Assembly (NCBI RefSeq): GCF_012720115.1
Contig: NZ_VNWN01000002.1
Span: 992,001-1,056,000, forward strand
Origin: Sneathiella chinensis
GTDB taxonomy: Bacteria > Pseudomonadota > Alphaproteobacteria > Sneathiellales > Sneathiellaceae
DNA length: 64,000 bases
Direction of reading: 5' to 3'
The translations under genes were made by a program, and so were the position numbers. The notes beneath the pieces were generated by a model. The model did not search any database. It was given only the letters and a program-made list of their open reading frames with translations, and was not told the origin of the DNA. Shown here one piece after another: positions 1-64,000 of this stretch; the stretch's first letter is position 1, and each line of letters opens with the position of its first letter.

Positions 1-1024
1 GATTGACATCCAGTTCCGGAATATCGAGACGCCCTTCAAGCGAGGGAACCTTGCCGGCAAGGCTGACCTTGAAGTCGCCGTCCGCAGTGATCTTGTCGAA
101 GGCAATCTTTGAGTTGGTAAAGGTATAGAGAGTATCCTTTACGCCAACAGCGCCTTCAATTGTCAGGGTTTCAAACGTGCCGTCCCGGGCTTCGAGGGGC
201 GCGCCGACCCAACCGGCCAGCGACTTGACGGACGGAACCTCAAGGTTTGTCTGGCCTGTCACTGCAATCGGGGTCAGGGTGGCAATTTCACCGTCAAATG
301 TCAGGCGAAGCGGATTGCCGGACAGTTCGGCAGAGACAGACGTCGCCTTGTTTTCAAGAATGGCCCGGAGCTTGCCAACACTGGTCTTGATGTTGATGGT
401 TTCGTTGTTCCAGTCGGCGCGACCTTCTGCGCTGAACGGCTGGTCCAGCCCCTTCAGGACGAGGGCCAGATTGACATTGTCCAGAACTTCGGCGGTGCCG
501 GATGCCTGATCGGTATAGGAAATACGGGCGTTCTTAAGCTGGACGTCACCAAGGCTGAGATCGCTGATCCCGAGGGAGTCCGCACCGGAGGCAGCATCAT
601 CAGCCTTGGCATCCTTTGCCGGTGCTTCTCCGCTGGCCGTATCAAAGACCCAGTTCTGTTTTCCGGTCTTGTCGACCTCAAGATTGACAACCAGTCCGTC
701 GAGGACAAACTTGTCCACCTCGACCTGACCGCCAAGCAGGGGCAGCAGTTTCAATTCCACCGTCAGGGTGTTGATTTCCGCCATGTTGGGCTGGCTGCTG
801 CTGGGGGCATTGGAAAAAGAAACCTTTGATGAGTTCAGGCCCAGAACCGGGAAAACACTGATCCCGAAATCTCCGTCAATGGCGAGGGTGCGCCCGGTGG
901 CATCGTTGGTTGCGATGATCAGTTCTTCCTTGATCCGGTCTGCCGGCACAAGAAAGGGAATGGCAATTACTGCCGCGACCAGAAGGACGATCAGCCCCAA
1001 AAGTCCATAGAATATCTTTTTCAT
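1..1024 (-). CDS. AsmA family protein (C-terminus cut by window edge)
   Basis: The reading frame starts at the ATG complementary to 1022-1024 and stays open to base 1, so only the first 341 or so residues are visible. It opens with a short positively charged start (MKKIFYGLLG) and one hydrophobic membrane segment, followed by a long beta-rich region with motifs typical of AsmA proteins (FPVLGLNSSKVSFSNAP, LPLLGGQVEVDKFVLDG, and the SLGDVQLKNARISYTDQ type of repeat). AsmA-like proteins are inner-membrane anchored periplasmic proteins linked to lipid transport and outer-membrane homeostasis; that role is family knowledge, not shown here. The gene appears to be transcribed on its own; the next gene upstream (EamA permease) is also on the minus strand but about 200 bases away. 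Confidence 0.8.
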   Translation of the reverse strand, partial: MKKIFYGLLGLIVLLVAAVIAIPFLVPADRIKEELIIATNDATGRTLAIDGDFGISVFPVLGLNSSKVSFSNAPSSSQPNMAEINTLTVELKLLPLLGGQVEVDKFVLDGLVVNLEVDKTGKQNWVFDTASGEAPAKDAKADDAASGADSLGISDLSLGDVQLKNARISYTDQASGTAEVLDNVNLALVLKGLDQPFSAEGRADWNNETINIKTSVGKLRAILENKATSVSAELSGNPLRLTFDGEIATLTPIAVTGQTNLEVPSVKSLAGWVGAPLEARDGTFETLTIEGAVGVKDTLYTFTNSKIAFDKITADGDFKVSLAGKVPSLEGRLDIPELDVN

Positions 1025-1149
1025 TACAAGCCCCATCAAATGATTGAAAACGCCGCTCAAGGTTCTGGGGGGAAACATTTCGGAACGTCCCCTGAAGGCA
1101 CAGGACCGGCGTCTGAGTATACTGTTTCTACTCTTACACGAATTTGTGA

Positions 1150-1222
1150 CTGAAAGAAGACCCGTTTACAATTAACTGGGGTTGGAAAGAGCCGGAATCA
1201 ACTCTTCTGGGGTCTTCTTCAG
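1150..1222. repeat. Long-loop inverted repeat between AsmA-like and EamA genes
   Basis: The arm CTGAAAGAAGACCC at 1150-1163 is the reverse complement, apart from one bulged A, of GGGTCTTCTTCAG at 1210-1222. About 46 bases lie between the arms and contain smaller complementary pieces (GTTG with CAAC). It lies downstream of the EamA gene stop and upstream of the AsmA-like start, both on the minus strand. It could be a structured terminator or leader, but there is no clear U-run. The rest of 1025-1232 shows nothing else recognisable. Confidence 0.4.
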
Positions 1223-1232
1223 TCTTCTCTGC

Positions 1233-2159
1233 CTATTTGGATTTACTCACCATGTATAATCCGCAGAAGATGAGGGCAACCGCCCCCCAGACATACCATT
1301 GCAGGCTTTCCCCGAACAGGAAGAAGCCGAAGGCCATGGTTGTCAGGGTGATGAAATAGGAAATTTGGCTGAAATAGACGGGGCCAGCGATCCGCTGCAA
1401 TTCGAAATAGGCAATAAAGCCGATGAAGGACAGCAGGATACTGACCAGCAGAATTTTGTTGGCGGATGACCCGCTAAGGTCGGGTACATACAGGTTGTCG
1501 GTGAAATAGACGACCGGCAACAGCATCAGGGCCGTTGCCAGCAGCATCCCAGCCGCCAGCGGCAAGGAACCGGTACCCGGAGGCCAGTCGCGGGAGCGAT
1601 AGACATTCCCGCAGGCCAGAAACAGCGGCACGGTAAAGGCCAGCGCCACCCAGAGCGGCGGCGCCGCATCAAGGGCGTCCGTATTCCCAAGCAGAAGCGG
1701 TGTGACAATGATGATAAGGGCACCGATAAAGCCCAGCATCAGGCCAAAGATTTTCTTGGGAGCGGCCCGGTCCATGCCAAACAGCACGGCAAGGGCGAAG
1801 GTGGCAACCGGTGACAGCGGATAGGCAAGACCCGCCAGACCCGCCCCGATCTTTGAGGCGGCCATGAAGGACAGGGTTGTCGGAAAGGCATTCCCGAGAA
1901 TGCCGGCAATGACATAGTAGCGCAGATGACGCGGGGCAAGGCGGGGGCGCTGGCCCTTGAGGGAGGCCGTCAGCGCCAGCAACAATCCGGCCCCCAGCAT
2001 TTGCCAGAAGACAAGCGCCATGGGGGACAGGCCATGTTGCGCGCCCAGCTTGGCAAGGGAGATGGTGGTGCCGAAGGTGATCCCGAAAATCAGCACATAA
2101 AGAGGGGCCTGAAGAGGCGGTTTTGAAGAGGAGGTCAGACTGCTTTCTTCGGTCGTCAT
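1233..2159 (-). CDS. EamA/DMT family transporter
   Basis: A 308-residue protein with about ten hydrophobic segments in two halves, as expected for the drug/metabolite transporter superfamily with two EamA repeats. After a polar N-terminus (MTTEESSLTSSSKPP) the first helix (LYVLIFGITFGTTISLAKLG) and the pair AYPLSPVATFALAVLFGMDR and ISYFITLTTMAFGFFLFGE match the conserved helices ending each repeat. The substrate cannot be told from sequence; DMT proteins export amino acids, metabolites or drugs across the inner membrane. The gene stands alone; the roughly 270 bases upstream separate it divergently from the TRAP transporter operon. Confidence 0.85.
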   Translation of the reverse strand: MTTEESSLTSSSKPPLQAPLYVLIFGITFGTTISLAKLGAQHGLSPMALVFWQMLGAGLLLALTASLKGQRPRLAPRHLRYYVIAGILGNAFPTTLSFMAASKIGAGLAGLAYPLSPVATFALAVLFGMDRAAPKKIFGLMLGFIGALIIIVTPLLLGNTDALDAAPPLWVALAFTVPLFLACGNVYRSRDWPPGTGSLPLAAGMLLATALMLLPVVYFTDNLYVPDLSGSSANKILLVSILLSFIGFIAYFELQRIAGPVYFSQISYFITLTTMAFGFFLFGESLQWYVWGAVALIFCGLYMVSKSK

Positions 2160-2376
2160 GATTGTTACAAACTTTCCCCGGGAGGGTCGGGTAATGAGGA
2201 AAAAGGCCGGTCGGGGAGACGGGCATCCGTTCGGGCATACATAGCAGACCGGACCGGCATCGTCACAGGAATTTGTGGCGCCAAGGCCTTTTCAAGGCGG
2301 CAGACGTTGTTTCCGTCCAGCATTTTAGGGGCAGGGGCGACCGGTGGATTGCGGCTGGCTCGCTAAAGAATGCAAA

Positions 2377-2388
2377 ACAATGTATTGT
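2377..2388. promoter_or_regulatory. Possible operator upstream of the TRAP operon
   Basis: ACAATGTATTGT is an inverted repeat (ACAAT-GT-ATTGT) in an AT-rich stretch about 110 bases before dctP. Its shape resembles operators of GntR-type repressors, which often control TRAP transporter operons. No regulator gene is adjacent, so the assignment is a guess from sequence form and position. Confidence 0.3.
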
Positions 2389-2403
2389 GTTACTTTAATT
2401 TAG

Positions 2404-3480
<1,077 letters not shown>

Positions 3481-3518
3481 TCGTCCGTAAATGTGCACTC
3501 TTGAAGTCAGGGGGAGGC

Positions 3519-4070
3519 GTGCGTCAGTTTGTCGATAGGCTGGAGGAGGGAGTTATCTCCCTCCTTCTTGTCGCGATGACTTTGCTTGTATTTACCGAAG
3601 TCGTCATGCGGTTCGCATTCAATGCGGGATTCCTGTGGATACAGGAACTGACCCTGCTGGTGTCCGGCTGGTTTGTGCTGTTGGGGGCGTCATACGGCGT
3701 CCGGGTCGGGGCTCATATCGGGGTGGATGCGGTTGTTCGCCTGTTGAAGCCGGAGGTTCGGCGCGTCGTTTCGATCGTGGCGGTTCTTTTGTGCCTGTTT
3801 TATTGCGGCCTTTTGTTTGTGGGGTCGTGGGAATATCTGGCCAAGATGTACAAGATCGGCCTTGAACTGGATGACATGGTGTTCCCGAAATGGATTGCCC
3901 ATTCCATTCTGGTGATCGGTTTTGGCCTGCTGATCCTGCGTTTTCTTGAACTTCTGTGGAAAATCGTGAAGAAAGAACAGGACGGTTTCGCGCTTGCCGA
4001 TGAGGCCAAGGAAGCCCTTGAGGAGTTGGACCTGAGAAAACAGGACCGAAACGGAGGGGCGGATCAATGA
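3519..4070 (+). CDS. dctQ: TRAP transporter small permease DctQ
   Basis: The small membrane subunit of the TRAP transporter, 183 residues with four hydrophobic segments. The start chosen is GTG 3519, which has AGGGGG four bases upstream and gives the family-like beginning MRQFVDRLEEGVISLLLVAM; a TTG at 3501 in the same frame has no ribosome site. Conserved DctQ features are the FTEVVMRFAFNAGFLWIQEL segment and SYGVRVGAHIGVDAV. The C-terminus is charged (KEALEELDLRKQDRNGG). Its stop overlaps the start of dctM in ATGA, typical of translational coupling in TRAP operons. Confidence 0.88.
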   Translation: MRQFVDRLEEGVISLLLVAMTLLVFTEVVMRFAFNAGFLWIQELTLLVSGWFVLLGASYGVRVGAHIGVDAVVRLLKPEVRRVVSIVAVLLCLFYCGLLFVGSWEYLAKMYKIGLELDDMVFPKWIAHSILVIGFGLLILRFLELLWKIVKKEQDGFALADEAKEALEELDLRKQDRNGGADQ

Positions 4071-5464
4071 CGGCAGCCGTTCTTTTTGCCTTGCTGTTCC
4101 TGTGCATGTTCATGGGGATGCCCATCGCCATCGCACTTGGTTTTTCCAGTGTGGTGACAATCTATTTCATGTCCGGCGACAGTATTGCCTCGATGGGGTT
4201 GAAATTCATCGAGAACCTGACCGAGCATTACACCCTGCTGGCCATTCCCTTCTTTGTCCTGTCGAGCGCCTTTCTGTCGACCGGCGGGGTGGCCCTGCGC
4301 CTGATCCGGTTTGCAACGGCAGGGGTCGGGCATATTCGCGGCGGGCTGGCCATGGCATCCGTCCTTGCCTGCATGTTATTTGCCGCGGTGTCCGGGTCTT
4401 CCCCGGCAACGGTGGCGGCCATCGGCTCTATTGTTATCGTGGGGATGGTCCGGTCCGGCTATCCTGAAAATTTCGCAGCCGGTGTCATTTCCAATGCGGG
4501 AACGCTTGGTATTCTGATCCCGCCGTCCATTGTCATGCTGGTCTATGCGGCCGCGACCGAGGTGTCCGCGGCCCGGATGTTCATGGCCGGGTTCATTCCC
4601 GGTATCCTGATGGGCCTGATCCTGATGGTGGCGATCTATATCTATGCCCGGATCAAGGGGTTGCCGTCGCTGGACCGTGCGTCGGCACGCGAGTTTTTCT
4701 CGGCGGCGTTCAGTGCGTCCGGCGGCATCATCCTGATCGTGATCGTTCTCGGGGCCATTTACGGCGGTATCGCCAGCCCGACCGAGGCCGCCGCCGTATC
4801 GACGGTCTATGCTTTCCTGATTGCCGTCATCGGGTACCGGGACATGGGGCCGCTCAAGGAAGTGCCGTGGCGATATGAGGGGGAAAACGGCCTTGGTGCG
4901 GCGTTTCGCAATACGCGCCAGATGATTGTCGCCATTCCCATGTCTTTCTTCTCGCGGGATGTGCAGAAGGTGGTGTTGGACGGGGCAAAGGTCAGCTTCA
5001 TGCTGCTGTTCATTATTGCCAATGCCATGCTTTTCGCCCATGTCCTGACATCAGAGCGGATCCCCCACATGATTGCGGAAACCATCACCCAAATGGGCCT
5101 GCCCGCATGGGGGTTCCTGATTGTCATGAATATCCTGCTGCTGATTGCCGGGAATTTCATGGAACCGTCCGCGATCCTGCTGATCATGGCGCCGATCCTG
5201 TTCCCCATTGGCCTGCAGCTTGGGATTGACCCCATTCATCTTGGGATCATCATGGTGGTGAATATGGAAATTGGCATGATCACCCCGCCAGTCGGGTTGA
5301 ACCTGTTCGTGACGGCAGGCATCACGGGCCGCGATATTGTCTGGGTGGTGAAGGCCTGTCTGCCGTGGCTTTCCCTGCTGCTGATGTTCCTGATACTGGT
5401 GACCTATGTGCCCCAGATATCCCTGTTCCTGCCGGAACTGATCGACAGCTTGCGAGGTCGATAG
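4067..5464 (+). CDS. dctM: TRAP transporter large permease DctM
   Basis: The large membrane subunit, 465 residues, with the hydrophobic pattern of DctM proteins that couple sodium entry to substrate import. Recognisable segments are LFLCMFMGMPIAIALGFSSV at the N-terminus, ASVLACMLFAAVSGSSPATVAAIG, GTLGILIPPSIVMLVYA, GAIYGGIASPTEAAAVSTVYA, and near the end GNFMEPSAILLIMAPILFPI and NMEIGMITPPVGLNLFVTAG. The protein is about 35-40 residues longer than a typical 425-430-residue DctM; the extra piece is a polar stretch around residues 262-305 between the two halves. It overlaps dctQ by four bases and is followed by a terminator, so dctPQM form a complete operon. Confidence 0.93.
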   Translation: MTAAVLFALLFLCMFMGMPIAIALGFSSVVTIYFMSGDSIASMGLKFIENLTEHYTLLAIPFFVLSSAFLSTGGVALRLIRFATAGVGHIRGGLAMASVLACMLFAAVSGSSPATVAAIGSIVIVGMVRSGYPENFAAGVISNAGTLGILIPPSIVMLVYAAATEVSAARMFMAGFIPGILMGLILMVAIYIYARIKGLPSLDRASAREFFSAAFSASGGIILIVIVLGAIYGGIASPTEAAAVSTVYAFLIAVIGYRDMGPLKEVPWRYEGENGLGAAFRNTRQMIVAIPMSFFSRDVQKVVLDGAKVSFMLLFIIANAMLFAHVLTSERIPHMIAETITQMGLPAWGFLIVMNILLLIAGNFMEPSAILLIMAPILFPIGLQLGIDPIHLGIIMVVNMEIGMITPPVGLNLFVTAGITGRDIVWVVKACLPWLSLLLMFLILVTYVPQISLFLPELIDSLRGR

Positions 5465-5493
5465 CGGCCGTCATGGGATTCTGACAACAAAGG

Positions 5494-5525
5494 GGGCGGC
5501 TGATGGGGCCGCCCTTTTTATTTTG
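5494..5525 (+). terminator. Rho-independent terminator of the TRAP operon
   Basis: GGGCGGC (5494-5500) pairs with GCCGCCC (5508-5514) around a 7-base loop, followed directly by TTTTTATTTT. It lies 30 bases after the dctM stop. Confidence 0.85.
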
Positions 5526-5638
5526 TCGGTGCCGGCTTTTTGGGGGCGGGTATTGCACCTGCCGGCAATCCCGGTCATAGAATGGACATTAAGTTTTCGG
5601 AAGGAAGGGATAAAGGCGGGGATATCGGAAAGATCGGT

Positions 5639-6328
5639 ATGAGGAAGATTGCTGTATGGGGGGGAGCCTTGCTGTGCTCCCTGTGTGTCATGTCTGCCCC
5701 CCGGGCAGAACCAGTGGATGTCCAGATCGTTCTGGCCATCGATGTGTCTTCCAGTGTCAACTGGACGGAATTCGGTTTGCAGATGCGGGGGTATGCCGAA
5801 GCCTTTCGGGATCAGGAAGTCCATGCCGCCATTGAGGGCGGCCCCGTTGGCCGGATTGCCGTTTCCATGACCCAATGGGCGGGCAGCGGTGAACAGACGA
5901 CGGTTCTTGACTGGACCGTCATCGGTGGCCCCCAAGATGCAGAGGCCTTTGCCGAACGAATTGATTATCTGCCCCGAAGTTATCCCTTTGGGGGGACGGA
6001 TATTGCCGGGGCCTTGCGCCATGCGGCGGCCCTGCTGGGGGAAAGTCCCCATACGGCCCCCCGGCAGGTGATTGACGTTTCCGGGGATGGAGAGGTGTCC
6101 GTTGGCGGGGCGGTGTCGTCGGCGCGGGATGATGTGGTCGCATCCGGGATTACCATCAACGGTTTGCCGATCCTGAACGAGCGGGCCGATCTTGGCCGCT
6201 ATTACAGCCGCAATGTGATCGGTGGCGTCGGGGCCTTTATCGAGGAGGCCGATGATTTCAAGGATTTCTCCCGCGCCATTGCCAGCAAGCTGGCGCGGGA
6301 AATCAAGGGGATCTGGTACGGCGTATAG
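5639..6328 (+). CDS. DUF1194 domain protein with VWA-like fold, secreted
   Basis: A 229-residue exported protein. Starting at ATG 5639 (GGAAAG five bases before) gives a signal peptide MRKIAVWGGALLCSLCVMSA ending near PRAEP. The mature part carries a VWA metal-binding motif (AIDVSSSVNWTEF, the DxSxS pattern), then ISMTQWAG-like and TDIAGALRHAAALL, VIDVSGDGEVSVGG and NVIGGVGAFIEEADDFKDFS, all of which fit the DUF1194 family. The molecular role of that family is not known; a VWA fold suggests protein binding in the periplasm. Two in-frame starts upstream (5540, 5582) only add residues before the signal peptide. It stands alone after the TRAP terminator. Confidence 0.85.
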   Translation: MRKIAVWGGALLCSLCVMSAPRAEPVDVQIVLAIDVSSSVNWTEFGLQMRGYAEAFRDQEVHAAIEGGPVGRIAVSMTQWAGSGEQTTVLDWTVIGGPQDAEAFAERIDYLPRSYPFGGTDIAGALRHAAALLGESPHTAPRQVIDVSGDGEVSVGGAVSSARDDVVASGITINGLPILNERADLGRYYSRNVIGGVGAFIEEADDFKDFSRAIASKLAREIKGIWYGV

Positions 6329-6351
6329 TGATCGCCGGGTGAAACGGCCGC

Positions 6352-6990
6352 CTAGCGGTGGTTCCGGTCCTGTTTTTCCTGATCTGGCCGGGACAGGGAA
6401 AAGACTTCTTTCACGGCGGTGTAATCCTTGTATCCCAACCGGGCCAGCGGATGGAATTTGGTCATGTCCACCATTCCGTCCGTCAGGATGTCGTCATTGA
6501 TGTGAATGCCAAGAACCTGCCCGATGACCATCTTGTTGGGGCGCTCCGGATCGTTGGAAGGCAGATCGATGGTTTGCAGGTAGCGGCATTCCATATTGAC
6601 CGGGCTTTCCCCGACGCGGGGTGGTTTCACCAAGGTTGAGGGCAACGCGGTAACACCGCCAAGATCAAATTCATTGACCGCCCGGGCGGCCATTTCGCTG
6701 GTGGCGTTCATGGCATCGCGGATTTCATAGGTGACCACATTGCACACAAATTCCCCGGTCTGTTCGATATTGGCGAGGGTATCCTTCGGGCCGCCTTCTG
6801 AGTGAACCCCGCTGAAGCCAAGAACCACGGTGGGCGGGTTGTCTGACATGGCGTTGAAAAAGCTGAAGGGGGCCAGATTGAGCCGTCCCTCGGTATCCAT
6901 GCTGCTCACCCATCCGATCGGGCGGGGGCTGACAAGCGCCTTGAACGGATTGTGTTTAAGACCGTGGTGATCCTTGGTTTCATAAAACAT
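6352..6990 (-). CDS. Flavin reductase family protein (FMN-binding)
   Basis: A 212-residue protein of the DIM6/NTAB flavin reductase family, with a split-barrel FMN-binding fold. Typical segments are NPFKALVSPRPIGWVSSMD near the start, LAPFSFFNAMSDNPPTVVLG, the TLANIEQTGEFVCNVVTYE stretch and a C-terminal MVIGQVLGIHINDDILTDG. Members reduce FMN with NAD(P)H for a partner oxygenase or act as oxidoreductases on small substrates; no partner monooxygenase is nearby, so the substrate is unknown. It is transcribed on the minus strand, with the following GNAT gene diverging from it. Confidence 0.88.
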   Translation of the reverse strand: MFYETKDHHGLKHNPFKALVSPRPIGWVSSMDTEGRLNLAPFSFFNAMSDNPPTVVLGFSGVHSEGGPKDTLANIEQTGEFVCNVVTYEIRDAMNATSEMAARAVNEFDLGGVTALPSTLVKPPRVGESPVNMECRYLQTIDLPSNDPERPNKMVIGQVLGIHINDDILTDGMVDMTKFHPLARLGYKDYTAVKEVFSLSRPDQEKQDRNHR

Positions 6991-7267
6991 GCGGGATAAC
7001 TCCGTGGGGGTGACGGTAAAGAAATAATAGCCCGCTGAATCTACCGCTCGGATTTTGCCGAGGCAATGACGATTTTAGTGCTTTATTTGCAATAACACAT
7101 GTGATAGATCGACTTTATGGCAAACGAACTGATCATACGACGACGACGTTTACGTACAACACCCCGTTGCGCCGATTAGTCCTGCCTGCTTTCAACTGAC
7201 ATTCTGAAATCTGGCGGTGCCTGCCTGTCGGCATACCTTGTCCCCTTTCCAGTTCCGGATTTCAGTT
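6991..7267. other. Intergenic region between divergent flavin reductase and GNAT genes
   Basis: About 280 bases without a convincing gene. It contains an AT-rich part around 7070-7110 with the 8-base palindrome CACATGTG at 7096-7103, a plausible regulator site in a divergent promoter region. No confident -35/-10 pair was found. Confidence 0.3.
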
Positions 7268-7792
7268 ATGTATCAAATTCTGCACGAGCAACCGGCCCAT
7301 GCGGCCAGCATTGAACCCCTTCTCGACCTGTGTTTCGGGCCGGAACGGTTTTTGAAAACCGCCTATAAGGTTCGCCAGGAACTTCAGCCGCTGCCAGAAC
7401 TCAGCTTCGTGGCGCTGGATGAGGGCGCCCTTGTGGGGACCCTTCGATACTGGCCAATCCGCATTGGCAATCCGGGGGCAAAAGCCATCTTGCTTGGACC
7501 CATTGCCATTCACCCCGACCGGCAGGGGGAGGGGATCGGTGTGGCCATGATCCGGCAAAGTCTGGCCCAGGCCCGGGCTGACGGACACCGCATTGTGGTT
7601 CTGGTAGGCGATCCTGAATATTATACCCGTTTTGGGTTTACCAGTGCGTCAGAAAGAAAACTGGAACTGCCGGGTCCGGTCGAGGATCGGCGGTTTCTGG
7701 TATCCGAACTGATCGATGGGGCGCTGGACGGTATTGGCGGTATGATCGCCGGTGATCCGCAGCAGGACAGGGATCAGGCGGCAATCGGTTAA
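7268..7792 (+). CDS. GNAT family N-acetyltransferase (YhbS-like)
   Basis: A 174-residue acetyltransferase. The start at ATG 7268 (MYQILHEQPAHAASIEPLLD) is preferred to an in-frame GTG at 7217 because it begins directly at the GNAT beta strand. The acetyl-CoA pyrophosphate loop is visible as HPDRQGEGIGVAMIRQSL (pattern Q/RxxGxG/A), preceded by LLGPIAIHP and followed by VVLVGDPEYYTRFGFTSASE, which is characteristic of the YhbS/COG3153 subgroup. Its acceptor substrate is unknown. It is convergent with the gene that follows on the minus strand. Confidence 0.88.
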   Translation: MYQILHEQPAHAASIEPLLDLCFGPERFLKTAYKVRQELQPLPELSFVALDEGALVGTLRYWPIRIGNPGAKAILLGPIAIHPDRQGEGIGVAMIRQSLAQARADGHRIVVLVGDPEYYTRFGFTSASERKLELPGPVEDRRFLVSELIDGALDGIGGMIAGDPQQDRDQAAIG

Positions 7793-7811
7793 GGCCTTCC
7801 TGATCCTGAGC

Positions 7812-7836
7812 GCGGGAAAATCAGCGACTTTCCCGC
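7812..7836. terminator. Hairpin between convergent genes
   Basis: GCGGGAAA (7812-7819) pairs with TTTCCCGC (7829-7836), straddling the stop codon of the minus-strand gene. There is no U-run, so any terminator function is uncertain. Confidence 0.35.
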
Positions 7837-9920
7837 CACCAGGAAAATCCCAGCAAGCCGATCAGCAACAGGGCCGCGACCAGCGGCGGAAACAGGGCCG
7901 TCTTGCTGTAGCCGGTCACCTCGAAGTTGCGGTTTTTCCGAAGTCCCATCCAGTATTGTGAGGATTGGGATGCGCCGCTGTCGGTGCGCCGGAAATCCGG
8001 CAGGGCAGGATCAGCACTCCAGTGGATTTTACCGTCGGTGGCCTGAGTGACCGGGAGCAGTTTTTCGTCTGTGGTTCGAACATCCCGGCTTTCCAGCGGG
8101 TCCATGGCGCCAACGGCGACAAGGGCGGACAAGCCATCCGATGAAAGGCGATACAGGCCATCTTCCGCAACCGGAACCGCCGCCTGAAAAGGCTCTGTTG
8201 CCGCACCTTTTTCAAGGGGAACGGTGGTTTTCTCGCCGCCGGGCCGGGTTACGGTGACGGGGGCTGGATCATTTCCCAGTGTGTGCCGCCGGATCTGTAA
8301 CTGACCCTCGGACAAGGTGGCGGTCAGTTTCTCCTCTTCCAGTTCCGGCTCTTTCATCAGCCAGTGGGATACCCGGCGCAGCAGTTCCGATTGGGGGCCG
8401 CCGCCCTCGAACCCACGGCCCCACAGCCACGCATGATCTGACATAAGCTGGGCAACGCGGCCTTTATCCTGCCGGGCCAGCATCAGAAGCGGGCGTTCTT
8501 CCGGGCCGGTCATCAGGACGGTGCCATTCTGGTTGTCGGCATCAATCATCCTGAACCAGCGGCCCCAGTCCGTATCGGTGGCCGTCGGGGCAAGACGGGC
8601 GGTGACCGGATGACGTTTCCCATCCTTGCTGATGGTGGGGATAAACCCTTGGCGATAGACCGTGCCCGTCGGTTGGCCGGGCAGAACGGTTGCAAGCGGG
8701 GTTCGGTACAGGCTGAGCGGGGTTGCAAAGGAAGGGCCCGCCGCTTCCAGCAGGGCGCCGCCCTTTTCCACATATTCCACGATATTCTGCAGATAATGGG
8801 GGGCAAGAACCCCGCGCCGCCGATACCGGTCAAAAATGATCAGGTCGAATTCTTCCAGTTTGTCCTCGAACAGTTCCTTGATCGGGAAGGGGATCAGGGA
8901 CAATTCGTTGATCGGCGTGCCGTCCTGCTTTTCCGGGGGGCGCAGAATGGTGAAATGGACCAGATCCACGGATGGGTCGGCTTTTAGGATGTTGCGCCAG
9001 CCTCTCTCCCCCATATGCGGCTCGCCCGAGACCAGCAATACTTTCAGGCGGTCGCGGATGCCGTTGATGGACAGAAAATGGCTGTTGTTCCGAAGGCTCA
9101 GTTCGCCGGGAAGGCTGGAGGTACTGATCTCCACAAAATTCTCACCGCCGTGCGGAAGGGTCAGTTCCAGATCGGCGGGCTTGCCGGGGATCACAGCCGT
9201 CCGGTTGATGACATTCCCGTCAAGGCGAACGGTGATCAGGGCGTTGTCAAGGCGGGCCGGTCCGTCCGGCCGGGGGTGATCCTCGACCAGAATACGCAAG
9301 CTGACCGGCTTGTTGACAATCCCGTAAGCGGGATATTGCTGGACGGTCAGGATACGGTCTTTTTCCTCCCGCTCACCGGTCAGAAAGGCATGGATCGGCT
9401 CACTGCTTGCGGGCAGGGAGGCGCTGTCTGGCACATCATGAACCTGTCCGTCCGTTATCAACAGGGTGGCCGCCAGATGGTTGGACGGGGTGGACCGTAA
9501 AAACTCCTCGCGGGCCCGGAACAGGCGGGTCCCTTCCTCCCCGTCGGGGGCGACCGTATCTCCCTGTTTCACGGAAACGGTTTGCACTTCAATATCGGGA
9601 AAGGCCGCCAGTTTCTGTTGCAGGGCTTGCTGTGTTTCTGTCAGCCTTTTTCGGCGTTCGCCGATAGATTGGCTGTCACTGTCATCCAGCACCAGAAGCA
9701 CCACATCCTTCAGATAGTTTCTCTGTTCCGAGACAAGCGACGGGTTGGCAATCAACAGCAACAGGCCCGCGACAAGGGCCAACCGGGTCAGGCGTCCCCG
9801 GCCACCCTGAAGGATAACCAGCCCCGATACCAGAAGGCTGACCACGACAAGGCCAATGAACCAGCCCCACGCAACAGGGGGCGAGAAGATCAGGCCGGAA
9901 AACTGGATATCCTGTATCAT
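7821..9920 (-). CDS. Membrane protein with glutamine-amidotransferase-like domain, MoxR/BatA-type operon
   Basis: A 699-residue protein with two N-terminal membrane helices (about residues 17-35 and 44-60) and one at the C-terminus (about 675-692, followed by WWRESR). The region after the second helix reads DVVLLVLDDSDSQSIGERRK, a VWA-like start; the middle (about 290-470) has features of a class I glutamine amidotransferase-like fold (KVLLVSGEPHMGERGWRNIL, LIIFDRYRRRGVLAPHYLQN, VEKGGALLEAAGPSFATP). A large periplasmic-type domain follows. The start overlaps the stop of the DUF4159 gene, so it is the last gene of the moxR operon. By analogy with Bat/MoxR systems it probably belongs to a membrane complex assembled by the MoxR ATPase; this is inference. 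Confidence 0.8.
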   Translation of the reverse strand: MIQDIQFSGLIFSPPVAWGWFIGLVVVSLLVSGLVILQGGRGRLTRLALVAGLLLLIANPSLVSEQRNYLKDVVLLVLDDSDSQSIGERRKRLTETQQALQQKLAAFPDIEVQTVSVKQGDTVAPDGEEGTRLFRAREEFLRSTPSNHLAATLLITDGQVHDVPDSASLPASSEPIHAFLTGEREEKDRILTVQQYPAYGIVNKPVSLRILVEDHPRPDGPARLDNALITVRLDGNVINRTAVIPGKPADLELTLPHGGENFVEISTSSLPGELSLRNNSHFLSINGIRDRLKVLLVSGEPHMGERGWRNILKADPSVDLVHFTILRPPEKQDGTPINELSLIPFPIKELFEDKLEEFDLIIFDRYRRRGVLAPHYLQNIVEYVEKGGALLEAAGPSFATPLSLYRTPLATVLPGQPTGTVYRQGFIPTISKDGKRHPVTARLAPTATDTDWGRWFRMIDADNQNGTVLMTGPEERPLLMLARQDKGRVAQLMSDHAWLWGRGFEGGGPQSELLRRVSHWLMKEPELEEEKLTATLSEGQLQIRRHTLGNDPAPVTVTRPGGEKTTVPLEKGAATEPFQAAVPVAEDGLYRLSSDGLSALVAVGAMDPLESRDVRTTDEKLLPVTQATDGKIHWSADPALPDFRRTDSGASQSSQYWMGLRKNRNFEVTGYSKTALFPPLVAALLLIGLLGFSWWRESR

Positions 9921-12679
9921 TGGCCCAGCCTTTCCAGAATGGCGGGGACATGGACCTGATCCGCCTTGTAGTTCCCGGCAAGGGTATACATCACCAGATT
10001 GATGCCAAAGCGGAAGGCGAATTCACGTTGGCGTTCCATGCCGGGGATGACCGCCGCAAGGGGGCGTCTGTCCGGCCCTTCCGCCCATGCCGCGGCCCAG
10101 TCGTTACTACCGATGATGACCGACGCGACCCCGTCATTGCCTGCGGTGCCGGAGGTATCCTCCACCCAAAGCTGACCGTCACTGTAGCGGCCGGGAAAGG
10201 TTTGCATCAGATAGAAGGACCGGGTCAGGACATGATCAGGGGCGATGGGGACCAGTCTTGGAATATTCAGGTTGCCAAGCATCTCTGCCAGTTTGCGGTT
10301 CTCTGCCGATCCCAATCCTGATCCGTCGGGGATGCCCACGGAATACTGGTTGCGGGTATCGAACAGGATGGTACCGCCCCCTTTCAGGTAACTGTTGATC
10401 CGGGCAATGGCCTTGTCGCTCAATGCCGGGAAATCAAGCGTAACCGGCCAGTAAACCAGCGGGAAAAACAGAAGCTCGTTTTCCTCGATATCAATGGCGA
10501 GGGGGGAGGCGGCCTCGACCGCTGTCCGGCGCCTGAGCTTGTCGCTGAGGCCTTCCAGCCCCGCCCGGCTCATGGTGTCGACCGTTCGGTCCCCTGTTGT
10601 GACATAGGCAAGCCGGGTTTCCAGTGTGGCCTCAAGAAGCCGGTCCAGCGTTTCTTCCGCTTTTGCCGTGCCCGGCATGAACGCCGGAACCGCGAGGCCC
10701 AACACCAGCAGGACAGGGGCAATCCGCCGGGAGGTCAGGGATGGCAAGCGTCCCTGAAGGTGAAGGGATGCAAGACAATCCGCAAGGACCAGCAGCAGGA
10801 TCCCGACCAGCAGCAGGGGGCCAAGGTGCCGGGTCGAACCTGATTGGTAGGGCTTTTTAACGCCGGGTATGGTGGCAGGGTCAAGAAGGCGAGCTGACCG
10901 GATGCGCGGCGATACATTCAGGGCAACGCGATAGTCCGCCGTTCCGTAATATCCCGGTGGATGATCCGCAGACAGGGGGGGGAGGGCATCCCGCGCCGAG
11001 GTCAGGGGCTTTGCAAGGCCCACGTCCGCCGTCAGGGTGCCACGGCCGTCAAGGACTTGCAGGGGAGGCAGGTCCTTGAAGTCGCCTGCATTCCGGTTTT
11101 CAAAGCTGCCCAATTGGCCAATTTCCCGCAGCATTTCGACAAAGGTGCCGGACAGAACCAGATCGGACCAGGCGGTGGTTGCTGTTGTGTGAAACAGCAC
11201 GATCCATCCCTTGCCCCGCCGGTCCGCTGTGACAAGCGGGGTGCCGTCTTCCAGCTGGGCCCATGTTTTCTCTCCAAGGTCCGGGGACGGGTTTGCCAGA
11301 ATTTGTCGTTGAACCTTGATATTCCGGTCGGCTTCGATCCCGGAAAAAGGGCTGTTTTCAGGAAACGGTCCCAAGGTTGCCACATCACTCCACGACATGC
11401 TGCCATCAAGGGTCCGGTTGCCGGTTCTAAGGTCCACGGGCGTCAGGCTTGATCGGGCATTGGCCAGCTTGGGACCGGCAAATCGGATCAGCACCCCGCC
11501 CGAGGATATCCAGTTTTCAAGCCGGGCTTCGGTTCCCTCGTTCAGGGTTGCGGTATCCCCAAGAGCGATCAGGGATACTTTCTGCTGGATCAGGGTCTCC
11601 GGGTCGCCTGTTCGGAGATCAAAGAACGGGGTCATGGCCTTGCTGAGATAATGGGTCTCGCTCAAGAGGTTTTGGCCCTGCCCCTGATTTTCGCCGGTCG
11701 AAATGCCGATGGATTTCCGTTGCCACTGGTTATCCAGCAAATAGGTGGCACCGGCATGTCTTTCCGACTGGATTTCAATGCGTGAAATATCATTCCGCAC
11801 GTCATTGGGCAGGGTCAGGGAAACGGTCAGTTCGCCCATATCCTCTTCAAAGACAAAAGGTTTGGAGGCCAGTATCTGTCCCTTGTTCCCACGGGCAACC
11901 AAGGTGCCAGAGGCCTCAGGCCCTGTGATCAGGCGGCGGATCGGAAACACGGTCCGGGCGGGGTCCGTGATCGGACTATCAATCACGAACAGGGTTTTTC
12001 TTTCTGCCGGAAGATAGGTTGTCAGCGGGCCGATTGCGGTCAGTTTGGCCAGAAACGCGGACAGGGTTTCGTCGCCATCATCCACGCTTATTCCATCGGA
12101 CAGCCAGAAAAATTCGGGCTCCGGCAGGGCTGCCAACTGGTCCAGAAGCGGGGCATGTTGGTCCCGGTCCGCGTTCCACGACCGGATATCCATGGCATGG
12201 GAAAAGCCCCGTGCCTCCTGCGGGGAGAGGGGGCGAAGGGACAGGGGCGTGCCTTCGGCGCGGGCGGCTGTGGGCAGGATATAGATCAGTCTTTCCTGCC
12301 GCAGAAAATCCTGTATCAGGTTGTTCAGCGTTGTTTGCCGGGCCTCGCTTGTGGGGGCGCTGGTCCAGCCATTATCGACAAGCAGGACGGCGGGTCCGGT
12401 CTGGCCGGACGTGAGGGGCAGGTTCAGGACCGGCCGGGAGAGCGCCACAATGATCAGGGTTGCAATCAGCAAGCGCAGGACCAGAAGCCACCACGGTATG
12501 GTGGCGGCGCTTTGTTCTTCCCGGCTGATCTGCAGCAGCAGGCGAACAGGCGGAAAGCGAAGCCGGCGCGGTGTCGGCGGTGTCAGGCGCAGCAGCCACC
12601 ACAGGGCAGGCAACGCTGCCAAGGCAAGCAACATCCACGGGTTCAGGAAGGAAAGAGAGGAGAAAAATGCCAAGATCAT
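9917..12679 (-). CDS. BatA-N / DUF4159 domain membrane protein
   Basis: A 920-residue membrane protein. The N-terminus is a BatA-type aerotolerance-regulator segment (LSFLNPWMLLALAALPALWW, then RRLRFPPVRLLLQ and a second helix around residues 63-80). A long periplasmic-type region with a glutamine-amidotransferase-like part follows. Further helices lie near residues 635-655 and 672-690. The C-terminal 210 residues match DUF4159 (NELLFFPLVYWPVTLDFPAL, LKGGGTILFDTRNQYSVG, FAFRFGINLVMYTLAGNYKA). It overlaps its neighbours by four bases on both sides (12676-12679 and 9917-9920), so the operon is translationally coupled. The function is unknown; association with MoxR and DUF58 proteins is typical of this family in alphaproteobacteria. 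Confidence 0.85.
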   Translation of the reverse strand: MILAFFSSLSFLNPWMLLALAALPALWWLLRLTPPTPRRLRFPPVRLLLQISREEQSAATIPWWLLVLRLLIATLIIVALSRPVLNLPLTSGQTGPAVLLVDNGWTSAPTSEARQTTLNNLIQDFLRQERLIYILPTAARAEGTPLSLRPLSPQEARGFSHAMDIRSWNADRDQHAPLLDQLAALPEPEFFWLSDGISVDDGDETLSAFLAKLTAIGPLTTYLPAERKTLFVIDSPITDPARTVFPIRRLITGPEASGTLVARGNKGQILASKPFVFEEDMGELTVSLTLPNDVRNDISRIEIQSERHAGATYLLDNQWQRKSIGISTGENQGQGQNLLSETHYLSKAMTPFFDLRTGDPETLIQQKVSLIALGDTATLNEGTEARLENWISSGGVLIRFAGPKLANARSSLTPVDLRTGNRTLDGSMSWSDVATLGPFPENSPFSGIEADRNIKVQRQILANPSPDLGEKTWAQLEDGTPLVTADRRGKGWIVLFHTTATTAWSDLVLSGTFVEMLREIGQLGSFENRNAGDFKDLPPLQVLDGRGTLTADVGLAKPLTSARDALPPLSADHPPGYYGTADYRVALNVSPRIRSARLLDPATIPGVKKPYQSGSTRHLGPLLLVGILLLVLADCLASLHLQGRLPSLTSRRIAPVLLVLGLAVPAFMPGTAKAEETLDRLLEATLETRLAYVTTGDRTVDTMSRAGLEGLSDKLRRRTAVEAASPLAIDIEENELLFFPLVYWPVTLDFPALSDKAIARINSYLKGGGTILFDTRNQYSVGIPDGSGLGSAENRKLAEMLGNLNIPRLVPIAPDHVLTRSFYLMQTFPGRYSDGQLWVEDTSGTAGNDGVASVIIGSNDWAAAWAEGPDRRPLAAVIPGMERQREFAFRFGINLVMYTLAGNYKADQVHVPAILERLGQ

Positions 12680-13581
12680 CTCCCCTTCTGCAAATAGAGA
12701 TACAGGTTGGCAAGAATGCGGCCTTCCGGCTCATCCGTCTGGTGAAACAGGTAATCCCAACCGCTTTGGCGGGCCAGAGCCGCAATCCGGGTTCGGTGGC
12801 TTTCAAAGAGTGCCATATACTCATCCCGTACGGATTGGACATGTCCGATCGTGCAATGGGTGTCCGGCCCGGTATGGTCATATCCTTCAAAGCGGACACG
12901 CCCGGAAAAGGGCAGGCTGACCTCGGCCGGGTCCGCCAGATGGAGGAGCGTGCCGGATATTCCTTGCCCGGACAGGATTGTGATGATGTCTTCCAGATGG
13001 TCAGCGGTTGCAAGAAAATCACTGATCAGGACGATCCGGGCACGGGGTGGCAGGTTTGTCTGGCTCACACAGGACTGTAGGGAATTTTGCGACTGTTCCA
13101 GCAGGCCACTGGAAAAGCGTTCGAACGCGACGGGGCCGGTGGCGGGTTTGCGGCCTTGGCCAAGAAGGGCGAATTGTTCCCCGGCCCGGGACAGCAGCAG
13201 GGCCGAGGCCAGTGTCAGGATGCAGGCAAGGTCCCCCTTGCTGTGACGCGCCGCAGAAGAGGCATACGTCATATCGGGGCCGGTATCGGTCCAGAACCAG
13301 ACACTTTCCGATGTTTCGTGTTCTTTCTGGCGGATGAAAACCTGATCCCGCTTGGCGCTTTGTCGCCAGTCGATCTTGTCGACAGGGTCATCCTGCTCAT
13401 ACTGCCGGAATTGCCAGAAAACCTCTCCTGATCCGGCCCGGCGTCTGCCATGTGTGCCGGGATTGAAACTTTTCGCCAGTTGCTCCGCTTTCAGCAGCAA
13501 CGGCGGCAGGGCGCGGGAAAGGCGCTCTGCGACTGTTTTCCTATCCGGCTGTGACGGACGCGCCCATCGGGGTTTCCACAT
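12676..13581 (-). CDS. DUF58 domain-containing protein
   Basis: A 301-residue soluble protein of the DUF58 family, regularly encoded next to MoxR AAA+ ATPases. The family signature is clear: GTHGRRRAGSGEVFWQFRQY and the conserved DPVDKIDWRQSAKRDQVFIR, followed by a VWA-like region (SVWFWTDTGPDMTYASS, ARIVLISDFLATADHLEDII). DUF58 proteins are thought to be substrates or adaptors of MoxR ATPases in maturation of metal-dependent or membrane complexes. It lies two bases after the MoxR gene and overlaps the DUF4159 gene by four bases. Confidence 0.88.
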   Translation of the reverse strand: MWKPRWARPSQPDRKTVAERLSRALPPLLLKAEQLAKSFNPGTHGRRRAGSGEVFWQFRQYEQDDPVDKIDWRQSAKRDQVFIRQKEHETSESVWFWTDTGPDMTYASSAARHSKGDLACILTLASALLLSRAGEQFALLGQGRKPATGPVAFERFSSGLLEQSQNSLQSCVSQTNLPPRARIVLISDFLATADHLEDIITILSGQGISGTLLHLADPAEVSLPFSGRVRFEGYDHTGPDTHCTIGHVQSVRDEYMALFESHRTRIAALARQSGWDYLFHQTDEPEGRILANLYLYLQKGR

Positions 13582-13583
13582 TG

Positions 13584-14591
13584 CTATCTCAGGGGTTCCA
13601 GCAGGGCGGCGATCACGTTTTCAATGGTGATCTGTTCAGATCGTGCCGCAAAAGAAAGCGCCATGCGATGCCGGAGTATGGGCAAGGCCAGTTCAATAAT
13701 ATCATCCACCGACGGGCTGAGGCGCTGGTCCAGCAGGGCCTTGGCCCGGGCAGCAAGGATCAGGGCCTGACTGGCGCGGGGGCCCGGCCCCCATGAAACA
13801 TAGCGGTTCACAAGATCGAAGTCGCTTTCGCCGGGGCGGGCGTTTCGGACCAGTTTCAGGATGGCTTCGATCACCTGATCGCTGACGGGAATTTGGCGTA
13901 CCAGCTTTTGTGCAGCCTGAAGATCGGCCGCCGTCAGAATCCGGGTCGGGGCCTGTTCCATTGTCCCGGTTGTTTCAAGCAGGATCCGCCGCTCCGTATC
14001 CCGGTCCGGATACTCAATGTTGATCTGCATCAGGAACCGGTCAAGCTGTGCTTCCGGCAGGGGGTAGGTGCCTTCCTGCTCGATCGGGTTTTGGGTTGCC
14101 AGAACATGAAAGGGTTGCGGCAGAAGGTGTTTTTCACCGGCAATGGTGACAAAGCCTTCCTGCATGGCCTGCAACAGGGCGGATTGGGTTCGTGGGCTGG
14201 CCCGGTTGATTTCATCGGCCATCAGAAGCTGGCTGAAAACGGGGCCTTTCAGAAACCGGAAATGCCGTTGTCCGTCCGCTGCGGTGTCCAGAATTTCCGA
14301 CCCCAGAATATCGGCGGGCATCAGGTCCGGGGTGAATTGGATGCGTTTTTCATCCAGTCCCAGGACACTGCCCAGAGTTTCCACCAGCTTTGTCTTGGCC
14401 AGTCCAGGAACCCCGATCAGCAGGGCATGACCGCCGGACAGCAGGGTCACAAGGGTCAGGTCAATGACCTGTTCTTGCCCGAAGATATGCTGTGCGATAC
14501 CTTGTTTAAGATCCGCAATCTTGTCGGAAAGTGCCTCCACCTGCCGCATAATATCGTTATTGGTATGGGTGGTATTTTCCATGGCACACAC
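13584..14591 (-). CDS. MoxR family AAA+ ATPase
   Basis: A 335-residue AAA+ ATPase, first gene of a four-gene minus-strand operon. The Walker A motif is GVPGLAKTKLVE, Walker B is LLMADEINRASPRTQSALLQ, and the sensor 1 region is LATQNPIEQEGTYPLPEAQL, all hallmarks of MoxR proteins (P-loop, DEINR, ATQNP). MoxR proteins act as chaperone-like ATPases that work with VWA and DUF58 proteins. The GTG start at 14591 has AAGGA about five bases before it; the ATG three codons later is the alternative. A short AT-rich region (14592-14661) separates it from the divergent DUF1285 gene and probably holds both promoters. Confidence 0.93.
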   Translation of the reverse strand: MCAMENTTHTNNDIMRQVEALSDKIADLKQGIAQHIFGQEQVIDLTLVTLLSGGHALLIGVPGLAKTKLVETLGSVLGLDEKRIQFTPDLMPADILGSEILDTAADGQRHFRFLKGPVFSQLLMADEINRASPRTQSALLQAMQEGFVTIAGEKHLLPQPFHVLATQNPIEQEGTYPLPEAQLDRFLMQINIEYPDRDTERRILLETTGTMEQAPTRILTAADLQAAQKLVRQIPVSDQVIEAILKLVRNARPGESDFDLVNRYVSWGPGPRASQALILAARAKALLDQRLSPSVDDIIELALPILRHRMALSFAARSEQITIENVIAALLEPLR

Positions 14592-14661
14592 AAGTTCCTT
14601 TTGAAAATCAGCCGACCTTGTTTAAATATATCAATAAAATAAGCTAGTATAAGGCCAAAAA

Positions 14662-15246
14662 ATGACAAGCGCACCACAACAGGACGGACTGAACGCGATC
14701 TTACGGCAGATCAAGGACCAGAAGCATCCGCCTGTGCATTTGTGGAACCCGGATTTCTGCGGCGATCTGGATATTCGTATCGCCCGGGACGGGACCTGGT
14801 ATTATCTGGGGTCACCCATCGGTCGGAAACCTCTGGTGAAACTTTTCTCCAGTGTTCTTCGGCTGGATGAGGATGAACGCTATTATCTGGTGACACCGGT
14901 CGAAAAGATCGGGATCACGGTGGATGACGTTCCCTTCAACGCGGTTGAAATGTTCTGGGAAGGGGAAGGACGCGATCAGGTGCTCAGTTTCCGGACCCAT
15001 GTGGATGAGTTTGTGGTGGCGGACAAGGACCACCCGATCCGCCTGACAATAGATGAGGACACGCAGGAGCCCAGTCCCTATATATTGGTCAGGAATAATC
15101 TTGAAGCCTTGATAGGCCGTTCTGTATTCTATGATCTGATTGAACTTGCCACAGAGGAAGAGATCGATGGACAGACACGGTTCGGCATCTGGAGCAGTGG
15201 CGAGTTTTTTGATTTTGGGGCAGTGAATGACGTTTTGGGCGAATAA
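14662..15246 (+). CDS. DUF1285 domain-containing protein
   Basis: A 194-residue protein of the DUF1285 family. Typical features are VHLWNPDFCGDLDIRIARDG and TWYYLGSPIGRKPLVKLFSS, with YYLVTPVEKIGITVDDVPF following. The family's function is not established; it is almost always next to a CoA pyrophosphatase Nudix gene and the CCA-adding enzyme gene in alphaproteobacteria, as here. Its 3' end overlaps the start of the Nudix gene by 20 bases. It opens a plus-strand operon that runs to 17376. Confidence 0.88.
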   Translation: MTSAPQQDGLNAILRQIKDQKHPPVHLWNPDFCGDLDIRIARDGTWYYLGSPIGRKPLVKLFSSVLRLDEDERYYLVTPVEKIGITVDDVPFNAVEMFWEGEGRDQVLSFRTHVDEFVVADKDHPIRLTIDEDTQEPSPYILVRNNLEALIGRSVFYDLIELATEEEIDGQTRFGIWSSGEFFDFGAVNDVLGE

Positions 15247-15880
15247 AAGATCCGTCTTGCAGGAGACGTTTCAGTCGGTTCTGGATCCGTTGCCGGTGCA
15301 GCAGGGGACAGGCCCGAATGAAACGGGTGTGTTTCGGGGCGATCATGACCTGAACCCGGCCAGTTCTCCGGCGCGGGGGGTGATCTACAAGCCCGCAGCG
15401 GTGCTGGTGCCGATCGTGTATCGGGATCATGGGGTTTCCGTTATCCTGACCCGCCGGGCGACCCACCTGAACAAACATGCCGGACAGATCAGTTTTCCGG
15501 GCGGGCGGGCCGAAGCCAGTGATCTCACCCCTGTGGAGACGGCCCTTCGGGAGAGCCACGAGGAAATCGGGCTTCAACCCCGCAATGTGGAGGTTGTGGG
15601 ACGGCTGAATACCTACCTGACGGTGACCAACTATTCCGTGACGCCAGTTGTCGGTTTCGTCGATCCGGGGAACGACCTGATCGCGGAAGAGGGCGAAGTT
15701 GCGGAAATCTTTGAAGTGCCGCTTGAGTTTCTGATGGACGCGCAAAACCACAGGAAGCACAGCGGTTTTCACAACGGTGTGGAGCGTTTCTGGTACGCCA
15801 TGCCGTACAAGGACTATTATATCTGGGGAGCAACAGCGGGAATGTTGAAAGATTTGTCAGAGCGGGTGCCAGCCAAATGA
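15227..15880 (+). CDS. Nudix hydrolase, CoA pyrophosphatase
   Basis: A 217-residue Nudix hydrolase. The Nudix box is GGRAEASDLTPVETALRESHEEIGL, a GX5EX7REUXEE pattern with a two-residue lengthened spacing, preceded by the CoA-pyrophosphatase UPF0035-like segment LTRRATHLNKHAGQISFPGG. These enzymes cleave coenzyme A or its derivatives to 3',5'-ADP and phosphopantetheine. The start at 15227 overlaps the DUF1285 gene, and the stop overlaps the next ATG (ATGA at 15877), indicating coupled translation. Confidence 0.9.
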   Translation: MTFWANKRSVLQETFQSVLDPLPVQQGTGPNETGVFRGDHDLNPASSPARGVIYKPAAVLVPIVYRDHGVSVILTRRATHLNKHAGQISFPGGRAEASDLTPVETALRESHEEIGLQPRNVEVVGRLNTYLTVTNYSVTPVVGFVDPGNDLIAEEGEVAEIFEVPLEFLMDAQNHRKHSGFHNGVERFWYAMPYKDYYIWGATAGMLKDLSERVPAK

Positions 15881-16152
15881 TCAGAGGGCTTCTTTTTCAC
15901 CTGATACCGCTTCTTCTGCCATTCGTCGTCTATGGCATTTACCTGTATTTCAACAAAAAGCTGGGCGGCGAAAAGACATGGAAAGGCCGTTCGGTCGCGA
16001 TCAGTACCCTGATCGGCCTGATCCTGATGGCCGTCAGTCTGGTCACCCTTGGGGTGTTGGATGGGGACCCGAAAGACGGGGTGTATGTCCCGCCCCGGTT
16101 TGAAGATGGCAAGCTGATCGATTCCACCGTTTTGCCGTCCGGCAAAGATTGA
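15877..16152 (+). CDS. DUF6111 family small membrane protein
   Basis: A 91-residue protein with two hydrophobic helices, about residues 3-23 (LLFHLIPLLLPFVVYGIYLY) and 41-61 (VAISTLIGLILMAVSLVTLG), and a polar tail containing VYVPPRFEDGKLIDS. This fits the short DUF6111 family found between CoA pyrophosphatase and CCA-adding enzyme genes of alphaproteobacteria. No function is known. It overlaps the Nudix gene by four bases and ends six bases before cca. Confidence 0.8.
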   Translation: MIRGLLFHLIPLLLPFVVYGIYLYFNKKLGGEKTWKGRSVAISTLIGLILMAVSLVTLGVLDGDPKDGVYVPPRFEDGKLIDSTVLPSGKD

Positions 16153-16158
16153 TCTGTC

Positions 16159-17376
16159 ATGACCGGGCATGTCTTGCTGGACTTGGCGGAGCAGCCGCCG
16201 GATTGGCTGTCCTGCCCGGAAACCTGTGAGCTGTTGCGCCTTATCCATGAGGCGGGCGGTGAAGGAATGTTCGTGGGCGGGTGTGTCCGCGATGCGCTGA
16301 TCGGCCGGACAACCGATGATCTGGACCTGTGCACGGACCTGCGCCCGGAAAAGGTGATGGAAGCGCTGCAGGAGGCAGGCCACAGGGTCATTCCAACCGG
16401 CCTGAAACATGGGACCGTCACCGTGCTGATCGGGCATTTCCGCTATGAGGTCACGACCTTGCGGGTAGATGTCCAGACCTTTGGCCGCCACGCCGAGGTC
16501 GCCTTTACCCGTGACTGGGCCGAAGATGCCCAGCGGCGGGATTTCACCATGAATGCGCTGTATCTTGCGGGCAATGGGGACCTGTTCGACCCGGTGGGCG
16601 GTCTTGACGATCTTGCCGCGGGACGGGTGCGGTTTATCGGCGATGCCCACCAAAGGATTGCGGAGGATCGGTTGCGTATCCTCCGGTATTTCCGGTTTTT
16701 GGGGCGGTATGGTGTTGCCGCACCGGATCAGGAGGCCCTTGCCGCCTGCCGGCAGGCCGCGGCAGACCTCGCCCATCTGTCGGCGGAGCGTGTGTCGAAG
16801 GAGCTTCTGCAGATTTTGGCCCTTGATCGGCCCGCGACCGTTCTTGAGGAAATGCAGGCCTGCGGCGTTCTTGAGGTCATATTCAAGAGGCCTGTCCGCC
16901 TGCATGGTGTGTTGGCGCTTCTGGCGCTACCACTGCAGACAGATGCGGTTCTTCGTCTTGGCGCCGTGCTGAAATCCAGCGGCGCGGATCCGCTGGAATT
17001 TTCCCGGCGATTGCGGCTTTCCCGGCATATGGAAACACGGCTTTGCGCGATGCTGGATGGGGGCCTTGGGGCGACCCTTGATGAGGGGGAGCAGAAGGCC
17101 AGCCTGTACCGGCTGGGGCGCACCGTCTTTACGGATCAGTCCCTGCTGGCATGGAGTGAAACAGGATCAGATCGCTATGCCGCCTATGTGACGCTTGCGG
17201 AAACATGGCATGTGCCAATATTTCCAGTCACCGGCAAGGATCTTCTAGACCTTGGTCTTCCGCCCGGTCCGAAGGTTGGGAACATTCTGGCCGCGCTGGA
17301 GGAATGCTGGATCGCATCGACGTTTTCCATGGATCGCAAGGCGTTACTGGAACGGGTGTCCTCCCATCTTATCTGA
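16159..17376 (+). CDS. cca: CCA tRNA nucleotidyltransferase (class II)
   Basis: A 405-residue enzyme that adds or repairs the 3'-CCA end of tRNAs. The nucleotidyltransferase motif is GMFVGGCVRDALIGRTTDDL followed by DLCTDLRPE (the GGxVRD and DxD pattern), then GTVTVLIGHFRYEVTTLRVD, AEDAQRRDFTMNALY with the RRDF motif, and DLFDPVGGLDDLAAGRVRFI with RLRILRYFRF. The C-terminal third is the more variable helical body. It is last in the DUF1285 operon and overlaps the convergent WSAAS-family gene by eight bases. The tRNA-Val in this window already encodes CCA. Confidence 0.93.
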   Translation: MTGHVLLDLAEQPPDWLSCPETCELLRLIHEAGGEGMFVGGCVRDALIGRTTDDLDLCTDLRPEKVMEALQEAGHRVIPTGLKHGTVTVLIGHFRYEVTTLRVDVQTFGRHAEVAFTRDWAEDAQRRDFTMNALYLAGNGDLFDPVGGLDDLAAGRVRFIGDAHQRIAEDRLRILRYFRFLGRYGVAAPDQEALAACRQAAADLAHLSAERVSKELLQILALDRPATVLEEMQACGVLEVIFKRPVRLHGVLALLALPLQTDAVLRLGAVLKSSGADPLEFSRRLRLSRHMETRLCAMLDGGLGATLDEGEQKASLYRLGRTVFTDQSLLAWSETGSDRYAAYVTLAETWHVPIFPVTGKDLLDLGLPPGPKVGNILAALEECWIASTFSMDRKALLERVSSHLI

Positions 17377-18223
17377 CCCCCAAAATCCAGCCTTCTTCTT
17401 TTTCAGAGGCCGCCCGCTCGTCCTCTTTCAGCCAGTCGGGCGCGGCGAATTGGGCGGAAAGGGTGCCGGCCTCCTGATGCTTTAGCAGCCAGTCGCGGGC
17501 AGCAGTGACCTGCCGGGCGTCTTTTACAGGATGGTCAATGGCATCGGATGGGGTCAGGCTGGGCCAAAGTTCGGCAAGGATAACCCCGTTCAGGTCTTTA
17601 TCCCAACCCGTATCAAACGGCCAGAACCGGACTGGCATGTCGGGGCCTTGTGACCGGGCCAGATGATAGAGGGCGTCAAGGCCGGTCAGGGTCTGGCTGC
17701 CAACAGAGCCTTGCCCCAGAAGCTGCCAGACATTCATGATCTTGTGTCCATCGGCGCGAAGGTGGGCCTCTACCTGTCGCCATTCCCTGAAATGATCGTG
17801 CCGGAAGGGGGGCTTGCGCCAGTCCAGGTCCGGCAGGTCCAAAGCTTTGGGACGGCCCCAGAAGGGGCCCGCCTGCGGGGAAAACTGTCCGTTCAGCAGG
17901 TTTGCCACCTGAAAGCGGTTGTTGCCGTTGCGGGCGTCTGTTTCCAGATATCGGGCAATTTTCTGACCGGCTTCATAGCCGCCGCCAAGGCCGCTGCCAG
18001 CGGGATAGCCCAAGGGGAAATCAAAGGCCAGTAACGCATTGCCCTCTGTCCCGTCCAGCAGGGCGTTGATCCGTTCCAGACAGGCGTGGCGGGTCCTGAA
18101 ATATTCAGGCTCTCCTTGTTCGTCGGAGGTTTTCCACGCCATCCAGCATTTGTCCGGCGATGGTTTTACCGGGCCGGGGGTGCTGGCGGCGGACCAGTCA
18201 ATTACAGCGATCAGATCAAAGAT
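17369..18223 (-). CDS. Conserved hypothetical protein with WSAAS N-terminus, apparent ATC start
   Basis: The conserved body (LLAFDFPLGYPAGSGLGGGY, FRHDHFREWRQVEAHL, IMNVWQLLGQGSVGSQTLTG, VRFWPFDTGWD) runs from an ATG at 18142, but the frame is open 27 more codons upstream and encodes FDLIAVIDWSAASTPGP, the N-terminus I remember for this alphaproteobacterial family (sometimes annotated as molybdopterin guanine dinucleotide synthesis protein, on weak grounds). Between the in-frame TAG upstream and ATG 18142 there is no ATG, GTG or TTG. An ATC at 18221-18223, with GGAG eight bases before, is placed exactly where the initiator should be; a CTG at 18212-18214 is the alternative. From ATC the protein is 284 residues. 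The biochemical role is unknown. Confidence 0.65.
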   Translation of the reverse strand: MFDLIAVIDWSAASTPGPVKPSPDKCWMAWKTSDEQGEPEYFRTRHACLERINALLDGTEGNALLAFDFPLGYPAGSGLGGGYEAGQKIARYLETDARNGNNRFQVANLLNGQFSPQAGPFWGRPKALDLPDLDWRKPPFRHDHFREWRQVEAHLRADGHKIMNVWQLLGQGSVGSQTLTGLDALYHLARSQGPDMPVRFWPFDTGWDKDLNGVILAELWPSLTPSDAIDHPVKDARQVTAARDWLLKHQEAGTLSAQFAAPDWLKEDERAASEKEEGWILGVR

Positions 18224-18381
18224 GCTCTCTCTCCGCTATGATTGGGACAGATTGTTTTTTCTGCTATATCATATTCAGGCTTTCAAGTCGGAAGCGGAAA
18301 GGCCGGGGCCACGAAAAAGACAAAATTTTCGACCACATCCAGCCATGGAATGCCGGTTTTTCCAGTTACAAGGAGAAGAGT

Positions 18382-18657
18382 ATGAAGCACGGTATCATCG
18401 TCGCAGGTATAGTTGCCCTTATGGCCGTATCAACGCCGGTACATGCTCAGTCGGAAGACAAGGGGGCGGATGAACTGGCGGTTGAGGGGCTGACAAAGCT
18501 GATGGATGCCCTGAAACTTTTCGTGGATGCCATCCCGCAATATGCCGCGCCTGAAATCCTTGAAAACGGCGATATCATCATTCGCCGGAAAAACAAGGAA
18601 ATGGAAGAAAAAGAGCCGGAAAGCGACAAGCCGGATCTGGAGAAGACCGCAACCTGA
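18382..18657 (+). CDS. Small secreted hypothetical protein
   Basis: A 91-residue protein starting at ATG 18382 with AGGAGA five bases upstream. It has a signal peptide (MKHGIIVAGIVALMAVSTPV ending HAQ) and a short acidic mature part with an amphipathic stretch (LMDALKLFVDAIPQYAAPEI) and a highly charged tail rich in Glu and Lys. The longer frame from 18160 has no support. It is not recognised by name; similar short AA-rich signal proteins occur in related genomes. It is transcribed toward ada. Confidence 0.7.
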   Translation: MKHGIIVAGIVALMAVSTPVHAQSEDKGADELAVEGLTKLMDALKLFVDAIPQYAAPEILENGDIIIRRKNKEMEEKEPESDKPDLEKTAT

Positions 18658-18671
18658 CGGGCCGGGAGTCA

Positions 18672-18695
18672 CCGGATATTCATACCGATATCCGG
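18672..18695. repeat. Perfect 8-base inverted repeat upstream of ada
   Basis: CCGGATAT (18672-18679) and ATATCCGG (18688-18695) flank an 8-base loop, just after the small secreted protein gene and about 60 bases before ada. There is no U-run. It could be an operator or a weak terminator. Confidence 0.4.
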
Positions 18696-18756
18696 ATAGA
18701 GACCGTCACGCCCATGCGATAGGATCAGGAATGATGATCGCAATGGATACAAACCC

Positions 18757-19839
18757 ATGACGGATGATGAAAAACAGACTGCGGTTCGGGACCGCAATGC
18801 GGACTTTGACGGACGCTTTGTCTACGCCGTGACCACAACCGGTGTTTATTGTCGTCCGTCCTGCCCCAGTCGGCAGGAAAACCCTGAAAATATGGTGTTC
18901 TTTGATGCGGCCGGGCAGGCGGAAGGTGCTGGGTTCCGGGCCTGCCTGCGCTGTCGGCCCGACATGCGATCCCTGAAGGACCCGGGCCTGTCCCTGACGC
19001 GGCAGGTCTGTTCCTTTCTGGAAGAACAGGTTCTGAGGGGCGGCGATGCGGACACGTCCCTGTCTGCGCTGGAGGCCGAGACAGGCTACAGCGCGGATCA
19101 TCTGGCCCGGACCTTCAAACGGGTCATGGGGATCAGCCCCTTCGATTATTATGATGGCCTGCGCATCCGCAAGCTGAAAGAAAACCTGAAAGAGGGAGAG
19201 ACCGTTGCCTCAGCCGCCTTCGGTGCCGGTTTTGGCTCTTCCAGTCGGTTGTATGAAAAATCCCATGATCGGCTCGGGATGACGCCGGCCTCATACGCCA
19301 AGGGCGGGAAGGGGGCGGAAATTGCCTATGGTATCGTGGATTGCGATTTGGGCAGGATGCTGGTCGCCGGAACACGAAGCGGAGTTTGCGCGGTGTATTT
19401 CGGGGATGAGGATGACCGCCTGAAAAACGATCTGAAGCAGGAATTCCCCGCCGCCGAGATTGCGCCTGATCTTGGACAGTTGGCGAACTGGACGGATGCG
19501 ATCCTGCGCTATCTGGAAAGTAAATGCAGGATGGTCCCGGATATTCCCCTTGATATGTACGGTACAGCGTTCCAAAAGCGGGTCTGGCGGGAACTTCTTA
19601 AAATCCGGCCGGGAGAGACGAAAACCTATAAGGAGGTTGCCTCTGACATGGGGCAGGAGAAATCCTCGCGGGCCGTCGGGCGGGCCTGCGCTACCAATCC
19701 GGTGTCGCTTCTGGTGCCCTGTCACCGGGTGGTGGGAAGCGATGGCAAGCTGCATGGCTACCGCTGGGGGCTGGCCCGAAAGGAACAGCTTCGAAAATGG
19801 GAAGCCTGGGCGGCCCCTGAAACAGAAAAGGCGGGGTAA
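18757..19839 (+). CDS. ada: Bifunctional methylphosphotriester/O6-methylguanine methyltransferase and AraC-type activator Ada
   Basis: A 360-residue adaptive-response protein with all three parts of Ada. The N-terminal zinc domain has the four cysteines C32, C36, C63 and C66 (GVYCRPSCPSRQ, ACLRCRPD), C32 being the expected methylphosphotriester acceptor. An AraC helix-turn-helix lies at about 90-180 (SADHLARTFKRVMGISPFDY, SRLYEKSHDRLGMTPASYAK). The C-terminal methyltransferase carries the active site PCHRV at C322, preceded by RAVGRACATNPVSLL. Methylation of the N-domain normally turns Ada into an activator of its own gene and other alkylation repair genes. The ATG is at the end of a short intergenic region with a hairpin. 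Confidence 0.95.
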   Translation: MTDDEKQTAVRDRNADFDGRFVYAVTTTGVYCRPSCPSRQENPENMVFFDAAGQAEGAGFRACLRCRPDMRSLKDPGLSLTRQVCSFLEEQVLRGGDADTSLSALEAETGYSADHLARTFKRVMGISPFDYYDGLRIRKLKENLKEGETVASAAFGAGFGSSSRLYEKSHDRLGMTPASYAKGGKGAEIAYGIVDCDLGRMLVAGTRSGVCAVYFGDEDDRLKNDLKQEFPAAEIAPDLGQLANWTDAILRYLESKCRMVPDIPLDMYGTAFQKRVWRELLKIRPGETKTYKEVASDMGQEKSSRAVGRACATNPVSLLVPCHRVVGSDGKLHGYRWGLARKEQLRKWEAWAAPETEKAG

Positions 19840-19842
19840 GGT

Positions 19843-20532
19843 CTAGCCTTCTGACTGTGTGGCGGCGGTTCTGGTGAGGCGGGCCGCTTTGGCTTCGGCC
19901 TGTTTTCTGGCAAGCCGTTCCTTGCTGCGGCGGTACTTTTCACGGGCGGCTTCCATTCTGGCCGCCGTGTCGCGGCGCCGTTCTTCCTCCCACAGTTTCA
20001 GGACTTTCTTCTGATAGGGGACGTTATATTGTTTGTTCCGGGAATGGTAATGGGCCACGGCAATATTCCAGGACCGCCCCTCGCTCCGTAACTTGTTCAG
20101 CAATGCCCCGGCATATCGGGTGTTGGCCACGGGGTCGAAGGCTTCTTCCAGACTGTCGAATGCGTCCGGGTGCCAGTACAGATTGACCTGCATGCAGCCC
20201 ACATCGATATTTTTCACGCCCTTGGCCTGAAGTTTCTGTACCTCGCGAATGGCGGCGGCCTTGGTCGGCAGATATCGCCCCCTGCCTTCGGAATATACGG
20301 TCCACGGCCAGGCAATTGTTTCCCGGCGTTCCTTGTGCCAGCGACCCGTTTCCGCAAGGGAGATGGCGTTCAAAAGACGCCGGGGCAGGCGAAGGTCCCG
20401 TTCCGTTTTTGCGGTTTCCATGCGGCAGGTTGTCAGGAATTCTGCGGCGTTTGGCGGAAAGGTCGCGGCGGCGGCAGGAACGCTGAAAAGACCGAGCAGG
20501 GCTGAAACAAGAATGGCGATATATTTGGGCAT
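19843..20532 (-). CDS. Lytic transglycosylase domain-containing protein
   Basis: A 229-residue secreted protein with a signal peptide (MPKYIAILVSALLGLFSVPA, AAAT) and an SLT-type lysozyme-like domain at about 40-180. The catalytic Glu is probably in NAISLAETGRWHK, followed by GVKNIDVGCMQVNLYWHPDA and FDPVANTRYAGALLNKL, which match the family. The C-terminus is strongly basic and charged (RRDTAARMEAAREKYRRSKE). Lytic transglycosylases cleave peptidoglycan glycan strands. The gene starts next to AGGAGG (20539-20544 in the minus direction) and is convergent with ada. Confidence 0.88.
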   Translation of the reverse strand: MPKYIAILVSALLGLFSVPAAAATFPPNAAEFLTTCRMETAKTERDLRLPRRLLNAISLAETGRWHKERRETIAWPWTVYSEGRGRYLPTKAAAIREVQKLQAKGVKNIDVGCMQVNLYWHPDAFDSLEEAFDPVANTRYAGALLNKLRSEGRSWNIAVAHYHSRNKQYNVPYQKKVLKLWEEERRRDTAARMEAAREKYRRSKERLARKQAEAKAARLTRTAATQSEG

Positions 20533-20620
20533 GATTTACCTCCTGCCTTAATAAAAGCAAGAAGCGTGCCGTTTTTGAAACCGGTCAGAAGAGAGAAGGG
20601 GAGGGGCTTGCCGGACCGTC

Positions 20621-21499
20621 TCAAACAGCCTGACGGCGGGGCGCAGCCTGATCCAGTTGTGCGCCAACTGTGGCAATCAGGGCCGACAGGTCAGATTTCA
20701 GGCGATCCATCCCCGGAATGGGGGAAAGCCGCCTTGGGCACATGTAAAGGTCCCTGTTGATTTCGATCTGCACGGCGCTGATGGCGGGGGTCAGGCTGCC
20801 ATAATGACGGGTGATATACCCCCCGGCATAAGGGGCATTGAAGCGGACGCTGTATCCAGCCTGTTTCAGGGTTCGCCCGATCATCCTGCTGACATGAGGG
20901 GCGCAGGAGGCCCCAAAACGATCCCCGATGACCATGTCGGGCAGGCGCGCGCCGTTTGTCCGGTTGCCTGACTGGCCGGGCATGGAATGACAGTCCAGCA
21001 GAAGGATAGCGCCAAACCGGTTGAGGCCTTCTTCCAACAGCCCCTTCAGGTGGTGGTGATAGGGGAAATAGCAGTTTGCGAGGCGGGCCTCCGCATCGCT
21101 GAAGGCAAGGGGGCGGGCATGAATGATTTTGCCCGCGGTGACAACCTTTGGAATGGTGCCAATGCCGGCCGACAGGCGGACGCTGCGGGTTGTCACATAG
21201 TCGGGCAGGGTGTCCCGGTACATGTCCGGGTCCAGTTCAAAGGGTTGCCGATTGACGTCACAATAGACGCGGGGGAATGTGGCCTTGATCAGCGGTGCCC
21301 CAAGGCTTGGGGCCGATGAAAACAGTTCATCGACCAGAAAGTCCTCGGACTGGCGCAAGGTATTGATATCCAGTCGGCTGAGCCGGGTAAACGGCGCGGG
21401 ATACTGCCTGCCGCTATGGGGGGAAGACAGGACAACCGGTAGCGTCCAGTCGGTTGGACGGAGGATTTCAAGCGGCTTTTCCGAAAAGAGTGTTTTCAT
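20621..21499 (-). CDS. N-formylglutamate amidohydrolase
   Basis: A 292-residue member of the N-formylglutamate amidohydrolase family (PF05013). The family pattern is clear: PVVLSSPHSGRQYPAPFTRL, ATFPRVYCDVNRQPFELDPD, CYFPYHHHLKGLLEEGLNRF, ILLLDCHSMPGQSGN and GGYITRHYGSLTPAISAVQI with EINRDLYM. Members hydrolyse N-formylglutamate in histidine degradation or related formyl/acyl amino acids; no hut genes are nearby, so the physiological substrate is uncertain. It is divergent from the cpdR-like gene, a neighbourhood shared by many alphaproteobacteria. Confidence 0.9.
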   Translation of the reverse strand: MKTLFSEKPLEILRPTDWTLPVVLSSPHSGRQYPAPFTRLSRLDINTLRQSEDFLVDELFSSAPSLGAPLIKATFPRVYCDVNRQPFELDPDMYRDTLPDYVTTRSVRLSAGIGTIPKVVTAGKIIHARPLAFSDAEARLANCYFPYHHHLKGLLEEGLNRFGAILLLDCHSMPGQSGNRTNGARLPDMVIGDRFGASCAPHVSRMIGRTLKQAGYSVRFNAPYAGGYITRHYGSLTPAISAVQIEINRDLYMCPRRLSPIPGMDRLKSDLSALIATVGAQLDQAAPRRQAV

Positions 21500-21655
21500 G
21501 GCCGGTCACGGAAAAGGGCGGAAGGCCCGGTTGTTCAGATGATAAAATTATGGGAGATCGAATGAAAAAGGCCAACCCTTTTTGCCAAGGCTGACAAGAT
21601 GGTATAGTCTTCTTTTTGAATGAAGATTGATTGTTTGGCGTAAAAGACGGGACGG

Positions 21656-22027
21656 ATGGCGCGTATACTCCTCGCAGAAGATGACAGCTCCTTGAGGCAT
21701 TTCCTCGCGAAAAGCCTGGAGGCTGCCGGGCATGAAGTGATTGCCTTCGGGGATGGGGAAGATGCCCTTCCGGTTCTCGATGCGGGGCCTTTCGATATCC
21801 TTATTTCCGATGTGGTCATGCCGAATGTGGGCGGTATAGAACTTGCCGTGAAAGCCAAGGCAAGCCTGCCGAACCTACCGGTTATCTTCATCACCGGGTT
21901 TTCCGCCGTCGCGGTGGAAATGTCAGAGCAGGGGCAGGCGGGTAATCAGGTTCTGTCCAAGCCGTTTCACCTGAGTACGCTGGTGGAAGCGGTGGATCGG
22001 GCACTGGATACGAAGGCCGCTTCCTGA
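21656..22027 (+). CDS. cpdR: CpdR-like single-domain response regulator
   Basis: A 123-residue receiver domain without an output domain. The acidic pocket is AEDD near residues 8-11, the phosphoacceptor Asp lies in FDILISDVVMPNVGGIELA (about D56), and Thr/Lys of the signalling face are in IFITGFSAVAVE and VLSKPFHLSTLVE. The C-terminal ITGFSAVAVE and LSKPFHL segments are those of CpdR, which in Caulobacter and relatives controls polar localisation and adaptor function of ClpXP during the cell cycle. The position beside N-formylglutamate amidohydrolase and tRNA-Val supports the name. Confidence 0.85.
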   Translation: MARILLAEDDSSLRHFLAKSLEAAGHEVIAFGDGEDALPVLDAGPFDILISDVVMPNVGGIELAVKAKASLPNLPVIFITGFSAVAVEMSEQGQAGNQVLSKPFHLSTLVEAVDRALDTKAAS

Positions 22028-22060
22028 TCGGTTAAAGGGTCGGTTGAATGGCCGGTCAGG

Positions 22061-22089
22061 TGACCCGTCAAATGACCCGTCAAATGACC
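22061..22089 (+). repeat. Tandem 12-base direct repeat TGACCCGTCAAA
   Basis: TGACCCGTCAAA occurs at 22061-22072 and again at 22073-22084, followed by a partial third copy TGACC and a T-rich stretch. It lies between cpdR and the tRNA-Val promoter. Its role is not known. Confidence 0.6.
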
Positions 22090-22127
22090 TCTTTTTTGCC
22101 TGTTTTTAAAAATCCTGAAAATTGGTC

Positions 22128-22156
22128 TTGCATTGGTTCGTTGGCCACATTATAAG
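22128..22156 (+). promoter_or_regulatory. Sigma-70-type promoter of tRNA-Val
   Basis: TTGCAT (22128-22133) and TATAAG (22151-22156) are separated by 17 bases and lie about 35 bases before the mature tRNA, an expected arrangement for a stable RNA promoter. Confidence 0.65.
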
Positions 22157-22190
22157 ACCGTCACTTCGTTGATGAAGTTCGGAATTATCC

Positions 22191-22267
22191 GGGTGTATAG
22201 CTCAGTTGGTTAGAGCGTTGCCTTGACATGGCAGAGGTCACAAGTTCGAATCTTGTTACACCCACCA
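22191..22267 (+). tRNA. tRNA-Val (anticodon GAC)
   Basis: A full 77-base tRNA. The acceptor arms GGGTGTA and TACACCC pair, the D-arm has GCTCAGTTGGTTAGAGC, the anticodon loop TTGACAT gives GAC, and the T-arm contains the TTCGAATC core. The 3' CCA is encoded (22265-22267). It would read GTC and GTT valine codons. Confidence 0.97.
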
Positions 22268-22467
22268 TTCCCCTCCCTTCCAGAATATTCCATCAGATAG
22301 TTCAGGCAGCATCTTGCGATGCACAAAAATTCTGTTCTTTCCTCTTTACAAGGGGCGAGAGGGACGCTAGCCTGCTTTTCATGAATTACGAATTTTCAAA
22401 TATGCAAATTGTGGTGGTCATTTCTACATAGAAATGGCGGAAGCAACTCGCATGTGAAAATTGATCC
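22268..22467. other. Gene-free region after tRNA-Val
   Basis: About 200 AT-rich bases with no convincing protein-coding frame; the only long frame runs out of the tRNA. It leads directly into a strong terminator at 22468, so a tRNA trailer or a small non-coding transcript ending there is possible. Confidence 0.35.
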
Positions 22468-22494
22468 ATCCGCCCAGTGAGGCGGATTTTTTTG
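22468..22494 (+). terminator. Rho-independent terminator
   Basis: ATCCGCC (22468-22474) pairs perfectly with GGCGGAT (22481-22487) around the loop CAGTGA, followed by TTTTTTG. It lies about 200 bases after tRNA-Val and 38 bases before the next start codon. Confidence 0.85.
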
Positions 22495-22532
22495 TTTTCT
22501 ACCTCTCGGGCTTTAAAAACAGAGGTAGACCC

Positions 22533-23027
22533 ATGACACAATCAACAAAAACACCGTCCCTTCATCTGTTTTGCGGCAAGATGGCCGCAGGCAAGTCCAC
22601 CCTTGCGCGGGAATTGGCCACGCGTCACGGCGCCGTTCTGATCAGCGAGGATGAGTGGTTGTCTCTTTTGTATCCGGAAGGGATCAACACGCTTCAGGAT
22701 TACCTGACCTGTTCCTCCCGGTTGAAGCGGGTCCTGAAGGATCATATCCGTACCTTGCTGGCCGAGGGGGTTTCCGTGATCCTTGATTTTCCGGGGAACA
22801 CCAAGACCCAGCGGGCGTGGCTGCGGTCGCTCTATATCGATAATGGTGTGGATCACGTCCTGCATTATGTGGATCGGACCAATGCGGACTGTCTTGTTCA
22901 GTTGAAGAAACGCAACCAGGAAAAGGCGGAAGGGTCGAAATTCACCACCCCAGAGGAGTTTATGATGGTGACCGGTTATTTCGAACCGCCGATGGAGACC
23001 GAAGGGTTCAATATCCACCGTCACTGA
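22533..23027 (+). CDS. AAA family ATPase / P-loop kinase
   Basis: A 164-residue P-loop protein starting at ATG 22533. The Walker A motif is CGKMAAGKSTLARELATRHG, followed by ISEDEWLSLLYPE, VSVILDFPGNTKTQRAWLRS and a lid region LHYVDRTNADCLVQLKKRNQ. This pattern is of small nucleotide-dependent kinases of the AAA_33/zeta-like type that phosphorylate an unidentified small molecule. A frame that starts earlier (22461) would cross the terminator and is rejected. No partner antitoxin is present, so a zeta-toxin role is unlikely. Confidence 0.82.
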   Translation: MTQSTKTPSLHLFCGKMAAGKSTLARELATRHGAVLISEDEWLSLLYPEGINTLQDYLTCSSRLKRVLKDHIRTLLAEGVSVILDFPGNTKTQRAWLRSLYIDNGVDHVLHYVDRTNADCLVQLKKRNQEKAEGSKFTTPEEFMMVTGYFEPPMETEGFNIHRH

Positions 23028-23044
23028 GGTCATGTCCCGACAGG

Positions 23045-23066
23045 CCCCCAAGGTCGGCCTTGGGGG
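23045..23066. terminator. Strong GC hairpin between convergent genes
   Basis: CCCCCAAGG (23045-23053) pairs perfectly with CCTTGGGGG (23058-23066) around a TCGG tetraloop, exactly between two convergent genes. No U-run follows on either side. Confidence 0.5.
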
Positions 23067-23080
23067 TGGGGCGGCCCGGA

Positions 23081-23962
23081 TCAGGCCCCCGGCGGAACCG
23101 GACGGGCCGGGCCGTTGCTTGCGGTGCTTTCAAGGGAGCCAAGCGGCATGGCAGCCCCTTCCGGGCAGAGGAGGGGGATGCCCGCCTTCTTGAGGGCATC
23201 CAGTATCTGGCCGTTGACGGCATAGCGAACCTGAAAATACTGCCGCCCCGGCACCCAGTAGCGAATACCGATGACAACCCCGCCATAGGTAAAATCCTGT
23301 ACCCCGGCCTGCGGGGCAGGCTCGGTAATAATATCGGGACAGGCGGCGATAACCTCCAGAATAAGCGCGGTGGCGCGGTGGATATCCTCGTCCGTTGACA
23401 GGGCCAGCTTGGTTTCGACAATCCGGGTTTCCTGCGAATTGACGAGGACCTGCCCGACGATTTCCTTGTTGGGAATGGTGATGCTTTCGCCGTCTTCACC
23501 GGTCAGGAATGTGGCGCCAAGGGTAATCCTGTCGACGACACCGCTCACCCCGTGCACGGTCAGCACATTTCCCACCACAAACGGGCGGGTGGCAATGATG
23601 GCTAGGCCAGAGCCAAAATTGGACAGGGGTCCCTGCAAGGCCAGCGTTGCGCCGAATGTGGCAGCACCGGCCAGTGCGATCAGCGGGGCGATACTGATCC
23701 CGAAATTCCCGAGGGTGATGATCACCAGCAGGATGATCAGGATCAGCTTGGTTGTGCTGCCGACAAATTGCGACAGGGTCTGGTCGATATTCCGGGACAG
23801 GCAGACCTGCTCTATCCGGTTGCCGATCCAGTTTGCCGCAATAAAGCCGAACAGGAAGAAGGCCAGCGCGCCCAAAATCTGAAAACCGTACTGGACGGCA
23901 AAATCAGTGGCGACCTGTACCCAGTGAGAAACGGTCTCAAGATTTTGTTCAACGCTTTCCAT
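23081..23962 (-). CDS. Mechanosensitive ion channel family protein (MscS type)
   Basis: A 293-residue MscS-type channel. After a polar N-terminus it has three hydrophobic helices: about 24-48 (YGFQILGALAFFLFGFIAAN), 67-85 (TKLILIILLVIITLGNFGIS) and the glycine/alanine-rich pore helix 88-115 (LIALAGAATFGATLALQGPL). The MscS cytoplasmic beta domain follows (FVVGNVLTVHGVSGVVDRIT, ESITIPNKEIVGQVLVN). These channels release solutes on hypo-osmotic shock. It is a standalone minus-strand gene, with the DUF748-like gene upstream in the same direction. Confidence 0.92.
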   Translation of the reverse strand: MESVEQNLETVSHWVQVATDFAVQYGFQILGALAFFLFGFIAANWIGNRIEQVCLSRNIDQTLSQFVGSTTKLILIILLVIITLGNFGISIAPLIALAGAATFGATLALQGPLSNFGSGLAIIATRPFVVGNVLTVHGVSGVVDRITLGATFLTGEDGESITIPNKEIVGQVLVNSQETRIVETKLALSTDEDIHRATALILEVIAACPDIITEPAPQAGVQDFTYGGVVIGIRYWVPGRQYFQVRYAVNGQILDALKKAGIPLLCPEGAAMPLGSLESTASNGPARPVPPGA

Positions 23963-23985
23963 TGTCTGTCTTCCTTGCGTCAGGA

Positions 23986-24819
23986 TTACTTGAACAGGCC
24001 TTTGACGCCCTCGGTTGCCCCTTTAAGGGCATCACCTGCACCGCCGGCGGCCCCTTCAAGGGCCTTTCCGGCACCGCCCGCGCCTTCGGTGATGGCCTTG
24101 CCTGCGCCGCCAAGGCCCTGTTTCAGGCTGTCGAGGGTTTTACCAACACCAAGGCCCTGAACCACATTCATGGAGCTGCTGGTCAGTTTGTCCATGATCT
24201 GTGCCGCGACTTCTTCGGGGGTCGCACCATTTTCCTTCTTGCCGATATCCTTCATGCGGATTGTGGGCAGGTTGCCTTCAATCTTTTTGTTCAGGGTGAT
24301 CGGGGCCTTGACGCCAACGCGGCCATTCTGGATCACCAGTGAATCGATGATCAGCTTCGGTCCTTCCCCGCCATCGGCGCTGTCTGAACTTTCCGTTCCG
24401 CTGGAAGAGGCATTGGCCTTCATGAAGCTATCCACATTGTTCTTGATGGTATCAAGGTTGTTTGTGGTCTGGTTCAACTCGTAGGTGACCTTCGGGGCAT
24501 CGACGACAATTTCCCGAATATGAATGAGTTTGTCACTGGTTCCGCCCATATCGACACTGACGGAAATAGCGCCAAGTTCGAAGGCTGTTGGCTCTTCAAA
24601 GCCGTCGGGGTTGCCAACAGAAAGGCCGCGCAACGCTCCCGCTCCGGAGGTCAGGTCCAGATCAACCTCGTTAAGGGTAACATCCGTCCGGGTCACTTCC
24701 GATCCGTATTCTTCAACGGCGCTGATAATGATTTTGTCCAGATTGAAATACAGGAAGGCAACAATGGCCCCCAGGATCAGGACGATTACGGCGAGGACGC
24801 CTCCGACGATTTTACCCAT
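23986..24819 (-). CDS. AsmA/DUF748-like membrane-anchored protein with Gly/Ala-rich repeat tail
   Basis: A 277-residue protein starting at ATG 24817-24819 (MGKIVGGVLAVIVLILGAIV), a single N-terminal membrane anchor. The following domain (EYGSEVTRTDVTLNEVDLDL, GALRGLSVGNPDGFEEPTAF, LIHIREIVVDAPKVTYELN) resembles the first part of AsmA and DUF748 proteins. The last 70 or so residues are a low-complexity repeat with units like GGAGKALEGAAGGAGDALKG. A longer frame from 24972 would precede the membrane anchor and is unlikely. The role is unknown but probably envelope related. Confidence 0.8.
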   Translation of the reverse strand: MGKIVGGVLAVIVLILGAIVAFLYFNLDKIIISAVEEYGSEVTRTDVTLNEVDLDLTSGAGALRGLSVGNPDGFEEPTAFELGAISVSVDMGGTSDKLIHIREIVVDAPKVTYELNQTTNNLDTIKNNVDSFMKANASSSGTESSDSADGGEGPKLIIDSLVIQNGRVGVKAPITLNKKIEGNLPTIRMKDIGKKENGATPEEVAAQIMDKLTSSSMNVVQGLGVGKTLDSLKQGLGGAGKAITEGAGGAGKALEGAAGGAGDALKGATEGVKGLFK

Positions 24820-25016
24820 TGCGTTTATCCGTGATTGCGTGTGAAAGAGAGAAAAAAGATATACCGCTTCCCGGGCAGGGTCGCAACAAATAGTCCGCAA
24901 GTAAAAACACGCCTGAATAGGGCGGCGGAATGTAAATCCGGTGATGACAGGGCCCGGAAAATCACGGTACACTTATTTGAACTGTCTGGGACCTACAAAA
25001 AAGAAAGGGATAACCA

Positions 25017-26159
25017 ATGGGACCGTTAGCAGGCGTAAAAATCGTCGAAATGGGAGGAATTGGGCCGGGGCCGATGTGTGCTTTGCTGCTGGCCGACATG
25101 GGGGCGGATATCATCCGGATCGACCGGATGCAGGAAACAGGATTGGGTGTCCATACCGATCCGAAATTCAACCTTCTGATGCGGGGGCGGAAGTCCATCG
25201 CCGTGGATACCAAAACCCCGGAAGGACGGGATCTGATCCTTGATCTGGTCAGTCAGGCGGATGGCCTGATTGAAGGGTTCCGGCCGGGTGTGATGGAGCG
25301 TCTGGGGCTGGGCCCGGATGAAGTCTTTGCTCGCAACCCGAAAATCGCCTTTGGCCGGATGACCGGCTGGGGACAGGACGGGCCCATGGCCCATGCTGCG
25401 GGGCATGACCTCAACTATATCGCTCTGTCCGGGGCCTTGCACGCCATTGGCCGGAAAGGCGCACCGCCGACACCGCCACTGAACCTTGTTGGTGATTTCG
25501 GGGGCGGCGCCCTCTATCTGGCAATGGGGATGCTGGCTGTCATTCTGGAAGCCCGGACGTCGGGCAAGGGGCAGGTTGTGGACGTGTCCATGGTGGACGG
25601 TGCCGCCAGCCTGATGACCACCTTCTTCGGTCTGCGGGCCGCCGGTCGCTGGACCGACGAACGGGGAAGCAACATCCTCGATTCCGGTGCACATTTCTAT
25701 GATGTCTATGAAACCAGTGACGGAAAATATGTTTCCATCGGTTCCATTGAGACAAAATTCTATGCGTTACTGCTGAAGCTGACCGGGCTGGAAGGCGAAG
25801 ATTTGCCGAACCAGATGGATGTTAGTGCGTGGCCGCAACTGCGCGAACGTTTTGCCGAAGTCTTCAAGACCAAGACACGGGATGAATGGTGCGACATCAT
25901 GGAAGGGACGGATGTCTGCTTTGCGCCGGTCCTGTCCATGGCAGAGGCGACAAGCCATCCTCATAACGTGGCGCGGGAGACATTCGTGGAAATTGACGGT
26001 GTGGTTCAGCCCGCTCCGGCACCAAAATTCTCGCGCACCAAGTCGGAAATCAAATGTCCGCCGCCAGCCCCCGGCGCCCATACGCAAGAGGCGCTTCTGG
26101 AATGGGGCGTGGATCAGTCCCGCATTGATGCCCTTCGCGAGAAAGCGGCCATCAAGTAA
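25017..26159 (+). CDS. CaiB/BaiF CoA-transferase family, probable alpha-methylacyl-CoA racemase
   Basis: A 380-residue member of the class III CoA transferase family. The N-terminal motif GVKIVEMGGIGPGPMCALLL and RIDRMQ, NLLMRGRKSIAVDTKTPEGR are typical. Residues matching the racemase catalytic pair of mycobacterial MCR are H130 in AAGHDLNYIALSG and D160 in LVGDFGGGALYLAMG, which favours 2-methylacyl-CoA racemase over a CoA transferase. It would interconvert (R)- and (S)-2-methylacyl-CoA in branched-chain lipid breakdown. It is a single gene after a short AT-rich gap; the ATG at 25017 follows AGAAAGGGA with good spacing. Confidence 0.88.
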   Translation: MGPLAGVKIVEMGGIGPGPMCALLLADMGADIIRIDRMQETGLGVHTDPKFNLLMRGRKSIAVDTKTPEGRDLILDLVSQADGLIEGFRPGVMERLGLGPDEVFARNPKIAFGRMTGWGQDGPMAHAAGHDLNYIALSGALHAIGRKGAPPTPPLNLVGDFGGGALYLAMGMLAVILEARTSGKGQVVDVSMVDGAASLMTTFFGLRAAGRWTDERGSNILDSGAHFYDVYETSDGKYVSIGSIETKFYALLLKLTGLEGEDLPNQMDVSAWPQLRERFAEVFKTKTRDEWCDIMEGTDVCFAPVLSMAEATSHPHNVARETFVEIDGVVQPAPAPKFSRTKSEIKCPPPAPGAHTQEALLEWGVDQSRIDALREKAAIK

Positions 26160-26275
26160 AGGATGTGCGGCTCCGGGGCACCGTTCAGTCGGAAACCGGG
26201 GCCGCAAACACAGGCAATACTTGACGCCCGGCCGCTTTTCCCGGACTCTGCGCCCATGAGACAGGGGAGGCGAGT

Positions 26276-29200
26276 ATGCTTTTGAAACATCCGGACGCAG
26301 ATAAGGAATGGCAGGGGGATGAAACGCCGCTGATCCTGGGCGCGCAAGAGCAACAAGCCGCAGACCCCGCCAAGGGAAAAAGCCGTCACCTTTGGGCCGC
26401 TCTTGCGGCCGTTATATCCCTCGGCTGGCTTGGGGCCGCCGCCTGGTATACCGAGCAGGTGATCGGTTGGCCCAACCTGTGGCAGATGCTGCCCCATGAA
26501 ATCGGGGTTTTCTTCACCGGCATTTTTACCCCGCTTGTGGTTCTCTGGTTGGTTGTTGCCTATTTTCGGCGCAGCACGGAAAACAAACTCAAGGCACAGG
26601 CCCTTGATGCCATGATCCGGGATCTTGGCTATCCCAGCCCCGAGGCCGAGGCCCGTGTGGCCAGCCTGACCCAGACCTTGCGCCGCCATGCCCGCGATGT
26701 ACAGGGCGAAACGGACGAGGCCGCCCGGAAACTGGAACAGGTCAATGAACGCCTTGAAAGCCAGTCAAAACTGGCATCGGAGTCCCTGACCGGATTGATG
26801 CAGGCCGGGGATCGTTTGCAGGGTGAGATGGACCGACGGGTCAAGCAACTGGAAGAGTTGATCCGGCAGGCAGAGGCACAATCCGAACGTCTGGACGCAC
26901 TGGCCGGTGAGCAGGTCCACAAGCTGGAGGAGGCCATAGAGGCCGTTGGAAGCCGCAGCGTTTCCATCAATGAGGAACTTTCCACCCAGATCACTGCCTT
27001 GGATACGGCCGTTGAAAAGGCCGGGGAACAATCCGGTAAAATGGCCCTGTCCCTTGAGAAAACCAGTCAGGAAATTGCGGCGGTGGCGGCGCAGGCGCTG
27101 GCCCGCGCAGAAAAGAACGGCGAGGAACTGGGCCGTGAAATCCGTGCGCTGGATGCCCTGTCGGAAGAAGTTCGGGCGAATATGGACCGGGGCGCGGACC
27201 ATGTGGCCGGGCGCGGCAATGACATGCGGGAACTGGCTCGGACGGTTTTGGGCGATCTGGATCGTGTCAGCGCTGAACTGCATAAAAATTCGACCAGCCT
27301 TGAGGCCGCGGGAGAGGCCGCCCACAACCGGGTTGGAACTGTACGCGACAGTCTGGCAGCCTCCGCTCAGGATCTGGAACGAGCCCTTGATGCGCTTGAG
27401 GATCGTCAGTCCCGGTATCGGGCCGATGTGGATACCACAACCCGGGAAATCGGGCAGGGAAGCGATCAGTTGGAGGCGGAAGTCCAGCGACTGGAACGAA
27501 ATGTCAGCGATGTAACCGAAAAGCTGTTGGGCCTGTCCGGTCATTTGCGGGATGAAATCGGGACGCTGGATACAACATGGCGTCAGACAGAAAGCGATCT
27601 GCAGACGGTGGAGCAGGTGTTGGAACGGGGCAGGGGCCTTCTGGCCGAAGCCAACGAGAATGCACTGGCATCGGCGGATCGTCTTGGCGGAAAACTGACC
27701 GGCCATGCCGAGACATTGCAACAGGCGACGGACATCGCCGCCAAGCGAACCGACGATATACAGGAACAAATCCGCAAGCAGATGAATGCCCTGTCCGTCG
27801 CCTCACGTCAGATCGAGGAGTTATCGCAGGAAATTGCCGCCCGGATGGGTGAGAATGTGGATATCCTGTCGGAGGCCAGTCTGGATACCAGCAACCGGAT
27901 CATTCAGGTGGGCAGCGGGTTCCAGCGTCAGGCCGAGGAATTGCGAAACGCAGCGGACCGGGTGTCCAGCCAGTTGAAGGAAGCGGGCGAGGAACTGCGC
28001 CGGGAAACCAGCGATATGGAGGTCAATGCCACGCAGGCTTCACGGGTGATCCGGGCCGCATCGGAAGAATTGGAGCGCAAGCACAAGGATCTTGGGAATG
28101 CGGCGGACCAGTCAAAGGTGAAGCTGGAGGCCGCTGTTGCGGAAACCGTCCGTCACCATCAGGATTTCATGGCAACGGCCGAACGGGCGACCCTGCAGGC
28201 CCGCCAATCGGGAGAGGCCGCCCATTCCCAAACCGCGGAACTGGCCAGAACAGCAGAGCGGGCCTCGGCTGAAATGCGGGCCATCGGGGATCAGGCGACA
28301 ACCTATATGAACGATCTTGCCCAAGCGGCAACGCGGGCGGAGGATCAGGGGCAGCGCCTGACCGAAACCGCCCGGGGCAACATGGAAGACCTTGAAGCGG
28401 CCAGCCTGTCTGCCCGGGATCATATGGATGAGTTGGCCCGCATGTCCGAAACCGCCCGCGAACACGCGGAGGCCATGGAAAAGGTCCTGCGCCATGAAAC
28501 TGTTGCCATGTCCGAGGTGGCCCGCGATCTGGCCGACAAGGCAGAAGTGATCGAGCGTCACCTGACAGAGCGGACGGATCTGCTTGAAAAAACACGGGGC
28601 CATGCGGATGTGGCGGGGGATGCCTTCCGCCGCAAGACCGTGGAACTGGCCAAGGCCAGCGAATTGATGCTGACCGGGTTGCATCATGCGGATAGTGCGC
28701 TTGAGCGACACACGCAGGAAATCGACACCACCCGCCAGCGCATACAGAAAGACCTTGAACAGGTGATCAACCAGATGACCCACGCGGGGAACCAGATCAA
28801 TTCAGAAAGCGAGGAGGCGGCCCGTGCCTTCCACACACGGGCCATGGAACTGATCCGCTTTTCCGAGCAGGCCAATGCCGGCTCTCGCGAGTTGGCGGAG
28901 CAGTTTGACGAACAACACCGCCGTCTGGAGAAGGCCGCCCGTCAGGTTGAGGTATCTTTGGGTGAGACCTCGGGTATCCTGAAAATGGAAAGCAGCAATC
29001 TGGCGGAAGCGGCCAGCAAGGCGGCAGAGGAAGCCCTGCTCAGCACAGCGCGCTTCCAGAAACAGGCAGAGGAATTGACCGAGGCCTCCAGCCGGGCTCG
29101 CCAGCAGGCGGAGGAAATCGCCGATCTTCAGAAGGCTCATAACGATGCGGCCTATACGCGGGGGGCGTCCCTCATTCTGGACAGCCTGCATTCCATTTCC

Positions 29201-29506
29201 ATCGATCTTGCCCGCAATCTGGATCGTGGTCTGCCGGACGACCTTTGGAAACGCTATCGCCGCGGCGAGAAAAGCATCTTTACCCGCAAGATCATGAAAT
29301 CCCGGGATGCGGAGAAAATTCGCGGCCTGTATCGGGATAGCGGCGAATTCAGAAGATACGTGGATCAGTATCTATCCGAATTCGATCGCTTGCAGCGGGA
29401 AGTGGAACGCTCTGAGCAGGCCGGATTGCTGGCCGACATGATCGAAAGTTCAGATGTGGGCAAGGTTTATATCCTGTTGACGGAGGCACTGGACACCTCC
29501 GCCTGA
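26276..29506 (+). CDS. Giant membrane-anchored coiled-coil protein, 1,076 residues
   Basis: Not recognised by name. Residues 39-57 and 74-97 are two hydrophobic helices (AALAAVISLGWLGAAAWYTE; FFTGIFTPLVVLWLVVAYFR). Residues about 120-960 form an almost uninterrupted alpha-helical, heptad-like coiled coil rich in Ala, Glu, Gln, Arg, with apolipoprotein/methyl-accepting-like repeats (QVNERLESQSK, ALDTAVEKAGEQSGKM). The last 110 residues are a separate conserved-looking domain (LDSLHSISIDLARNLDRGLP, DDLWKRYRRGEKSIFTRKIM, VGKVYILLTEALDTSA). No HAMP or signalling domain is seen, so it is not a chemoreceptor. It could be a structural or polar scaffold; this is inference. It is convergent with the MFS gene, with stop codons adjoining. 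Confidence 0.75.
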   Translation: MLLKHPDADKEWQGDETPLILGAQEQQAADPAKGKSRHLWAALAAVISLGWLGAAAWYTEQVIGWPNLWQMLPHEIGVFFTGIFTPLVVLWLVVAYFRRSTENKLKAQALDAMIRDLGYPSPEAEARVASLTQTLRRHARDVQGETDEAARKLEQVNERLESQSKLASESLTGLMQAGDRLQGEMDRRVKQLEELIRQAEAQSERLDALAGEQVHKLEEAIEAVGSRSVSINEELSTQITALDTAVEKAGEQSGKMALSLEKTSQEIAAVAAQALARAEKNGEELGREIRALDALSEEVRANMDRGADHVAGRGNDMRELARTVLGDLDRVSAELHKNSTSLEAAGEAAHNRVGTVRDSLAASAQDLERALDALEDRQSRYRADVDTTTREIGQGSDQLEAEVQRLERNVSDVTEKLLGLSGHLRDEIGTLDTTWRQTESDLQTVEQVLERGRGLLAEANENALASADRLGGKLTGHAETLQQATDIAAKRTDDIQEQIRKQMNALSVASRQIEELSQEIAARMGENVDILSEASLDTSNRIIQVGSGFQRQAEELRNAADRVSSQLKEAGEELRRETSDMEVNATQASRVIRAASEELERKHKDLGNAADQSKVKLEAAVAETVRHHQDFMATAERATLQARQSGEAAHSQTAELARTAERASAEMRAIGDQATTYMNDLAQAATRAEDQGQRLTETARGNMEDLEAASLSARDHMDELARMSETAREHAEAMEKVLRHETVAMSEVARDLADKAEVIERHLTERTDLLEKTRGHADVAGDAFRRKTVELAKASELMLTGLHHADSALERHTQEIDTTRQRIQKDLEQVINQMTHAGNQINSESEEAARAFHTRAMELIRFSEQANAGSRELAEQFDEQHRRLEKAARQVEVSLGETSGILKMESSNLAEAASKAAEEALLSTARFQKQAEELTEASSRARQQAEEIADLQKAHNDAAYTRGASLILDSLHSISIDLARNLDRGLPDDLWKRYRRGEKSIFTRKIMKSRDAEKIRGLYRDSGEFRRYVDQYLSEFDRLQREVERSEQAGLLADMIESSDVGKVYILLTEALDTSA

Positions 29507-30706
29507 TCAGGAAGACTTGTCTGCCCGGACGCTGGAGGGGGGAAGGGACAGTGCCGTTCTTGTGACCATGGTCAGGAAGACAAGGGTCACGGTCCCCCCG
29601 ATCAGGAACGGTATGTCATAATCCACGAAATCAAAAAAGGCCCCGCCCCAGAGGGGGCCCAGAATACGCCCCAGTCCGGCAAAGGTATTTGCGATGCCGA
29701 GGGTGGTTCCCTGCTGCCCCTTGGCGGCGGCCAGACTGATCATGGCCGATTGGGTCGGGTTCAGGATTGCGATGCCGATACTCATCAGGGTGATGGCCAC
29801 AATGAAGATCCTGAAATCGGCGGCGAAGGTAAACACAAACAGGCTTGCCCCCAGCAAGGTCAGGCCGGCCAGTAACAGTTTGGGTTCGCCAAACCGGGCT
29901 GTCATCGGGCCAATCATGCGCCCCTGTATGATCACCAGAATAATGCCGATATAGGCAAAGCAATAGCTGAGATGCTTGGGGGTCCAGTCATACTGTCGTT
30001 CGGTCCAGAGCGGGAACAGGGTTTCCACCTGACTGAACACAAAACTGACCACAAAGAACGACCCGACCAGCCAGAATACAGCCCGGGCCGAGAAAATATC
30101 GGCAAGCTGGCTGGCGAGCGGAAGGCGGGTGATCTTGCGGGCGGCGCTGCGGTCTTCTTCGGACAGGGTTTCCCGGACGGTAAAGAAGGCAAGGGCAAAG
30201 CCCAGCAGGGACAAACCGCCCGCCACGAACATCGGGGTCTTGAAGTCCGGATTGGCGGGGTCATCCCCCATCAGAAAACCACTGATCGCCGGACCCAGCG
30301 TAAAGCCGAGACCAAACGCCGCGCCAATGAAGCCCATGGCCTTTGCACGGGTTTCCGGGGTGGTCATGTCCGCCATGATGGCCTGCGCCACGGAAATCTT
30401 GCCCGACGCGACACCGCTTAGCGCCCGTGCGAAAATGAGCACGAGAAAACTTTCCGCAAGGCCGGTCCAGAAATAGGCCCCGGCACTGAGAAGAAGACAG
30501 CCCAGGAAAACCGGTCGGCGTCCCCATCGGTCTGAAACACGCCCCCAGATGAACGAGAAGGTCAGCTGAAAGATCGAGAAAATCGTCGCAAGCCACGTCA
30601 CCATGAACGCACTGGCCCCGTAATGTTCAGCATAAAAGGGCAGGAGCGGGAGGATGATGCCGAAACCGACAAGGTCCATAAATACAGATAAAAATACAGC
30701 GGGCAT
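29507..30706 (-). CDS. MFS transporter, tetracycline-resistance (TCR) type
   Basis: A 399-residue major facilitator with twelve predicted helices. The first segment VFLSVFMDLVGFGIILPLLP, the loop motif GRVSDRWGRRPVFLGCLLLS (motif A of MFS, GxxxDrxGRrp), and the FARALSGVASGKISVAQAIM and PETRAKAMGFIGAAFGLGFT segments are diagnostic of the drug:proton antiporter (TCR/TetA-like) group. It exports an unknown compound. It is monocistronic; no TetR-type regulator is next to it. Confidence 0.9.
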   Translation of the reverse strand: MPAVFLSVFMDLVGFGIILPLLPFYAEHYGASAFMVTWLATIFSIFQLTFSFIWGRVSDRWGRRPVFLGCLLLSAGAYFWTGLAESFLVLIFARALSGVASGKISVAQAIMADMTTPETRAKAMGFIGAAFGLGFTLGPAISGFLMGDDPANPDFKTPMFVAGGLSLLGFALAFFTVRETLSEEDRSAARKITRLPLASQLADIFSARAVFWLVGSFFVVSFVFSQVETLFPLWTERQYDWTPKHLSYCFAYIGIILVIIQGRMIGPMTARFGEPKLLLAGLTLLGASLFVFTFAADFRIFIVAITLMSIGIAILNPTQSAMISLAAAKGQQGTTLGIANTFAGLGRILGPLWGGAFFDFVDYDIPFLIGGTVTLVFLTMVTRTALSLPPSSVRADKSS

Positions 30707-30958
30707 GAAAATAACGTGGGTTGTCCGGGTCTAGATGGGCGTGACCCTAAACAATTTGGACCGGTTTGGCGAGGTCTTGATCCGCTTTTTTAAGCCTTTG
30801 AACCAAGGGTGGCATGATGTCACGAACCGCTTAAATAGAAGTTGCGAAATTTTTGGCAGCGGCTAATCTGTGCCAGCACAGGCAGAATTGGCCTGTGTTT
30901 TTGTTTTTATTGGGTTTTTACTCTAATTTTAGAGATATTTGTATCTTCAGGAGGACCG
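30707..30958. other. Gene-free region upstream of the DUF4870-like gene
   Basis: About 250 bases between divergent genes, AT-rich near 30890-30945. No confident promoter or gene was seen. Confidence 0.3.
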
Positions 30959-31330
30959 ATGGCAGGAGATATAACGGAAAAGGTTGTCGAACAGTCAAGA
31001 GAGGCTGGGGCCGCCAAAATGTCAAAGATCATTTACATCCTGTATCTGGTGGGTGCGATCTTTGGTCTTGCCGCGATTGTCGGCGTCATTATGGCCTATG
31101 TGAACCGGGGCGACGCCACTGAATGGGTCAAAACCCATTATCGCTTTCAGATTCGCACTTTCTGGATCGGGTTCCTTTTCTACATGATTGCCGGTGTTAC
31201 CATGGCAATTGGCATTGGTTTCCTGCTCTGGATTGCAACAATCGTCTGGATGATCATCCGTTGCGTCAAGGGCATGAAGTTTCTGGATCGCAAGGAAGGT
31301 TACCCGCAGCCGGCCAGCTGGTTGTGGTAA
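30959..31330 (+). CDS. DUF4870-like small membrane protein
   Basis: A 123-residue protein starting at ATG 30959 with AGGAGG (30949-30954) upstream. A polar N-terminus (MAGDITEKVVEQSREAGAAK) is followed by helices at about 23-47 (IIYILYLVGAIFGLAAIVGV) and 68-105 (WIGFLFYMIAGVTMAIGIGF, IVWMIIRCVKGMKFLDR). This fits the DUF4870/Tic20-like family of small inner-membrane proteins. Function unknown. An earlier frame start at 30842 is without a ribosome site. A terminator follows 26 bases after the stop. Confidence 0.82.
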   Translation: MAGDITEKVVEQSREAGAAKMSKIIYILYLVGAIFGLAAIVGVIMAYVNRGDATEWVKTHYRFQIRTFWIGFLFYMIAGVTMAIGIGFLLWIATIVWMIIRCVKGMKFLDRKEGYPQPASWLW

Positions 31331-31356
31331 TCACTTGATCCTTTATTGGATTATGA

Positions 31357-31392
31357 AGAGCCGTACAGAAACCTGTGCGGCTCTTTTTGTTT
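31357..31392 (+). terminator. Rho-independent terminator
   Basis: AGAGCCGTACAG pairs with CTGTGCGGCTCT (one G-U or mismatch) around a short loop AAAC, followed by TTTTTG. It lies just after the DUF4870-like gene. Confidence 0.85.
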
Positions 31393-31514
31393 CTGCAGTT
31401 AGCATCATTAACCTGTTCTTGCTGACAATTCATTTTTGACTTTGCCTGTTGGTCTTTTCATATCAACTATATGGAATATGGGGCAAAGAGCCCCGGTAAA
31501 GAGGATGTCTCTTT

Positions 31515-33272
31515 ATGCAGGATACAGGGAGTAGTCACAGGCTGGCCGCCATTCTGGCCGCAGACATGGTGGGGTACAGCCGCCTGATGGGAGAGGATGA
31601 GCGGGGCACACTGGCACGGCTGAAAACCCATCGCATCGAATTGATCGACCCTTCAATTGAAAAGAATAATGGCCGGATTATCAAAACCACAGGGGATGGG
31701 ATGCTTGTGGAATTTGCGTCTGTGCTGGATGCGGTGCAGGCGGCTGTGGAAATCCAGCGGCGCATGGGACGCCGCAATGCGGATGTGCCGGCCAACCGGC
31801 GGATTGAATTTCGGGTCGGTATCAATCTTGGGGATATCATACTGGAAGACGGCGATATTTTTGGGGATGGGGTCAATATCGCGGCCCGCCTTGAGGCCCA
31901 GTCCGATCCCGGCGGGATTTGCATTTCGCGGGGGATACGGGACCAGTTGGGGGACAAACTGGACGTGGGGTTTGAGGATCTGGGGCCGCTGGAGCTCAAA
32001 AATATCATGCGGCCTGTCCATGCCTATCGTGTATTGCTGAATGTTAGTGCGGCGGGCTCCGGTATGCCGGAGGAAAGTCAGGCCGACACAGAGCTGGACA
32101 AGCCAGTGATTGTGGTGCTGCCCTTGCTGAATATGAGCGGCGATGCGGAACAGGAGTTTTTTGCGGACGGCCTGACAGAGGATATCCTGACAGAGCTGTC
32201 CCGGTTTCGGGACCTTGTGGTTATATCCCGAACCTCGTCCTTTGCCTTCAAGGGAAGGAATGTCAGCGTTCAGTCTGTCGCCAGTGAATTGGGGGCCAAA
32301 TATGCACTGGAAGGCAGTGTTCGGAAGGCTGGGAACCGGGTTCGGATCACGGTCCAGTTGATCGATGCCGAGGCAGACAAGCATATCTGGGCCGAGAAAT
32401 ATGACCGGGAACTGGAAGATATCTTTGCCATACAGGATGAGGTGACCTCATCCATCGTGGCGACGCTTTCCTCCCGGATGGAAGCGGTCACGCAGGAGCG
32501 GGCCAAGCGAAAGCGGCCCGAGAGTATGGCGGCGTATGAATGCCTGCTCACGGGCAAGAGGCTGCATCACAGTTCCAACCGGGAGGCCAATGAACAGGCG
32601 CTCAGCTATCTAAACCGGGCTATTGCCCTTGATCCCAACTATGCCCATGCCCATGCGTGGCGGGCCTGCGTTTTGGGGCAGGGGTGGGTGCATGGCTGGT
32701 GCGAGAATGAAGAAGAAACCTGGAACGAGGTTCTGGGAGAGTTGGAGGTCGCCCGGTCACTGGATGACGAGGATAGCGATGTGCACCGCATTTTGGCCGC
32801 CACCAATCTGCTGCGGAATGACTTTGACCGCTCGCTTTATCACCAGAACAAAGCCCTGACGCTGAACCCCAATGATGATCTGATCGTGGTGCAGCACGGC
32901 GAATTGCTGTCCTGGACGGGGCAGCCGGACGAGGGGGCCAAATGGGTCAGGAAGGCCATGCGGATCAACCCCTATTTCCCCGAACGTTTCTGGAACCATC
33001 TGGGCCGGGCACAGTTTATCGGGCATCACTATGAGGATGCGGTCAATTCCTTTCGGAAGCTGACCGTTCCCGATTTTACCCACCATGCCTTCATGGCGGC
33101 GGGATATGCTTATCTCGGGGATCGGGTTGCGGCAAAGGGTCATGCGGAAGAGGTGCTGCGCCTCAATCCCGACTTCACCATATCAGGCTATATGGAAAGC
33201 CTGCATTACAAGCATGAAAGCGATGCCGAGCATCACAGGGAAGGCCTCAGGAAGGCAGGGCTGCCTTCCTGA
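31515..33272 (+). CDS. Adenylate/guanylate cyclase with TolB-like and TPR regions
   Basis: A 585-residue class III nucleotide cyclase. The catalytic domain is at about 10-175: the first metal Asp is in LAAILAADMVGYSRLMGEDE, the second region is KNNGRIIKTTGDGMLVEFAS, and GINLGDIILEDGDIFGDGVN and IAARLEAQSDPGGICISR follow. Residues about 195-320 form a TolB/FlgO-like domain (IVVLPLLNMSGDAEQEFFAD, LTEDILTELSRFRDLVVIS). The remainder is TPR-like helical repeats (HIWAEKYDRELEDIFAIQDE, LSYLNRAIALDPNYAHAHAW). This architecture is common in alphaproteobacteria, making cAMP or a related signal; input ligand unknown. The last codons form a perfect inverted repeat (33249-33270). Confidence 0.9.
   Translation: MQDTGSSHRLAAILAADMVGYSRLMGEDERGTLARLKTHRIELIDPSIEKNNGRIIKTTGDGMLVEFASVLDAVQAAVEIQRRMGRRNADVPANRRIEFRVGINLGDIILEDGDIFGDGVNIAARLEAQSDPGGICISRGIRDQLGDKLDVGFEDLGPLELKNIMRPVHAYRVLLNVSAAGSGMPEESQADTELDKPVIVVLPLLNMSGDAEQEFFADGLTEDILTELSRFRDLVVISRTSSFAFKGRNVSVQSVASELGAKYALEGSVRKAGNRVRITVQLIDAEADKHIWAEKYDRELEDIFAIQDEVTSSIVATLSSRMEAVTQERAKRKRPESMAAYECLLTGKRLHHSSNREANEQALSYLNRAIALDPNYAHAHAWRACVLGQGWVHGWCENEEETWNEVLGELEVARSLDDEDSDVHRILAATNLLRNDFDRSLYHQNKALTLNPNDDLIVVQHGELLSWTGQPDEGAKWVRKAMRINPYFPERFWNHLGRAQFIGHHYEDAVNSFRKLTVPDFTHHAFMAAGYAYLGDRVAAKGHAEEVLRLNPDFTISGYMESLHYKHESDAEHHREGLRKAGLPS
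33249..33270. repeat. Inverted repeat in the 3' end of the cyclase gene
   Basis: AGGAAGGCAG (33249-33258) and CTGCCTTCCT (33261-33270) pair perfectly around GG, just before the stop codon and between convergent genes. It lacks a U-run but could help end transcripts from both sides. Confidence 0.45.
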
Positions 33273-33290
33273 GGGATCAGGGTATCAGAA

Positions 33291-35114
33291 TCAGGAGGCT
33301 TCCTTGGCGCGGGATGCCTTTTTCCGCTCATGCGGGTCAAGGTGGCGCTTGCGAAGCCGGATGTGGTTCGGTGTAACCTCAACCAGTTCATCATCATCAA
33401 TATAGGCAATGGCCTGTTCCAGGGTCATTTTCCGGGGCGTTGTCAAGCGAACCGCTTCATCAGTGCCAGCGGCCCGGATGTTCGTCAGCTGCTTGGCTTT
33501 CAGCGGGTTGACCTCAAGATCGTTCGGGCGGTTATGTTCGCCCAGAATCATGCCTTCATAGACATCAACGCCGCTTCCGATAAAGAACGCACCGCGGGCT
33601 TCAAGGTTCCAGATGGCAAAGGCAACCGATTTACCGGTGGAATTGGCGATCAGAACACCATTGCGACGGCCCGGAATGTCCCCCTTGTGCGGAACATAGG
33701 AATGGAACAGGCGGTTCATGATGCCGGTACCGCGGGTATCGGTCAGGAATTCGCCGTGATAGCCGATCAGGCCCCGTGTCGGGCAATGGAAGGTAATACG
33801 GGTCTTGCCGCCACCGGACGGACGCATATCTGTCATGGTGCCCTTGCGAAGGGCGATTTTTTCCACGACCACGCCGGAAAACTCTTCATCCACATCCACG
33901 ACAACCTCTTCCAGAGGCTCCAGCGTCTGGTCGGTGGCTTCGTCTTTGCGGAACAGAACGCGTGGGCGGCTGATGGAAAGCTCGAACCCTTCACGGCGCA
34001 TGGTTTCAATCAGAACGCCAAGCTGCAATTCGCCGCGGCCGGAGACGATGTAGCTGTCGGCTTCGGGGCTGTCTTCAACACGGATGGAGACGTTGCCTTC
34101 GATTTCCTTCATCAGGCGGTCGCGGATAACGCGGCTCTGGACCTTGTCACCATCCCGTCCGGCGAGCGGAGAGGAGTTGATGGCGAAGGTCATGGAGATG
34201 GTCGGCGGATCGATCGGCTGGGCATCCAGCGGCTGGGTTTCTTCGGGCGTACCCAGTGTATCCGCAACCGTGGTTTTGGCCAGACCCGCGACCGAGACAA
34301 TGTCACCGGCCCGGGCTTCATCAACGGTTTCCCGATCCAGTCCCCGGAAGGTCAGAATTTTGGAGGCGCGAGCATCCTCGATTTTTGAGCCGGTGCGGCT
34401 GAGTCCCTTGATCGGGTCGTTGGTTTTCAGGACACCGGCCTCAATACGGCCTGTCAGCAGGCGACCCAGATACGGGTTGCTTTCAATGGTGGTGACCAGC
34501 ATGCGGAACGGGGCTGTTTCATCCACGCTTGGCGCCGGAACGTGCTTGACGATCAGGTCAAACAGGGGGTTCAGGCTTTCTTTTGGATCGGACAGATCCT
34601 TGACCGCCCAGCCTTCCTTGGCAGACGCGTACAGGATCGGGAAGTCCAGCTGTTCCTCGTTGGCATCAAGGGCCACCAGCAGGTCAAAGCATTCGTCCAG
34701 AACTTCTTCCGGGCGGCCATCCGGGCGATCGGCCTTGTTGATCAGGACAATCGGTTTCAGGCCAAGGCCAAGGGCCTTCTGGGTCACGAATTTTGTCTGT
34801 GGCATGGGACCTTCGGCGGCGTCCACAAGGACCACTACACCGTCAACCATGCTCAGGATTCGTTCAACTTCGCCGCCAAAGTCGGCGTGGCCCGGGGTAT
34901 CGACCACATTCAGGCGGTATCCTTCCCACTCGACCGATGTACATTTCGCAAGAATGGTGATCCCGCGTTCGCGCTCCAGTTCGTTGGAGTCCATGGCCCT
35001 TTCAGCCACTTGTTGGTTCTCTCGGAACGTACCACTCTGTTTCAAGAGGCCATCCACAAGGGTTGTCTTCCCATGGTCAACATGGGCGATGATCGCTACG
35101 TTCCGAATTTCCAT
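33291..35114 (-). CDS. typA: Translational GTPase TypA/BipA
   Basis: A 607-residue ribosome-associated GTPase, the normal family length when started at ATG 35112-35114. The G1 motif is IAHVDHGKTTLVDGLLKQSG, followed by ERERGITILAKCTSVEW (G2), VVDTPGHADFGGEVERILSM (G3) and VLINKADRPDGRPEEVLDEC (G4). The C-terminal BipA-specific domain ends RKRHLDPHERKKASRAKEAS. A longer frame to 35984 has no coding support and overlaps the cupin gene on the other strand. BipA helps ribosome assembly and growth under stress and cold. It is preceded by a promoter at 35151-35178. Confidence 0.95.
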   Translation of the reverse strand: MEIRNVAIIAHVDHGKTTLVDGLLKQSGTFRENQQVAERAMDSNELERERGITILAKCTSVEWEGYRLNVVDTPGHADFGGEVERILSMVDGVVVLVDAAEGPMPQTKFVTQKALGLGLKPIVLINKADRPDGRPEEVLDECFDLLVALDANEEQLDFPILYASAKEGWAVKDLSDPKESLNPLFDLIVKHVPAPSVDETAPFRMLVTTIESNPYLGRLLTGRIEAGVLKTNDPIKGLSRTGSKIEDARASKILTFRGLDRETVDEARAGDIVSVAGLAKTTVADTLGTPEETQPLDAQPIDPPTISMTFAINSSPLAGRDGDKVQSRVIRDRLMKEIEGNVSIRVEDSPEADSYIVSGRGELQLGVLIETMRREGFELSISRPRVLFRKDEATDQTLEPLEEVVVDVDEEFSGVVVEKIALRKGTMTDMRPSGGGKTRITFHCPTRGLIGYHGEFLTDTRGTGIMNRLFHSYVPHKGDIPGRRNGVLIANSTGKSVAFAIWNLEARGAFFIGSGVDVYEGMILGEHNRPNDLEVNPLKAKQLTNIRAAGTDEAVRLTTPRKMTLEQAIAYIDDDELVEVTPNHIRLRKRHLDPHERKKASRAKEAS

Positions 35115-35150
35115 AGATTTCTTTACATTCACTGATAAAAAGGCGCGCGC

Positions 35151-35178
35151 AGTATAACGATCGTTCAGTATAAGGCAA
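35151..35178 (-). promoter_or_regulatory. Probable sigma-70 promoter of typA
   Basis: On the minus strand TTGCCT (35178-35173) and TATACT (35156-35151) are separated by 16 bases, about 37 bases before the typA start. The -10 lies in a pair of near-identical CAGTATAA repeats around CGATCG, which could be an operator. Confidence 0.5.
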
Positions 35179-35402
35179 GCATGAAGTAGGAGAGTCTTGT
35201 ACGATTTAGCAGTGATCAGGGTTGCGGTGAAAACAGGGGGCCGACAGGGGCAAAATGTTAAGGAAACAGCAAGAATTGTTTTTGTAATCAGTTGACAAGA
35301 CCGCCTTGGTGTTGAAATTAGGGTTCTTGTTAGAAACTGTTCCCGTTCGACCAAGGCGAGAATATGGTTTGTCTTTGTGAAGCAGGATAAAAGGGGGCGG
35401 CT

Positions 35403-35798
35403 ATCCCTAATAAATATCGAATAGGTGACGAGGATCGCCGGCCTTGGGGGCACTGGATTGTCACGGATATTGGTGATGATTTTGTCGTAAAGCGGATTAC
35501 TATCAATCCGGGTGCCCGATTGTCCTTGCAGTATCACCAGCACCGGGAAGAAATCTGGACAGTTGTACGTGGCGGCGGTGTTGCCGTCGTGGGTGATGAA
35601 ACTGTTTCTCTGGAAGTGGGGCAAACGGTGCGTGTTCCGGTTCTGAAATCCCACCGAATGACCAATACGGGGCAGGACCCTCTTGTCTTCATCGAAGTGC
35701 AAAAAGGGTTGGAGCTTGACGAAGACGACCTTGTACGTCTTGAAGATGACTATGGCCGCTCTGTTTCCGTATCCGCTTCTTCTGCCACTGCGGAATGA
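35403..35798 (+). CDS. Cupin protein similar to the C-terminal domain of ManC/mannose-6-phosphate isomerase type II, apparent ATC start
   Basis: A 131-residue single cupin. The conserved N-terminus IPNKYRIGDEDRRPWGHWIV and the core VKRITINPGARLSLQYHQHR (metal ligands H and H/E) and EEIWTVVRGGGVAVVGDE match stand-alone ManC-type cupins. The first ATG/GTG/TTG in the frame is the TTG at 35520, which cuts off the conserved RPWG part; the frame is closed by TAA at 35388-35390, and an ATC at 35403 with AAGGGGG five bases before sits at the right place. The stop overlaps the next ATG (ATGA). It probably isomerises or binds a sugar phosphate for the polysaccharide locus. Confidence 0.7.
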   Translation: MPNKYRIGDEDRRPWGHWIVTDIGDDFVVKRITINPGARLSLQYHQHREEIWTVVRGGGVAVVGDETVSLEVGQTVRVPVLKSHRMTNTGQDPLVFIEVQKGLELDEDDLVRLEDDYGRSVSVSASSATAE

Positions 35799-36982
35799 AT
35801 AAAAATCCCGGAAATAAATCTGTTCTGATATTTGTCGATTCCGACAGTCAGATTTTTGGGGCTCTGCCCCATGCCCATGCGTTCCGGGACAAGGGCTGGC
35901 AGGTGGTCTTTGGGTTGGGGGATGCAGGGAGCATTCCCGCCGCGGCGCTGGACCGGCTTGGCGGTGCCTTTGAAACCTTTCCATTGGAATATACGGAAGT
36001 CGCCGGACATGTCTTGGATGCGGGCTATAATGTTGTGGGGGTGTTCTCCAAGGCCAGCAAAATTCACCGGGTCCGTCAGCAGGTTGAGCAGAAATGCAAT
36101 GGCGAAAATGTCCGTCGGCCGGGCCTGTTTACCGCCTTTAACGGATTTACCTATGAACGGTTTGAAGAAGGGCTCGCCTGGCGGGTCGGGTATGACCTCA
36201 TTGCGCTGAACGGCCCAAGGGATGTGGCTTCGCTGCAGGATTTTCTGGCCTTTGGTGAGTGCAGTAAACAGCCTTACCGTATCTCCGGCCTGAAGCCATC
36301 CCGCCTGAGAGAGGCGGGGGAGGCGTCGCGCCCTGATAAAAAGGTTTTTGTTTTCGCAGAGCAGGTGATTGTTCCCCGTTCACGTGCGCAGCGCCTGTAT
36401 CTGGTTGCTGAATTGCGACGGCTGGCGCTTGATAACCCGGATTGGACCCTGAAGATCAAGTGCCGGGTCAAGAAAACAGAACGAACCTTTCATCGTGTCT
36501 CCTATCATTTTCAGGATTTGCTGGCTCGCCTCGGACCAACGCCCGCCAATCTGGAAATTACCTATCAGGGGATGCCCGAGCTTTTGAGAGAGGCAACCCT
36601 GTTCGGAACGATCTCCTCAACCGCTTTCTTTGACGCCCTGCACGAAGGGGTGCCGTCCATTGTTTTCAGTGATTTTGGTATTGCCAATGCCTTGGGGACG
36701 CATGCATTTGCGGGAAGCGGTGTGGCGGTCCGCCTGAAGGATCTGGGCAGCCTTTCCGAAATTGTGGGCCTTATGCCCAATGCGGGCTGGCTGGAATGGG
36801 TCGGGGCCGCCAATGTGGAGGCCGGACAGGTTGCCGGGTATTTTGACGGCAAGGCCTTCCACGGTCATCAATTCGAGCCGCAGTATCTGGATGCCCGTGC
36901 CGTTGAGGTGTGGGAGGAAACCAAGAAGCGCTTTGTGTTTGGCGCTGTTCTGTCCCGGATGATCGGGATGTTCAGAAAATAA
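35795..36982 (+). CDS. Putative glycosyltransferase (DUF6716-like), capsule locus
   Basis: A 395-residue protein, GT-B-like by eye. The N-terminal SVLIFVDSDSQIFGALPHAH, middle LKIKCRVKKTERTFHRVSYH and C-terminal LFGTISSTAFFDALHEGVPS and IVFSDFGIANALGTHAF fit the DUF6716 putative glycosyltransferases. These residues also align, loosely, with the protein at 42729-43898 (LRHLENENKVHTHKEQYSY, VASTAGVEALGSGIPT), so the two are probably paralogues. It is translated with the cupin gene through a four-base overlap. The sugar and acceptor are unknown. Confidence 0.6.
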   Translation: MNKNPGNKSVLIFVDSDSQIFGALPHAHAFRDKGWQVVFGLGDAGSIPAAALDRLGGAFETFPLEYTEVAGHVLDAGYNVVGVFSKASKIHRVRQQVEQKCNGENVRRPGLFTAFNGFTYERFEEGLAWRVGYDLIALNGPRDVASLQDFLAFGECSKQPYRISGLKPSRLREAGEASRPDKKVFVFAEQVIVPRSRAQRLYLVAELRRLALDNPDWTLKIKCRVKKTERTFHRVSYHFQDLLARLGPTPANLEITYQGMPELLREATLFGTISSTAFFDALHEGVPSIVFSDFGIANALGTHAFAGSGVAVRLKDLGSLSEIVGLMPNAGWLEWVGAANVEAGQVAGYFDGKAFHGHQFEPQYLDARAVEVWEETKKRFVFGAVLSRMIGMFRK

Positions 36983-37005
36983 CAGGGGCGTGTTAAGGTA
37001 CCCAT

Positions 37006-37037
37006 AAAAAAAGGGGAGAAAGCCTCGCTTCCTCCCC
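37006..37037 (-). terminator. Terminator of the epimerase operon (minus strand)
   Basis: Reading the minus strand, GGGGAGGAAGC (37037-37027) pairs with GCTTTCTCCCC (37023-37013, one mismatch) and is followed by seven T's (37012-37006). It lies about 20 bases after the SQD1-like gene's stop. Confidence 0.8.
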
Positions 37038-37058
37038 CCGTCATTCCAGAGACTGGAC

Positions 37059-38213
37059 TTATTTTTTCCACTTCACATCGCGGAAGATGCAATCCGTCTT
37101 GATGCGATCCTTGTAACGGATGATCAGCTGCATCATCTCGTCCATGGTCTCGTCGGTCAGGTAGTGAGGCTCCAGCCCCAGTTCCAGAAGACCGGTGTGG
37201 GTGGGGTTATAGTAATGCTCTTCCATTTCCTTGCGCGGGTTCGGAAGGCTCTTGATGGAGACATCAAGACCGAGGCGGTCACCGGAGGCTTTTACCTTGG
37301 CCGCGATGTCGTTCACGGTGAAGGTTTCAACAACCTGGTTGAAAATGCGCAGCTGGCCGGGGTCTGCAGGGGATTCAACAGACAGGCGCAGGCACTGCAG
37401 GGTGTCCTTGATATTCAGGTAACCCCGGGTCTGGCCGCCCTTGCCATAAACTGTCAGCGGATATCCGGCAACAGCCTGAACCATGAAGCGGTTGATCACT
37501 GTTCCGAACAGTTCGTCATAGTTGAGGAACGGGAACAGATCGTCATGACCGGCATTTTCGTATGTTTCAAGGCCGTAAACCGGACCCTGCATCAGGTCGG
37601 TGACGCGCAGGCCCCATGTGCGGACGTAGAACCACAGAAGGTCTGTGTCCAGAACCTTTGTGGTGTGATAGAGGCTGCCGGCCTGACGGGGGAACAGGAA
37701 CTTGTCCTTGCGGCCCTTGTGCTCAACTTCAAGCCAGCCTTCTTCGATATCAATGTTGGGGGTGCCATATTCGCCCATGGTGCCCAGCTTGATCAGGTGG
37801 CTGTCCGGTGTGTATTCATGCATCGCCTGAATGACGTTGAATGTGGCAACCAGATTGTTGTTGAAGGTCAGCGAGGCGGTCTTGCGATCCTTCATGGAGT
37901 AGGGGGCAGAAGGCTGCTCCGCATAATGAATGATTGAATCCGGCTTGAAGTCTTCAAAGACACTGGCCAGAAAATCCCAATCACACAGGTCGCCAATACG
38001 GACCTGAATGGACTTTCCGCTTTTCTCTTCCCAGAGCTGGGCCCGGCGGTGCAGGTTGGGTACGTCAAACAGGGGTTCGGAGTTTTCCTCACGGCTGAGG
38101 TTCCGCCGCATATAGTTGTCGACAACGACAACGTCGTGACCATGTTCGGACAGGTGCATGGCGGTTGGCCAGCCAAGATAGCCGTCACCGCCAAGGATCA
38201 ATACACAGGACAT
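37059..38213 (-). CDS. SQD1-type NAD-dependent epimerase, probable UDP-sulfoquinovose synthase
   Basis: A 384-residue short-chain dehydrogenase/reductase. The NAD-binding start is VLILGGDGYLGWPTAMHLSE, and the SQD1-diagnostic motif YAEQPSAPYSMKDRKTASLT follows; the catalytic Tyr-Lys pair is in SLYHTTKVLD (YxxxK) with LGTMGEYG near it, and the substrate-binding MQGPVYGLETYENAG and RFMVQAVAGYPLTVYGKGGQ. SQD1 makes UDP-sulfoquinovose from UDP-glucose and sulfite, for sulfolipid or, in some organisms, glycans. It is 14 bases downstream of the dehydratase gene and ends at a terminator. Confidence 0.75.
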   Translation of the reverse strand: MSCVLILGGDGYLGWPTAMHLSEHGHDVVVVDNYMRRNLSREENSEPLFDVPNLHRRAQLWEEKSGKSIQVRIGDLCDWDFLASVFEDFKPDSIIHYAEQPSAPYSMKDRKTASLTFNNNLVATFNVIQAMHEYTPDSHLIKLGTMGEYGTPNIDIEEGWLEVEHKGRKDKFLFPRQAGSLYHTTKVLDTDLLWFYVRTWGLRVTDLMQGPVYGLETYENAGHDDLFPFLNYDELFGTVINRFMVQAVAGYPLTVYGKGGQTRGYLNIKDTLQCLRLSVESPADPGQLRIFNQVVETFTVNDIAAKVKASGDRLGLDVSIKSLPNPRKEMEEHYYNPTHTGLLELGLEPHYLTDETMDEMMQLIIRYKDRIKTDCIFRDVKWKK

Positions 38214-38227
38214 GATGCTACGCCTTT

Positions 38228-39280
38228 TTAATTGAATTCGATGTTGTTGAGTACATTTCGTGACACCAGGTAGGACTTGATTTCATCAACTGTCATACAA
38301 GGCTCATTCGCGCTGACATACGGGTTCGTGACCACTTTGTTGGTCAGGGTTTCATACCCGTCATAGTCAATTTTCTCGTAGATGGGGGGGATGGACGGCT
38401 TGACCATGAACATGTGCTGAAGTTCGTAGGCCCGCGAGGTTTCCTCGTCGGTCATCAGTTCTTCATAGAGTTTTTCACCCGGCTTGCTGCCAATGGTCTC
38501 GATTTTCACGGACTCCGGGTCGCGGCCATATTTGGGGGCCAGCAGTTCAATCATGGCCTTGGCAAGGTCGATAATGCGGACAACCGGCATCTTCGTCACA
38601 AAGACTTCGCCGCCGCGGGCCATCCGGGAGGCCTCAAGCACAAGACCAGACGCCTCTTCGATGGTCATGATGAAGCGTGTCATGCGCTCATCGGTGATGG
38701 TCAGGTTGTCCCCGTTCTTGATCTGGTTATAGAAGATGGGCAGAACGGACCCCTTGGATCCAATGACATTGCCGAACCGTGTGCTGCTGAAGACGATATT
38801 TCTGTTCGACTTGATATTGAGTGCGGAGGTCATCAGACGCTCGCCCAGCAGTTTGGTTGTTCCCATGACGTTGGTCGGGTTTACGGCCTTGTCACTGCTG
38901 GTATAGATCACCCGGTTGACGGAGTAGGATTCAAGGGCGGCCTGAATGACGTTGGAGGTGCCGTCCGCGTTGGTCTTGACAGCATCGAGCGGGCTGGCCT
39001 CGCTGATGGTGACATGTTTCATGGCGGCCAGATGGAGAACGATATCCGCATCCATGGTCAGGTATTTCAGGCGGTCAAGGTCCCGGATGTCACAGAAAAA
39101 GCCGTTATAACGGTCCTCTTTCCGATACTGTTCATTCAGGTAGAAAAGAACGGACTCTCCGTTGTCGATTGCCTTCACTTCCTGAACATTCAAGTCCAGA
39201 AGCTGTTTGACAATTTCCTTACCGACAGTTCCAGCCGCACCGGTTACCAGAACTTTTTTGTTTTCAAACAAGGTATGCAA
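38228..39280 (-). CDS. CapD/PseB-like UDP-sugar 4,6-dehydratase (polysaccharide biosynthesis)
   Basis: A 350-residue SDR protein. The Rossmann motif is KVLVTGAAGTVGKEIVKQLL, with ADIVLHLAAMKHVTISEASP, the family's STxDKAVNPTNVMG form as TSSDKAVNPTNVMGTTK, and SSTRFGNVIGSKGSVLPIF with TDERMTRFIMTIEEASGLVL. These are the short UDP-GlcNAc 4,6-dehydratases (PseB/FlaA1/CapD group), the first step to many 6-deoxy or diamino sugars. The start TTG 39280 (MHTLFENKK) with GGAGAAG before is preferred to a TTG at 39313. It precedes the SQD1 gene in one transcript. Confidence 0.82.
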   Translation of the reverse strand: MHTLFENKKVLVTGAAGTVGKEIVKQLLDLNVQEVKAIDNGESVLFYLNEQYRKEDRYNGFFCDIRDLDRLKYLTMDADIVLHLAAMKHVTISEASPLDAVKTNADGTSNVIQAALESYSVNRVIYTSSDKAVNPTNVMGTTKLLGERLMTSALNIKSNRNIVFSSTRFGNVIGSKGSVLPIFYNQIKNGDNLTITDERMTRFIMTIEEASGLVLEASRMARGGEVFVTKMPVVRIIDLAKAMIELLAPKYGRDPESVKIETIGSKPGEKLYEELMTDEETSRAYELQHMFMVKPSIPPIYEKIDYDGYETLTNKVVTNPYVSANEPCMTVDEIKSYLVSRNVLNNIEFN

Positions 39281-39384
39281 GATCAACTTCTCCAACACGC
39301 ATCGCACGAGCAATATTTTGGGGTTTTATATGGGATAACGACCGTGTTCGCAAATATTTGATGTGAATAAAAGGGGCGGGATTA

Positions 39385-40440
39385 TTACTTTGGTTTTTGA
39401 AGTGTAATATGATGGTTGTATAGTTTAGCTAACGCTTTGACTTTCAAAAGAAAATAATAACACCATAAAATGTTATGTATTTTGTCGTTTGAGGCACCCA
39501 TTTGATATTTTCGAATCCGGTTGAGGACAGAAAGCCATCTTGAAAGCATTTCATAAAGGCCAATAAACAGGAACAGGGTCCAGATTTCTTCGTCTTGTGG
39601 CGCGCTGTCGGTCTGGAATTTGTCCTGATAATAATGCTTGAAGAATGTGGCGGCAGGGGCCGTTAGGTGGTTTTTCCGAAATACGGGGAAAGGGTTGTGC
39701 CGCAATAGCAGTTCGTTGCTGAACCAGCAGATATCCTCAAGAACAGAATCGACATACCCGGTAGAAATATCAATCCCGATGGTTCTCTCGCCGTTGCTGA
39801 GGAGGTTTCTGGGGGCGAAATCCCCATGCCGTCCGGCATAATCGGACAGCAGGCGCTCAACCTCGGGAACAAGGGTGCTGAGGGTTTGATAGTGTCTGTT
39901 GAAAAGCCTGCAGGTTTGAATGTCCTTCTGGATGGCGGGCTTGTGTCCAACGCTGGCATCAAGGCGCTTTATATATTTTGTGCCATTGAAGTTTTGCCGC
40001 CGGGTTGCGGTGATCTGGTGAAAGCGTTTAAGCCAGTGGGCCGCTGTTCTGATGACCTGCCCCCTGACGGCACTCGTGGGGCCTGTCCCTTTCAGGGTGT
40101 CGCGGGCCGCAGGCAGCTCAACCCATTCCATTAGCAGAATGCCCGGTTCGGGGAGCAATCCATAGGGTTGCGGGACAAGGGGCTGGGGGGCGTCTGGCGT
40201 TTCCTGTTCCTGCCACAGTGTTTTCAGGTTTTCATACTCGGTGACAAGCTGGCGGTCCGGGGATGTTTCGGATTTGCTTTTCTTGATGCAGATCGCCTGT
40301 CCGGTGGCGGTGTTATCGGCCCGATAGATGCGAGCGCGACGGCTTTCGAACAGTTTATCCGATAGGGTCCAGTGTCCTTTTCCTCCTGAGATTGTGTTTA
40401 GCGTCTCGCGCAGGACTGTGATGTCGGGATGATCTTTCAT
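39385..40440 (-). CDS. Aminoglycoside-phosphotransferase/kinase-fold protein, capsule locus
   Basis: A 351-residue protein with an APH-type kinase fold. The catalytic loop DYAGRHGDFAPRNLLSN has the HGDxxxxN pattern, followed by the metal-binding GIDISTGYVDSVLEDICWF. A lysine in the N-terminal IYRADNTATGQAICIKKSKS is the likely ATP ligand, and LLMEWVELPAARDTL is the hinge. The substrate is unknown; in this position a sugar, a lipid-linked intermediate or a choline-like group is conceivable. It is divergent from the neuB-like gene and lies about 100 bases before the dehydratase gene, probably in the same transcript. Confidence 0.7.
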   Translation of the reverse strand: MKDHPDITVLRETLNTISGGKGHWTLSDKLFESRRARIYRADNTATGQAICIKKSKSETSPDRQLVTEYENLKTLWQEQETPDAPQPLVPQPYGLLPEPGILLMEWVELPAARDTLKGTGPTSAVRGQVIRTAAHWLKRFHQITATRRQNFNGTKYIKRLDASVGHKPAIQKDIQTCRLFNRHYQTLSTLVPEVERLLSDYAGRHGDFAPRNLLSNGERTIGIDISTGYVDSVLEDICWFSNELLLRHNPFPVFRKNHLTAPAATFFKHYYQDKFQTDSAPQDEEIWTLFLFIGLYEMLSRWLSVLNRIRKYQMGASNDKIHNILWCYYFLLKVKALAKLYNHHITLQKPK

Positions 40441-40577
40441 GAGGGAGAAGGCGGCTGGCGTCTGTTCGTCTTTGGATGAGGGTTGGGAAATTTACGTTTG
40501 TTCGAGTGTATGTTTATGGTATCAGGGTGGCAATTTAAATAAAGCGTTTCAAGATGTGCCGGTGTTAGGGGGCAAAA

Positions 40578-41510
40578 ATGTCTGAAGTTCAAGTAATCGC
40601 GGAGATTGGCTGTAACCATAAAGGGGATATGGAAATCGCCAAGGAATTGATCAGGGTTGCTGCGGTTACCTGCGGGGCGCATGTTGCCAAGTTTCAAAAG
40701 CGCCACAACCGAGAGTTGCTGACTGCCGAGGAATATGACCGGGCTCATCCGGTCCCGGCCAATGCCTACGGGGATACCTACGGCGAACACCGGGAGTTTC
40801 TAGAACTGTCCGTTGAGCAGCACCGGGAATTGCAGGCTGAATGCGACAAATACGGCATCATCTATTCCACGTCCGTGTGGGACGTGACATCGGCCCGGGA
40901 AATTGCCTCCCTGAACCCGAAGCTGATCAAGATCCCTTCTGCGACCAATCTGCATTTCGAACTGCAGGAATATCTGTGCAAGCATTATGACGGCGAAATT
41001 CATGTTTCGACCGGCATGACCACGAAAGAGGAAATCGACCGGATCGTCGAATTTTATGAACAGCATGGACGCGCCAAGGATCTGGTGCTGTATGCCTGTA
41101 CATCCGGTTATCCTGTTGAATTCAAGGATGTCTGCCTGCTGGAAATCAATGCCCTGCAGAAGCGCTACGGAAACCGGGTGAAGATGATCGGTTTTTCCGG
41201 TCACCATCTTGGCATTGCGACTGACGTTGCTGCCATGACCGCCGGTGTTCTGGGCGAGCAGCTTTATGGCGGGACATTCGGATATATCGAGCGTCACTTC
41301 ACGCTGGACCGGACCTGGAAGGGGACAGACCATTCCGCAAGCCTTGAGCCGGATGGGCTGCGTCGCTTGTGCCGGGATGTGAAGAATGTCCGTCAGACCC
41401 TGCAGGCAAAATCTGAAGATGTTCTCGACGTTGAAAAGGTGCAGCGGGACAAGCTGAAATGGCAGCCCCGTGACGGTGAAGTTGTCGCCCTTGAGGGCGC
41501 AACTGCCTGA
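40578..41510 (+). CDS. NeuB-family nonulosonic acid synthase lacking the SAF domain
   Basis: A 310-residue synthase of the N-acetylneuraminate synthase family. The barrel motifs are clear: VIAEIGCNHKGDMEIAKEL, VAKFQKRHNRELLT (substrate lysine), STSVWDVTSAREIASLNPKL, IKIPSATN, STGMTTKEEIDRIVEF, YACTSGYPVEF, IGFSGHHLGIATDV and YIERHFTLDRTWKGTDHSAS. Normal NeuB has about 346 residues with a C-terminal SAF (antifreeze-like) domain; here the protein ends shortly after the barrel. It condenses PEP with a hexosamine-like or hexose sugar, free or 6-phosphorylated. AGGGGG lies five bases before the ATG. It is 17 bases upstream of the CMP-sugar synthetase gene. Confidence 0.85.
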   Translation: MSEVQVIAEIGCNHKGDMEIAKELIRVAAVTCGAHVAKFQKRHNRELLTAEEYDRAHPVPANAYGDTYGEHREFLELSVEQHRELQAECDKYGIIYSTSVWDVTSAREIASLNPKLIKIPSATNLHFELQEYLCKHYDGEIHVSTGMTTKEEIDRIVEFYEQHGRAKDLVLYACTSGYPVEFKDVCLLEINALQKRYGNRVKMIGFSGHHLGIATDVAAMTAGVLGEQLYGGTFGYIERHFTLDRTWKGTDHSASLEPDGLRRLCRDVKNVRQTLQAKSEDVLDVEKVQRDKLKWQPRDGEVVALEGATA

Positions 41511-41527
41511 GGCGGTTTCAGGGCATC

Positions 41528-42709
41528 ATGAATGTTGTCGCAATAATCCCTGCGAGGGGCGGATCGAAAGGAATCCCGGGCAAGAATAAAAAATTGCTCG
41601 GGGGCTTGCCGCTTATCAGCCATACCATCCGGGCGGCTCAGGGGGCGCTAAATGTGGGCCGGGTCTATGTCAGCAGTGATGACGACGAAATACTGGCCAT
41701 CGCCGCCCGTGAGGGCGCGGTTGCGGTAAGGCGTCCCGATGCGCTGGCAACCGATGAGGCCAGTTCTGAAACCGCCCTTCTGGATTGCCTTGAGCAGATA
41801 TCCGGGGCGGGGCCGCTGCCTGACTATATTGCGTTTCTTCAATGCACGTCCCCCTTCGTGACCTCGGCAGAAATCGAGGAAGTTGTTCAGAAGGGAACCG
41901 CAGAGGGGGTGGATAGCGCCTTTAGTGCGGTGCCGGATCACGCCTTTTTGTGGCAGGTTGGCTCAGATGGCTTGGCCGAAGGGGTCAATCACAACGCGGA
42001 TGAACCCAGAAAACGGCGGCAGGACCTGCCTGCCCAGTTTCGGGAAAATGGCGCCATTTATGTGATGAAAACCGGCCCCTTCCTGCGCGAGAGAGAGCGG
42101 TTCTGCGGCAACACTGTCGTTGTCCCTGTGAAGGGGAGTCCGCTGGAACTGGATACGCTGGAAGATTGGGACAATGCGGAAAAGCTGATGGCGATCCGTG
42201 CGTCCTCCCCGGACCGACAGGCACAGCCCTCTGGCCTTGTGCCGCAGATTATTCGAACCGTTGTCATGGATTTTGACGGAGTTCATACAGACAATCGGGT
42301 CTATGTTTCCGAAGCGGGCGTTGAAAGCGTTGTCTGTAGCCGGGATGACGGTTTTGGCGTGGAATTGCTGCGAAAAAGCGGCTTCCGGCTGCTGATCCTT
42401 TCAAAAGAGAGAAATCCTGTCGTCAGGCTTCGGGCTGAAAAGCTGAAGGTTGAAGTGATGCACGGTGTGGATGAGAAGGAGGCCATTCTTTCCGGGTGGC
42501 TGTCTGACAACAATCTGGACTGGAAGGATGTGGCCTATATCGGCAATGACCTGAACGATCTGGACTGTATTCGCCGTGCGGCCCTCGGTTTCTGCCCGGC
42601 CGATGCCCACCTGACCGTCCGCAACCATGCCGACCATGTCTTGAAGAATGCTGGCGGGTCCGGCGCCATTCGCGAAATGGCAGAGCTCCTGCTGGATGCC
42701 GCCCGCTAG
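41528..42709 (+). CDS. CMP-nonulosonate cytidylyltransferase fused to KdsC-like HAD phosphatase
   Basis: A 393-residue two-domain enzyme. Residues 1-225 are a NeuA-type cytidylyltransferase (IIPARGGSKGIPGKNKKLLG, SHTIRAAQ, FLQCTSPF, FRENGAIYVM, ELDTLEDW). Residues 240-393 are a KdsC/KDO-8-P-phosphatase-type HAD domain with nucleophile D248 and D250 (VVMDFDGVHTDNRV), S292 in LILSKERN and YIGNDLNDLDC. So one polypeptide could dephosphorylate a nonulosonate-9-phosphate and activate it with CTP. Both catalytic aspartates are present, unlike the degenerate HAD domain of vertebrate CMAS. It follows neuB in one operon. Confidence 0.88.
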   Translation: MNVVAIIPARGGSKGIPGKNKKLLGGLPLISHTIRAAQGALNVGRVYVSSDDDEILAIAAREGAVAVRRPDALATDEASSETALLDCLEQISGAGPLPDYIAFLQCTSPFVTSAEIEEVVQKGTAEGVDSAFSAVPDHAFLWQVGSDGLAEGVNHNADEPRKRRQDLPAQFRENGAIYVMKTGPFLRERERFCGNTVVVPVKGSPLELDTLEDWDNAEKLMAIRASSPDRQAQPSGLVPQIIRTVVMDFDGVHTDNRVYVSEAGVESVVCSRDDGFGVELLRKSGFRLLILSKERNPVVRLRAEKLKVEVMHGVDEKEAILSGWLSDNNLDWKDVAYIGNDLNDLDCIRRAALGFCPADAHLTVRNHADHVLKNAGGSGAIREMAELLLDAAR

Positions 42710-42728
42710 GCAAGTGAAATATACTGAA

Positions 42729-43898
42729 ATGTCTGAAGTAGAAAAAAGCACCAAAAACAGGGCTCTGCTGTTGTTCAAGGACGACAGCTCGCTGATGTCT
42801 GCTGTGAAGTTGGAGCGCATCTTAGGCGGAGAGAATTTCACCTTTGAGTATTGCTACGCACATAATTCAAGACATGGCGGCAGGGAGCTTTCAGAACGTC
42901 AAATAAACCTTAGCCTCGAAGGACGAAAAGTCGACTACACCCTTGAAATTCGGGAGGCTTCAGATGAAAGGTTCCTGGAAAAGTTTGATACTGTTTATGC
43001 CTGTAAGTATCCTGGTATATTCAAAATGAAGTGGGTGCTGAGGTTGTGGAATTTTAAAGCTCGGCGGCCTTGTTTTGTTTCTTCATTTCCGGGGATAGAG
43101 TTTACTCCAAAATCGGGGATTAGGGCTCGTCAATATTCCGATGTTGTTTGTTTGAACACGGTAGATGATGTCTCGGTTTTTAGGAAGTTCGCATCAAAAA
43201 GGTGGCAAAAGAATACGGAAGCCATCCAATTTAGTCCGTTCTTTTTTAGTAAAAATAAAGTTCATGCTGAGGCGCCTGTTCGCAATGTTGTGTTTTTTTC
43301 TCAGAGCGTTATGCCTGAGTCTCGAGAAGGTCGTGTAGACGTTTTAGGGTTTTTGGTGGAGGCAGCTAGGTTGAACCCTGGCGTGCTCATAACAATCAAG
43401 TTGCGACATCTTGAAAATGAAAACAAGGTGCATACCCACAAGGAGCAATATTCCTATCCGAGTTTGTTGCGAGAGGAGTTTCCCTTGGACGCTCCTGAAA
43501 ATCTGGTTTTTAGTGCTGATAGTATGGAAAAGATCCTGGAAGAATGTGATTTTGCTGTCACTGTAGCATCTACTGCAGGGGTTGAGGCGCTGGGAAGTGG
43601 GATTCCGACCTTGTTTCTCGGTGATTTTATGGGAATTCGCGATGAATGGTACCACAAGGCATTGATTGAATTTGTTGGTGAAAGCGGATTGTTGGGCGGA
43701 AAAGAAGATTTGTTGAGTTTGAGGCCTTCGCGTCCGGATGAAGCGTGGTACATGAATACGATGTCGACAGAGGATCATGTGAAAATTTTGACGGAGAAAA
43801 TCCTGGGCTTCGATCACGGGAAAGCTGCTAGAGGTGAAGGGTATATCGGAAAGTTGCTCCCTCAATCCTTGAAGCGTTTTTTATATTCTTTTTTATAA
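42729..43898 (+). CDS. Putative glycosyltransferase (DUF6716-like paralogue)
   Basis: A 389-residue protein, start ATG 42729 likely (MSEVEKSTKNRALLLFKDDS); an ATG at 42696 is an alternative. The C-terminal half has GVLITIKLRHLENENKVHTH, DFAVTVASTAGVEALGSGIP and TLFLGDFMGIRDEWYHKALI, the nucleotide-sugar-binding arrangement of GT-B-like enzymes, and resembles the protein at 35795-36982. The N-terminus (VKLERILGGENFTFEYCYAH) is more divergent. From this gene on, codon use becomes clearly AT-richer than in the neuA/neuB genes. Its position right after CMP-sugar synthesis suggests a transferase for that sugar, which is inference. Confidence 0.6.
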   Translation: MSEVEKSTKNRALLLFKDDSSLMSAVKLERILGGENFTFEYCYAHNSRHGGRELSERQINLSLEGRKVDYTLEIREASDERFLEKFDTVYACKYPGIFKMKWVLRLWNFKARRPCFVSSFPGIEFTPKSGIRARQYSDVVCLNTVDDVSVFRKFASKRWQKNTEAIQFSPFFFSKNKVHAEAPVRNVVFFSQSVMPESREGRVDVLGFLVEAARLNPGVLITIKLRHLENENKVHTHKEQYSYPSLLREEFPLDAPENLVFSADSMEKILEECDFAVTVASTAGVEALGSGIPTLFLGDFMGIRDEWYHKALIEFVGESGLLGGKEDLLSLRPSRPDEAWYMNTMSTEDHVKILTEKILGFDHGKAARGEGYIGKLLPQSLKRFLYSFL

Positions 43899-44026
43899 TT
43901 TTTTTTGCGATCTGTAGGGACAATGAAACTTTATGCAATGAAACATCATGGTAGAGCGGAAATGTCGCTTTTTTACTGTTTTCAGTTTGTGGAACGCTTT
44001 GCCTTGAAAGGTGATTGGAAAAAGTC

Positions 44027-46102
44027 ATGATTTTTTCGCAAGGCATCAGGAGGGCGATTAGAAAAGGTGATTTTAAATTTGCTTGTGAACTGCTGAAGCA
44101 GACAGAAGCGGTTTTACAGAATACTCCTGGAGCAATTTTTATCCTGGGGCGGCTATATTTTCGCGTTGGAGAATATAGCAAAGCACTGGATTGTTTTCGG
44201 AAGGTGGAAAGCAGATTCTCTAGACAGTTCCGATACTGGAAATTTCGCGCAAAGGCTAGCTATTCTTCCTGTGACTATGGGGATGCCAGCCTCAGTTTCA
44301 AAAAAATGTCTGACGCTGGAAGTGTAGATGAGTATCAGCAGGCTTGTTGGGCTATCAGTGCTTACCGTTGTGGTGCATTTCAGCAAGCTTTTGAATTGTT
44401 CGACGAAATTTCGGATTATTGCGATCAGTTTTTTTATTTGAGGTCGTTTCGAGGGTTCGCTGACACCTTGGCAAATGGCGCGAAATTTGAGCCGGAATTG
44501 AGAATGAAATGGCCAGAATTGGTCGTTGTGCAAGGAATTGTACAATGCCGCCAGAAGGCTCTTCTGCAAGAAGAGGAGTTGCTAACATCATTGCTCTTGA
44601 ATAGCCCTCCAGGGGTTTGGGGGCGGTCCTTCTTTTGTGGGGAGGGGAGTGTCAGAGGAGGAGCCCCGGAATCCAAGGCTGTGCTTGGTGAGTTGGTGGC
44701 GCATTTGGAAGGAAGCCTTGTTTTGAATGAGGACTGGAGCAAGAGATCCGAGGTTTTCGGACTGGTCCTTGCCCGCATCAATTTTTCCATCAGGAAGCTG
44801 GGTCAAGCTGCTACTCTTTATTCTCAATTGTTCCAAAGTCCCGAAATGAATTTTTATGACTATCAATTGGCAGGGGCTTGTTGTTTCCGTGCAGGAGACC
44901 TGGAAAGTTCAAAAGTTATCTTTTTACGGCAAATTGAGTGGAAACCCGATGACCGTCACGCCTATTTCAATTTGGCTTTGATTTACGATGAATTGGGGGA
45001 GCTCGAAAAAGCTCTGGAATATGCTAAAATCCAACTCAATATTGTACCGAGGCATGCTGGCGCCTTGATGTGGCTGGCGGAGGTTTATATTGACCTAGAC
45101 CTTGAAATATTGGCGGAGCAGCAGCTTGTAAAGCTAGTCCATATCAAGAATAAAAACACAAATCGTTTTGGCCTGATTAAAAAGAAGTTCGAGGGCGTAT
45201 TCGGCCGTCCGATTAAGCCAAAATCAACGCCTGCCGATTTCAGCTATATTGACTGGTCCAGAATTTCGGTTCCTGACGAATTTGTCCTGACGGAAGATTT
45301 AATCGATGTAAAGCCTCCCCGTAAGAGAGGAGAAAATACCTTAAAAATCCTGTTTCGTGTCGTTGGAGCCCTCATGCTGCGTGAAATGACGACGCGTTTC
45401 GGCAGAAATGGGTTGGGGTATCTTTGGGTCGTGATTCAGCAGATCATATTTATTAGTGTTTTTGCCCTGCTGTTCGAATATCGTGGTCGCAGTTTGCCAT
45501 ATGGCGTCTCGATGCTGGCCTTTCTTATTACTGGCATCAACGCGTTTTTTATTTTCAGAAATACCGTATCTCAGGTAAGGAATGCGTTAAAAAGCAACAT
45601 TAGCCTTCTCTATTATCGGCAGGTTTCCCCATTTTCTATTTACATGTCGAGGGCCGTTTTGGAAACCTTGACAGGTATTTTCATTTTTGGTGCTTTGGTC
45701 GGGATCTCGGTTGTTAGTGGGGAAGAACTAAGGATGACCAGCGTTCTTCAAGTGCTTGGTATTCTTGTTATGCTGGGGCTTTTCGGAACCTGTTACGGAC
45801 TTCTGATGGCGACCATTTCAACGTTTGTGCCGTCGATCAAGCATTTTGAGCAAGCGATTAACAGAATTCTTTTTTTCACCTCAGGTCTCTTCTACTATGC
45901 AAACGAGTTGCCACAGGGGTTGCGCGAGATATTGCTGTGGAATCCCTTGCTGCATCTGATTGAACTACTTCGTGATGGTTTCTTCGCAACCTATACCGCA
46001 GAATATGCCAGCCTTGAGTATGTGATGTGGTGGACAGCCGGGTTTTTATTTTTTGCCCTTATTCTGGAGATCGTTGGACGGAAAAGGATGCTGGAAGCTT
46101 GA
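44027..46102 (+). CDS. TPR domain fused to ABC-2 capsule export permease (KpsM-like)
   Basis: A 691-residue fusion. Residues 1 to about 395 are TPR-like helical repeats (GRLYFRVGEYSKALDCFRKV, NLALIYDELGELEKALEYAK, LMWLAEVYIDLDLEILAEQQ), with no signal peptide, so cytoplasmic. Residues about 440-691 are an ABC-2 permease of the KpsM type: LREMTTRFGRNGLGYLWVVI (the elbow helix motif of these permeases), six hydrophobic helices, and LLWNPLLHLIELLRDGFF. A KpsM normally has about 260 residues, so the N-terminal part is extra. ATG 44027 is preceded by GGAAAAA. The stop overlaps the TTG start of kpsT (TTGA). Confidence 0.85.
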   Translation: MIFSQGIRRAIRKGDFKFACELLKQTEAVLQNTPGAIFILGRLYFRVGEYSKALDCFRKVESRFSRQFRYWKFRAKASYSSCDYGDASLSFKKMSDAGSVDEYQQACWAISAYRCGAFQQAFELFDEISDYCDQFFYLRSFRGFADTLANGAKFEPELRMKWPELVVVQGIVQCRQKALLQEEELLTSLLLNSPPGVWGRSFFCGEGSVRGGAPESKAVLGELVAHLEGSLVLNEDWSKRSEVFGLVLARINFSIRKLGQAATLYSQLFQSPEMNFYDYQLAGACCFRAGDLESSKVIFLRQIEWKPDDRHAYFNLALIYDELGELEKALEYAKIQLNIVPRHAGALMWLAEVYIDLDLEILAEQQLVKLVHIKNKNTNRFGLIKKKFEGVFGRPIKPKSTPADFSYIDWSRISVPDEFVLTEDLIDVKPPRKRGENTLKILFRVVGALMLREMTTRFGRNGLGYLWVVIQQIIFISVFALLFEYRGRSLPYGVSMLAFLITGINAFFIFRNTVSQVRNALKSNISLLYYRQVSPFSIYMSRAVLETLTGIFIFGALVGISVVSGEELRMTSVLQVLGILVMLGLFGTCYGLLMATISTFVPSIKHFEQAINRILFFTSGLFYYANELPQGLREILLWNPLLHLIELLRDGFFATYTAEYASLEYVMWWTAGFLFFALILEIVGRKRMLEA

Positions 46103-46755
46103 TAATATTGAATAACATATCAAAGCGGTACCTCACAAAGAATGGTGAAAGAGTTGTTCTTAACCCTACGTCTTTGAAAATCCCTAGCAATGAACATATT
46201 GCCATACTTGGGCGTAATGGGGCTGGGAAGTCGACGTTGTTGCGGATGATTGCGGGGGTGGAGCAGCCAGACCAAGGTAAAATTGTGCGCTTGGCGCATT
46301 TGTCGTGGCCGATCGGGTTCGGTGGGGCTTTGCACAATGCGCTGACAGGGCGCCAAAATGTTGAATTTACTGCCAGAATAAACTCTGTTGATATTGAAGA
46401 GGCGACGCAGTACGTCGAGGATTTTTCCGAGCTTGGTAAATATCTGGATGAGCCGGTTTCAACCTACAGTGCCGGAATGAGGTCGCGTTTGGCTTTCGGG
46501 CTAAGCTTAAGTATTGATTTTGACTGTTATCTGATTGACGAAGCAATTTCTACTGGTGATAAATGGTTCAGGGAAAAAGCTGCCCTTGCATTTGATGAGC
46601 GAAGACAGACATCAGGTGTCTTGTTCGTCTCTCATAATCCAGGAACGGTAAAGCGGTTCTGTGATAAAGGGTTAGTCCTTGTTGAAAGCCGGTTGGTTCC
46701 GTTTTCGGATCTGGACGAAGCAATTGATTTCTACAATTATGGCCTTCTGAAATAG
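46099..46755 (+). CDS. kpsT: Capsule export ABC transporter ATPase (KpsT-like)
   Basis: A 218-residue ATPase of the KpsT/Wzt type. Starting at TTG 46099, which overlaps the permease stop, gives MIILNNISKRYLTKNGERVV. Walker A is ILGRNGAGKST (residues 36-46), the signature is STYSAGMRSRLAFGLSL and Walker B is CYLIDEAISTGDKWF, followed by the switch His in FVSHNPGTVKRFCDKG. It lacks a C-terminal carbohydrate-binding extension, as expected for KpsT. With the permease it exports a finished polysaccharide across the inner membrane. The frame's ORF start at 46027 lies inside the permease and is rejected. Confidence 0.92.
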   Translation: MIILNNISKRYLTKNGERVVLNPTSLKIPSNEHIAILGRNGAGKSTLLRMIAGVEQPDQGKIVRLAHLSWPIGFGGALHNALTGRQNVEFTARINSVDIEEATQYVEDFSELGKYLDEPVSTYSAGMRSRLAFGLSLSIDFDCYLIDEAISTGDKWFREKAALAFDERRQTSGVLFVSHNPGTVKRFCDKGLVLVESRLVPFSDLDEAIDFYNYGLLK

Positions 46756-46790
46756 GCTTGATAAAGTCGCTGAATTGAAAGCAGTTTATA

Positions 46791-48032
46791 GTGAGCAACG
46801 AAGAACGAGTACCGGTTGTCAGAACTGGAAAGCAAGTGGAGCCTCAGCGCGCTGGTCAGAGGGGGCTGGCGCAAATTGTGGAGGCTGCTTCTGCACCGGT
46901 AGTGTATGAAAAAGCCAATAAGTCGCGACTGTCTTTATATTTGCAGTTCCTGTTTATATTGATTATTCCCACAATTGTTGCTGTTGTCTATTTCGGTTTT
47001 ATTGCTTCTGATCGGTATGTATCGAACAACCGTATTGTCATTCAGTCCGCAGACATGGGGGCGGTGAGCGGTGTTGCCAGTTTGATTACGGGTAGTTCGT
47101 TGGGAGGTGGTGGAGGTATGGGGTCGCAGGGCGATATCCTAGCCAGCTACATACACTCAAACAGCATATTGCAAGAACTGGATAACTTGCTGGATCTGAG
47201 AAAAATTTATTCTCCAGAAAGCGTGGATCAGTTTTCCCGGCTGGGCGATGAGGCTTCCCAAGAAGATTTTCTTGAATATTACCGCAAAATGACGCTTGTG
47301 GAATGGGATCCGGGAACGAGCCTGCTATATGTGGAGGTTGAGGCCTTCACACCCAATGATGCAAAGTTAATACTCGATACGATCATTATGCTAAGCGAGG
47401 AAAAGCTTAACTCTCTCAAAGAAAGAAAGCAAAGTGACCGGGTTGCTTTCGCTCGCCAAGAATTGAAGTTGGCAGAGGAAAGACTTTTTCAGGCTCGGCT
47501 GGCTGTAGCGGACTTTCGTCGAAAGTATGGCGAGATTGACCCCCTGAAATCTGCTGAAGCCAAGGGCAGCTTGCTGGCGACTTTGAACGAAGAATTGGCC
47601 GCGGCCAGGACCGAGCTGACGTCGTTGAGATTTGCGCTAAAGCCCGAAAGTCCGCAGGTGCAGTCCGCTGTAGCGCGTATCAAGGCCTTGGAGGAGCAGG
47701 TAAGTCAGGAAAAGGCCAAGGCGACCCGTCAGTTGAAAGGGGATAATTCTACCGCCCTAAGCGATTTGGTTACCGAATTCGAGGGTTTAATCATTGAAGA
47801 AGAGTTTGCACGAGCAACCTATACGTCAGCGCTGGCCTTTCTTGAAAACACCCGTGCTTCAGCTCAACAAGACAGTAGTTATGTCGTCGATTTCATTGAA
47901 GCCAACCTGCCGCAGGAAGCGACACAGCCCAAGCGGTTGCAAATTATCGCATCTGTTTTCGTAATCTGCTTGTTAGTTCTGGGTATTGGTAATTTGATCG
48001 TTGCTGCAATCAAGGAGCAGGCGCGACTATAG
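46791..48032 (+). CDS. kpsE: Capsule export inner-membrane protein (KpsE/polysaccharide co-polymerase-like)
   Basis: A 413-residue KpsE-type protein of the membrane periplasmic auxiliary group. A transmembrane helix lies at about 48-70 (SLYLQFLFILIIPTIVAVVY), then the conserved FGFIASDRYVSNNRIVIQSA and a glycine run (SSLGGGGGMGSQGDILASYI), a coiled coil at about 200-330 (AEERLFQARLAVADFRRKYG, ALKPESPQVQSAVARIKALE) and a second helix at about 385-405 (LQIIASVFVICLLVLGIGNL). KpsE bridges the ABC exporter with the outer-membrane protein. The GTG at 46791 starts the frame; its 3' end is next to the GSCFA gene. Confidence 0.9.
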   Translation: MSNEERVPVVRTGKQVEPQRAGQRGLAQIVEAASAPVVYEKANKSRLSLYLQFLFILIIPTIVAVVYFGFIASDRYVSNNRIVIQSADMGAVSGVASLITGSSLGGGGGMGSQGDILASYIHSNSILQELDNLLDLRKIYSPESVDQFSRLGDEASQEDFLEYYRKMTLVEWDPGTSLLYVEVEAFTPNDAKLILDTIIMLSEEKLNSLKERKQSDRVAFARQELKLAEERLFQARLAVADFRRKYGEIDPLKSAEAKGSLLATLNEELAAARTELTSLRFALKPESPQVQSAVARIKALEEQVSQEKAKATRQLKGDNSTALSDLVTEFEGLIIEEEFARATYTSALAFLENTRASAQQDSSYVVDFIEANLPQEATQPKRLQIIASVFVICLLVLGIGNLIVAAIKEQARL

Positions 48033-48087
48033 TGTTGTTGAAATTTATGTGCGGGCCGGCGAGCGCATACGGAGTGAAGGTGAAGAT

Positions 48088-49893
48088 ATGAAGGTTGCAT
48101 TTTCGGGATCTTGTTTGAGTGCAGAGATTGTAAAGGCGATGACTGCAATAAGCCCTAAGATAGAAGTGGCGGGGTTTATTAATCACATGAGAACCGACGT
48201 TTTGAGTCAAGCGTTGAGTGATGCTGAAGTACTTCCCTTTAGAGAGACCGCGAAAGATTTTATAGCAAATTTCTCTAAAACGCATGACGCTGAACAGAGG
48301 AATGGTCGACGCATTCTAAGGCAGTGTCGCGAAAGTTTTTTGAACTTTGTTTCTTTTTACAAAGAATGTGATCTATTCATAATCGATACCAATTATGACT
48401 TGTCTGCGAAGGCAGTCCTTTTTCGTGATGAGGGGCAGGAGTACTGTCTGTCAAATGTCGCGGTTGATGCGAATACGTCTGATGTCCGGCAAAAGGGTGT
48501 TTTAAAACCAGAAGAAGTTGTGGTCGCTTATGAAGAGGTCGTACGCAAACTCAGGGCGATAAACCCCGATTGTAGAATTGTACTTGTGCAATATCCGGTG
48601 AGCGGTTTTGAAAAGGTAGCCAGCACAGCGAAGGTAAGAATTTCAAGGGCATATGAGTTGTCCCAAAAACTCTCAGTCGTTGAAGCAGAGGTGCTCCCCC
48701 TTTGGGATATTGCTGACTATGAGCTTTCTTCCAAAGGACCTCTTTATTTCGGCGAGGAGGTGTACCGTCGTTATGCAAAAGTGATTTTAGAGGGGGGGCA
48801 GGCGAATGATACCGCTGCGCAGGCAACGAGCGCGAAACCCCTGTCGCAAAGCAGTCCAAGCGGGAAAAAGCACCCTTATGTGGATTTGTCAAAAAAGCGA
48901 TTGTGGAGAACAGGGGTCGCTACTCAATCTCCCACTTATTTGCCGGATATTTATAAAAAGAAATTTGAAATTTCAAAGACTGATAAGGTTGCCACTTTCG
49001 GTAGCTGCTTTGCGCAGCATATTGGGCGCAGGATGCAGGCGTCAGGTTTTAATTTCCTGGATAAAGAGCCAGCTCCTTCAGGCTTTTCTCCCGCGGATGC
49101 TGTTGCGCATGGATATGGAATTTATTCCGGGCGGTATGGAAACGTTTATACTCCCAAACAGTTGGTGCAGTTGTTTGACAGAGCCTTTGGCGGGCAGAAT
49201 CTCGATGAAGTGTGGAAAAATGAAGGTCGTTTCTATGATGCTTTTCGGCCAAACCTGCAACCCGGCGGCTATAGTTCTCTGGATGCTCTGTTGGAAGAAC
49301 GAGAACAACACCTGAATGCAGTTAGGTCCCTTTTCGAAGAATTGGACGTCATGGTATTCACATTGGGGCTAACCGAGGCTTGGGTGAATAAACAGACCGG
49401 AGCAGTGTACCCTATTTGCCCAGGGGTGACCGCAGGCGAGTTTGATGAGGGTCTATATGAATTTAAAAATTTCACTTTCCGTGAAATTTATGATGATTTG
49501 CTGGATGTCTTTTCCAAAATCAAGGGAGTGAATAAATCCGTTAAAATCTTGCTGACAGTATCACCCGTCCCTTTGACTGCCACGGGCGAAGATAGGCACG
49601 TGTTGGTCTCTACAACTTACTCTAAGTCCGTACTTAGAGCAGTTGCAGGAGAGATTTATGACAGGCATGATTTTGTTGATTATTTCCCTTCCTATGAAAT
49701 TATCACACAACCGGGGGCGCGGGGTGTGTTTTATCAGGAGAACTTGAGAAACGTACATGATGCAGGCGTCGATTTTGTCATGAGGCACTTCTTTGATGAG
49801 CATTCCGATGGCTATGTCGAGGATGATCTCGCGAACAATAACGATGAGTTGTGCGATGAAAAGTTTCTCGATATTGAAAAGCTGGTGCAGTGA
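48088..49893 (+). CDS. Two-domain SGNH/GSCFA protein
   Basis: A 601-residue protein, start ATG 48088 after a GAAGGTGAAG site. The C-terminal half (about 290-575) is a GSCFA domain: VATFGSCFAQHIGRRMQASG, SGRYGNVYTPKQLVQLFDRA, VMVFTLGLTEAWVNKQTGA and LTVSPVPLTATGEDRHVL. GSCFA proteins belong to the SGNH/PC-esterase fold and are thought to act on carbohydrates. The first 280 residues start similarly (VAFSGSCLSAEIVKAM) and carry DLFIIDTNYD and IVLVQYPVSGF, so a second divergent SGNH-like unit is likely. It may add or remove acyl groups on the capsule; no experiment is implied. It follows kpsE. Confidence 0.75.
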   Translation: MKVAFSGSCLSAEIVKAMTAISPKIEVAGFINHMRTDVLSQALSDAEVLPFRETAKDFIANFSKTHDAEQRNGRRILRQCRESFLNFVSFYKECDLFIIDTNYDLSAKAVLFRDEGQEYCLSNVAVDANTSDVRQKGVLKPEEVVVAYEEVVRKLRAINPDCRIVLVQYPVSGFEKVASTAKVRISRAYELSQKLSVVEAEVLPLWDIADYELSSKGPLYFGEEVYRRYAKVILEGGQANDTAAQATSAKPLSQSSPSGKKHPYVDLSKKRLWRTGVATQSPTYLPDIYKKKFEISKTDKVATFGSCFAQHIGRRMQASGFNFLDKEPAPSGFSPADAVAHGYGIYSGRYGNVYTPKQLVQLFDRAFGGQNLDEVWKNEGRFYDAFRPNLQPGGYSSLDALLEEREQHLNAVRSLFEELDVMVFTLGLTEAWVNKQTGAVYPICPGVTAGEFDEGLYEFKNFTFREIYDDLLDVFSKIKGVNKSVKILLTVSPVPLTATGEDRHVLVSTTYSKSVLRAVAGEIYDRHDFVDYFPSYEIITQPGARGVFYQENLRNVHDAGVDFVMRHFFDEHSDGYVEDDLANNNDELCDEKFLDIEKLVQ

Positions 49894-49905
49894 TGTGAGT
49901 GCCCT

Positions 49906-50220
49906 TTGAAGCCTGCTTCAGTTTTTGAAAATACATTTGGCACCAAGGCTTGGGGGTGCTTTTTTCTGGAGATGGACCACGAAAAGGTGCTTTGGGTTGC
50001 AATTCGTCCCGTTTTTGGCAAAGGTATGGCGTTTTTCAGTTCTGACTATGTGAACTGGCACAAGGTATACCAGTTTCCTGAACTGCCTTTGAAGAAGTGG
50101 CGCCGAAATCATATATTAAGAGATTTTTCCAGATGCCAGAGAGGCTATGATCAGGAGCCTTCTTTCAATCATTTGATTTTGTCCGGCAATCGGGGGCTTC
50201 TGATAGAGAAGGCCGAGTAG
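49906..50220 (+). CDS. Possible small hypothetical protein
   Basis: A 104-residue frame from TTG 49906, with no convincing ribosome site. It lies 12 bases after the GSCFA stop and in the same reading frame. Its composition (FENTFGTKAWGCFFLEMDH, KKWRRNHILRDFSRCQRGYD) is not obviously membrane or secreted. I do not recognise it. It may be a real short gene, or the remains of a longer one. Confidence 0.35.
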   Translation: MKPASVFENTFGTKAWGCFFLEMDHEKVLWVAIRPVFGKGMAFFSSDYVNWHKVYQFPELPLKKWRRNHILRDFSRCQRGYDQEPSFNHLILSGNRGLLIEKAE

Positions 50221-50309
50221 TTTTGCCTCTGGTATTAACAATTTAAATTCAGGTGTGCCGCCTGTTTCCTGTCCCTGTAAATATCGTGAGAGAAGTGAGG
50301 TCGTGTTAT

Positions 50310-53288
50310 ATGTCTGGTAATGATAGTGAGCAGGATGTTGAAGTGTGTGCTGTATCTGACCAGATGCTGAAGAATGTTAGGCAGTGGCAGGTGCCGTTAA
50401 GGGAATTCGTCTCGCCTGCCAATCCTAGGACACAGTTGAAAATTGCCACTATCGTCAGTGAAGAGATGTATGACAGCTTGAAGCATGTCGCCAAGCTCGT
50501 GCCGTTGATCGAAGGTGAGTGGCAGGACACCCTCAGCTATATGGAAGGGATCGATTTCCTGCTCATCGAGGCATGCCGCGAGTCGTTCATGGGAAGCTGG
50601 TATTTAGCGCAATCTTTTAACCGACCTCTTAAGGACGAATTGCGAAACGTTATCCAGCTGGCAAAGGATAGGAGCATACCGACCGTCTTCTGGAATACGA
50701 AAGATCTGCGTCACCATCCTCAATATTGCGACCTTGCGGCTGAATTCGATTATATCTTTTGTAGTGATGCCGGCGAAATTACGGCTCTTGCCGAGCAAGG
50801 AATTAAAGCGGCTTTGCTGAAGCCAGCGATTGAGCCAATGCTGTGCAATCCGTTTCGGATTTTCACGAACGAAGAAGACGAAGAAATTGAGGTATTGTAT
50901 GATGGTTGGAGTGATGTGCTGGCGAAGCACGAAATCAGGGAGTGTATCTCTGGTTTAAAGAAGTTCGGGGTGAATATTGTCGATAGTGTCAATGAGATAT
51001 TTGAGAATAAGGTCGCCGAGACACCAGACTTGAAGGATTTGATCCTTGGCTCCGTGACGAAAGAAAACCTTCGAAAAGCACTAAAAATTTCCCGTATATA
51101 TTTGACACACTCTGCTTCGCAGAAAACCCCGACGGACCTTTTGCGGGGGCAGTTGGAGGCGCTAGCCTCCCGGTGTGTGGTCGTGCATGTCGGGCAGGAA
51201 CCTGTTGACGAGATGGTCAGGGAATACTGTATCCATGTGGTGGACCAGAAGGATGTTGGTGATACGCTGGAGGCATTGCTGGGAAGTCGGGTCGAGTTGT
51301 CCTTGAAGGCGCAACGCGGTTGGAGGGACGTGCATACTCTTCACACTTATCTGGCTCGTATAGAAGGTATTTGTGAGACAATTGGTGTAATTTGCGATGA
51401 AAACCGGGAGGAGTATCCCCTCGTTACTCTTATCGCTCCATCGAACCGTCCTGAGTTTTTGCCCAATATCATGCATAATTTTGATTTGCAGGCCTACCCC
51501 AATAAAGAGCTCATTATTATTTTCAATGGAGGCTTCTCCGAGTTTTCTGAGCTTGAAAGGAAGGTTCAATCTTATGGAAATCAGAATGTACGGATTGTTT
51601 ATGAACCCGAGGAATCCCCTGCGGGTAGCTGCTTAAATGATGGCGCCTTCCTGTCAAATGGAACCTACTGTTTTAGGTTCGATGATGACGATATTTATGG
51701 TGTGAACTTTATCAGCGATACTCTTTTGCATCTCAATTCGATTGATGCTGATATCGTCGGTAAGCCTCCTTGTCACCTCTACTTTGAGGAAACAGGTGAG
51801 CTTTATGCCAGACGATTGGTAAAAAGTGAATTATGTGTTTTGCCTCCCGCCTCTATCAATCAAGATGTTGTTCGCCTAGGTGGGAATAGTATTGGGGGCA
51901 AGACCGATTTCCTGCGAAAGTGCCGGTATCCGGACAATGTGTTCGCGAGTGCGGATAGTGCCTTTCTTTTTAACGCAGCAATGCATAATCCTGTAATTCT
52001 CTCCACTGATTTATGTAGCTTGCTTGCGACTCGCCGAGAGGATGTTGGAAGTCACACATGGCGCGTTCCCAAAGCGGCTTTGTTGAAAAACTCGGTCTGT
52101 TTGGATGCAACTGACGCGGGCAAGTTTATCGCAGATCTTGGCAAGTCTACCATCTTGCACGGAAGTACCAAAAAAACTGTTCTATTTCTGGGGCCAGGAA
52201 GCTTTCGAGATGGGGTTTGGCGCAATCGGGCGAAGTATATTTTTCCAGATATTTTTTCCTCCCTTAAGGGGCATGCGAATGTGCATATTTTGACAGGGAA
52301 GGTTCCAGATTTCGCTAAAGAAGATATTCGGGCTCTTGAGCATGAATTTAGCGTTCGTTTCGCGGAAATGCCGGATCGGGAGAAGAGTAGCTTTTTGGAG
52401 TTTTGGTCTCTTCATGCAGCGGAGTATGGAAAAAAAATTGGGGCAGATATTATCACCAATTTTTTTGGCAGCGTTCAATTCCCCGCAGCCGCTTCCGCTG
52501 TTGCGGAATCTATCGGTGCGCAATCCATCGTACGTGTGGCGGGAGATGAAATCAGTTCTAGAATAGCAATGGGAGTGTATCCAGAGGGTAGCGTACGCCA
52601 TAAAAAAGATCTGGCGATGGAGGCGGAGGCCTTCCAGAAAAGTTCCAGGATCATTGTCATGTCAGCTCAGGAAAAAGAGCGTGTGGACGGTATTGTTTCT
52701 GAAAAAGACAAGGTCAAGGTTATTGTCAGAGGCGTTGATACTGATAGCTTTACTCCAGAAGGGAAGGCGGATCGAAAGCGAACTACTTTCCTTTTCGTTG
52801 GCAGAAAATCTTTGGAGAAGGGATTTGACCTTCTAGAGAAAGCAGCTGGTATCGTGTATCAGAGAAATAAAGAAATCAGGTTTCTTTTTGCGGGTGATTT
52901 TGAACCGGAAGTTGTTGAAAACAAAGAATATATTGGGTTTGTCAAGACAGAAGATTTGCCTGACTTGTACAGAAAAGCCGATGCTTTGGTGATGTGCTCC
53001 CGGTCTGAAGGAATGCCGCAGGTGTTGCTTGAAGCCATGTCATCTGCTTTGCCATCCATTATGAGCAAGCATTTGTTCTCTTCATGGCTTTCTGAGGAAG
53101 AGGTTGGGGTGTTTTGTGATTTGAACCCGGTGAATTTGGCTGAGCGAATTATCTGGATGCATGATAATCCGGAGATAGCATGTGCTATGGGCCGAAATGC
53201 GCGTGAATATGCTCTAGCTCATTTTGATAGAGAAAAGGGGCGGCAGGCCTACCGGGAGTTCACGTTGTGCCAGAAGTCTGGGCAGTGA
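50310..53288 (+). CDS. Three-domain glycosyltransferase (CgeB-like + GT2 + GT4)
   Basis: A 992-residue protein with three transferase-like parts. Residues about 40-365 look like a CgeB/GT-B type domain (LAKDRSIPTVFWNTKDLRHH, FDYIFCSDAGEITALAEQG, FGVNIVDSVNEIF). Residues about 370-610 are a GT2 domain (PLVTLIAPSNRPEFLPNIM, DLQAYPNKELIIIFNGGFSE, with FRFDDDDIYGVNF as the DxD motif). Residues about 650-985 are a GT4 domain (TTFLFVGRKSLEKGFDLLEK, VMCSRSEGMPQVLLEAMSSA, the E..7..E-type site). It would transfer up to three sugars. It shares its first two parts with the protein at 58147-59958. Start ATG 50310. Confidence 0.85.
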   Translation: MSGNDSEQDVEVCAVSDQMLKNVRQWQVPLREFVSPANPRTQLKIATIVSEEMYDSLKHVAKLVPLIEGEWQDTLSYMEGIDFLLIEACRESFMGSWYLAQSFNRPLKDELRNVIQLAKDRSIPTVFWNTKDLRHHPQYCDLAAEFDYIFCSDAGEITALAEQGIKAALLKPAIEPMLCNPFRIFTNEEDEEIEVLYDGWSDVLAKHEIRECISGLKKFGVNIVDSVNEIFENKVAETPDLKDLILGSVTKENLRKALKISRIYLTHSASQKTPTDLLRGQLEALASRCVVVHVGQEPVDEMVREYCIHVVDQKDVGDTLEALLGSRVELSLKAQRGWRDVHTLHTYLARIEGICETIGVICDENREEYPLVTLIAPSNRPEFLPNIMHNFDLQAYPNKELIIIFNGGFSEFSELERKVQSYGNQNVRIVYEPEESPAGSCLNDGAFLSNGTYCFRFDDDDIYGVNFISDTLLHLNSIDADIVGKPPCHLYFEETGELYARRLVKSELCVLPPASINQDVVRLGGNSIGGKTDFLRKCRYPDNVFASADSAFLFNAAMHNPVILSTDLCSLLATRREDVGSHTWRVPKAALLKNSVCLDATDAGKFIADLGKSTILHGSTKKTVLFLGPGSFRDGVWRNRAKYIFPDIFSSLKGHANVHILTGKVPDFAKEDIRALEHEFSVRFAEMPDREKSSFLEFWSLHAAEYGKKIGADIITNFFGSVQFPAAASAVAESIGAQSIVRVAGDEISSRIAMGVYPEGSVRHKKDLAMEAEAFQKSSRIIVMSAQEKERVDGIVSEKDKVKVIVRGVDTDSFTPEGKADRKRTTFLFVGRKSLEKGFDLLEKAAGIVYQRNKEIRFLFAGDFEPEVVENKEYIGFVKTEDLPDLYRKADALVMCSRSEGMPQVLLEAMSSALPSIMSKHLFSSWLSEEEVGVFCDLNPVNLAERIIWMHDNPEIACAMGRNAREYALAHFDREKGRQAYREFTLCQKSGQ

Positions 53289-53308
53289 GCTAGTCGGGCA
53301 TATTAAAT

Positions 53309-54400
53309 ATGAAGATAGCATATATCACGAGGGGGCCCTTTGGTGTGATGGGGGGGGCGGCTAGTTATATGATCCCCCATGTCATGGCAAAGCAGACGCC
53401 GGTTTTAGTTTGTTCGCCCCATAGCCCACGATCCAAAGAACATATCGTTTTTAGCGATGATACAACGGATGTGCGTAATGTTCATGCGGGTAACAGGGAA
53501 GGGATACTCCTGAAAATTTATCGTTATCTGGATAGTTTTCAGCCGGATATTGTTCACATCTTTCAAAATCCAAATTGCTTATATTATCTGGAGAATCTAA
53601 AGGGGGCCTTTCCCAAGGCAAAATGGGTTCTTGATTTTCGAACTCAAATTAATAGCGAAGATAAAAAGCATGTTCGAACGCTAAGAAAAAGATTTTTCAT
53701 GGCCCATTTGATGGCAGATCATATTTTTTCGCAGTCTATTCACACCATTGGGAGTAGTTTGCCGCTCCGGTTAAAGCCGTTCAGAGAATTGCCAATCGGC
53801 CTTGATGTCGAGGCATTTCCGGCAAGAGAAAAGACCGAAAGCGAGCTAAGAAGGTTTCTGTTCGTGGGGCTCATTGCCAAACAAAGAAAGCTTGAGGTGT
53901 TGATTGACGCTTTCAATAAATATGCGGTATCCGCAGATAGTGAGGCAACATTAGACTTGATTGGGGGGGGAGATGCTCTCGAAGAGTTACGCAACCGACA
54001 GAGCATTCTGGGAACGAATAGCGTTCGTTTCATTGGGCCGCTCAGCCAGTCTGAACTCGGCCAAAGAATGTCTCAGTATGATGCTGGTATAGCCTATGTT
54101 CCGGGAGGAGCGTATCAATGGGCGCCTTCTTTGAAATCACTGGAATATTCAGCGGCGGGACTATCTGTTTTCGCGTCAGCAACCAAAGGGCATAGGGATT
54201 ATCAAAAGCGGTTTGGCTTTGATTTTGAGCTTTTCCCCAATACCGAAGACGGTTTGGTAAATGCACTGGTTCATGCTCGGAATTCAAAAAACTGGAGCAC
54301 CTCCATTGCTCGAAATAAAGAAGCTGTTCTTCGTTTTGACTGGAAAGAAATAATTGCTAAGGATTTGGTTCCAGTATATGAGAAAATTCTTAAAAGATAG
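53309..54400 (+). CDS. Glycosyltransferase family 4 (tandem copy 1)
   Basis: A 363-residue GT-B-type transferase. N-terminal MKIAYITRGPFGVMGGAAS is followed by LDSFQPDIVHIFQNPNCLYY, then FLFVGLIAKQRKLEVLIDAF, LDLIGGGDALEELRNRQSI and GPLSQSELGQRMSQYDAGIA, with WAPSLKSLEYSAAGLSVFAS as the donor site. It is 21 bases after the three-domain enzyme. It is clearly similar over its whole length to the gene that follows (54442-55542), so the two arose by duplication. Donor and acceptor unknown. Confidence 0.85.
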   Translation: MKIAYITRGPFGVMGGAASYMIPHVMAKQTPVLVCSPHSPRSKEHIVFSDDTTDVRNVHAGNREGILLKIYRYLDSFQPDIVHIFQNPNCLYYLENLKGAFPKAKWVLDFRTQINSEDKKHVRTLRKRFFMAHLMADHIFSQSIHTIGSSLPLRLKPFRELPIGLDVEAFPAREKTESELRRFLFVGLIAKQRKLEVLIDAFNKYAVSADSEATLDLIGGGDALEELRNRQSILGTNSVRFIGPLSQSELGQRMSQYDAGIAYVPGGAYQWAPSLKSLEYSAAGLSVFASATKGHRDYQKRFGFDFELFPNTEDGLVNALVHARNSKNWSTSIARNKEAVLRFDWKEIIAKDLVPVYEKILKR

Positions 54401-54441
54401 GTGCGATTTAGATTTATTCATGGCTGGGCACTTTTAATTTA

Positions 54442-55542
54442 ATGAAAAATTTGCGTATTGCTTATATCACGCGGGCACCATTTGGCGCGATTGGGGCCGC
54501 CGCTAGTTATATGTTTCCGAAGGTTATGGCGGAACATTGCGACGTATTGGTTTTGTCGCCGAGAGCGGAGCTGCATGCGGAAGAAATTGTCGTGGAGAAT
54601 TCCGGTTTGGATCTTTGTGAGCTTACCAGTGAAAGTGCCAACGGGCGTTGTCTGGAGCTTTTCAGGGCTTTGGACAGGTTCAAGCCTGATATTGTTCACA
54701 TGTTTCAAGGTCCAGACTGTCTGTTGTATATGGATCAGCTTAAAAATTCTTTGGGGGAGGCTAAGTGGATTTTGGATTTTCGGTCTCCGTTGATTACCAA
54801 TCGTGAGCGTGCCAAAAAGAGGATGTTAAAGCGTTATTTTCTGTGCCAGTTTTATGCGGATCGAATTCTTTCTCACAGTAACCTGACGATTAGGGACAAT
54901 ATCGGCAAGCGCTTCAGGAGGGTGTTCGAGGTCCCACCGGGGGTGGACTTGAAAAAGTTCTCAGGGAAAACGACAGGAACTAAGCGAATAAAGCGTTTTG
55001 TTTATGTTGGGTCCGTATCAAAAGTCAGGAACATAGAGTTTCTAGTAAAGGAGTTCGCCAGCTTTGCCGCTCAGGTGAAGGAAGATGTCTCTCTCGATAT
55101 TATCGGAGGCGGCGATGCTTTAGAGGGCCTTCTGGCGAAGGTTAGTGCGCAGAACTGGTCCTCCATCAATTTGATTGGTTCCTTGCCGCAGGACCAGGTG
55201 TTTGAGAAGCTTGGGCAGTATGATCTGGGAATAGCCTATGTTCCTAACGGTCGATATGATAGAGCACCTTCTTTAAAGTCTCTGGAGTTATCAGCAGCAG
55301 GGCTTCCCATTCTCGCTTCTGACACTGCAGGACACAGGGATTACATGGATCGCTTTGGTTTTCAGTTCAATTTGTTTAAAAATCAGCTAGGAAGTCTGAC
55401 GGAAAATTTACGCTCAATTTCTAATGCAGACTTGGAAAAGCAGAGAATGAAAAATCTGGAAGTGGTCGAAGGCTTTGATTGGCAGACAATTGGACTGCAG
55501 CGTCTACTTCCACTATACCGTGATCTTGCAAGCAAGCATTGA
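54442..55542 (+). CDS. Glycosyltransferase family 4 (tandem copy 2)
   Basis: A 366-residue homologue of the preceding enzyme, starting MKNLRIAYITRAPFGAIGAA. Shared stations are LDRFKPDIVHMFQGPDCLLY, AKWILDFRSPLIT, RFVYVGSVSKVRNIEFLVKE, LDIIGGGDALEGLLAKV and YDRAPSLKSLELSAAGLPIL. Forty bases separate it from copy 1. The strong conservation of motifs with clear divergence elsewhere suggests that the two add different sugars or linkages. Confidence 0.85.
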   Translation: MKNLRIAYITRAPFGAIGAAASYMFPKVMAEHCDVLVLSPRAELHAEEIVVENSGLDLCELTSESANGRCLELFRALDRFKPDIVHMFQGPDCLLYMDQLKNSLGEAKWILDFRSPLITNRERAKKRMLKRYFLCQFYADRILSHSNLTIRDNIGKRFRRVFEVPPGVDLKKFSGKTTGTKRIKRFVYVGSVSKVRNIEFLVKEFASFAAQVKEDVSLDIIGGGDALEGLLAKVSAQNWSSINLIGSLPQDQVFEKLGQYDLGIAYVPNGRYDRAPSLKSLELSAAGLPILASDTAGHRDYMDRFGFQFNLFKNQLGSLTENLRSISNADLEKQRMKNLEVVEGFDWQTIGLQRLLPLYRDLASKH

Positions 55543-55568
55543 TCCAAGAATTCAAGGAATATTAGTCC

Positions 55569-56816
55569 GTGCAGACGAACCAGAAAAATACAGTTGTTAT
55601 ACTTGGGCCGGGGAGGTCTGGAACATCCGTTTTAATGGAACTGTTGCAAGAAATCGGGTTGCCAGAAACGGGTGATTTTGCTGCTGCAAACGAGCAGAAT
55701 CCGAGAGGTTTTTTTGAGGATATTGAGATTCTCAATACTCATAAGCAGTTCTATGAGGACGTAGCAGTTCATCCAATGCTGCCGTTGCGAGAGACTGCTT
55801 TTGAGAGTGAGGCCGCTGATAAATGCAAACGCAAGCTCAAGGGGATTGTGGAGCGACGGTTTGCCGAGACGAATGGTGGAATTTGGGGGTTTAAGGATCC
55901 TAGAACAAATGCTTTGCTACCTGCGTGGAGACAGGTTTTTACGCAGAAGGAAGTCGTGCCAAAATACATTCTTGCCTTGAGAGATCCAGCCTCGGTTGCT
56001 GTATCAATGGGGCGACAAAATAAGAACGGGAAGGCGATGGCCGAGTTAGTGTGGCTGAGCCGAGTGAGCGATGCCCTGTATCATACCGGCGGAAATTGTT
56101 TTGTTTTGCATTATGAACATCTGTTTACAGACAAAGCTGAGCAAATAATGTCTTCGCTTGCCGGCTACCTAGGTTTGCAAACGGACAAAGCGGAAGCCGC
56201 TGTGCAAAAAGTGATCCAGACATCATTGAACAGATCGGTGAGCGAAAGCTACAAGGTACAGAATCCGCATGTCAGCAATTTGTATTCTGTCTTGCGGAAC
56301 ATTGAGGGGCCTATTGTTGAAGAGTTGAAGGAGATACAAGAGTCCGTTCAAAATATACGATCAGATTTGAACAACCACATGGGCTGGGTAGATTTTGCAA
56401 ATCAGCAATATGGTGCGATTTCGTCTTCAGGACCCTCCAAGGAAGCCTTCAGGGCGTTGGAGTGTAAAATTTCAGAGTTGGTTGAAGCCAGGAACCAGCT
56501 TGTTTGCAATAACAGGGATTATAAAGCGCAGATTCAGAACCTGAGAAAGGACCTGAGAAAGCAGAGGATGCAGGTTATTTACACGGGGAATAGTGAGCGT
56601 GCCAATGTTGAAAATAATTCCAAAGAAGTAAAAAGTCTGAAGAACAAGCTTGTAAGTCAGGAAAAGAGAAATCTGAAGCTGACGAATTCCATATCCTATC
56701 GATTAGGCAAGATGCTTGTTGATGCTGTATACAAGCCTGGGAGAAATACGCTTCTTCTCCCTTTCCGTGTTATTGGTCTCATACTGTCGAAGACCGTAGT
56801 TAAAAAATGGGCATGA
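55569..56816 (+). CDS. Sulfotransferase family protein with C-terminal coiled coil
   Basis: A 415-residue protein from GTG 55569. The PAPS 5'-phosphosulfate loop is VVILGPGRSGTSVLMELLQE (about residues 9-28), and the 3'-phosphate region is KYILALRDPASVAVSMGRQN. GIWGFKDPRTNALLPAW is typical. Residues about 225-375 are helical and coiled-coil like (IVEELKEIQESVQNIRSDLN, LKNKLVSQEKRNLKLTNSIS). It probably transfers sulfate to the polysaccharide or to a lipid-linked intermediate; the sugar is unknown. It is the last gene of the AT-rich cassette; no cysteine sulfation genes are next to it. Confidence 0.82.
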   Translation: MQTNQKNTVVILGPGRSGTSVLMELLQEIGLPETGDFAAANEQNPRGFFEDIEILNTHKQFYEDVAVHPMLPLRETAFESEAADKCKRKLKGIVERRFAETNGGIWGFKDPRTNALLPAWRQVFTQKEVVPKYILALRDPASVAVSMGRQNKNGKAMAELVWLSRVSDALYHTGGNCFVLHYEHLFTDKAEQIMSSLAGYLGLQTDKAEAAVQKVIQTSLNRSVSESYKVQNPHVSNLYSVLRNIEGPIVEELKEIQESVQNIRSDLNNHMGWVDFANQQYGAISSSGPSKEAFRALECKISELVEARNQLVCNNRDYKAQIQNLRKDLRKQRMQVIYTGNSERANVENNSKEVKSLKNKLVSQEKRNLKLTNSISYRLGKMLVDAVYKPGRNTLLLPFRVIGLILSKTVVKKWA

Positions 56817-57134
56817 CACGTACTATTCGGTAGGCTGAATAAGTGGATAGAGTGGAGAAGCTGTGCTTGGGGGAAGTTCCAGAAATCTCTTCTGAATGGA
56901 TGATGTCGGAAAAGTGTTCGAGAGGGGCTTGGTAAAGGGATAAATATCTACCGGGTTTTTGGATTCTTTGAGGGGGTTCCAGGTTTCTTGGTCAGATTGA
57001 GTATTTGTGCTTTCTGAGAATACGAACTAAGAAAATGCCATGGAAAACGTTTGGAAGCAAAGACACCGCCCTTTGTTGGAAGAGGCTTTCCAGGCTGAGG
57101 TTATATTGAAGTATTTGGCGGTTGGGATATTACG
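56817..57134. other. Gene-free junction between AT-rich cassette and GC-rich epimerase gene
   Basis: About 320 AT-rich bases without an acceptable gene. Composition changes to GC-richer at about 57130. It may be a cassette boundary. No clear promoter, repeat or terminator was seen. Confidence 0.4.
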
Positions 57135-58130
57135 ATGAATTGGTTGATTACGGGCGGGTGCGGTTTTATTGGGTCTGCGCTGATTAGGGAACTGGTTAAG
57201 GCGGGCGCGAACAAAATTCGCGTTGTGGACAACCTTTCTGTCGGAACGCCCGATAGTCTGGCCTTTACAGAGGTTGAACTGGTTGCCGCAGACGGATTTT
57301 CCGATCTGGATTGGGATCGGTCGGCAATCCAGATTTGCCAGTCTGATATTCGGGATGCGGACGCCGCGCTTAAGATCGCCAAGGGTGCGGACATCATCGT
57401 CCACCTTGCCGCCAACACAGGTGTGCCCCAGTCCGTTGAGGACCCAAGGACAGATTGCGATACCAACATTTTTGGAACGTTCAATTATCTGGAAGCGGCC
57501 CGGCAGAACAATGTGGCCCGTTTTGTCTTTGCCTCCAGCGGGGCACCGGTCGGCGAGGTCGAGCCGCCGATCCATGAAGAAGTGGTGCCTCATCCGGTTT
57601 CTCCCTATGGGGCCAGCAAACTGGGCGGGGAAGCCTATTGCTCGGTCTACTACCATTGCTATGGTGTGCAGACCATGGCGCTGCGTTTCGGGAATGTTTA
57701 CGGTCCGGGCTCACTCCACAAGAAGAGCGTGGTGGCCAAGTTCCTGAACGAGATCATCAACAAAGAGCCGATCACCATTTATGGGGATGGCAGCCAGACG
57801 CGGGACTTCATTTATATCGCCGATCTGATCCGGGCCATTGTTGCCTGTTCTGAAAAAGAGAATATCGGCGGCGAGGTTTTCCAGATTGCCACCAGCCGTG
57901 AGGTGTCCGTGAATGAAATCGCCGAGGCCCTTTTGGAAGTTGTGCAGGGCTTCGGGTTGAGCGTGCCGGAGGTCATCTATGCGTCTGCCCGTAAAGGGGA
58001 CGTCGCCCGCAATTACTCCGATACCTCAAAAGCTAAAAAATATCTGGGATGGCAGGCTGAAATGAACCTTGTCGAAGGGTTGCGGGAAACCGTTCAGTAT
58101 TTCATGGATACCCGGGCCGCCAATTCATAA
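57135..58130 (+). CDS. NAD-dependent epimerase/dehydratase (UDP-hexose 4-epimerase-like)
   Basis: A 331-residue SDR protein. The NAD site is WLITGGCGFIGSALIRELVK, with VVDNLSVGTPDSL following. DIIVHLAANTGVPQSVEDPR, VFASSGAPVGEVEPPIHEE and the YGASKLGGEAYCSVYY site (YxxxK) are typical of the extended SDRs such as GalE/WbpP. ALRFGNVYGPGSLHKKSVVA and TIYGDGSQTRDFIYIADLI place it with sugar-nucleotide epimerases. It provides an NDP-sugar for the glycan. The ATG is after GGGATATTACG, and it ends 16 bases before the next gene. Confidence 0.87.
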   Translation: MNWLITGGCGFIGSALIRELVKAGANKIRVVDNLSVGTPDSLAFTEVELVAADGFSDLDWDRSAIQICQSDIRDADAALKIAKGADIIVHLAANTGVPQSVEDPRTDCDTNIFGTFNYLEAARQNNVARFVFASSGAPVGEVEPPIHEEVVPHPVSPYGASKLGGEAYCSVYYHCYGVQTMALRFGNVYGPGSLHKKSVVAKFLNEIINKEPITIYGDGSQTRDFIYIADLIRAIVACSEKENIGGEVFQIATSREVSVNEIAEALLEVVQGFGLSVPEVIYASARKGDVARNYSDTSKAKKYLGWQAEMNLVEGLRETVQYFMDTRAANS

Positions 58131-58146
58131 ACGCGACAGGGTGGGG

Positions 58147-59958
58147 ATGCCGCAGCGCATGACAAAACCGGTAGAGGAAGTGGATGTCTGGGTTCCGGGG
58201 GTGGAGCCATTTGTGTCTGCGCTGGCGGCCAATGACGCGGTGAGCGTCCTCTCCATCCTTTCGGATCGCCTGTATAACGGTTTGAAATGGGAGGCCAGTC
58301 TGTTCCCCCTCATTGAGGGGAACTGGCAAAGCATTCTGGAGGAGGTTGACCCGGCCTTCCTTCTTGTCGAGTCGGTCCTGTTTTCCAATTTGCATGACTG
58401 GCGGCACGCCTTGTCCCACACCCCGTCGGACGAGTTTCTTACCCTGATTGCGAGGGCCAAGGCGGCCTCCATCCCGACGGTTTTCTGGTTCACCAGCGAT
58501 GCCCAGTATTGGGAGATATTCCAGAACGCGGCAGCGTTGTTCGACTTTGTGTTCGTTTCCGACCCTCGTCTTCTGGAACGGGTTTCCGGGCTCGGAGGGC
58601 AGAGCGGGTATCTGGCACCGGCTTTTCAGCCCAGAATTCATAATCCCCTCAAACCCCTCGGCGAGAAAAAGGGCGAGATTGCACCAATTGTGATCTCCGG
58701 CGGAAAAAATCTGGATGGCAATTCCGGTCTGAAAACGGCTCTATCGGGCCTTTCCGAGCTGAATATCACCTGTTTCGAGAGAACCCATACACCGCCCGTC
58801 AACTATTTCAGCAATTACCATGGGGATTTGCCATCTGTTCAGTTTCAGGGGCGGGTCAGCCATCGCATGCAGGCGGAAGTCATCAAATATGCCTGCATGG
58901 CTATCTCAAGTCCGTGGGGCAAGGTAACCGAGACCGAGTTGCGATGGCAGGCCGTTGAAAATGCCGCAGCATTCTGTGAAACGGTTTTTTATGATCCAGA
59001 TGGAAAAATGCCATTTGAGGCGGACCACGTGTTTCGCTTTCAGGATGAAGAGACCTTTCGGGAGCATTTGACCGCCGGGCAGGAGAGGGCTCTGGCGGTG
59101 GAGCAGGAACGCTTGCGGGCATGGCGGGAAAACTTCCGGGAGAATACCTACAGGCATCGGTTCCACTCTATCTGCGATGCGATTGGTCTTGGTTTGACCG
59201 ATGAGGGGGCACCAAAGGTGTCGATTATTACACCAACCATGCGCCCCGGACACACAGAGCAGATATTGGCGAACTTCCATTGCCAGACCTATCCGAACAA
59301 GGAACTGGTGATCGTGGTCAATGGGGAGCGGGACTATTTCGACCGCCTGCAGTCACGCTTTTTGGATCATCCGGATATTTCCGTCTGTTTCATGCCGTCT
59401 GACTATTTTGCGTCTAGTGCGCTGAACCTGGCGGCCAAGCATTGCCGGGGAGAGTATATCTTCCGGTTTGATGATGATGATTTCTACGGTGAAACCTATC
59501 TGGAAGACATGATGCGGTATTGTGAAATCGAAGATTTTGCAATTATCGGGAAATTCGGCTCTTTTGTGAATTTCGAGGATGACCCCACCGTTTATGTCCG
59601 GCGGATGACCAATCCGGGGCGGGTCCACCGGTTCTATATGGCGGCTGATCTTTCCAACAAGCGGGGCCATCCCAGCGGCGCAACCTTTGGCATGAGAAAG
59701 CAGTTGATTGAAGAAATTGGCTTCCCGGATACGAGCCTTTCCTCTGCGGATACCGCCTTTCTTGAACGCTTGAGAAAGAGAGCGCCGGATGCGAGGATGG
59801 TCTTGTCCGATAATTTCAATTATACGATTTTCCGTAAAAAATCGGCGGAGGAGCATACCTGGAAGGTGACGCAGGAAAGCCTCAACCGGGAGCGGAAAAT
59901 TGTCCCTGAAATCATTCAGGAAGTCCCAAGGGGATGGGGGCACCATGGAGCGGAATAA
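58147..59958 (+). CDS. Two-domain glycosyltransferase (CgeB-like + GT2)
   Basis: A 603-residue paralogue of the first two parts of the enzyme at 50310-53288. The N-terminal part has WEASLFPLIEGNWQSILEEV and RAKAASIPTVFWFTSDAQYW, FDFVFVSDPRLLERVSGLG. The GT2 domain (about 357-560) has KVSIITPTMRPGHTEQILAN, NFHCQTYPNKELVIVVNGE and FRFDDDDFYGETY. The C-terminal GT4 part of the longer enzyme is absent. ATG 58147 follows AGGGTGGGG. GC content is normal for this chromosome, unlike its paralogue, so the two differ in origin or age. Confidence 0.83.
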   Translation: MPQRMTKPVEEVDVWVPGVEPFVSALAANDAVSVLSILSDRLYNGLKWEASLFPLIEGNWQSILEEVDPAFLLVESVLFSNLHDWRHALSHTPSDEFLTLIARAKAASIPTVFWFTSDAQYWEIFQNAAALFDFVFVSDPRLLERVSGLGGQSGYLAPAFQPRIHNPLKPLGEKKGEIAPIVISGGKNLDGNSGLKTALSGLSELNITCFERTHTPPVNYFSNYHGDLPSVQFQGRVSHRMQAEVIKYACMAISSPWGKVTETELRWQAVENAAAFCETVFYDPDGKMPFEADHVFRFQDEETFREHLTAGQERALAVEQERLRAWRENFRENTYRHRFHSICDAIGLGLTDEGAPKVSIITPTMRPGHTEQILANFHCQTYPNKELVIVVNGERDYFDRLQSRFLDHPDISVCFMPSDYFASSALNLAAKHCRGEYIFRFDDDDFYGETYLEDMMRYCEIEDFAIIGKFGSFVNFEDDPTVYVRRMTNPGRVHRFYMAADLSNKRGHPSGATFGMRKQLIEEIGFPDTSLSSADTAFLERLRKRAPDARMVLSDNFNYTIFRKKSAEEHTWKVTQESLNRERKIVPEIIQEVPRGWGHHGAE

Positions 59959-60229
59959 GGACGGGTTGTTGGAGAATGTGCGGGACGAGATCGGGGTCAC
60001 GCTTCGGCAGATGCGCCAAATTGACAAAGGCCTGTCCCGCTCCCTGACAGAGGCGATTATGAAGCCTGATCTCGAAGGGGAGATGCGCGGAAAGAAAGCC
60101 GCAGAATACGCTGTCACCCTCCTCAGCCGGAAAGAAGAGGCGGAGCTTCAGCTTGCCGCCCGAAAAGCCGCCCGAGGGACGCGGGGCGAAGGAATTTTCA
60201 AGGCTATCAAATCATGGTTTGGGCGCTAG
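59945..60229 (+). CDS. Small hypothetical protein overlapping the glycosyltransferase
   Basis: A 94-residue, highly charged helical frame starting at ATG 59945, inside the last codons of the previous gene (14-base overlap). It reads MERNKDGLLENVRDEIGVTL and ends KAIKSWFGR. It also overlaps the end of the convergent GT2 gene by 18 bases. No family is recognised. Its position, translation-coupled to a transferase, makes a small accessory factor conceivable. Confidence 0.5.
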   Translation: MERNKDGLLENVRDEIGVTLRQMRQIDKGLSRSLTEAIMKPDLEGEMRGKKAAEYAVTLLSRKEEAELQLAARKAARGTRGEGIFKAIKSWFGR

Positions 60230-61207
60230 TCTGTCCCGGATTGTTGCGTGCAGGGAAAGGGTTTTCAGCCGCAGCTTTTTCTTGAGGCTCCATCTTCCCG
60301 TCACGGTTGCCAGAAGGGCCGGATCGGATGCGCGCAAGAATTTTACGATTTCTGTAAAAAGTTTCTTTCGGACGGTTTCTTGAAGGCGTTTTCGCGATGA
60401 ATAGTGAAAGGTTGTGAGGGCGAGGGACATTTCCAACACTTTTTCGCGGATTTCCGTACTTTCCTTCCGTTCGGATACATAGTCCGACATGGCGTGAAGG
60501 GCCTTGAAAACGTCAAGCTGGCTTTCATTTCCGTTGGTCGTCAGCGAGCTTTCAATATCTTTTCTGTAGAAATATCCCGCCTCGGACGAGACACAATAAC
60601 TTTCCGCTTCGCAGAACAGACGCAAGAAAAACAGCCTGTCTTCGGCAGAGCGAAGCCCCTCCTGAAAAAGAATGCCCTGGCTGTCCAGAAGCCGCTTCCG
60701 GATCAACCCGGCCCCCGCATACGGGTAGTCGATCATGGTCTTCCGCCGCGCCGGGCCCACACTGTCCCGCGGGTTCAGGCGGATGTTGCGCGCGCCTTGC
60801 GGGGCCTTCGACACCGTTTCCACTGTCCCTGTGACCCGTGTGTGGTCGCAGCGAACAAAATCAACGTCCAGTTCCAAAGCCTGGGTGAGCAGATTTTCGA
60901 GAAAATCAGGGGCAAGCCAGTCATCGGAATCCAGAAAACCGACGAAAGCACCGGTTGCGTTTTGCAGACCAATGTTTTTGGTATCCGCGACCCCAAGGTT
61001 TGTTGAATTGGCCAGCAGGGTAATGCGGTCGTCCTGCTCTGCAAATTGCTGAACGACTGCGCGAGACCTATCCGCCGAGCAATCATCAACCACAATGATT
61101 TGAAGGTTCCGGTATGTCTGCTGACACAGGCTCTGTAGGCACCGGGTAATCGTTTCAGAAGCGTTGTAACAAGGAACGATGACAGAAATAGCGGGGGTTT
61201 TGTTCAT
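60212..61207 (-). CDS. Glycosyltransferase family 2
   Basis: A 331-residue GT-A enzyme on the minus strand. The N-terminus is AISVIVPCYNASETITRCLQ, then QIIVVDDCSADRSRAVVQQF, NLGVADTKNIGLQNATGAFV and GFLDSDDWLAPDFLENLLTQ, with the DxD motif as DSDD. The later SAEDRLFFLRLFCEAESY fits the ED-type catalytic region. It should add a sugar to the growing glycan or a lipid acceptor. It is opposite in direction to the genes on both sides. Confidence 0.9.
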   Translation of the reverse strand: MNKTPAISVIVPCYNASETITRCLQSLCQQTYRNLQIIVVDDCSADRSRAVVQQFAEQDDRITLLANSTNLGVADTKNIGLQNATGAFVGFLDSDDWLAPDFLENLLTQALELDVDFVRCDHTRVTGTVETVSKAPQGARNIRLNPRDSVGPARRKTMIDYPYAGAGLIRKRLLDSQGILFQEGLRSAEDRLFFLRLFCEAESYCVSSEAGYFYRKDIESSLTTNGNESQLDVFKALHAMSDYVSERKESTEIREKVLEMSLALTTFHYSSRKRLQETVRKKLFTEIVKFLRASDPALLATVTGRWSLKKKLRLKTLSLHATIRDRLAPKP

Positions 61208-61506
61208 TTGATTTACCTGCGGTCGTCCTTGCTTATGGAGGGAAAATTAACTTTTTCCATAAAGTAATAGATTTTATACAAAGTAATTGTTGAAATTAGA
61301 AAAAATTGTTCGGTTGTACTTTTTCGCGTAGGGGGAGGTTTATTGGAAAACAACCAAAAAATCTTATGGTGTTTTGCACGCTAGACGCTTTCTTGGCGAG
61401 AGGGGGAGAGGGATGAGGACTAATTAAACTTAAGGTTTTTATGGTTTTCCTGTTCTCAGGGTAAAGGTTAGAAGGGTGCTCGTGTTAAGCGTGGTCAGGA
61501 AAGTGG
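61208..61506. other. Gene-free AT-rich region before the lipoprotein/Wza operon
   Basis: About 300 bases between divergent genes, strongly AT-rich at 61240-61330. Nothing coding was recognised; it ends in the promoter at 61507. Confidence 0.4.
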
Positions 61507-61534
61507 TTGTTGGGTGGTGTGCCGATGGTATAAA
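61507..61534 (+). promoter_or_regulatory. Probable sigma-70 promoter of the lipoprotein/Wza operon
   Basis: TTGTTG (61507-61512) and TATAAA (61529-61534) with a 16-base spacer, about 50 bases before the lipoprotein start. Both boxes agree well with consensus. Confidence 0.5.
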
Positions 61535-61583
61535 AAGGCTCAATACCGTGTGGATTAGATAGCAAGATATTTGAGGCGGCTGT

Positions 61584-61937
61584 ATGTGGAAGAAACTAGT
61601 GGTGGTGTTTGTCGTGTTGCAGACGGCGGCCTGTGGGGGGATTGCCGGGCAGGCGCCAGGAAATGCACCTGTGGCCAAGGCGCCTCTTGATACGGCGGGC
61701 CGGCCCTATGCCGACCCGGTTGCCCATTTCGCCATTAATTCGCCGCCCGGTACATCCGGGAATGTCACCTTGCCGGAAGGGCAAGGCGTTGAGGTGTTCG
61801 TTGGGCGGGATTACATCTCGGCGGCCAACGAAAAATGCCGCAGTATTGTGGTGAAGGATGCCAACGGTCTGGCAACCTCCAATGCGGTATGCTTTTCCAA
61901 TGCATCCTGGAAAACGGTCTTGAAGGTGGGGAAATAA
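61584..61937 (+). CDS. Small lipoprotein of the capsule locus
   Basis: A 117-residue lipoprotein. The start ATG 61584 follows GAGGCGG and gives MWKKLVVVFVVLQTAACGGI with a lipobox TAAC (Cys about residue 17). The mature part (VEVFVGRDYISAANEKCRSI, VVKDANGLATSNAVCFSNAS) has two Cys and a small beta-rich fold. I recognise the type as a small lipoprotein that precedes polysaccharide export genes, but not a family name. It lies three bases before the exporter gene and is probably an accessory to it. Confidence 0.75.
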   Translation: MWKKLVVVFVVLQTAACGGIAGQAPGNAPVAKAPLDTAGRPYADPVAHFAINSPPGTSGNVTLPEGQGVEVFVGRDYISAANEKCRSIVVKDANGLATSNAVCFSNASWKTVLKVGK

Positions 61938-61940
61938 TCA

Positions 61941-63725
61941 GTGTTTGGAATTTCTGAGAATTTGACAGGACTGGCGCGTGGTATGAAGCTGGCCCTTGGA
62001 GCAGGGATGTGCTCGGCACTTCTGATGAGCGGCGCGCTGGCCCAGACAACCTCGAACGCTGCCACGGTCGATAATCCTTTTGCTTCGGACATGCCCGCCA
62101 GCCAGAGCCATATGGTGCCGGTTATCCCGACGGACGGAGAGGTGAACGGCGGACAGTCGGATATTGTTCGCAATCCTGCCTTGCCCAACCCGGAGGAAAC
62201 CACCACGCCTTACGGTCAGGTCTCGCCCGTTCTGGAAGAGGCTGAAATTTTCCCGTTTGGTCACCAGTTGTTCGCCAAATCAAATTTTGTCGATCAAAGC
62301 CTGTCCGTGAATTCCGACTATGCCATTTCTCCGGGGGACCGGATCGTGGTCAAGATGTGGGGCGCGCGGGTGTATGAAAATGTCCTGTCCGTGGACGTAC
62401 AGGGCAATATCTTCATTCCCGAGGTCGGTCCCATCTATGTGGAGGGATCCCGAAATTCCCAGCTGAATTCAATCGTCGGGAAAAGCGTGTCCCGCGTCTT
62501 CACGGACAATGTGAAGGTCTATACAAACCTGCTGGGAACGCAGCCGATCGGTGTTTTTGTCACGGGCGCGGTAAAATACCCGGGCCGTTATCCGGGCGCG
62601 AAGTCAGACAGTATTCTTTATTATCTGTCCCGGGCAGGCGGCGTTGACCCCGAGCAGGGCAGCTATCGGTCCATTCTGGTGCGGCGAAAAGGGGAAACCC
62701 TTGCCTCGGTCGACCTGTATAACTTCCTCGTCAATGGTGACCTGGCGGATGTCCAGTTTGAAGACAAGGACACCATTGTAGTGGGCGCGCAGCTTCCAAC
62801 GGTCAGTGTCTCCGGTGAGGTGAAGAACAGCTACAAGTTTGAAATCGATCCGCGGACCTATTCCGGGGCGGATGTGTTGCGGATTGCCAACCCGAAGGGA
62901 ACCGCAAGCCACGTCCTGCTGAAAGGTGTGCGGGGGGACAAGGCGATCAGCCAGTTCATCACGATGGATCAGGCACAAAGGTCCCGCTTGGCAGCAGGCG
63001 ACCAGTTGTTTGTGGAAAGCGATCAGACCTCTGACGAGATTACCGTCAAGGTGAGCGGCAATACGGAAGGGGCCTCAACCTTGACCGTTTCAAGGTCCGC
63101 AACCCTTGGCCAGATTGCCAACCTGATCAAAACCGATCCGCTGACCCATGAGTTGGGAGCGATCTATATCCGCCGCCCGTCGGTCGCAGAGCGTCAGAAG
63201 CGGGCCATTGAAAAGTCACTTTATGAATTGCAGCGGTCGGTCCTGACCGGTTCTTCCTCCAGCACCAGTGCCTCCCAGATCCGTGTGCAGGAAGCGCAAC
63301 TGATTGATCGGTTTGTGCAGCAGGCGCGGGCGGTCGAGCCCGAAGGGCGTGTGGTCCTGTCCGGGGTTGATTGGTCCGGCACCCATGTTGAGGACGGGGA
63401 CGAGATTGTCATTCCGGAGAAAACGGATGTTGTCTTCATCAGTGGTGAAGTGAAGGTTCCGCAAACCATCTTGTGGCGGGAAGAGTATTCATCGGCTGAC
63501 TATATCGAGGCGTCAGGTGGCCTGAGCAACCGGGGCGATGACGACAGGCTTGTGATTGTCCGGCTGGACGGGTCGGTTCATGACGGCAGCAAGAAAATCA
63601 TGAAGGGCGACCAGATTCTGGTGCTGCCAAGGATTGATACCAAGCTGTTCGCCATGTTCAAGGATCTGGTGGAAATCACCTACCGGGTGGCCTTGTCGGC
63701 TGCTGTGGTCCTGCGGGCGGATTAA
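61941..63725 (+). CDS. Polysaccharide export outer-membrane protein (Wza/KpsD-like)
   Basis: A 594-residue exporter. The GTG start at 61941 gives a signal peptide with its core at about residues 15-36 (MKLALGAGMCSALLMSGALA); ATG 61983 is the alternative start. The poly-export domain begins NSDYAISPGDRIVVKMWGAR and continues IFIPEVGPIYVEG, and SLBB domains follow (PIGVFVTGAVKYPGRYPGAK, TVSVSGEVKNSYKFEIDPRT, VVFISGEVKVPQTILWREEY). It ends in a hydrophobic helix (VEITYRVALSAAVVLRAD). It forms the outer-membrane channel used by KpsMTE-type exporters. A GC hairpin follows at 63749. Confidence 0.9.
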   Translation: MFGISENLTGLARGMKLALGAGMCSALLMSGALAQTTSNAATVDNPFASDMPASQSHMVPVIPTDGEVNGGQSDIVRNPALPNPEETTTPYGQVSPVLEEAEIFPFGHQLFAKSNFVDQSLSVNSDYAISPGDRIVVKMWGARVYENVLSVDVQGNIFIPEVGPIYVEGSRNSQLNSIVGKSVSRVFTDNVKVYTNLLGTQPIGVFVTGAVKYPGRYPGAKSDSILYYLSRAGGVDPEQGSYRSILVRRKGETLASVDLYNFLVNGDLADVQFEDKDTIVVGAQLPTVSVSGEVKNSYKFEIDPRTYSGADVLRIANPKGTASHVLLKGVRGDKAISQFITMDQAQRSRLAAGDQLFVESDQTSDEITVKVSGNTEGASTLTVSRSATLGQIANLIKTDPLTHELGAIYIRRPSVAERQKRAIEKSLYELQRSVLTGSSSSTSASQIRVQEAQLIDRFVQQARAVEPEGRVVLSGVDWSGTHVEDGDEIVIPEKTDVVFISGEVKVPQTILWREEYSSADYIEASGGLSNRGDDDRLVIVRLDGSVHDGSKKIMKGDQILVLPRIDTKLFAMFKDLVEITYRVALSAAVVLRAD

Positions 63726-63748
63726 ACCTGTAGATAGAACATGCGGCT

Positions 63749-63776
63749 GGGGACGGGCGCTATCTGCCTTGTCCCC
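63749..63776 (+). terminator. Hairpin after the exporter gene
   Basis: GGGGAC (63749-63754) pairs with GTCCCC (63771-63776), with GGC/GCC inside. No U-run follows, so termination is uncertain. Confidence 0.35.
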
Positions 63777-63875
63777 GCGTTGCCACGGCAGGCGGAGAAC
63801 TTTTCCTGTTTTGTTTTACGAGTTCAGCCTGTACCCTTGTGGAAAAGGACCTGTGCCAAAAGATAGGAAAATGCC

Positions 63876-64000
63876 GTGACCTTTGAAATCCGACTGGCAG
63901 TGCCAAGTGATGCCTCCTTTATTGCTGATCATCTTTGCCGTGCAGGCGGGGGGCTGATGGAGTTTTTGCTGGCTGATATCATTCCCGATGTGGTGCCGGA
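63876..64000 (+). CDS. GNAT family N-acetyltransferase (N-terminus only, cut by window edge)
   Basis: A frame from GTG 63876 (AGGAAAA in front) that stays open to the window end. The visible 41 residues read TFEIRLAVPSDASFIADHLC, then RAGGGLMEFLLADIIPDVV. The start and the ...RAGGGLMEFLLADI... pattern resemble the N-terminal strand and first helices of a GNAT family group; the acetyl-CoA site is outside. Low confidence in the exact family. Confidence 0.55.
   Translation, partial: MTFEIRLAVPSDASFIADHLCRAGGGLMEFLLADIIPDVVP

Follow-up and report, generated by a model that had tools for sequence, protein, structure and literature searches.

The window analysed here, a stretch of 64,000 nucleotides from the alphaproteobacterium Sneathiella chinensis, carries on its forward strand a short gene for a single-domain cupin of the PMI type, in whose reading frame the earliest ATG, GTG or TTG after the stop codon TAA 35388 is TTG 35520. 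This gene, its neighbours and the other features discussed below are listed in Table 1. The product reaches 102.5 bits against PF01050 (MannoseP_isomer; cut-off 23.6), covering positions 11-116 of the 116 of the profile, and remains below the ManC equivalog TIGR01479 (102.5 bits versus a cut-off of 372.95), of which only positions 357-467 of 467 are matched. It is a stand-alone PMI-type cupin and not a whole ManC: it belongs to the same domain family (PF01050) as the C-terminal domain of ManC, from which it differs in lacking the GMP part. The cupin gene and the DUF6716 gene that follows it are probably one translational unit, because their stop and start codons overlap in an ATGA at 35795. 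A promoter-like scan of positions 35100-35500 gave one match, on the minus strand, and none on the strand of the cupin. Further along, polysaccharide-type genes are followed on their right by a stretch (positions 42001-58000) with a G+C content of 0.45-0.49, against 0.50-0.61 elsewhere in the window; this stretch is perhaps an acquired cluster.

Table 1. Coordinates of the genes and sequence elements considered (window positions, except for the cyclase gene, which is given in contig coordinates)
Feature	Position	Strand	Remarks
Cupin frame	35391-35798	+	opens after TAA 35388-35390; stop TGA 35796-35798
Proposed cupin start codon, ATC	35403-35405	+	aligned codon is ATG in 20 of 37 outside homologues, ATT in the second copy and in G016
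Shine-Dalgarno-like AAGGGGG	35391-35397	+	read in the sequence; pairing inferred
Single-domain PMI-type cupin gene, 131 codons plus stop	35403-35798	+	PF01050
DUF6716 putative glycosyltransferase gene	35795-36982	+	PF20471; ATG overlaps the cupin stop
In-frame eight-codon mini-ORF, ATG to TAA	35364-35390	+	read in the sequence
Other ATC gene, 284 codons plus stop	17369-18223	-	resembles C-terminal part of NF011066, below cut-off
Proposed start codon of that gene, ATC	18221-18223	-	codon compared in 18 relatives: ATH, ATG, TTG or other
Shine-Dalgarno-like GGAGAG	18229-18234	-	7 bases between GGAG and ATC 18223
dCache-HAMP-cyclase gene (L192, L270)	G000:C12:614498-616330	-	PF00211

The position of the ATC, the conservation that begins with it, the placement of the Shine-Dalgarno-like sequence and the lack of any usable ATG, GTG or TTG can all be observed in the cupin gene itself, and comparison with its relatives suggests translation from an AUH codon (AUU, AUC or AUA; ATH in DNA). 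Between AAGGGGG and ATC 35403 there is a spacer of five bases, CGGCT, and the motif presumably corresponds to AAGGAGG with one G-U pair to the 16S rRNA. TTG 35520 encodes a residue within the conserved GARLSLQYH cupin core, and a start at this codon would cost 39 residues, including the DEDRRPWG segment.

A second cupin copy, 52% identical, lies elsewhere in the same genome (G000:C13:4773), and one further genome of the genus, G016, holds a copy. At an E-value of 1e-20, cupin matches occur in five of the 25 genomes of the order: S. chinensis, G016 and three genomes that contain the fused ManC kind only, in frames of 476-507 codons. The stand-alone form is thus represented by three copies in two of the 25 genomes, a count in which absence from other genomes of the genus is not certain because several of them are incomplete (G016 stands at 56%). 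The start codon was aligned in 40 chosen homologues, three from the genus and 37 from outside; repeats (L037, L112-L114) and the fused L140 were left out, L137 was kept though also fused-looking, and 10 of the 80 loci of one listing were used. Thirteen codons ahead of PWG, the gene of the window has ATC, the second copy has ATT and G016 has ATT. The same codon is ATG in 20 of the 37 homologues from outside the genus; among the remaining 17, the nearest ATG stands at another distance in 16, and L139 has a TTG at -14. L138 and L040 have ATT or ATC at -13, but an ATG closer to PWG. These data bear out the view of the first-pass annotation that the DEDRRPWG part upstream of TTG 35520 belongs to the protein, conservation running from the ATC onwards. 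Its reading of a frame that opens after TAA 35388, with AAGGGGG five bases before the ATC, is likewise confirmed in the sequence, to which has to be added that an ATG further up, at 35364, lies in the same frame and is separated from the ATC by TAA 35388.

From the second codon up to TTG 35520, 20 of 38 residues are identical between the two S. chinensis copies, as are 42 of 81 in the rest of the protein, and the nucleotide differences within those 38 codons number 14, 10 and 23 at codon positions 1, 2 and 3, respectively. Upstream of the start, only 15 of 39 bases match the second copy and 12 match G016. The residue identity and the excess of third-position changes from the ATC on, together with the poor match upstream, therefore indicate that protein-coding constraint begins at the ATC. 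GAGGAGG stands 8 bases before the ATT of the second copy; the G016 copy has a poor Shine-Dalgarno sequence and an in-frame GTG four codons upstream of its ATT. Phylogenetically, the cupin of the window pairs with the ATG-starting L130 with weak support (87/65), and the second copy pairs with that of G016 (100/95), so that ATG may have been lost once, with a later return, or twice. Since the only stand-alone orthologue in the order outside the S. chinensis genome is that of G016, the start of the cupin rests on three divergent copies, and much of the weight for it comes from the wider pattern in the genus. The mini-ORF that begins at ATG 35364 terminates 12 bases before ATC 35403. It is a possible, if speculative, leader, and ribosomes that terminate there might re-initiate at the poor start codon that follows; no such mini-ORF is found upstream of the second copy or of the G016 copy.

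The first-pass annotation had mentioned two ATC candidates within 64 kb and left one of them unplaced; this is most likely the gene that starts at window position 18223. It scores below the cut-off of NF011066, which is PRK14495, a fusion of MobB with a domain of unknown function, and matches no Pfam family at 0.001 in a profile search. The gene is present in 19 of the 24 genomes of the genus, where the aligned start codon is ATC in four, ATT in four, ATA in one, ATG in five, TTG in two and another codon in three; in this last group, G004 has an ATT and G011 an ATG one codon upstream, and G005 has an ATG further up. Exchange among ATH, ATG and TTG at one codon is to be expected where translation starts rather than at an isoleucine. 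GGAG is found at 7 bases in three of the nine genomes with ATH (S. chinensis, G018 and G007), and the other six have purine runs that are weaker or more distant. The Shine-Dalgarno sequence is well placed in the cupin gene of the window, and its quality is uneven among the genomes with ATH at 18223. A search of 240 genomes of the class gave 25 matches, 22 of them outside the genus, and in 21 of the 22 the 25 codons preceding the match include an ATG or GTG, a count that does not settle the starts singly.

Another case is a gene for a dCache-HAMP-cyclase protein (PF00211 over the cut-off, dCache_1 and HAMP below theirs), present in 23 of the 24 genomes of the genus. At codon -21, counted from the F of the FG motif in the membrane helix, 12 genomes have ATT, four ATA and three ATC (ATH in 19 of 23). 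Three more have an ATH one or two codons away (ATT at -23 in S. chinensis, ATC at -22 in G023 and ATT at -22 in G014), which raises the total to 22 of 23; no other offset between -30 and -14 has ATH in more than five of the 23. The spacing in these 22 genes is nearly constant, with GGAG and 7 bases in 19, GGAG and 8 bases in two, and GAGG and 7 bases in one. ATG occurs at this start codon in none of the 23 genomes. G005, without ATH at the site, has a GTG at -19 that it seems to use, and in G001 an ATG, one base after AGGAG, precedes the ATH by two codons. Up to nine codons before the F, seven of the 23 frames lack any ATG, GTG or TTG; the other 16 have some such codon elsewhere before the helix, in several cases a TTG at -40. 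The residues near the ATH vary among genomes, and what is kept is the Shine-Dalgarno sequence and the ATH itself. Homologous cyclases were matched in 65 of 289 genomes of the class, four of them from the genus.

As for infC, the gene for IF3, its start codon is ATA in all 17 genomes of the genus that gave a match (18 were searched). IF3 itself also differs: all 15 aligned genomes of the genus (for example L171) have R72, A73 and F75, together with a one-residue gap in the preceding loop, and the 11 outgroup sequences have K72, an aromatic residue (10) or leucine (1) at position 73, and tyrosine (10) or phenylalanine (1, in G029) at position 75. In this alignment the E. coli numbering was counted manually, two of 28 loci gave no sequence, and the partial sequence of G008 was excluded. 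According to PMC5037330, Tyr75 of IF3 contacts h23 by stacking, and fidelity is reduced in Tyr75 mutants. The residues of the genus would fit relaxed discrimination, but the case comes from a single clade, and Phe, which can replace Tyr75 in stacking, may serve equally well; a change around Tyr75 is a possible cause of AUH starts in the genus. With regard to the initiator tRNA, a pattern search of the S. chinensis genome found a single place (G000:C4:5404-5431, L269), with the CAU anticodon and with an A29-U41 pair in the anticodon stem instead of the first of three G-C pairs. The pattern was matched in 19 of the 24 genomes of the genus, with the A-U pair at 29-41 in all among the matches listed. 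A pair adjacent to 29-41 has been linked to start-codon discrimination (PMC11497404). In this comparison, which covered genomes of the genus, A29-U41 is present whether or not a given gene has ATH, and the pair is therefore not taken as a cause.

Further ATH starts were searched for in two ways, both of which miss genes with a canonical start soon after the ATH. A scan across 853 kb of the contig that contains the window, with 781 predicted genes, looked for ATH with a Shine-Dalgarno sequence ahead of the first canonical start and yielded 29 rows, belonging to 27 frames, among them infC, the cyclase gene and the gene at 18223. The cupin is absent from these rows, probably because GGGGG is outside the motif list; nine of the other 24 frames were inspected by eye and none was convincing. 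In a test based on orthologues, which in the S. chinensis genome covered 453 kb and the greater part of contig 13 (369 genes, 359 of them tested), two filters gave 11 and 19 raw candidates, and infC, the cyclase gene and the gene at 18223 were recognised among them. Such raw counts are not evidence in themselves, because the same test also yielded many candidates in G009 (46 and 61) and in G005 (24 and 27); in G005, infC was the sole recognised ATH start among the matches listed, whose rows were not checked singly. Many genes appear as mid-gene fragments in several stretches of G009 (L177-L179, L198-L200, L229-L248), which are probably frameshift errors of assembly. In all, four putative AUH-start genes, including the cupin gene, were recognised in the 853 kb, and the second cupin copy on contig 13 is to be added.

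The suggestion of the first-pass annotation that this organism may tolerate ATC initiation thus gains support from comparative sequence, and would extend to ATT and ATA and to the genus as a whole. The genome does contain other cases (the second cupin copy, the gene at 18223, the cyclase gene and infC). As to the features that it had proposed to test, the single initiator tRNA found by pattern has the usual anticodon and gives no support to a special one, and IF3 has altered residues around Tyr75 in all 15 aligned genomes of the genus.

Several explanations of the cupin locus can be weighed against these data. A protein that begins at TTG 35520, with the DEDRRPWG part left over as a remnant that is not translated, agrees with what standard tools would accept as the first start, yet such a start cuts into the conserved cupin core, no Shine-Dalgarno sequence is seen before it, and the 38 codons ahead of it are conserved like the rest, with the third-position excess; this explanation is hardly credible. 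Nearly as implausible is a longer N-terminus, which would arise if TAA 35388 were read through from ATG 35364 or if a frameshift took place on the AAAAGGGGG run. That ATG has the right frame and slippage on the run is conceivable, but neither the second copy nor that of G016 has an equivalent of ATG 35364 or a slip run, the upstream DNA is unconserved, and the ATG found at the ATC position in 20 of the 37 outside homologues contradicts an upstream start. A decaying cupin gene whose start codon is gone, or an ATC that is a sequencing error, would leave the same picture if a single gene with a broken start were considered, all the more so as a stand-alone orthologue is found in the order only in G016. 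Both S. chinensis copies, however, are intact frames with Shine-Dalgarno-like sites and an ATH at the same codon, and across the genus the pattern is repeated in two unrelated families of genes, in one of them in 22 of 23 genomes, which makes decay or error improbable.

A different question is whether AUH codons, being the true starts, matter at all. A poorly discriminating IF3 might simply tolerate a drift from ATG to ATH that is neutral and regulates nothing; the clade-specific changes of IF3 at positions 72, 73 and 75 and the exchange of ATG and ATH in the gene at 18223 agree with this. The cyclase site, with ATG in none of 23 genomes, speaks against drift, and this absence suggests that the weak start of the cyclase gene has a purpose. 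Moreover, the tolerance is not general, as only a handful of cases occur in 853 kb. Neutral drift is accordingly considered unlikely, though with more weight than any of the explanations above. The reading preferred here, to which a probability of about 80% is assigned on comparative grounds, is a joint one, in which ATC 35403 would be the start of the cupin and the genus would keep a few weak AUH starts repressed by IF3. In the proposed mechanism, AAGGGGG would position the ribosome at ATC 35403, where the ordinary CAU initiator tRNA would start with the third base mispaired, the ATC presumably standing where the ancestral gene had an ATG. The AUH-start set of the genus would comprise the cupin copies, the gene at 18223, the dCache-HAMP-cyclase gene and infC; its codons would initiate weakly and be repressed by IF3, its proteins would be made scarce and in step with the supply of IF3, and the downstream DUF6716 gene would follow the output of the cupin. 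By analogy with known systems, control of these starts by IF3 is probable; low output of the genes and its purpose are inferred, and AUH starts may keep these proteins scarce on purpose. A more elaborate version, a genus-wide AUU/AUC/AUA regulon tuned by the IF3 changed at positions 72, 73 and 75 and switched by single bases between species, is put forward tentatively, the odds being somewhat against it.

Few bacterial genes with starts other than ATG, GTG or TTG have been characterised, according to a study of Streptomyces, which also describes infC as autoregulated and starting with ATT in E. coli and with ATC in Streptomyces, and which reports that IF3 represses sigR at its conserved start codon, GTC or more rarely GTT (PMC5472188). 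The genes discussed here resemble infC in having an AUH codon behind a strong Shine-Dalgarno sequence (ATA for infC itself in this genus); unlike them, infC is one gene, widespread in bacteria and autoregulated, and IF3 control of the other genes is proposed by analogy. They share with sigR a non-canonical start conserved in the genus, as seen in the cyclase gene, a strong Shine-Dalgarno sequence and oversight by annotation, but have AUH in place of GUY, and sigR is a single gene on which the effect of IF3 is experimental. In Staphylococcus aureus, one report gives AUA as the start of infC, and AUU for cvfC1 and AUA for ccpN as conserved starts behind extended Shine-Dalgarno sites, the tested non-canonical starts reaching about 10% of the AUG output in poor medium (PMC13009471). 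As in that account of cvfC1 and ccpN, a single genus would have more than one AUH-start gene in addition to infC, with conservation, as in the cyclase gene, and with strong Shine-Dalgarno sequences, and weak initiation would be the point. The differences are that the genes and the phylum are others, that the evidence there comes from ribosome profiling and reporters and here from sequence comparison, and that here one gene has ATG in some species and ATH in others and IF3, too, has changed. The S. aureus set is a close precedent for AUH-start genes (PMC13009471).

The literature search, outside which most subscription journals lay, turned up no account of these genes or of an AUH set from Alphaproteobacteria. 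The AUU start of E. coli pcnB reportedly limits its expression, although that is a single gene of another group, and a 2020 preprint by Gvozdjak and Samanta is said to deal with genes that prefer non-AUG starts in bacteria and may bear on the AUH set. The existence of such a set would show that gene finders truncate or drop genes of this kind. Unrelated AUH genes in one genus would permit a direct test of the idea of an IF3 regulon, and the IF3 of the genus would offer a natural variant for the study of start-codon choice. If the more elaborate, genus-wide version is true, the identity of the start codon would be a genus-wide, IF3-dependent means of controlling expression.

Follow-up and report, generated by a model that had tools for sequence, protein, structure and literature searches.

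A TPR arm joined to a KpsM-type capsule permease in Sneathiella chinensis and other Alphaproteobacteria

How the synthesis of group 2 capsules is coupled to their export through KpsMT is an open question, and the links between the two have been deduced largely from cross-linking and two-hybrid evidence (PMC2408645). A gene in Sneathiella chinensis bears on this question. It lies in a 64,000-nucleotide stretch of contig NZ_VNWN01000002.1, referred to below as the window, and it encodes a TPR region followed by a KpsM-type permease. Is this fusion genuine, how widely does it occur, and what might an N-terminal arm do on a transporter that mostly works without one?

A TPR region and a KpsM-type permease in one frame

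The gene and its parts are arranged as follows.

44027..46102, + strand: TPR-KpsM fusion gene, 691 aa (Pfam, NCBIfam, phmmer)
44027..45154, + strand: N-terminal helical TPR arm, residues 1-376 (Pfam, AlphaFold, VIA-align)
45155..45325, + strand: flexible linker of ~57 residues, residues 377-433 (pLDDT <50)
45329..46099, + strand: KpsM-type ABC-2 permease with its N-terminal interface helix, residues 435-691 (Pfam, NCBIfam, phmmer, Foldseek, VIA-align)

The frame begins with an ATG and runs without interruption for 691 residues; the longest possible start, TTG 44015, would give 695. At residues 12-76 and 283-345, matches to Pfam models of the TPR, a 34-residue repeat built from a helix pair, pass the gathering thresholds (TPR_8 with 40.4 against a gathering score of 25.7, and TPR_1, TPR_2, TPR_14 and TPR_19 likewise). 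Residues 446-653 match ABC2_membrane (PF01061; E 1.4e-14, 54.6 bits against a gathering score of 26.9), residues 444-687 match the NCBIfam KpsM model (E 6.8e-42, 144.2 bits), and residues 439-683 match the solved KpsM chain 8tsh_C in a phmmer search (E 7.7e-30). The NCBIfam score falls below the curated 300-bit cut-off of NF050053 (KpsM sensu stricto), as it does for all 289 genomes of the class, none of which passes it; thus, the window permease is best classed by sequence as a KpsM relative outside that equivalog. A search of the whole protein against its own genome gave no second match at E up to 0.001, so that the fusion is the only KpsM detected there.

Structure prediction by AlphaFold from a 30-sequence alignment gave the permease at high confidence. 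The top Foldseek match of the model was KpsM 8tsh_C (target TM 0.90), and VIA-align superimposed the permease on 8tsh KpsM with Z 30.3-30.9 (257 residues at Z 30.8) and 30 % identity in the structural alignment; the modelled permease contains the interface helix and six TM helices of the solved fold. Residues 251-378 of the arm align with MamA and with designed TPR proteins at Z 16-18. In the middle of the arm, residues ~79-252 are predicted as helices with pLDDT <50, and the linker (376-433) is predicted to be disordered, also with pLDDT <50. Thus, Pfam, NCBIfam, phmmer and AlphaFold bear out the initial annotation of an uninterrupted frame with TPRs and a complete KpsM-type permease, while the TPR length that it gave, about 395 residues, is a maximum: clear TPRs are found by sequence and AlphaFold at both ends of the arm (1-~60 and ~251-376), the middle is helical at low confidence and the last part is linker. 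A more regular arm was obtained for the fusion of Enhydrobacter aerosaccus, for which the predicted structure (pLDDT 86-97 in most blocks) consists of a 14-helix TPR solenoid, a disordered tether and KpsM. In structure comparison, the Enhydrobacter arm matches designed TPRs and the TPR domain of O-GlcNAc transferase.

An obvious concern is that two separate genes were joined by a sequencing or assembly error, and a hidden stop or frameshift near 45,330 had been named in advance as the finding that would undo the fusion. Apart from the unusual length of the protein, nothing favors such an error. Each of the other two frames contains 6 stops within 45201-45460, compared with 0 in the fusion frame, and GC3 is continuous over the junction (0.467 in the TPR part, 0.502 in linker plus permease). 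Two independently assembled genomes of the same genus share the layout, with proteins of 676 and 657 aa. An internal start for a separate KpsM was also considered and rejected: from residue 421 to ATG 450 there is no ATG, GTG or TTG, and ATG 450 itself lies within a permease helix. We therefore regard an error as extremely improbable and the TPR-KpsM fusion as genuine.

The surrounding genes belong to a capsule locus, which includes the following.

40578..41510, + strand: NeuB-type nonulosonate synthase, same locus
41528..42709, + strand: CMP-nonulosonate cytidylyltransferase fused to a KdsC-like phosphatase
42648..43898, + strand: putative glycosyltransferase (DUF6716; Pfam), immediately upstream of the fusion
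46099..46755, + strand: kpsT (ATPase), likely TTG start, 4-base overlap with the kpsM stop
46791..48032, + strand: kpsE-type polysaccharide export inner-membrane protein (TIGR01010, E 8.4e-75)
61941..63725, + strand: outer-membrane polysaccharide export protein (Poly_export plus SLBB)

The overlap of kpsT with the kpsM stop, already noted in the initial annotation, stands: the best kpsT start is TTG 46099, within TTGA, and ATGA occupies the same place in the Sneathiella relatives L005 and L006. Downstream of the fusion, the window encodes KpsE, an SGNH/GSCFA protein, glycosyltransferases, a sulfotransferase and the outer-membrane export protein. Just past the window end are genes for an SDR, a sulfatase-fold protein, an aminotransferase-class acyl synthase, a KpsS-like protein and a type I PKS of 2,571 residues; the last three of these, at 4-14 kb past it (L107 5015-15335), adjoin the capsule locus as an rkp-1-like lipid-anchor cluster. 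We take the locus as a whole to resemble the rhizobial rkp-1 region, and by this likeness the polymer would probably be a K-antigen-like capsule that contains nonulosonate. Elsewhere in the window, a BipA/TypA frame (33291-35984, - strand) has about 290 open codons ahead of the family start and overlaps an opposite-strand DUF6716 gene at 35795, and this upstream part is probably spurious; a 1,076-aa open frame (26276-29506, + strand) has a weak DUF4381 match as its only Pfam match.

Distribution and evolution of the fusion

We counted 13 distinct fusion proteins, all from Alphaproteobacteria (Sneathiella, Reyranella, Enhydrobacter, Yoonia and other lineages), including one, L062, whose permease end is damaged or cut. 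Within a family sample of 26 genomes, the fusion is found in 3 (the window genome, G020 and G022) and an ordinary KpsM in G005, G007 and G021; sister Sneathiella also have KpsM without an arm. A class-wide sample of 385 genomes yielded 38 KpsM loci in 32 genomes, taken as KpsM profile matches at E up to 1e-25, and 4 of these 38 are TPR fusions (G000, G094, G302 and G742). When the phylum was sampled (398 genomes), TPR fusions were again confined to Alphaproteobacteria; outside this class, 22 genomes had matches, and one of these matches carries a long extension that is not TPR. More Reyranella, Enhydrobacter aerosaccus, Yoonia tamlensis and further Alphaproteobacteria came from scanning genome contigs, with proportions that are biased by a search pattern built from fusion sequences. 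KpsM relatives are present in 319-337 plasmid records, and in none of them does the match extend over 80 % of a fusion. For the other two Sneathiella fusions, TPR matches are weak by sequence, and their arms are better described as TPR-like than as proven TPR.

Several candidates were set aside. Phaeobacter plasmid matches that start upstream of KpsM belong to genes of the usual kind, about 300 aa long, and long open frames in G064, G398, G606 and L076 reflect ordinary starts or non-TPR extensions. One KpsM, L097 (2003-4497, - strand), has a long low-complexity, non-TPR N-terminal extension, and its KpsT-like neighbor seems to be without a normal Walker A motif.

Most KpsM relatives in the analysis have about 257-300 residues, in agreement with the expected length of about 260 residues without an extension, and the fusion architecture is recurrent yet a minority among KpsM. 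The initial annotation had counted it as a refutation if such fusions proved common and already described. At most half of this holds: they recur, but as a minority, and our search of the open literature, with subscription papers outside its scope, found no description of TPR-KpsM. Within the literature searched, this domain architecture is thus undescribed, although the transporter itself is well known.

Both kpsT and kpsE lie beside the fusion in all 12 fusion loci examined with their flanks. Among the genes looked for within flanks of a few kb, none beyond these two is common to all fusion loci. Separate TPR proteins or TPR enzymes occur near three unfused capsule loci (L145, L153 and L161), a hint that TPR proteins serve capsule loci in unfused form as well. 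At L145, where kpsE, kpsM and kpsT form an unfused operon, a separate TPR protein (7654-8394, - strand) is encoded directly downstream of kpsT and may represent the fusion in split form.

In a tree of 75 rows built from the permease alone, 12 fusions occupy three positions: the window protein alone, L005 with L006, and nine proteins from several orders. Forcing all 12 into one clade costs 44 log units and is rejected (p-AU 0.00037), whereas a clade of the three Sneathiella proteins is not (p-AU 0.073). Either the arm was gained repeatedly, or a gain was followed by losses and transfer; the tree, in which some branches are long, does not separate gains from losses. L005 and L006 share homology along the length of the arm (27 % identity, 409 aa, E 9e-42), and the arms within the nine-member group are homologous as well. 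The window arm has no significant BLAST similarity to those of L005 and L006 (E 0.029); the window protein and L005 do share an I.VPD.F linker motif, in each case 33 residues before the ALxLRE motif of the permease. For homologous pairs, conservation is lower in the arm than in the permease (28/43, 57/78, 44/64 and 78/94 %). The most conserved arm helix of the Reyranella-Yoonia group, EF.LHR..LL, has an entropy of 1.24 compared with a TPR mean of 1.72, and its E and L presumably lie on the concave face by the usual TPR numbering.

Possible roles of the arm

The N-terminus of KpsM is formed by an interface helix on the cytosolic side (PMC11041684), and by this topology an arm attached to this end must be cytosolic, as the initial annotation had proposed. 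Our favored reading, to which we assign a probability of about 0.5, is that the arm is a LapB-like cytosolic scaffold that docks capsule proteins of its own locus at the exporter entrance. On this reading, the gene encodes the one permease detected for a capsule system of the ABC-transporter-dependent kind (group 2 or rhizobial KPS-like). With two KpsM per transporter there would be two arms, and a (KpsM)2(KpsT)2 complex would thus carry them tethered below the membrane, beside the entrance canyon. Each arm might bind cytosolic capsule proteins, either glycosyltransferases or a KpsS-type linker enzyme, and this binding could keep polymer synthesis at the exporter, as has been proposed for LapB with LPS enzymes. 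A precedent is LapB, a cytosolic TPR scaffold proposed to gather glycosyltransferases (PMC6358824), and there is published evidence that the group 2 machineries for capsule synthesis and export work as a single complex (PMC2408645).

Protein binding by the arm, and the identity of its partners, are what we infer from the TPR fold, from an arm that diverges faster than the permease, as would be expected if it binds locus-specific enzymes, and from the recurrence of the fusion. A scaffold role, as initially suggested, is therefore plausible, while co-occurrence points to no partner: of the genes looked for, none beyond kpsT and kpsE is common to the fusion loci. Two of the partners first suggested, the GSCFA protein and the sulfotransferase, find no support in the gene neighborhoods. 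Relatives of the GSCFA protein are found in 0 of 11 other fusion loci compared with 2 of 27 unfused loci (flanks of a few kb). Within the same flanks, the window sulfotransferase has one relative, at an unfused locus, and none at the other fusion loci, two of which encode sulfotransferases of a different type. It also counts against docking that most KpsM, including those of sister Sneathiella, work armless, and that the middle of the window arm is modelled at low confidence; fast divergence of the arm fits weak constraint as well.

Another explanation is that the arm is a nearly neutral passenger, acquired by accidental fusion with a neighboring TPR gene and without a role in the capsule. The presence of TPR proteins and enzymes at L145, just downstream of kpsT, and at L153 and L161 fits this explanation, as does rapid divergence. 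However, the fusion recurs on the same gene in several lineages, the frames have stayed open over divergences as old as that between L005 and L006, and one group retains a conserved arm helix, all of which make a passenger improbable. A rather larger, though still minor, share of our expectation goes to a role within the exporter itself, in which the arm would contact KpsT, the N-termini of KpsE or the other KpsM and regulate assembly, stability or gating, with no synthesis enzymes bound. The constant presence of kpsT and kpsE beside the fusions is consistent with such contacts, and the arm adjoins the interface helix, which is mobile in the ATP cycle (PMC11041684). Conserved partners such as KpsT, however, do not predict a fast-evolving arm, and most transporters with the same KpsT and KpsE have none.

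TPRs usually bind peptides, which counts against direct binding of the polysaccharide or its lipid end by an arm that guides it into the canyon. The arm is well placed for this at the cytosolic entrance, and it is basic in L005 and L006 (pI 9.3-9.5). The window arm, however, has a neutral pI of 7.0, and several further arms have an acidic one (5.0-5.3). A conserved basic arm was sought and not found; pI spans 5.0 to 9.7 and net charge is not conserved, which disfavors direct binding of an acidic polymer, and we judge this explanation to be quite unlikely. That the arm diverges fast yet keeps its fold, recurs and varies in charge is easier to reconcile with binding of locus-specific protein partners than with polymer binding. 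A bolder form of the docking scaffold, which we put forward tentatively and hold to be less probable than docking as such, is that TPR-KpsM is a one-piece coupler, in which the arm would clamp the polymerizing glycosyltransferase complex to the ABC exporter, so that growth and export would be obligatorily linked, and which would have evolved more than once in Alphaproteobacteria.

Comparison with known systems

The closest known relatives of the permease part are KpsM of the S. thermodepolymerans KpsMT-KpsE structure (8tsh; PMC11041684) and rhizobial RkpT, which resemble the fusion in permease fold, interface helix and adjacency to kpsT and kpsE. Known KpsM proteins have about 260 residues and no N-terminal arm, whereas the fusion has one.

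AlgK, PelB and PgaA are TPR scaffolds of synthase-dependent exopolysaccharide export. Likewise, BcsC (PMC12220298) resembles the fusion in placing TPRs in polysaccharide secretion. The TPRs of BcsC, AlgK, PelB and PgaA are periplasmic and join an outer-membrane pore, whereas those of the fusion would lie on the cytosolic side of an ABC permease. The group 2 'sialisome' of E. coli K1 is similar to the role proposed here in that synthesis is coupled to KpsMT export, but its components, for example KpsC with NeuS and KpsE, are joined non-covalently and no TPR arm has been described in it (PMC2408645). LapB (YciM) shares with the fusion a cytosolic TPR region at the inner membrane and is a proposed gatherer of glycosyl- and acyltransferases that hands the product to export (PMC6358824). 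The window protein is not of the LapB family, as it scores 14.3 bits with the LapB model (cut-off 395) and has no rubredoxin match in Pfam. LapB is a protein of its own and includes a rubredoxin domain, whereas the TPR arm of the fusion is covalently part of the permease. In harmless environmental bacteria, this natural fusion offers a defined, deletable part with which to find a partner and to probe coupling.
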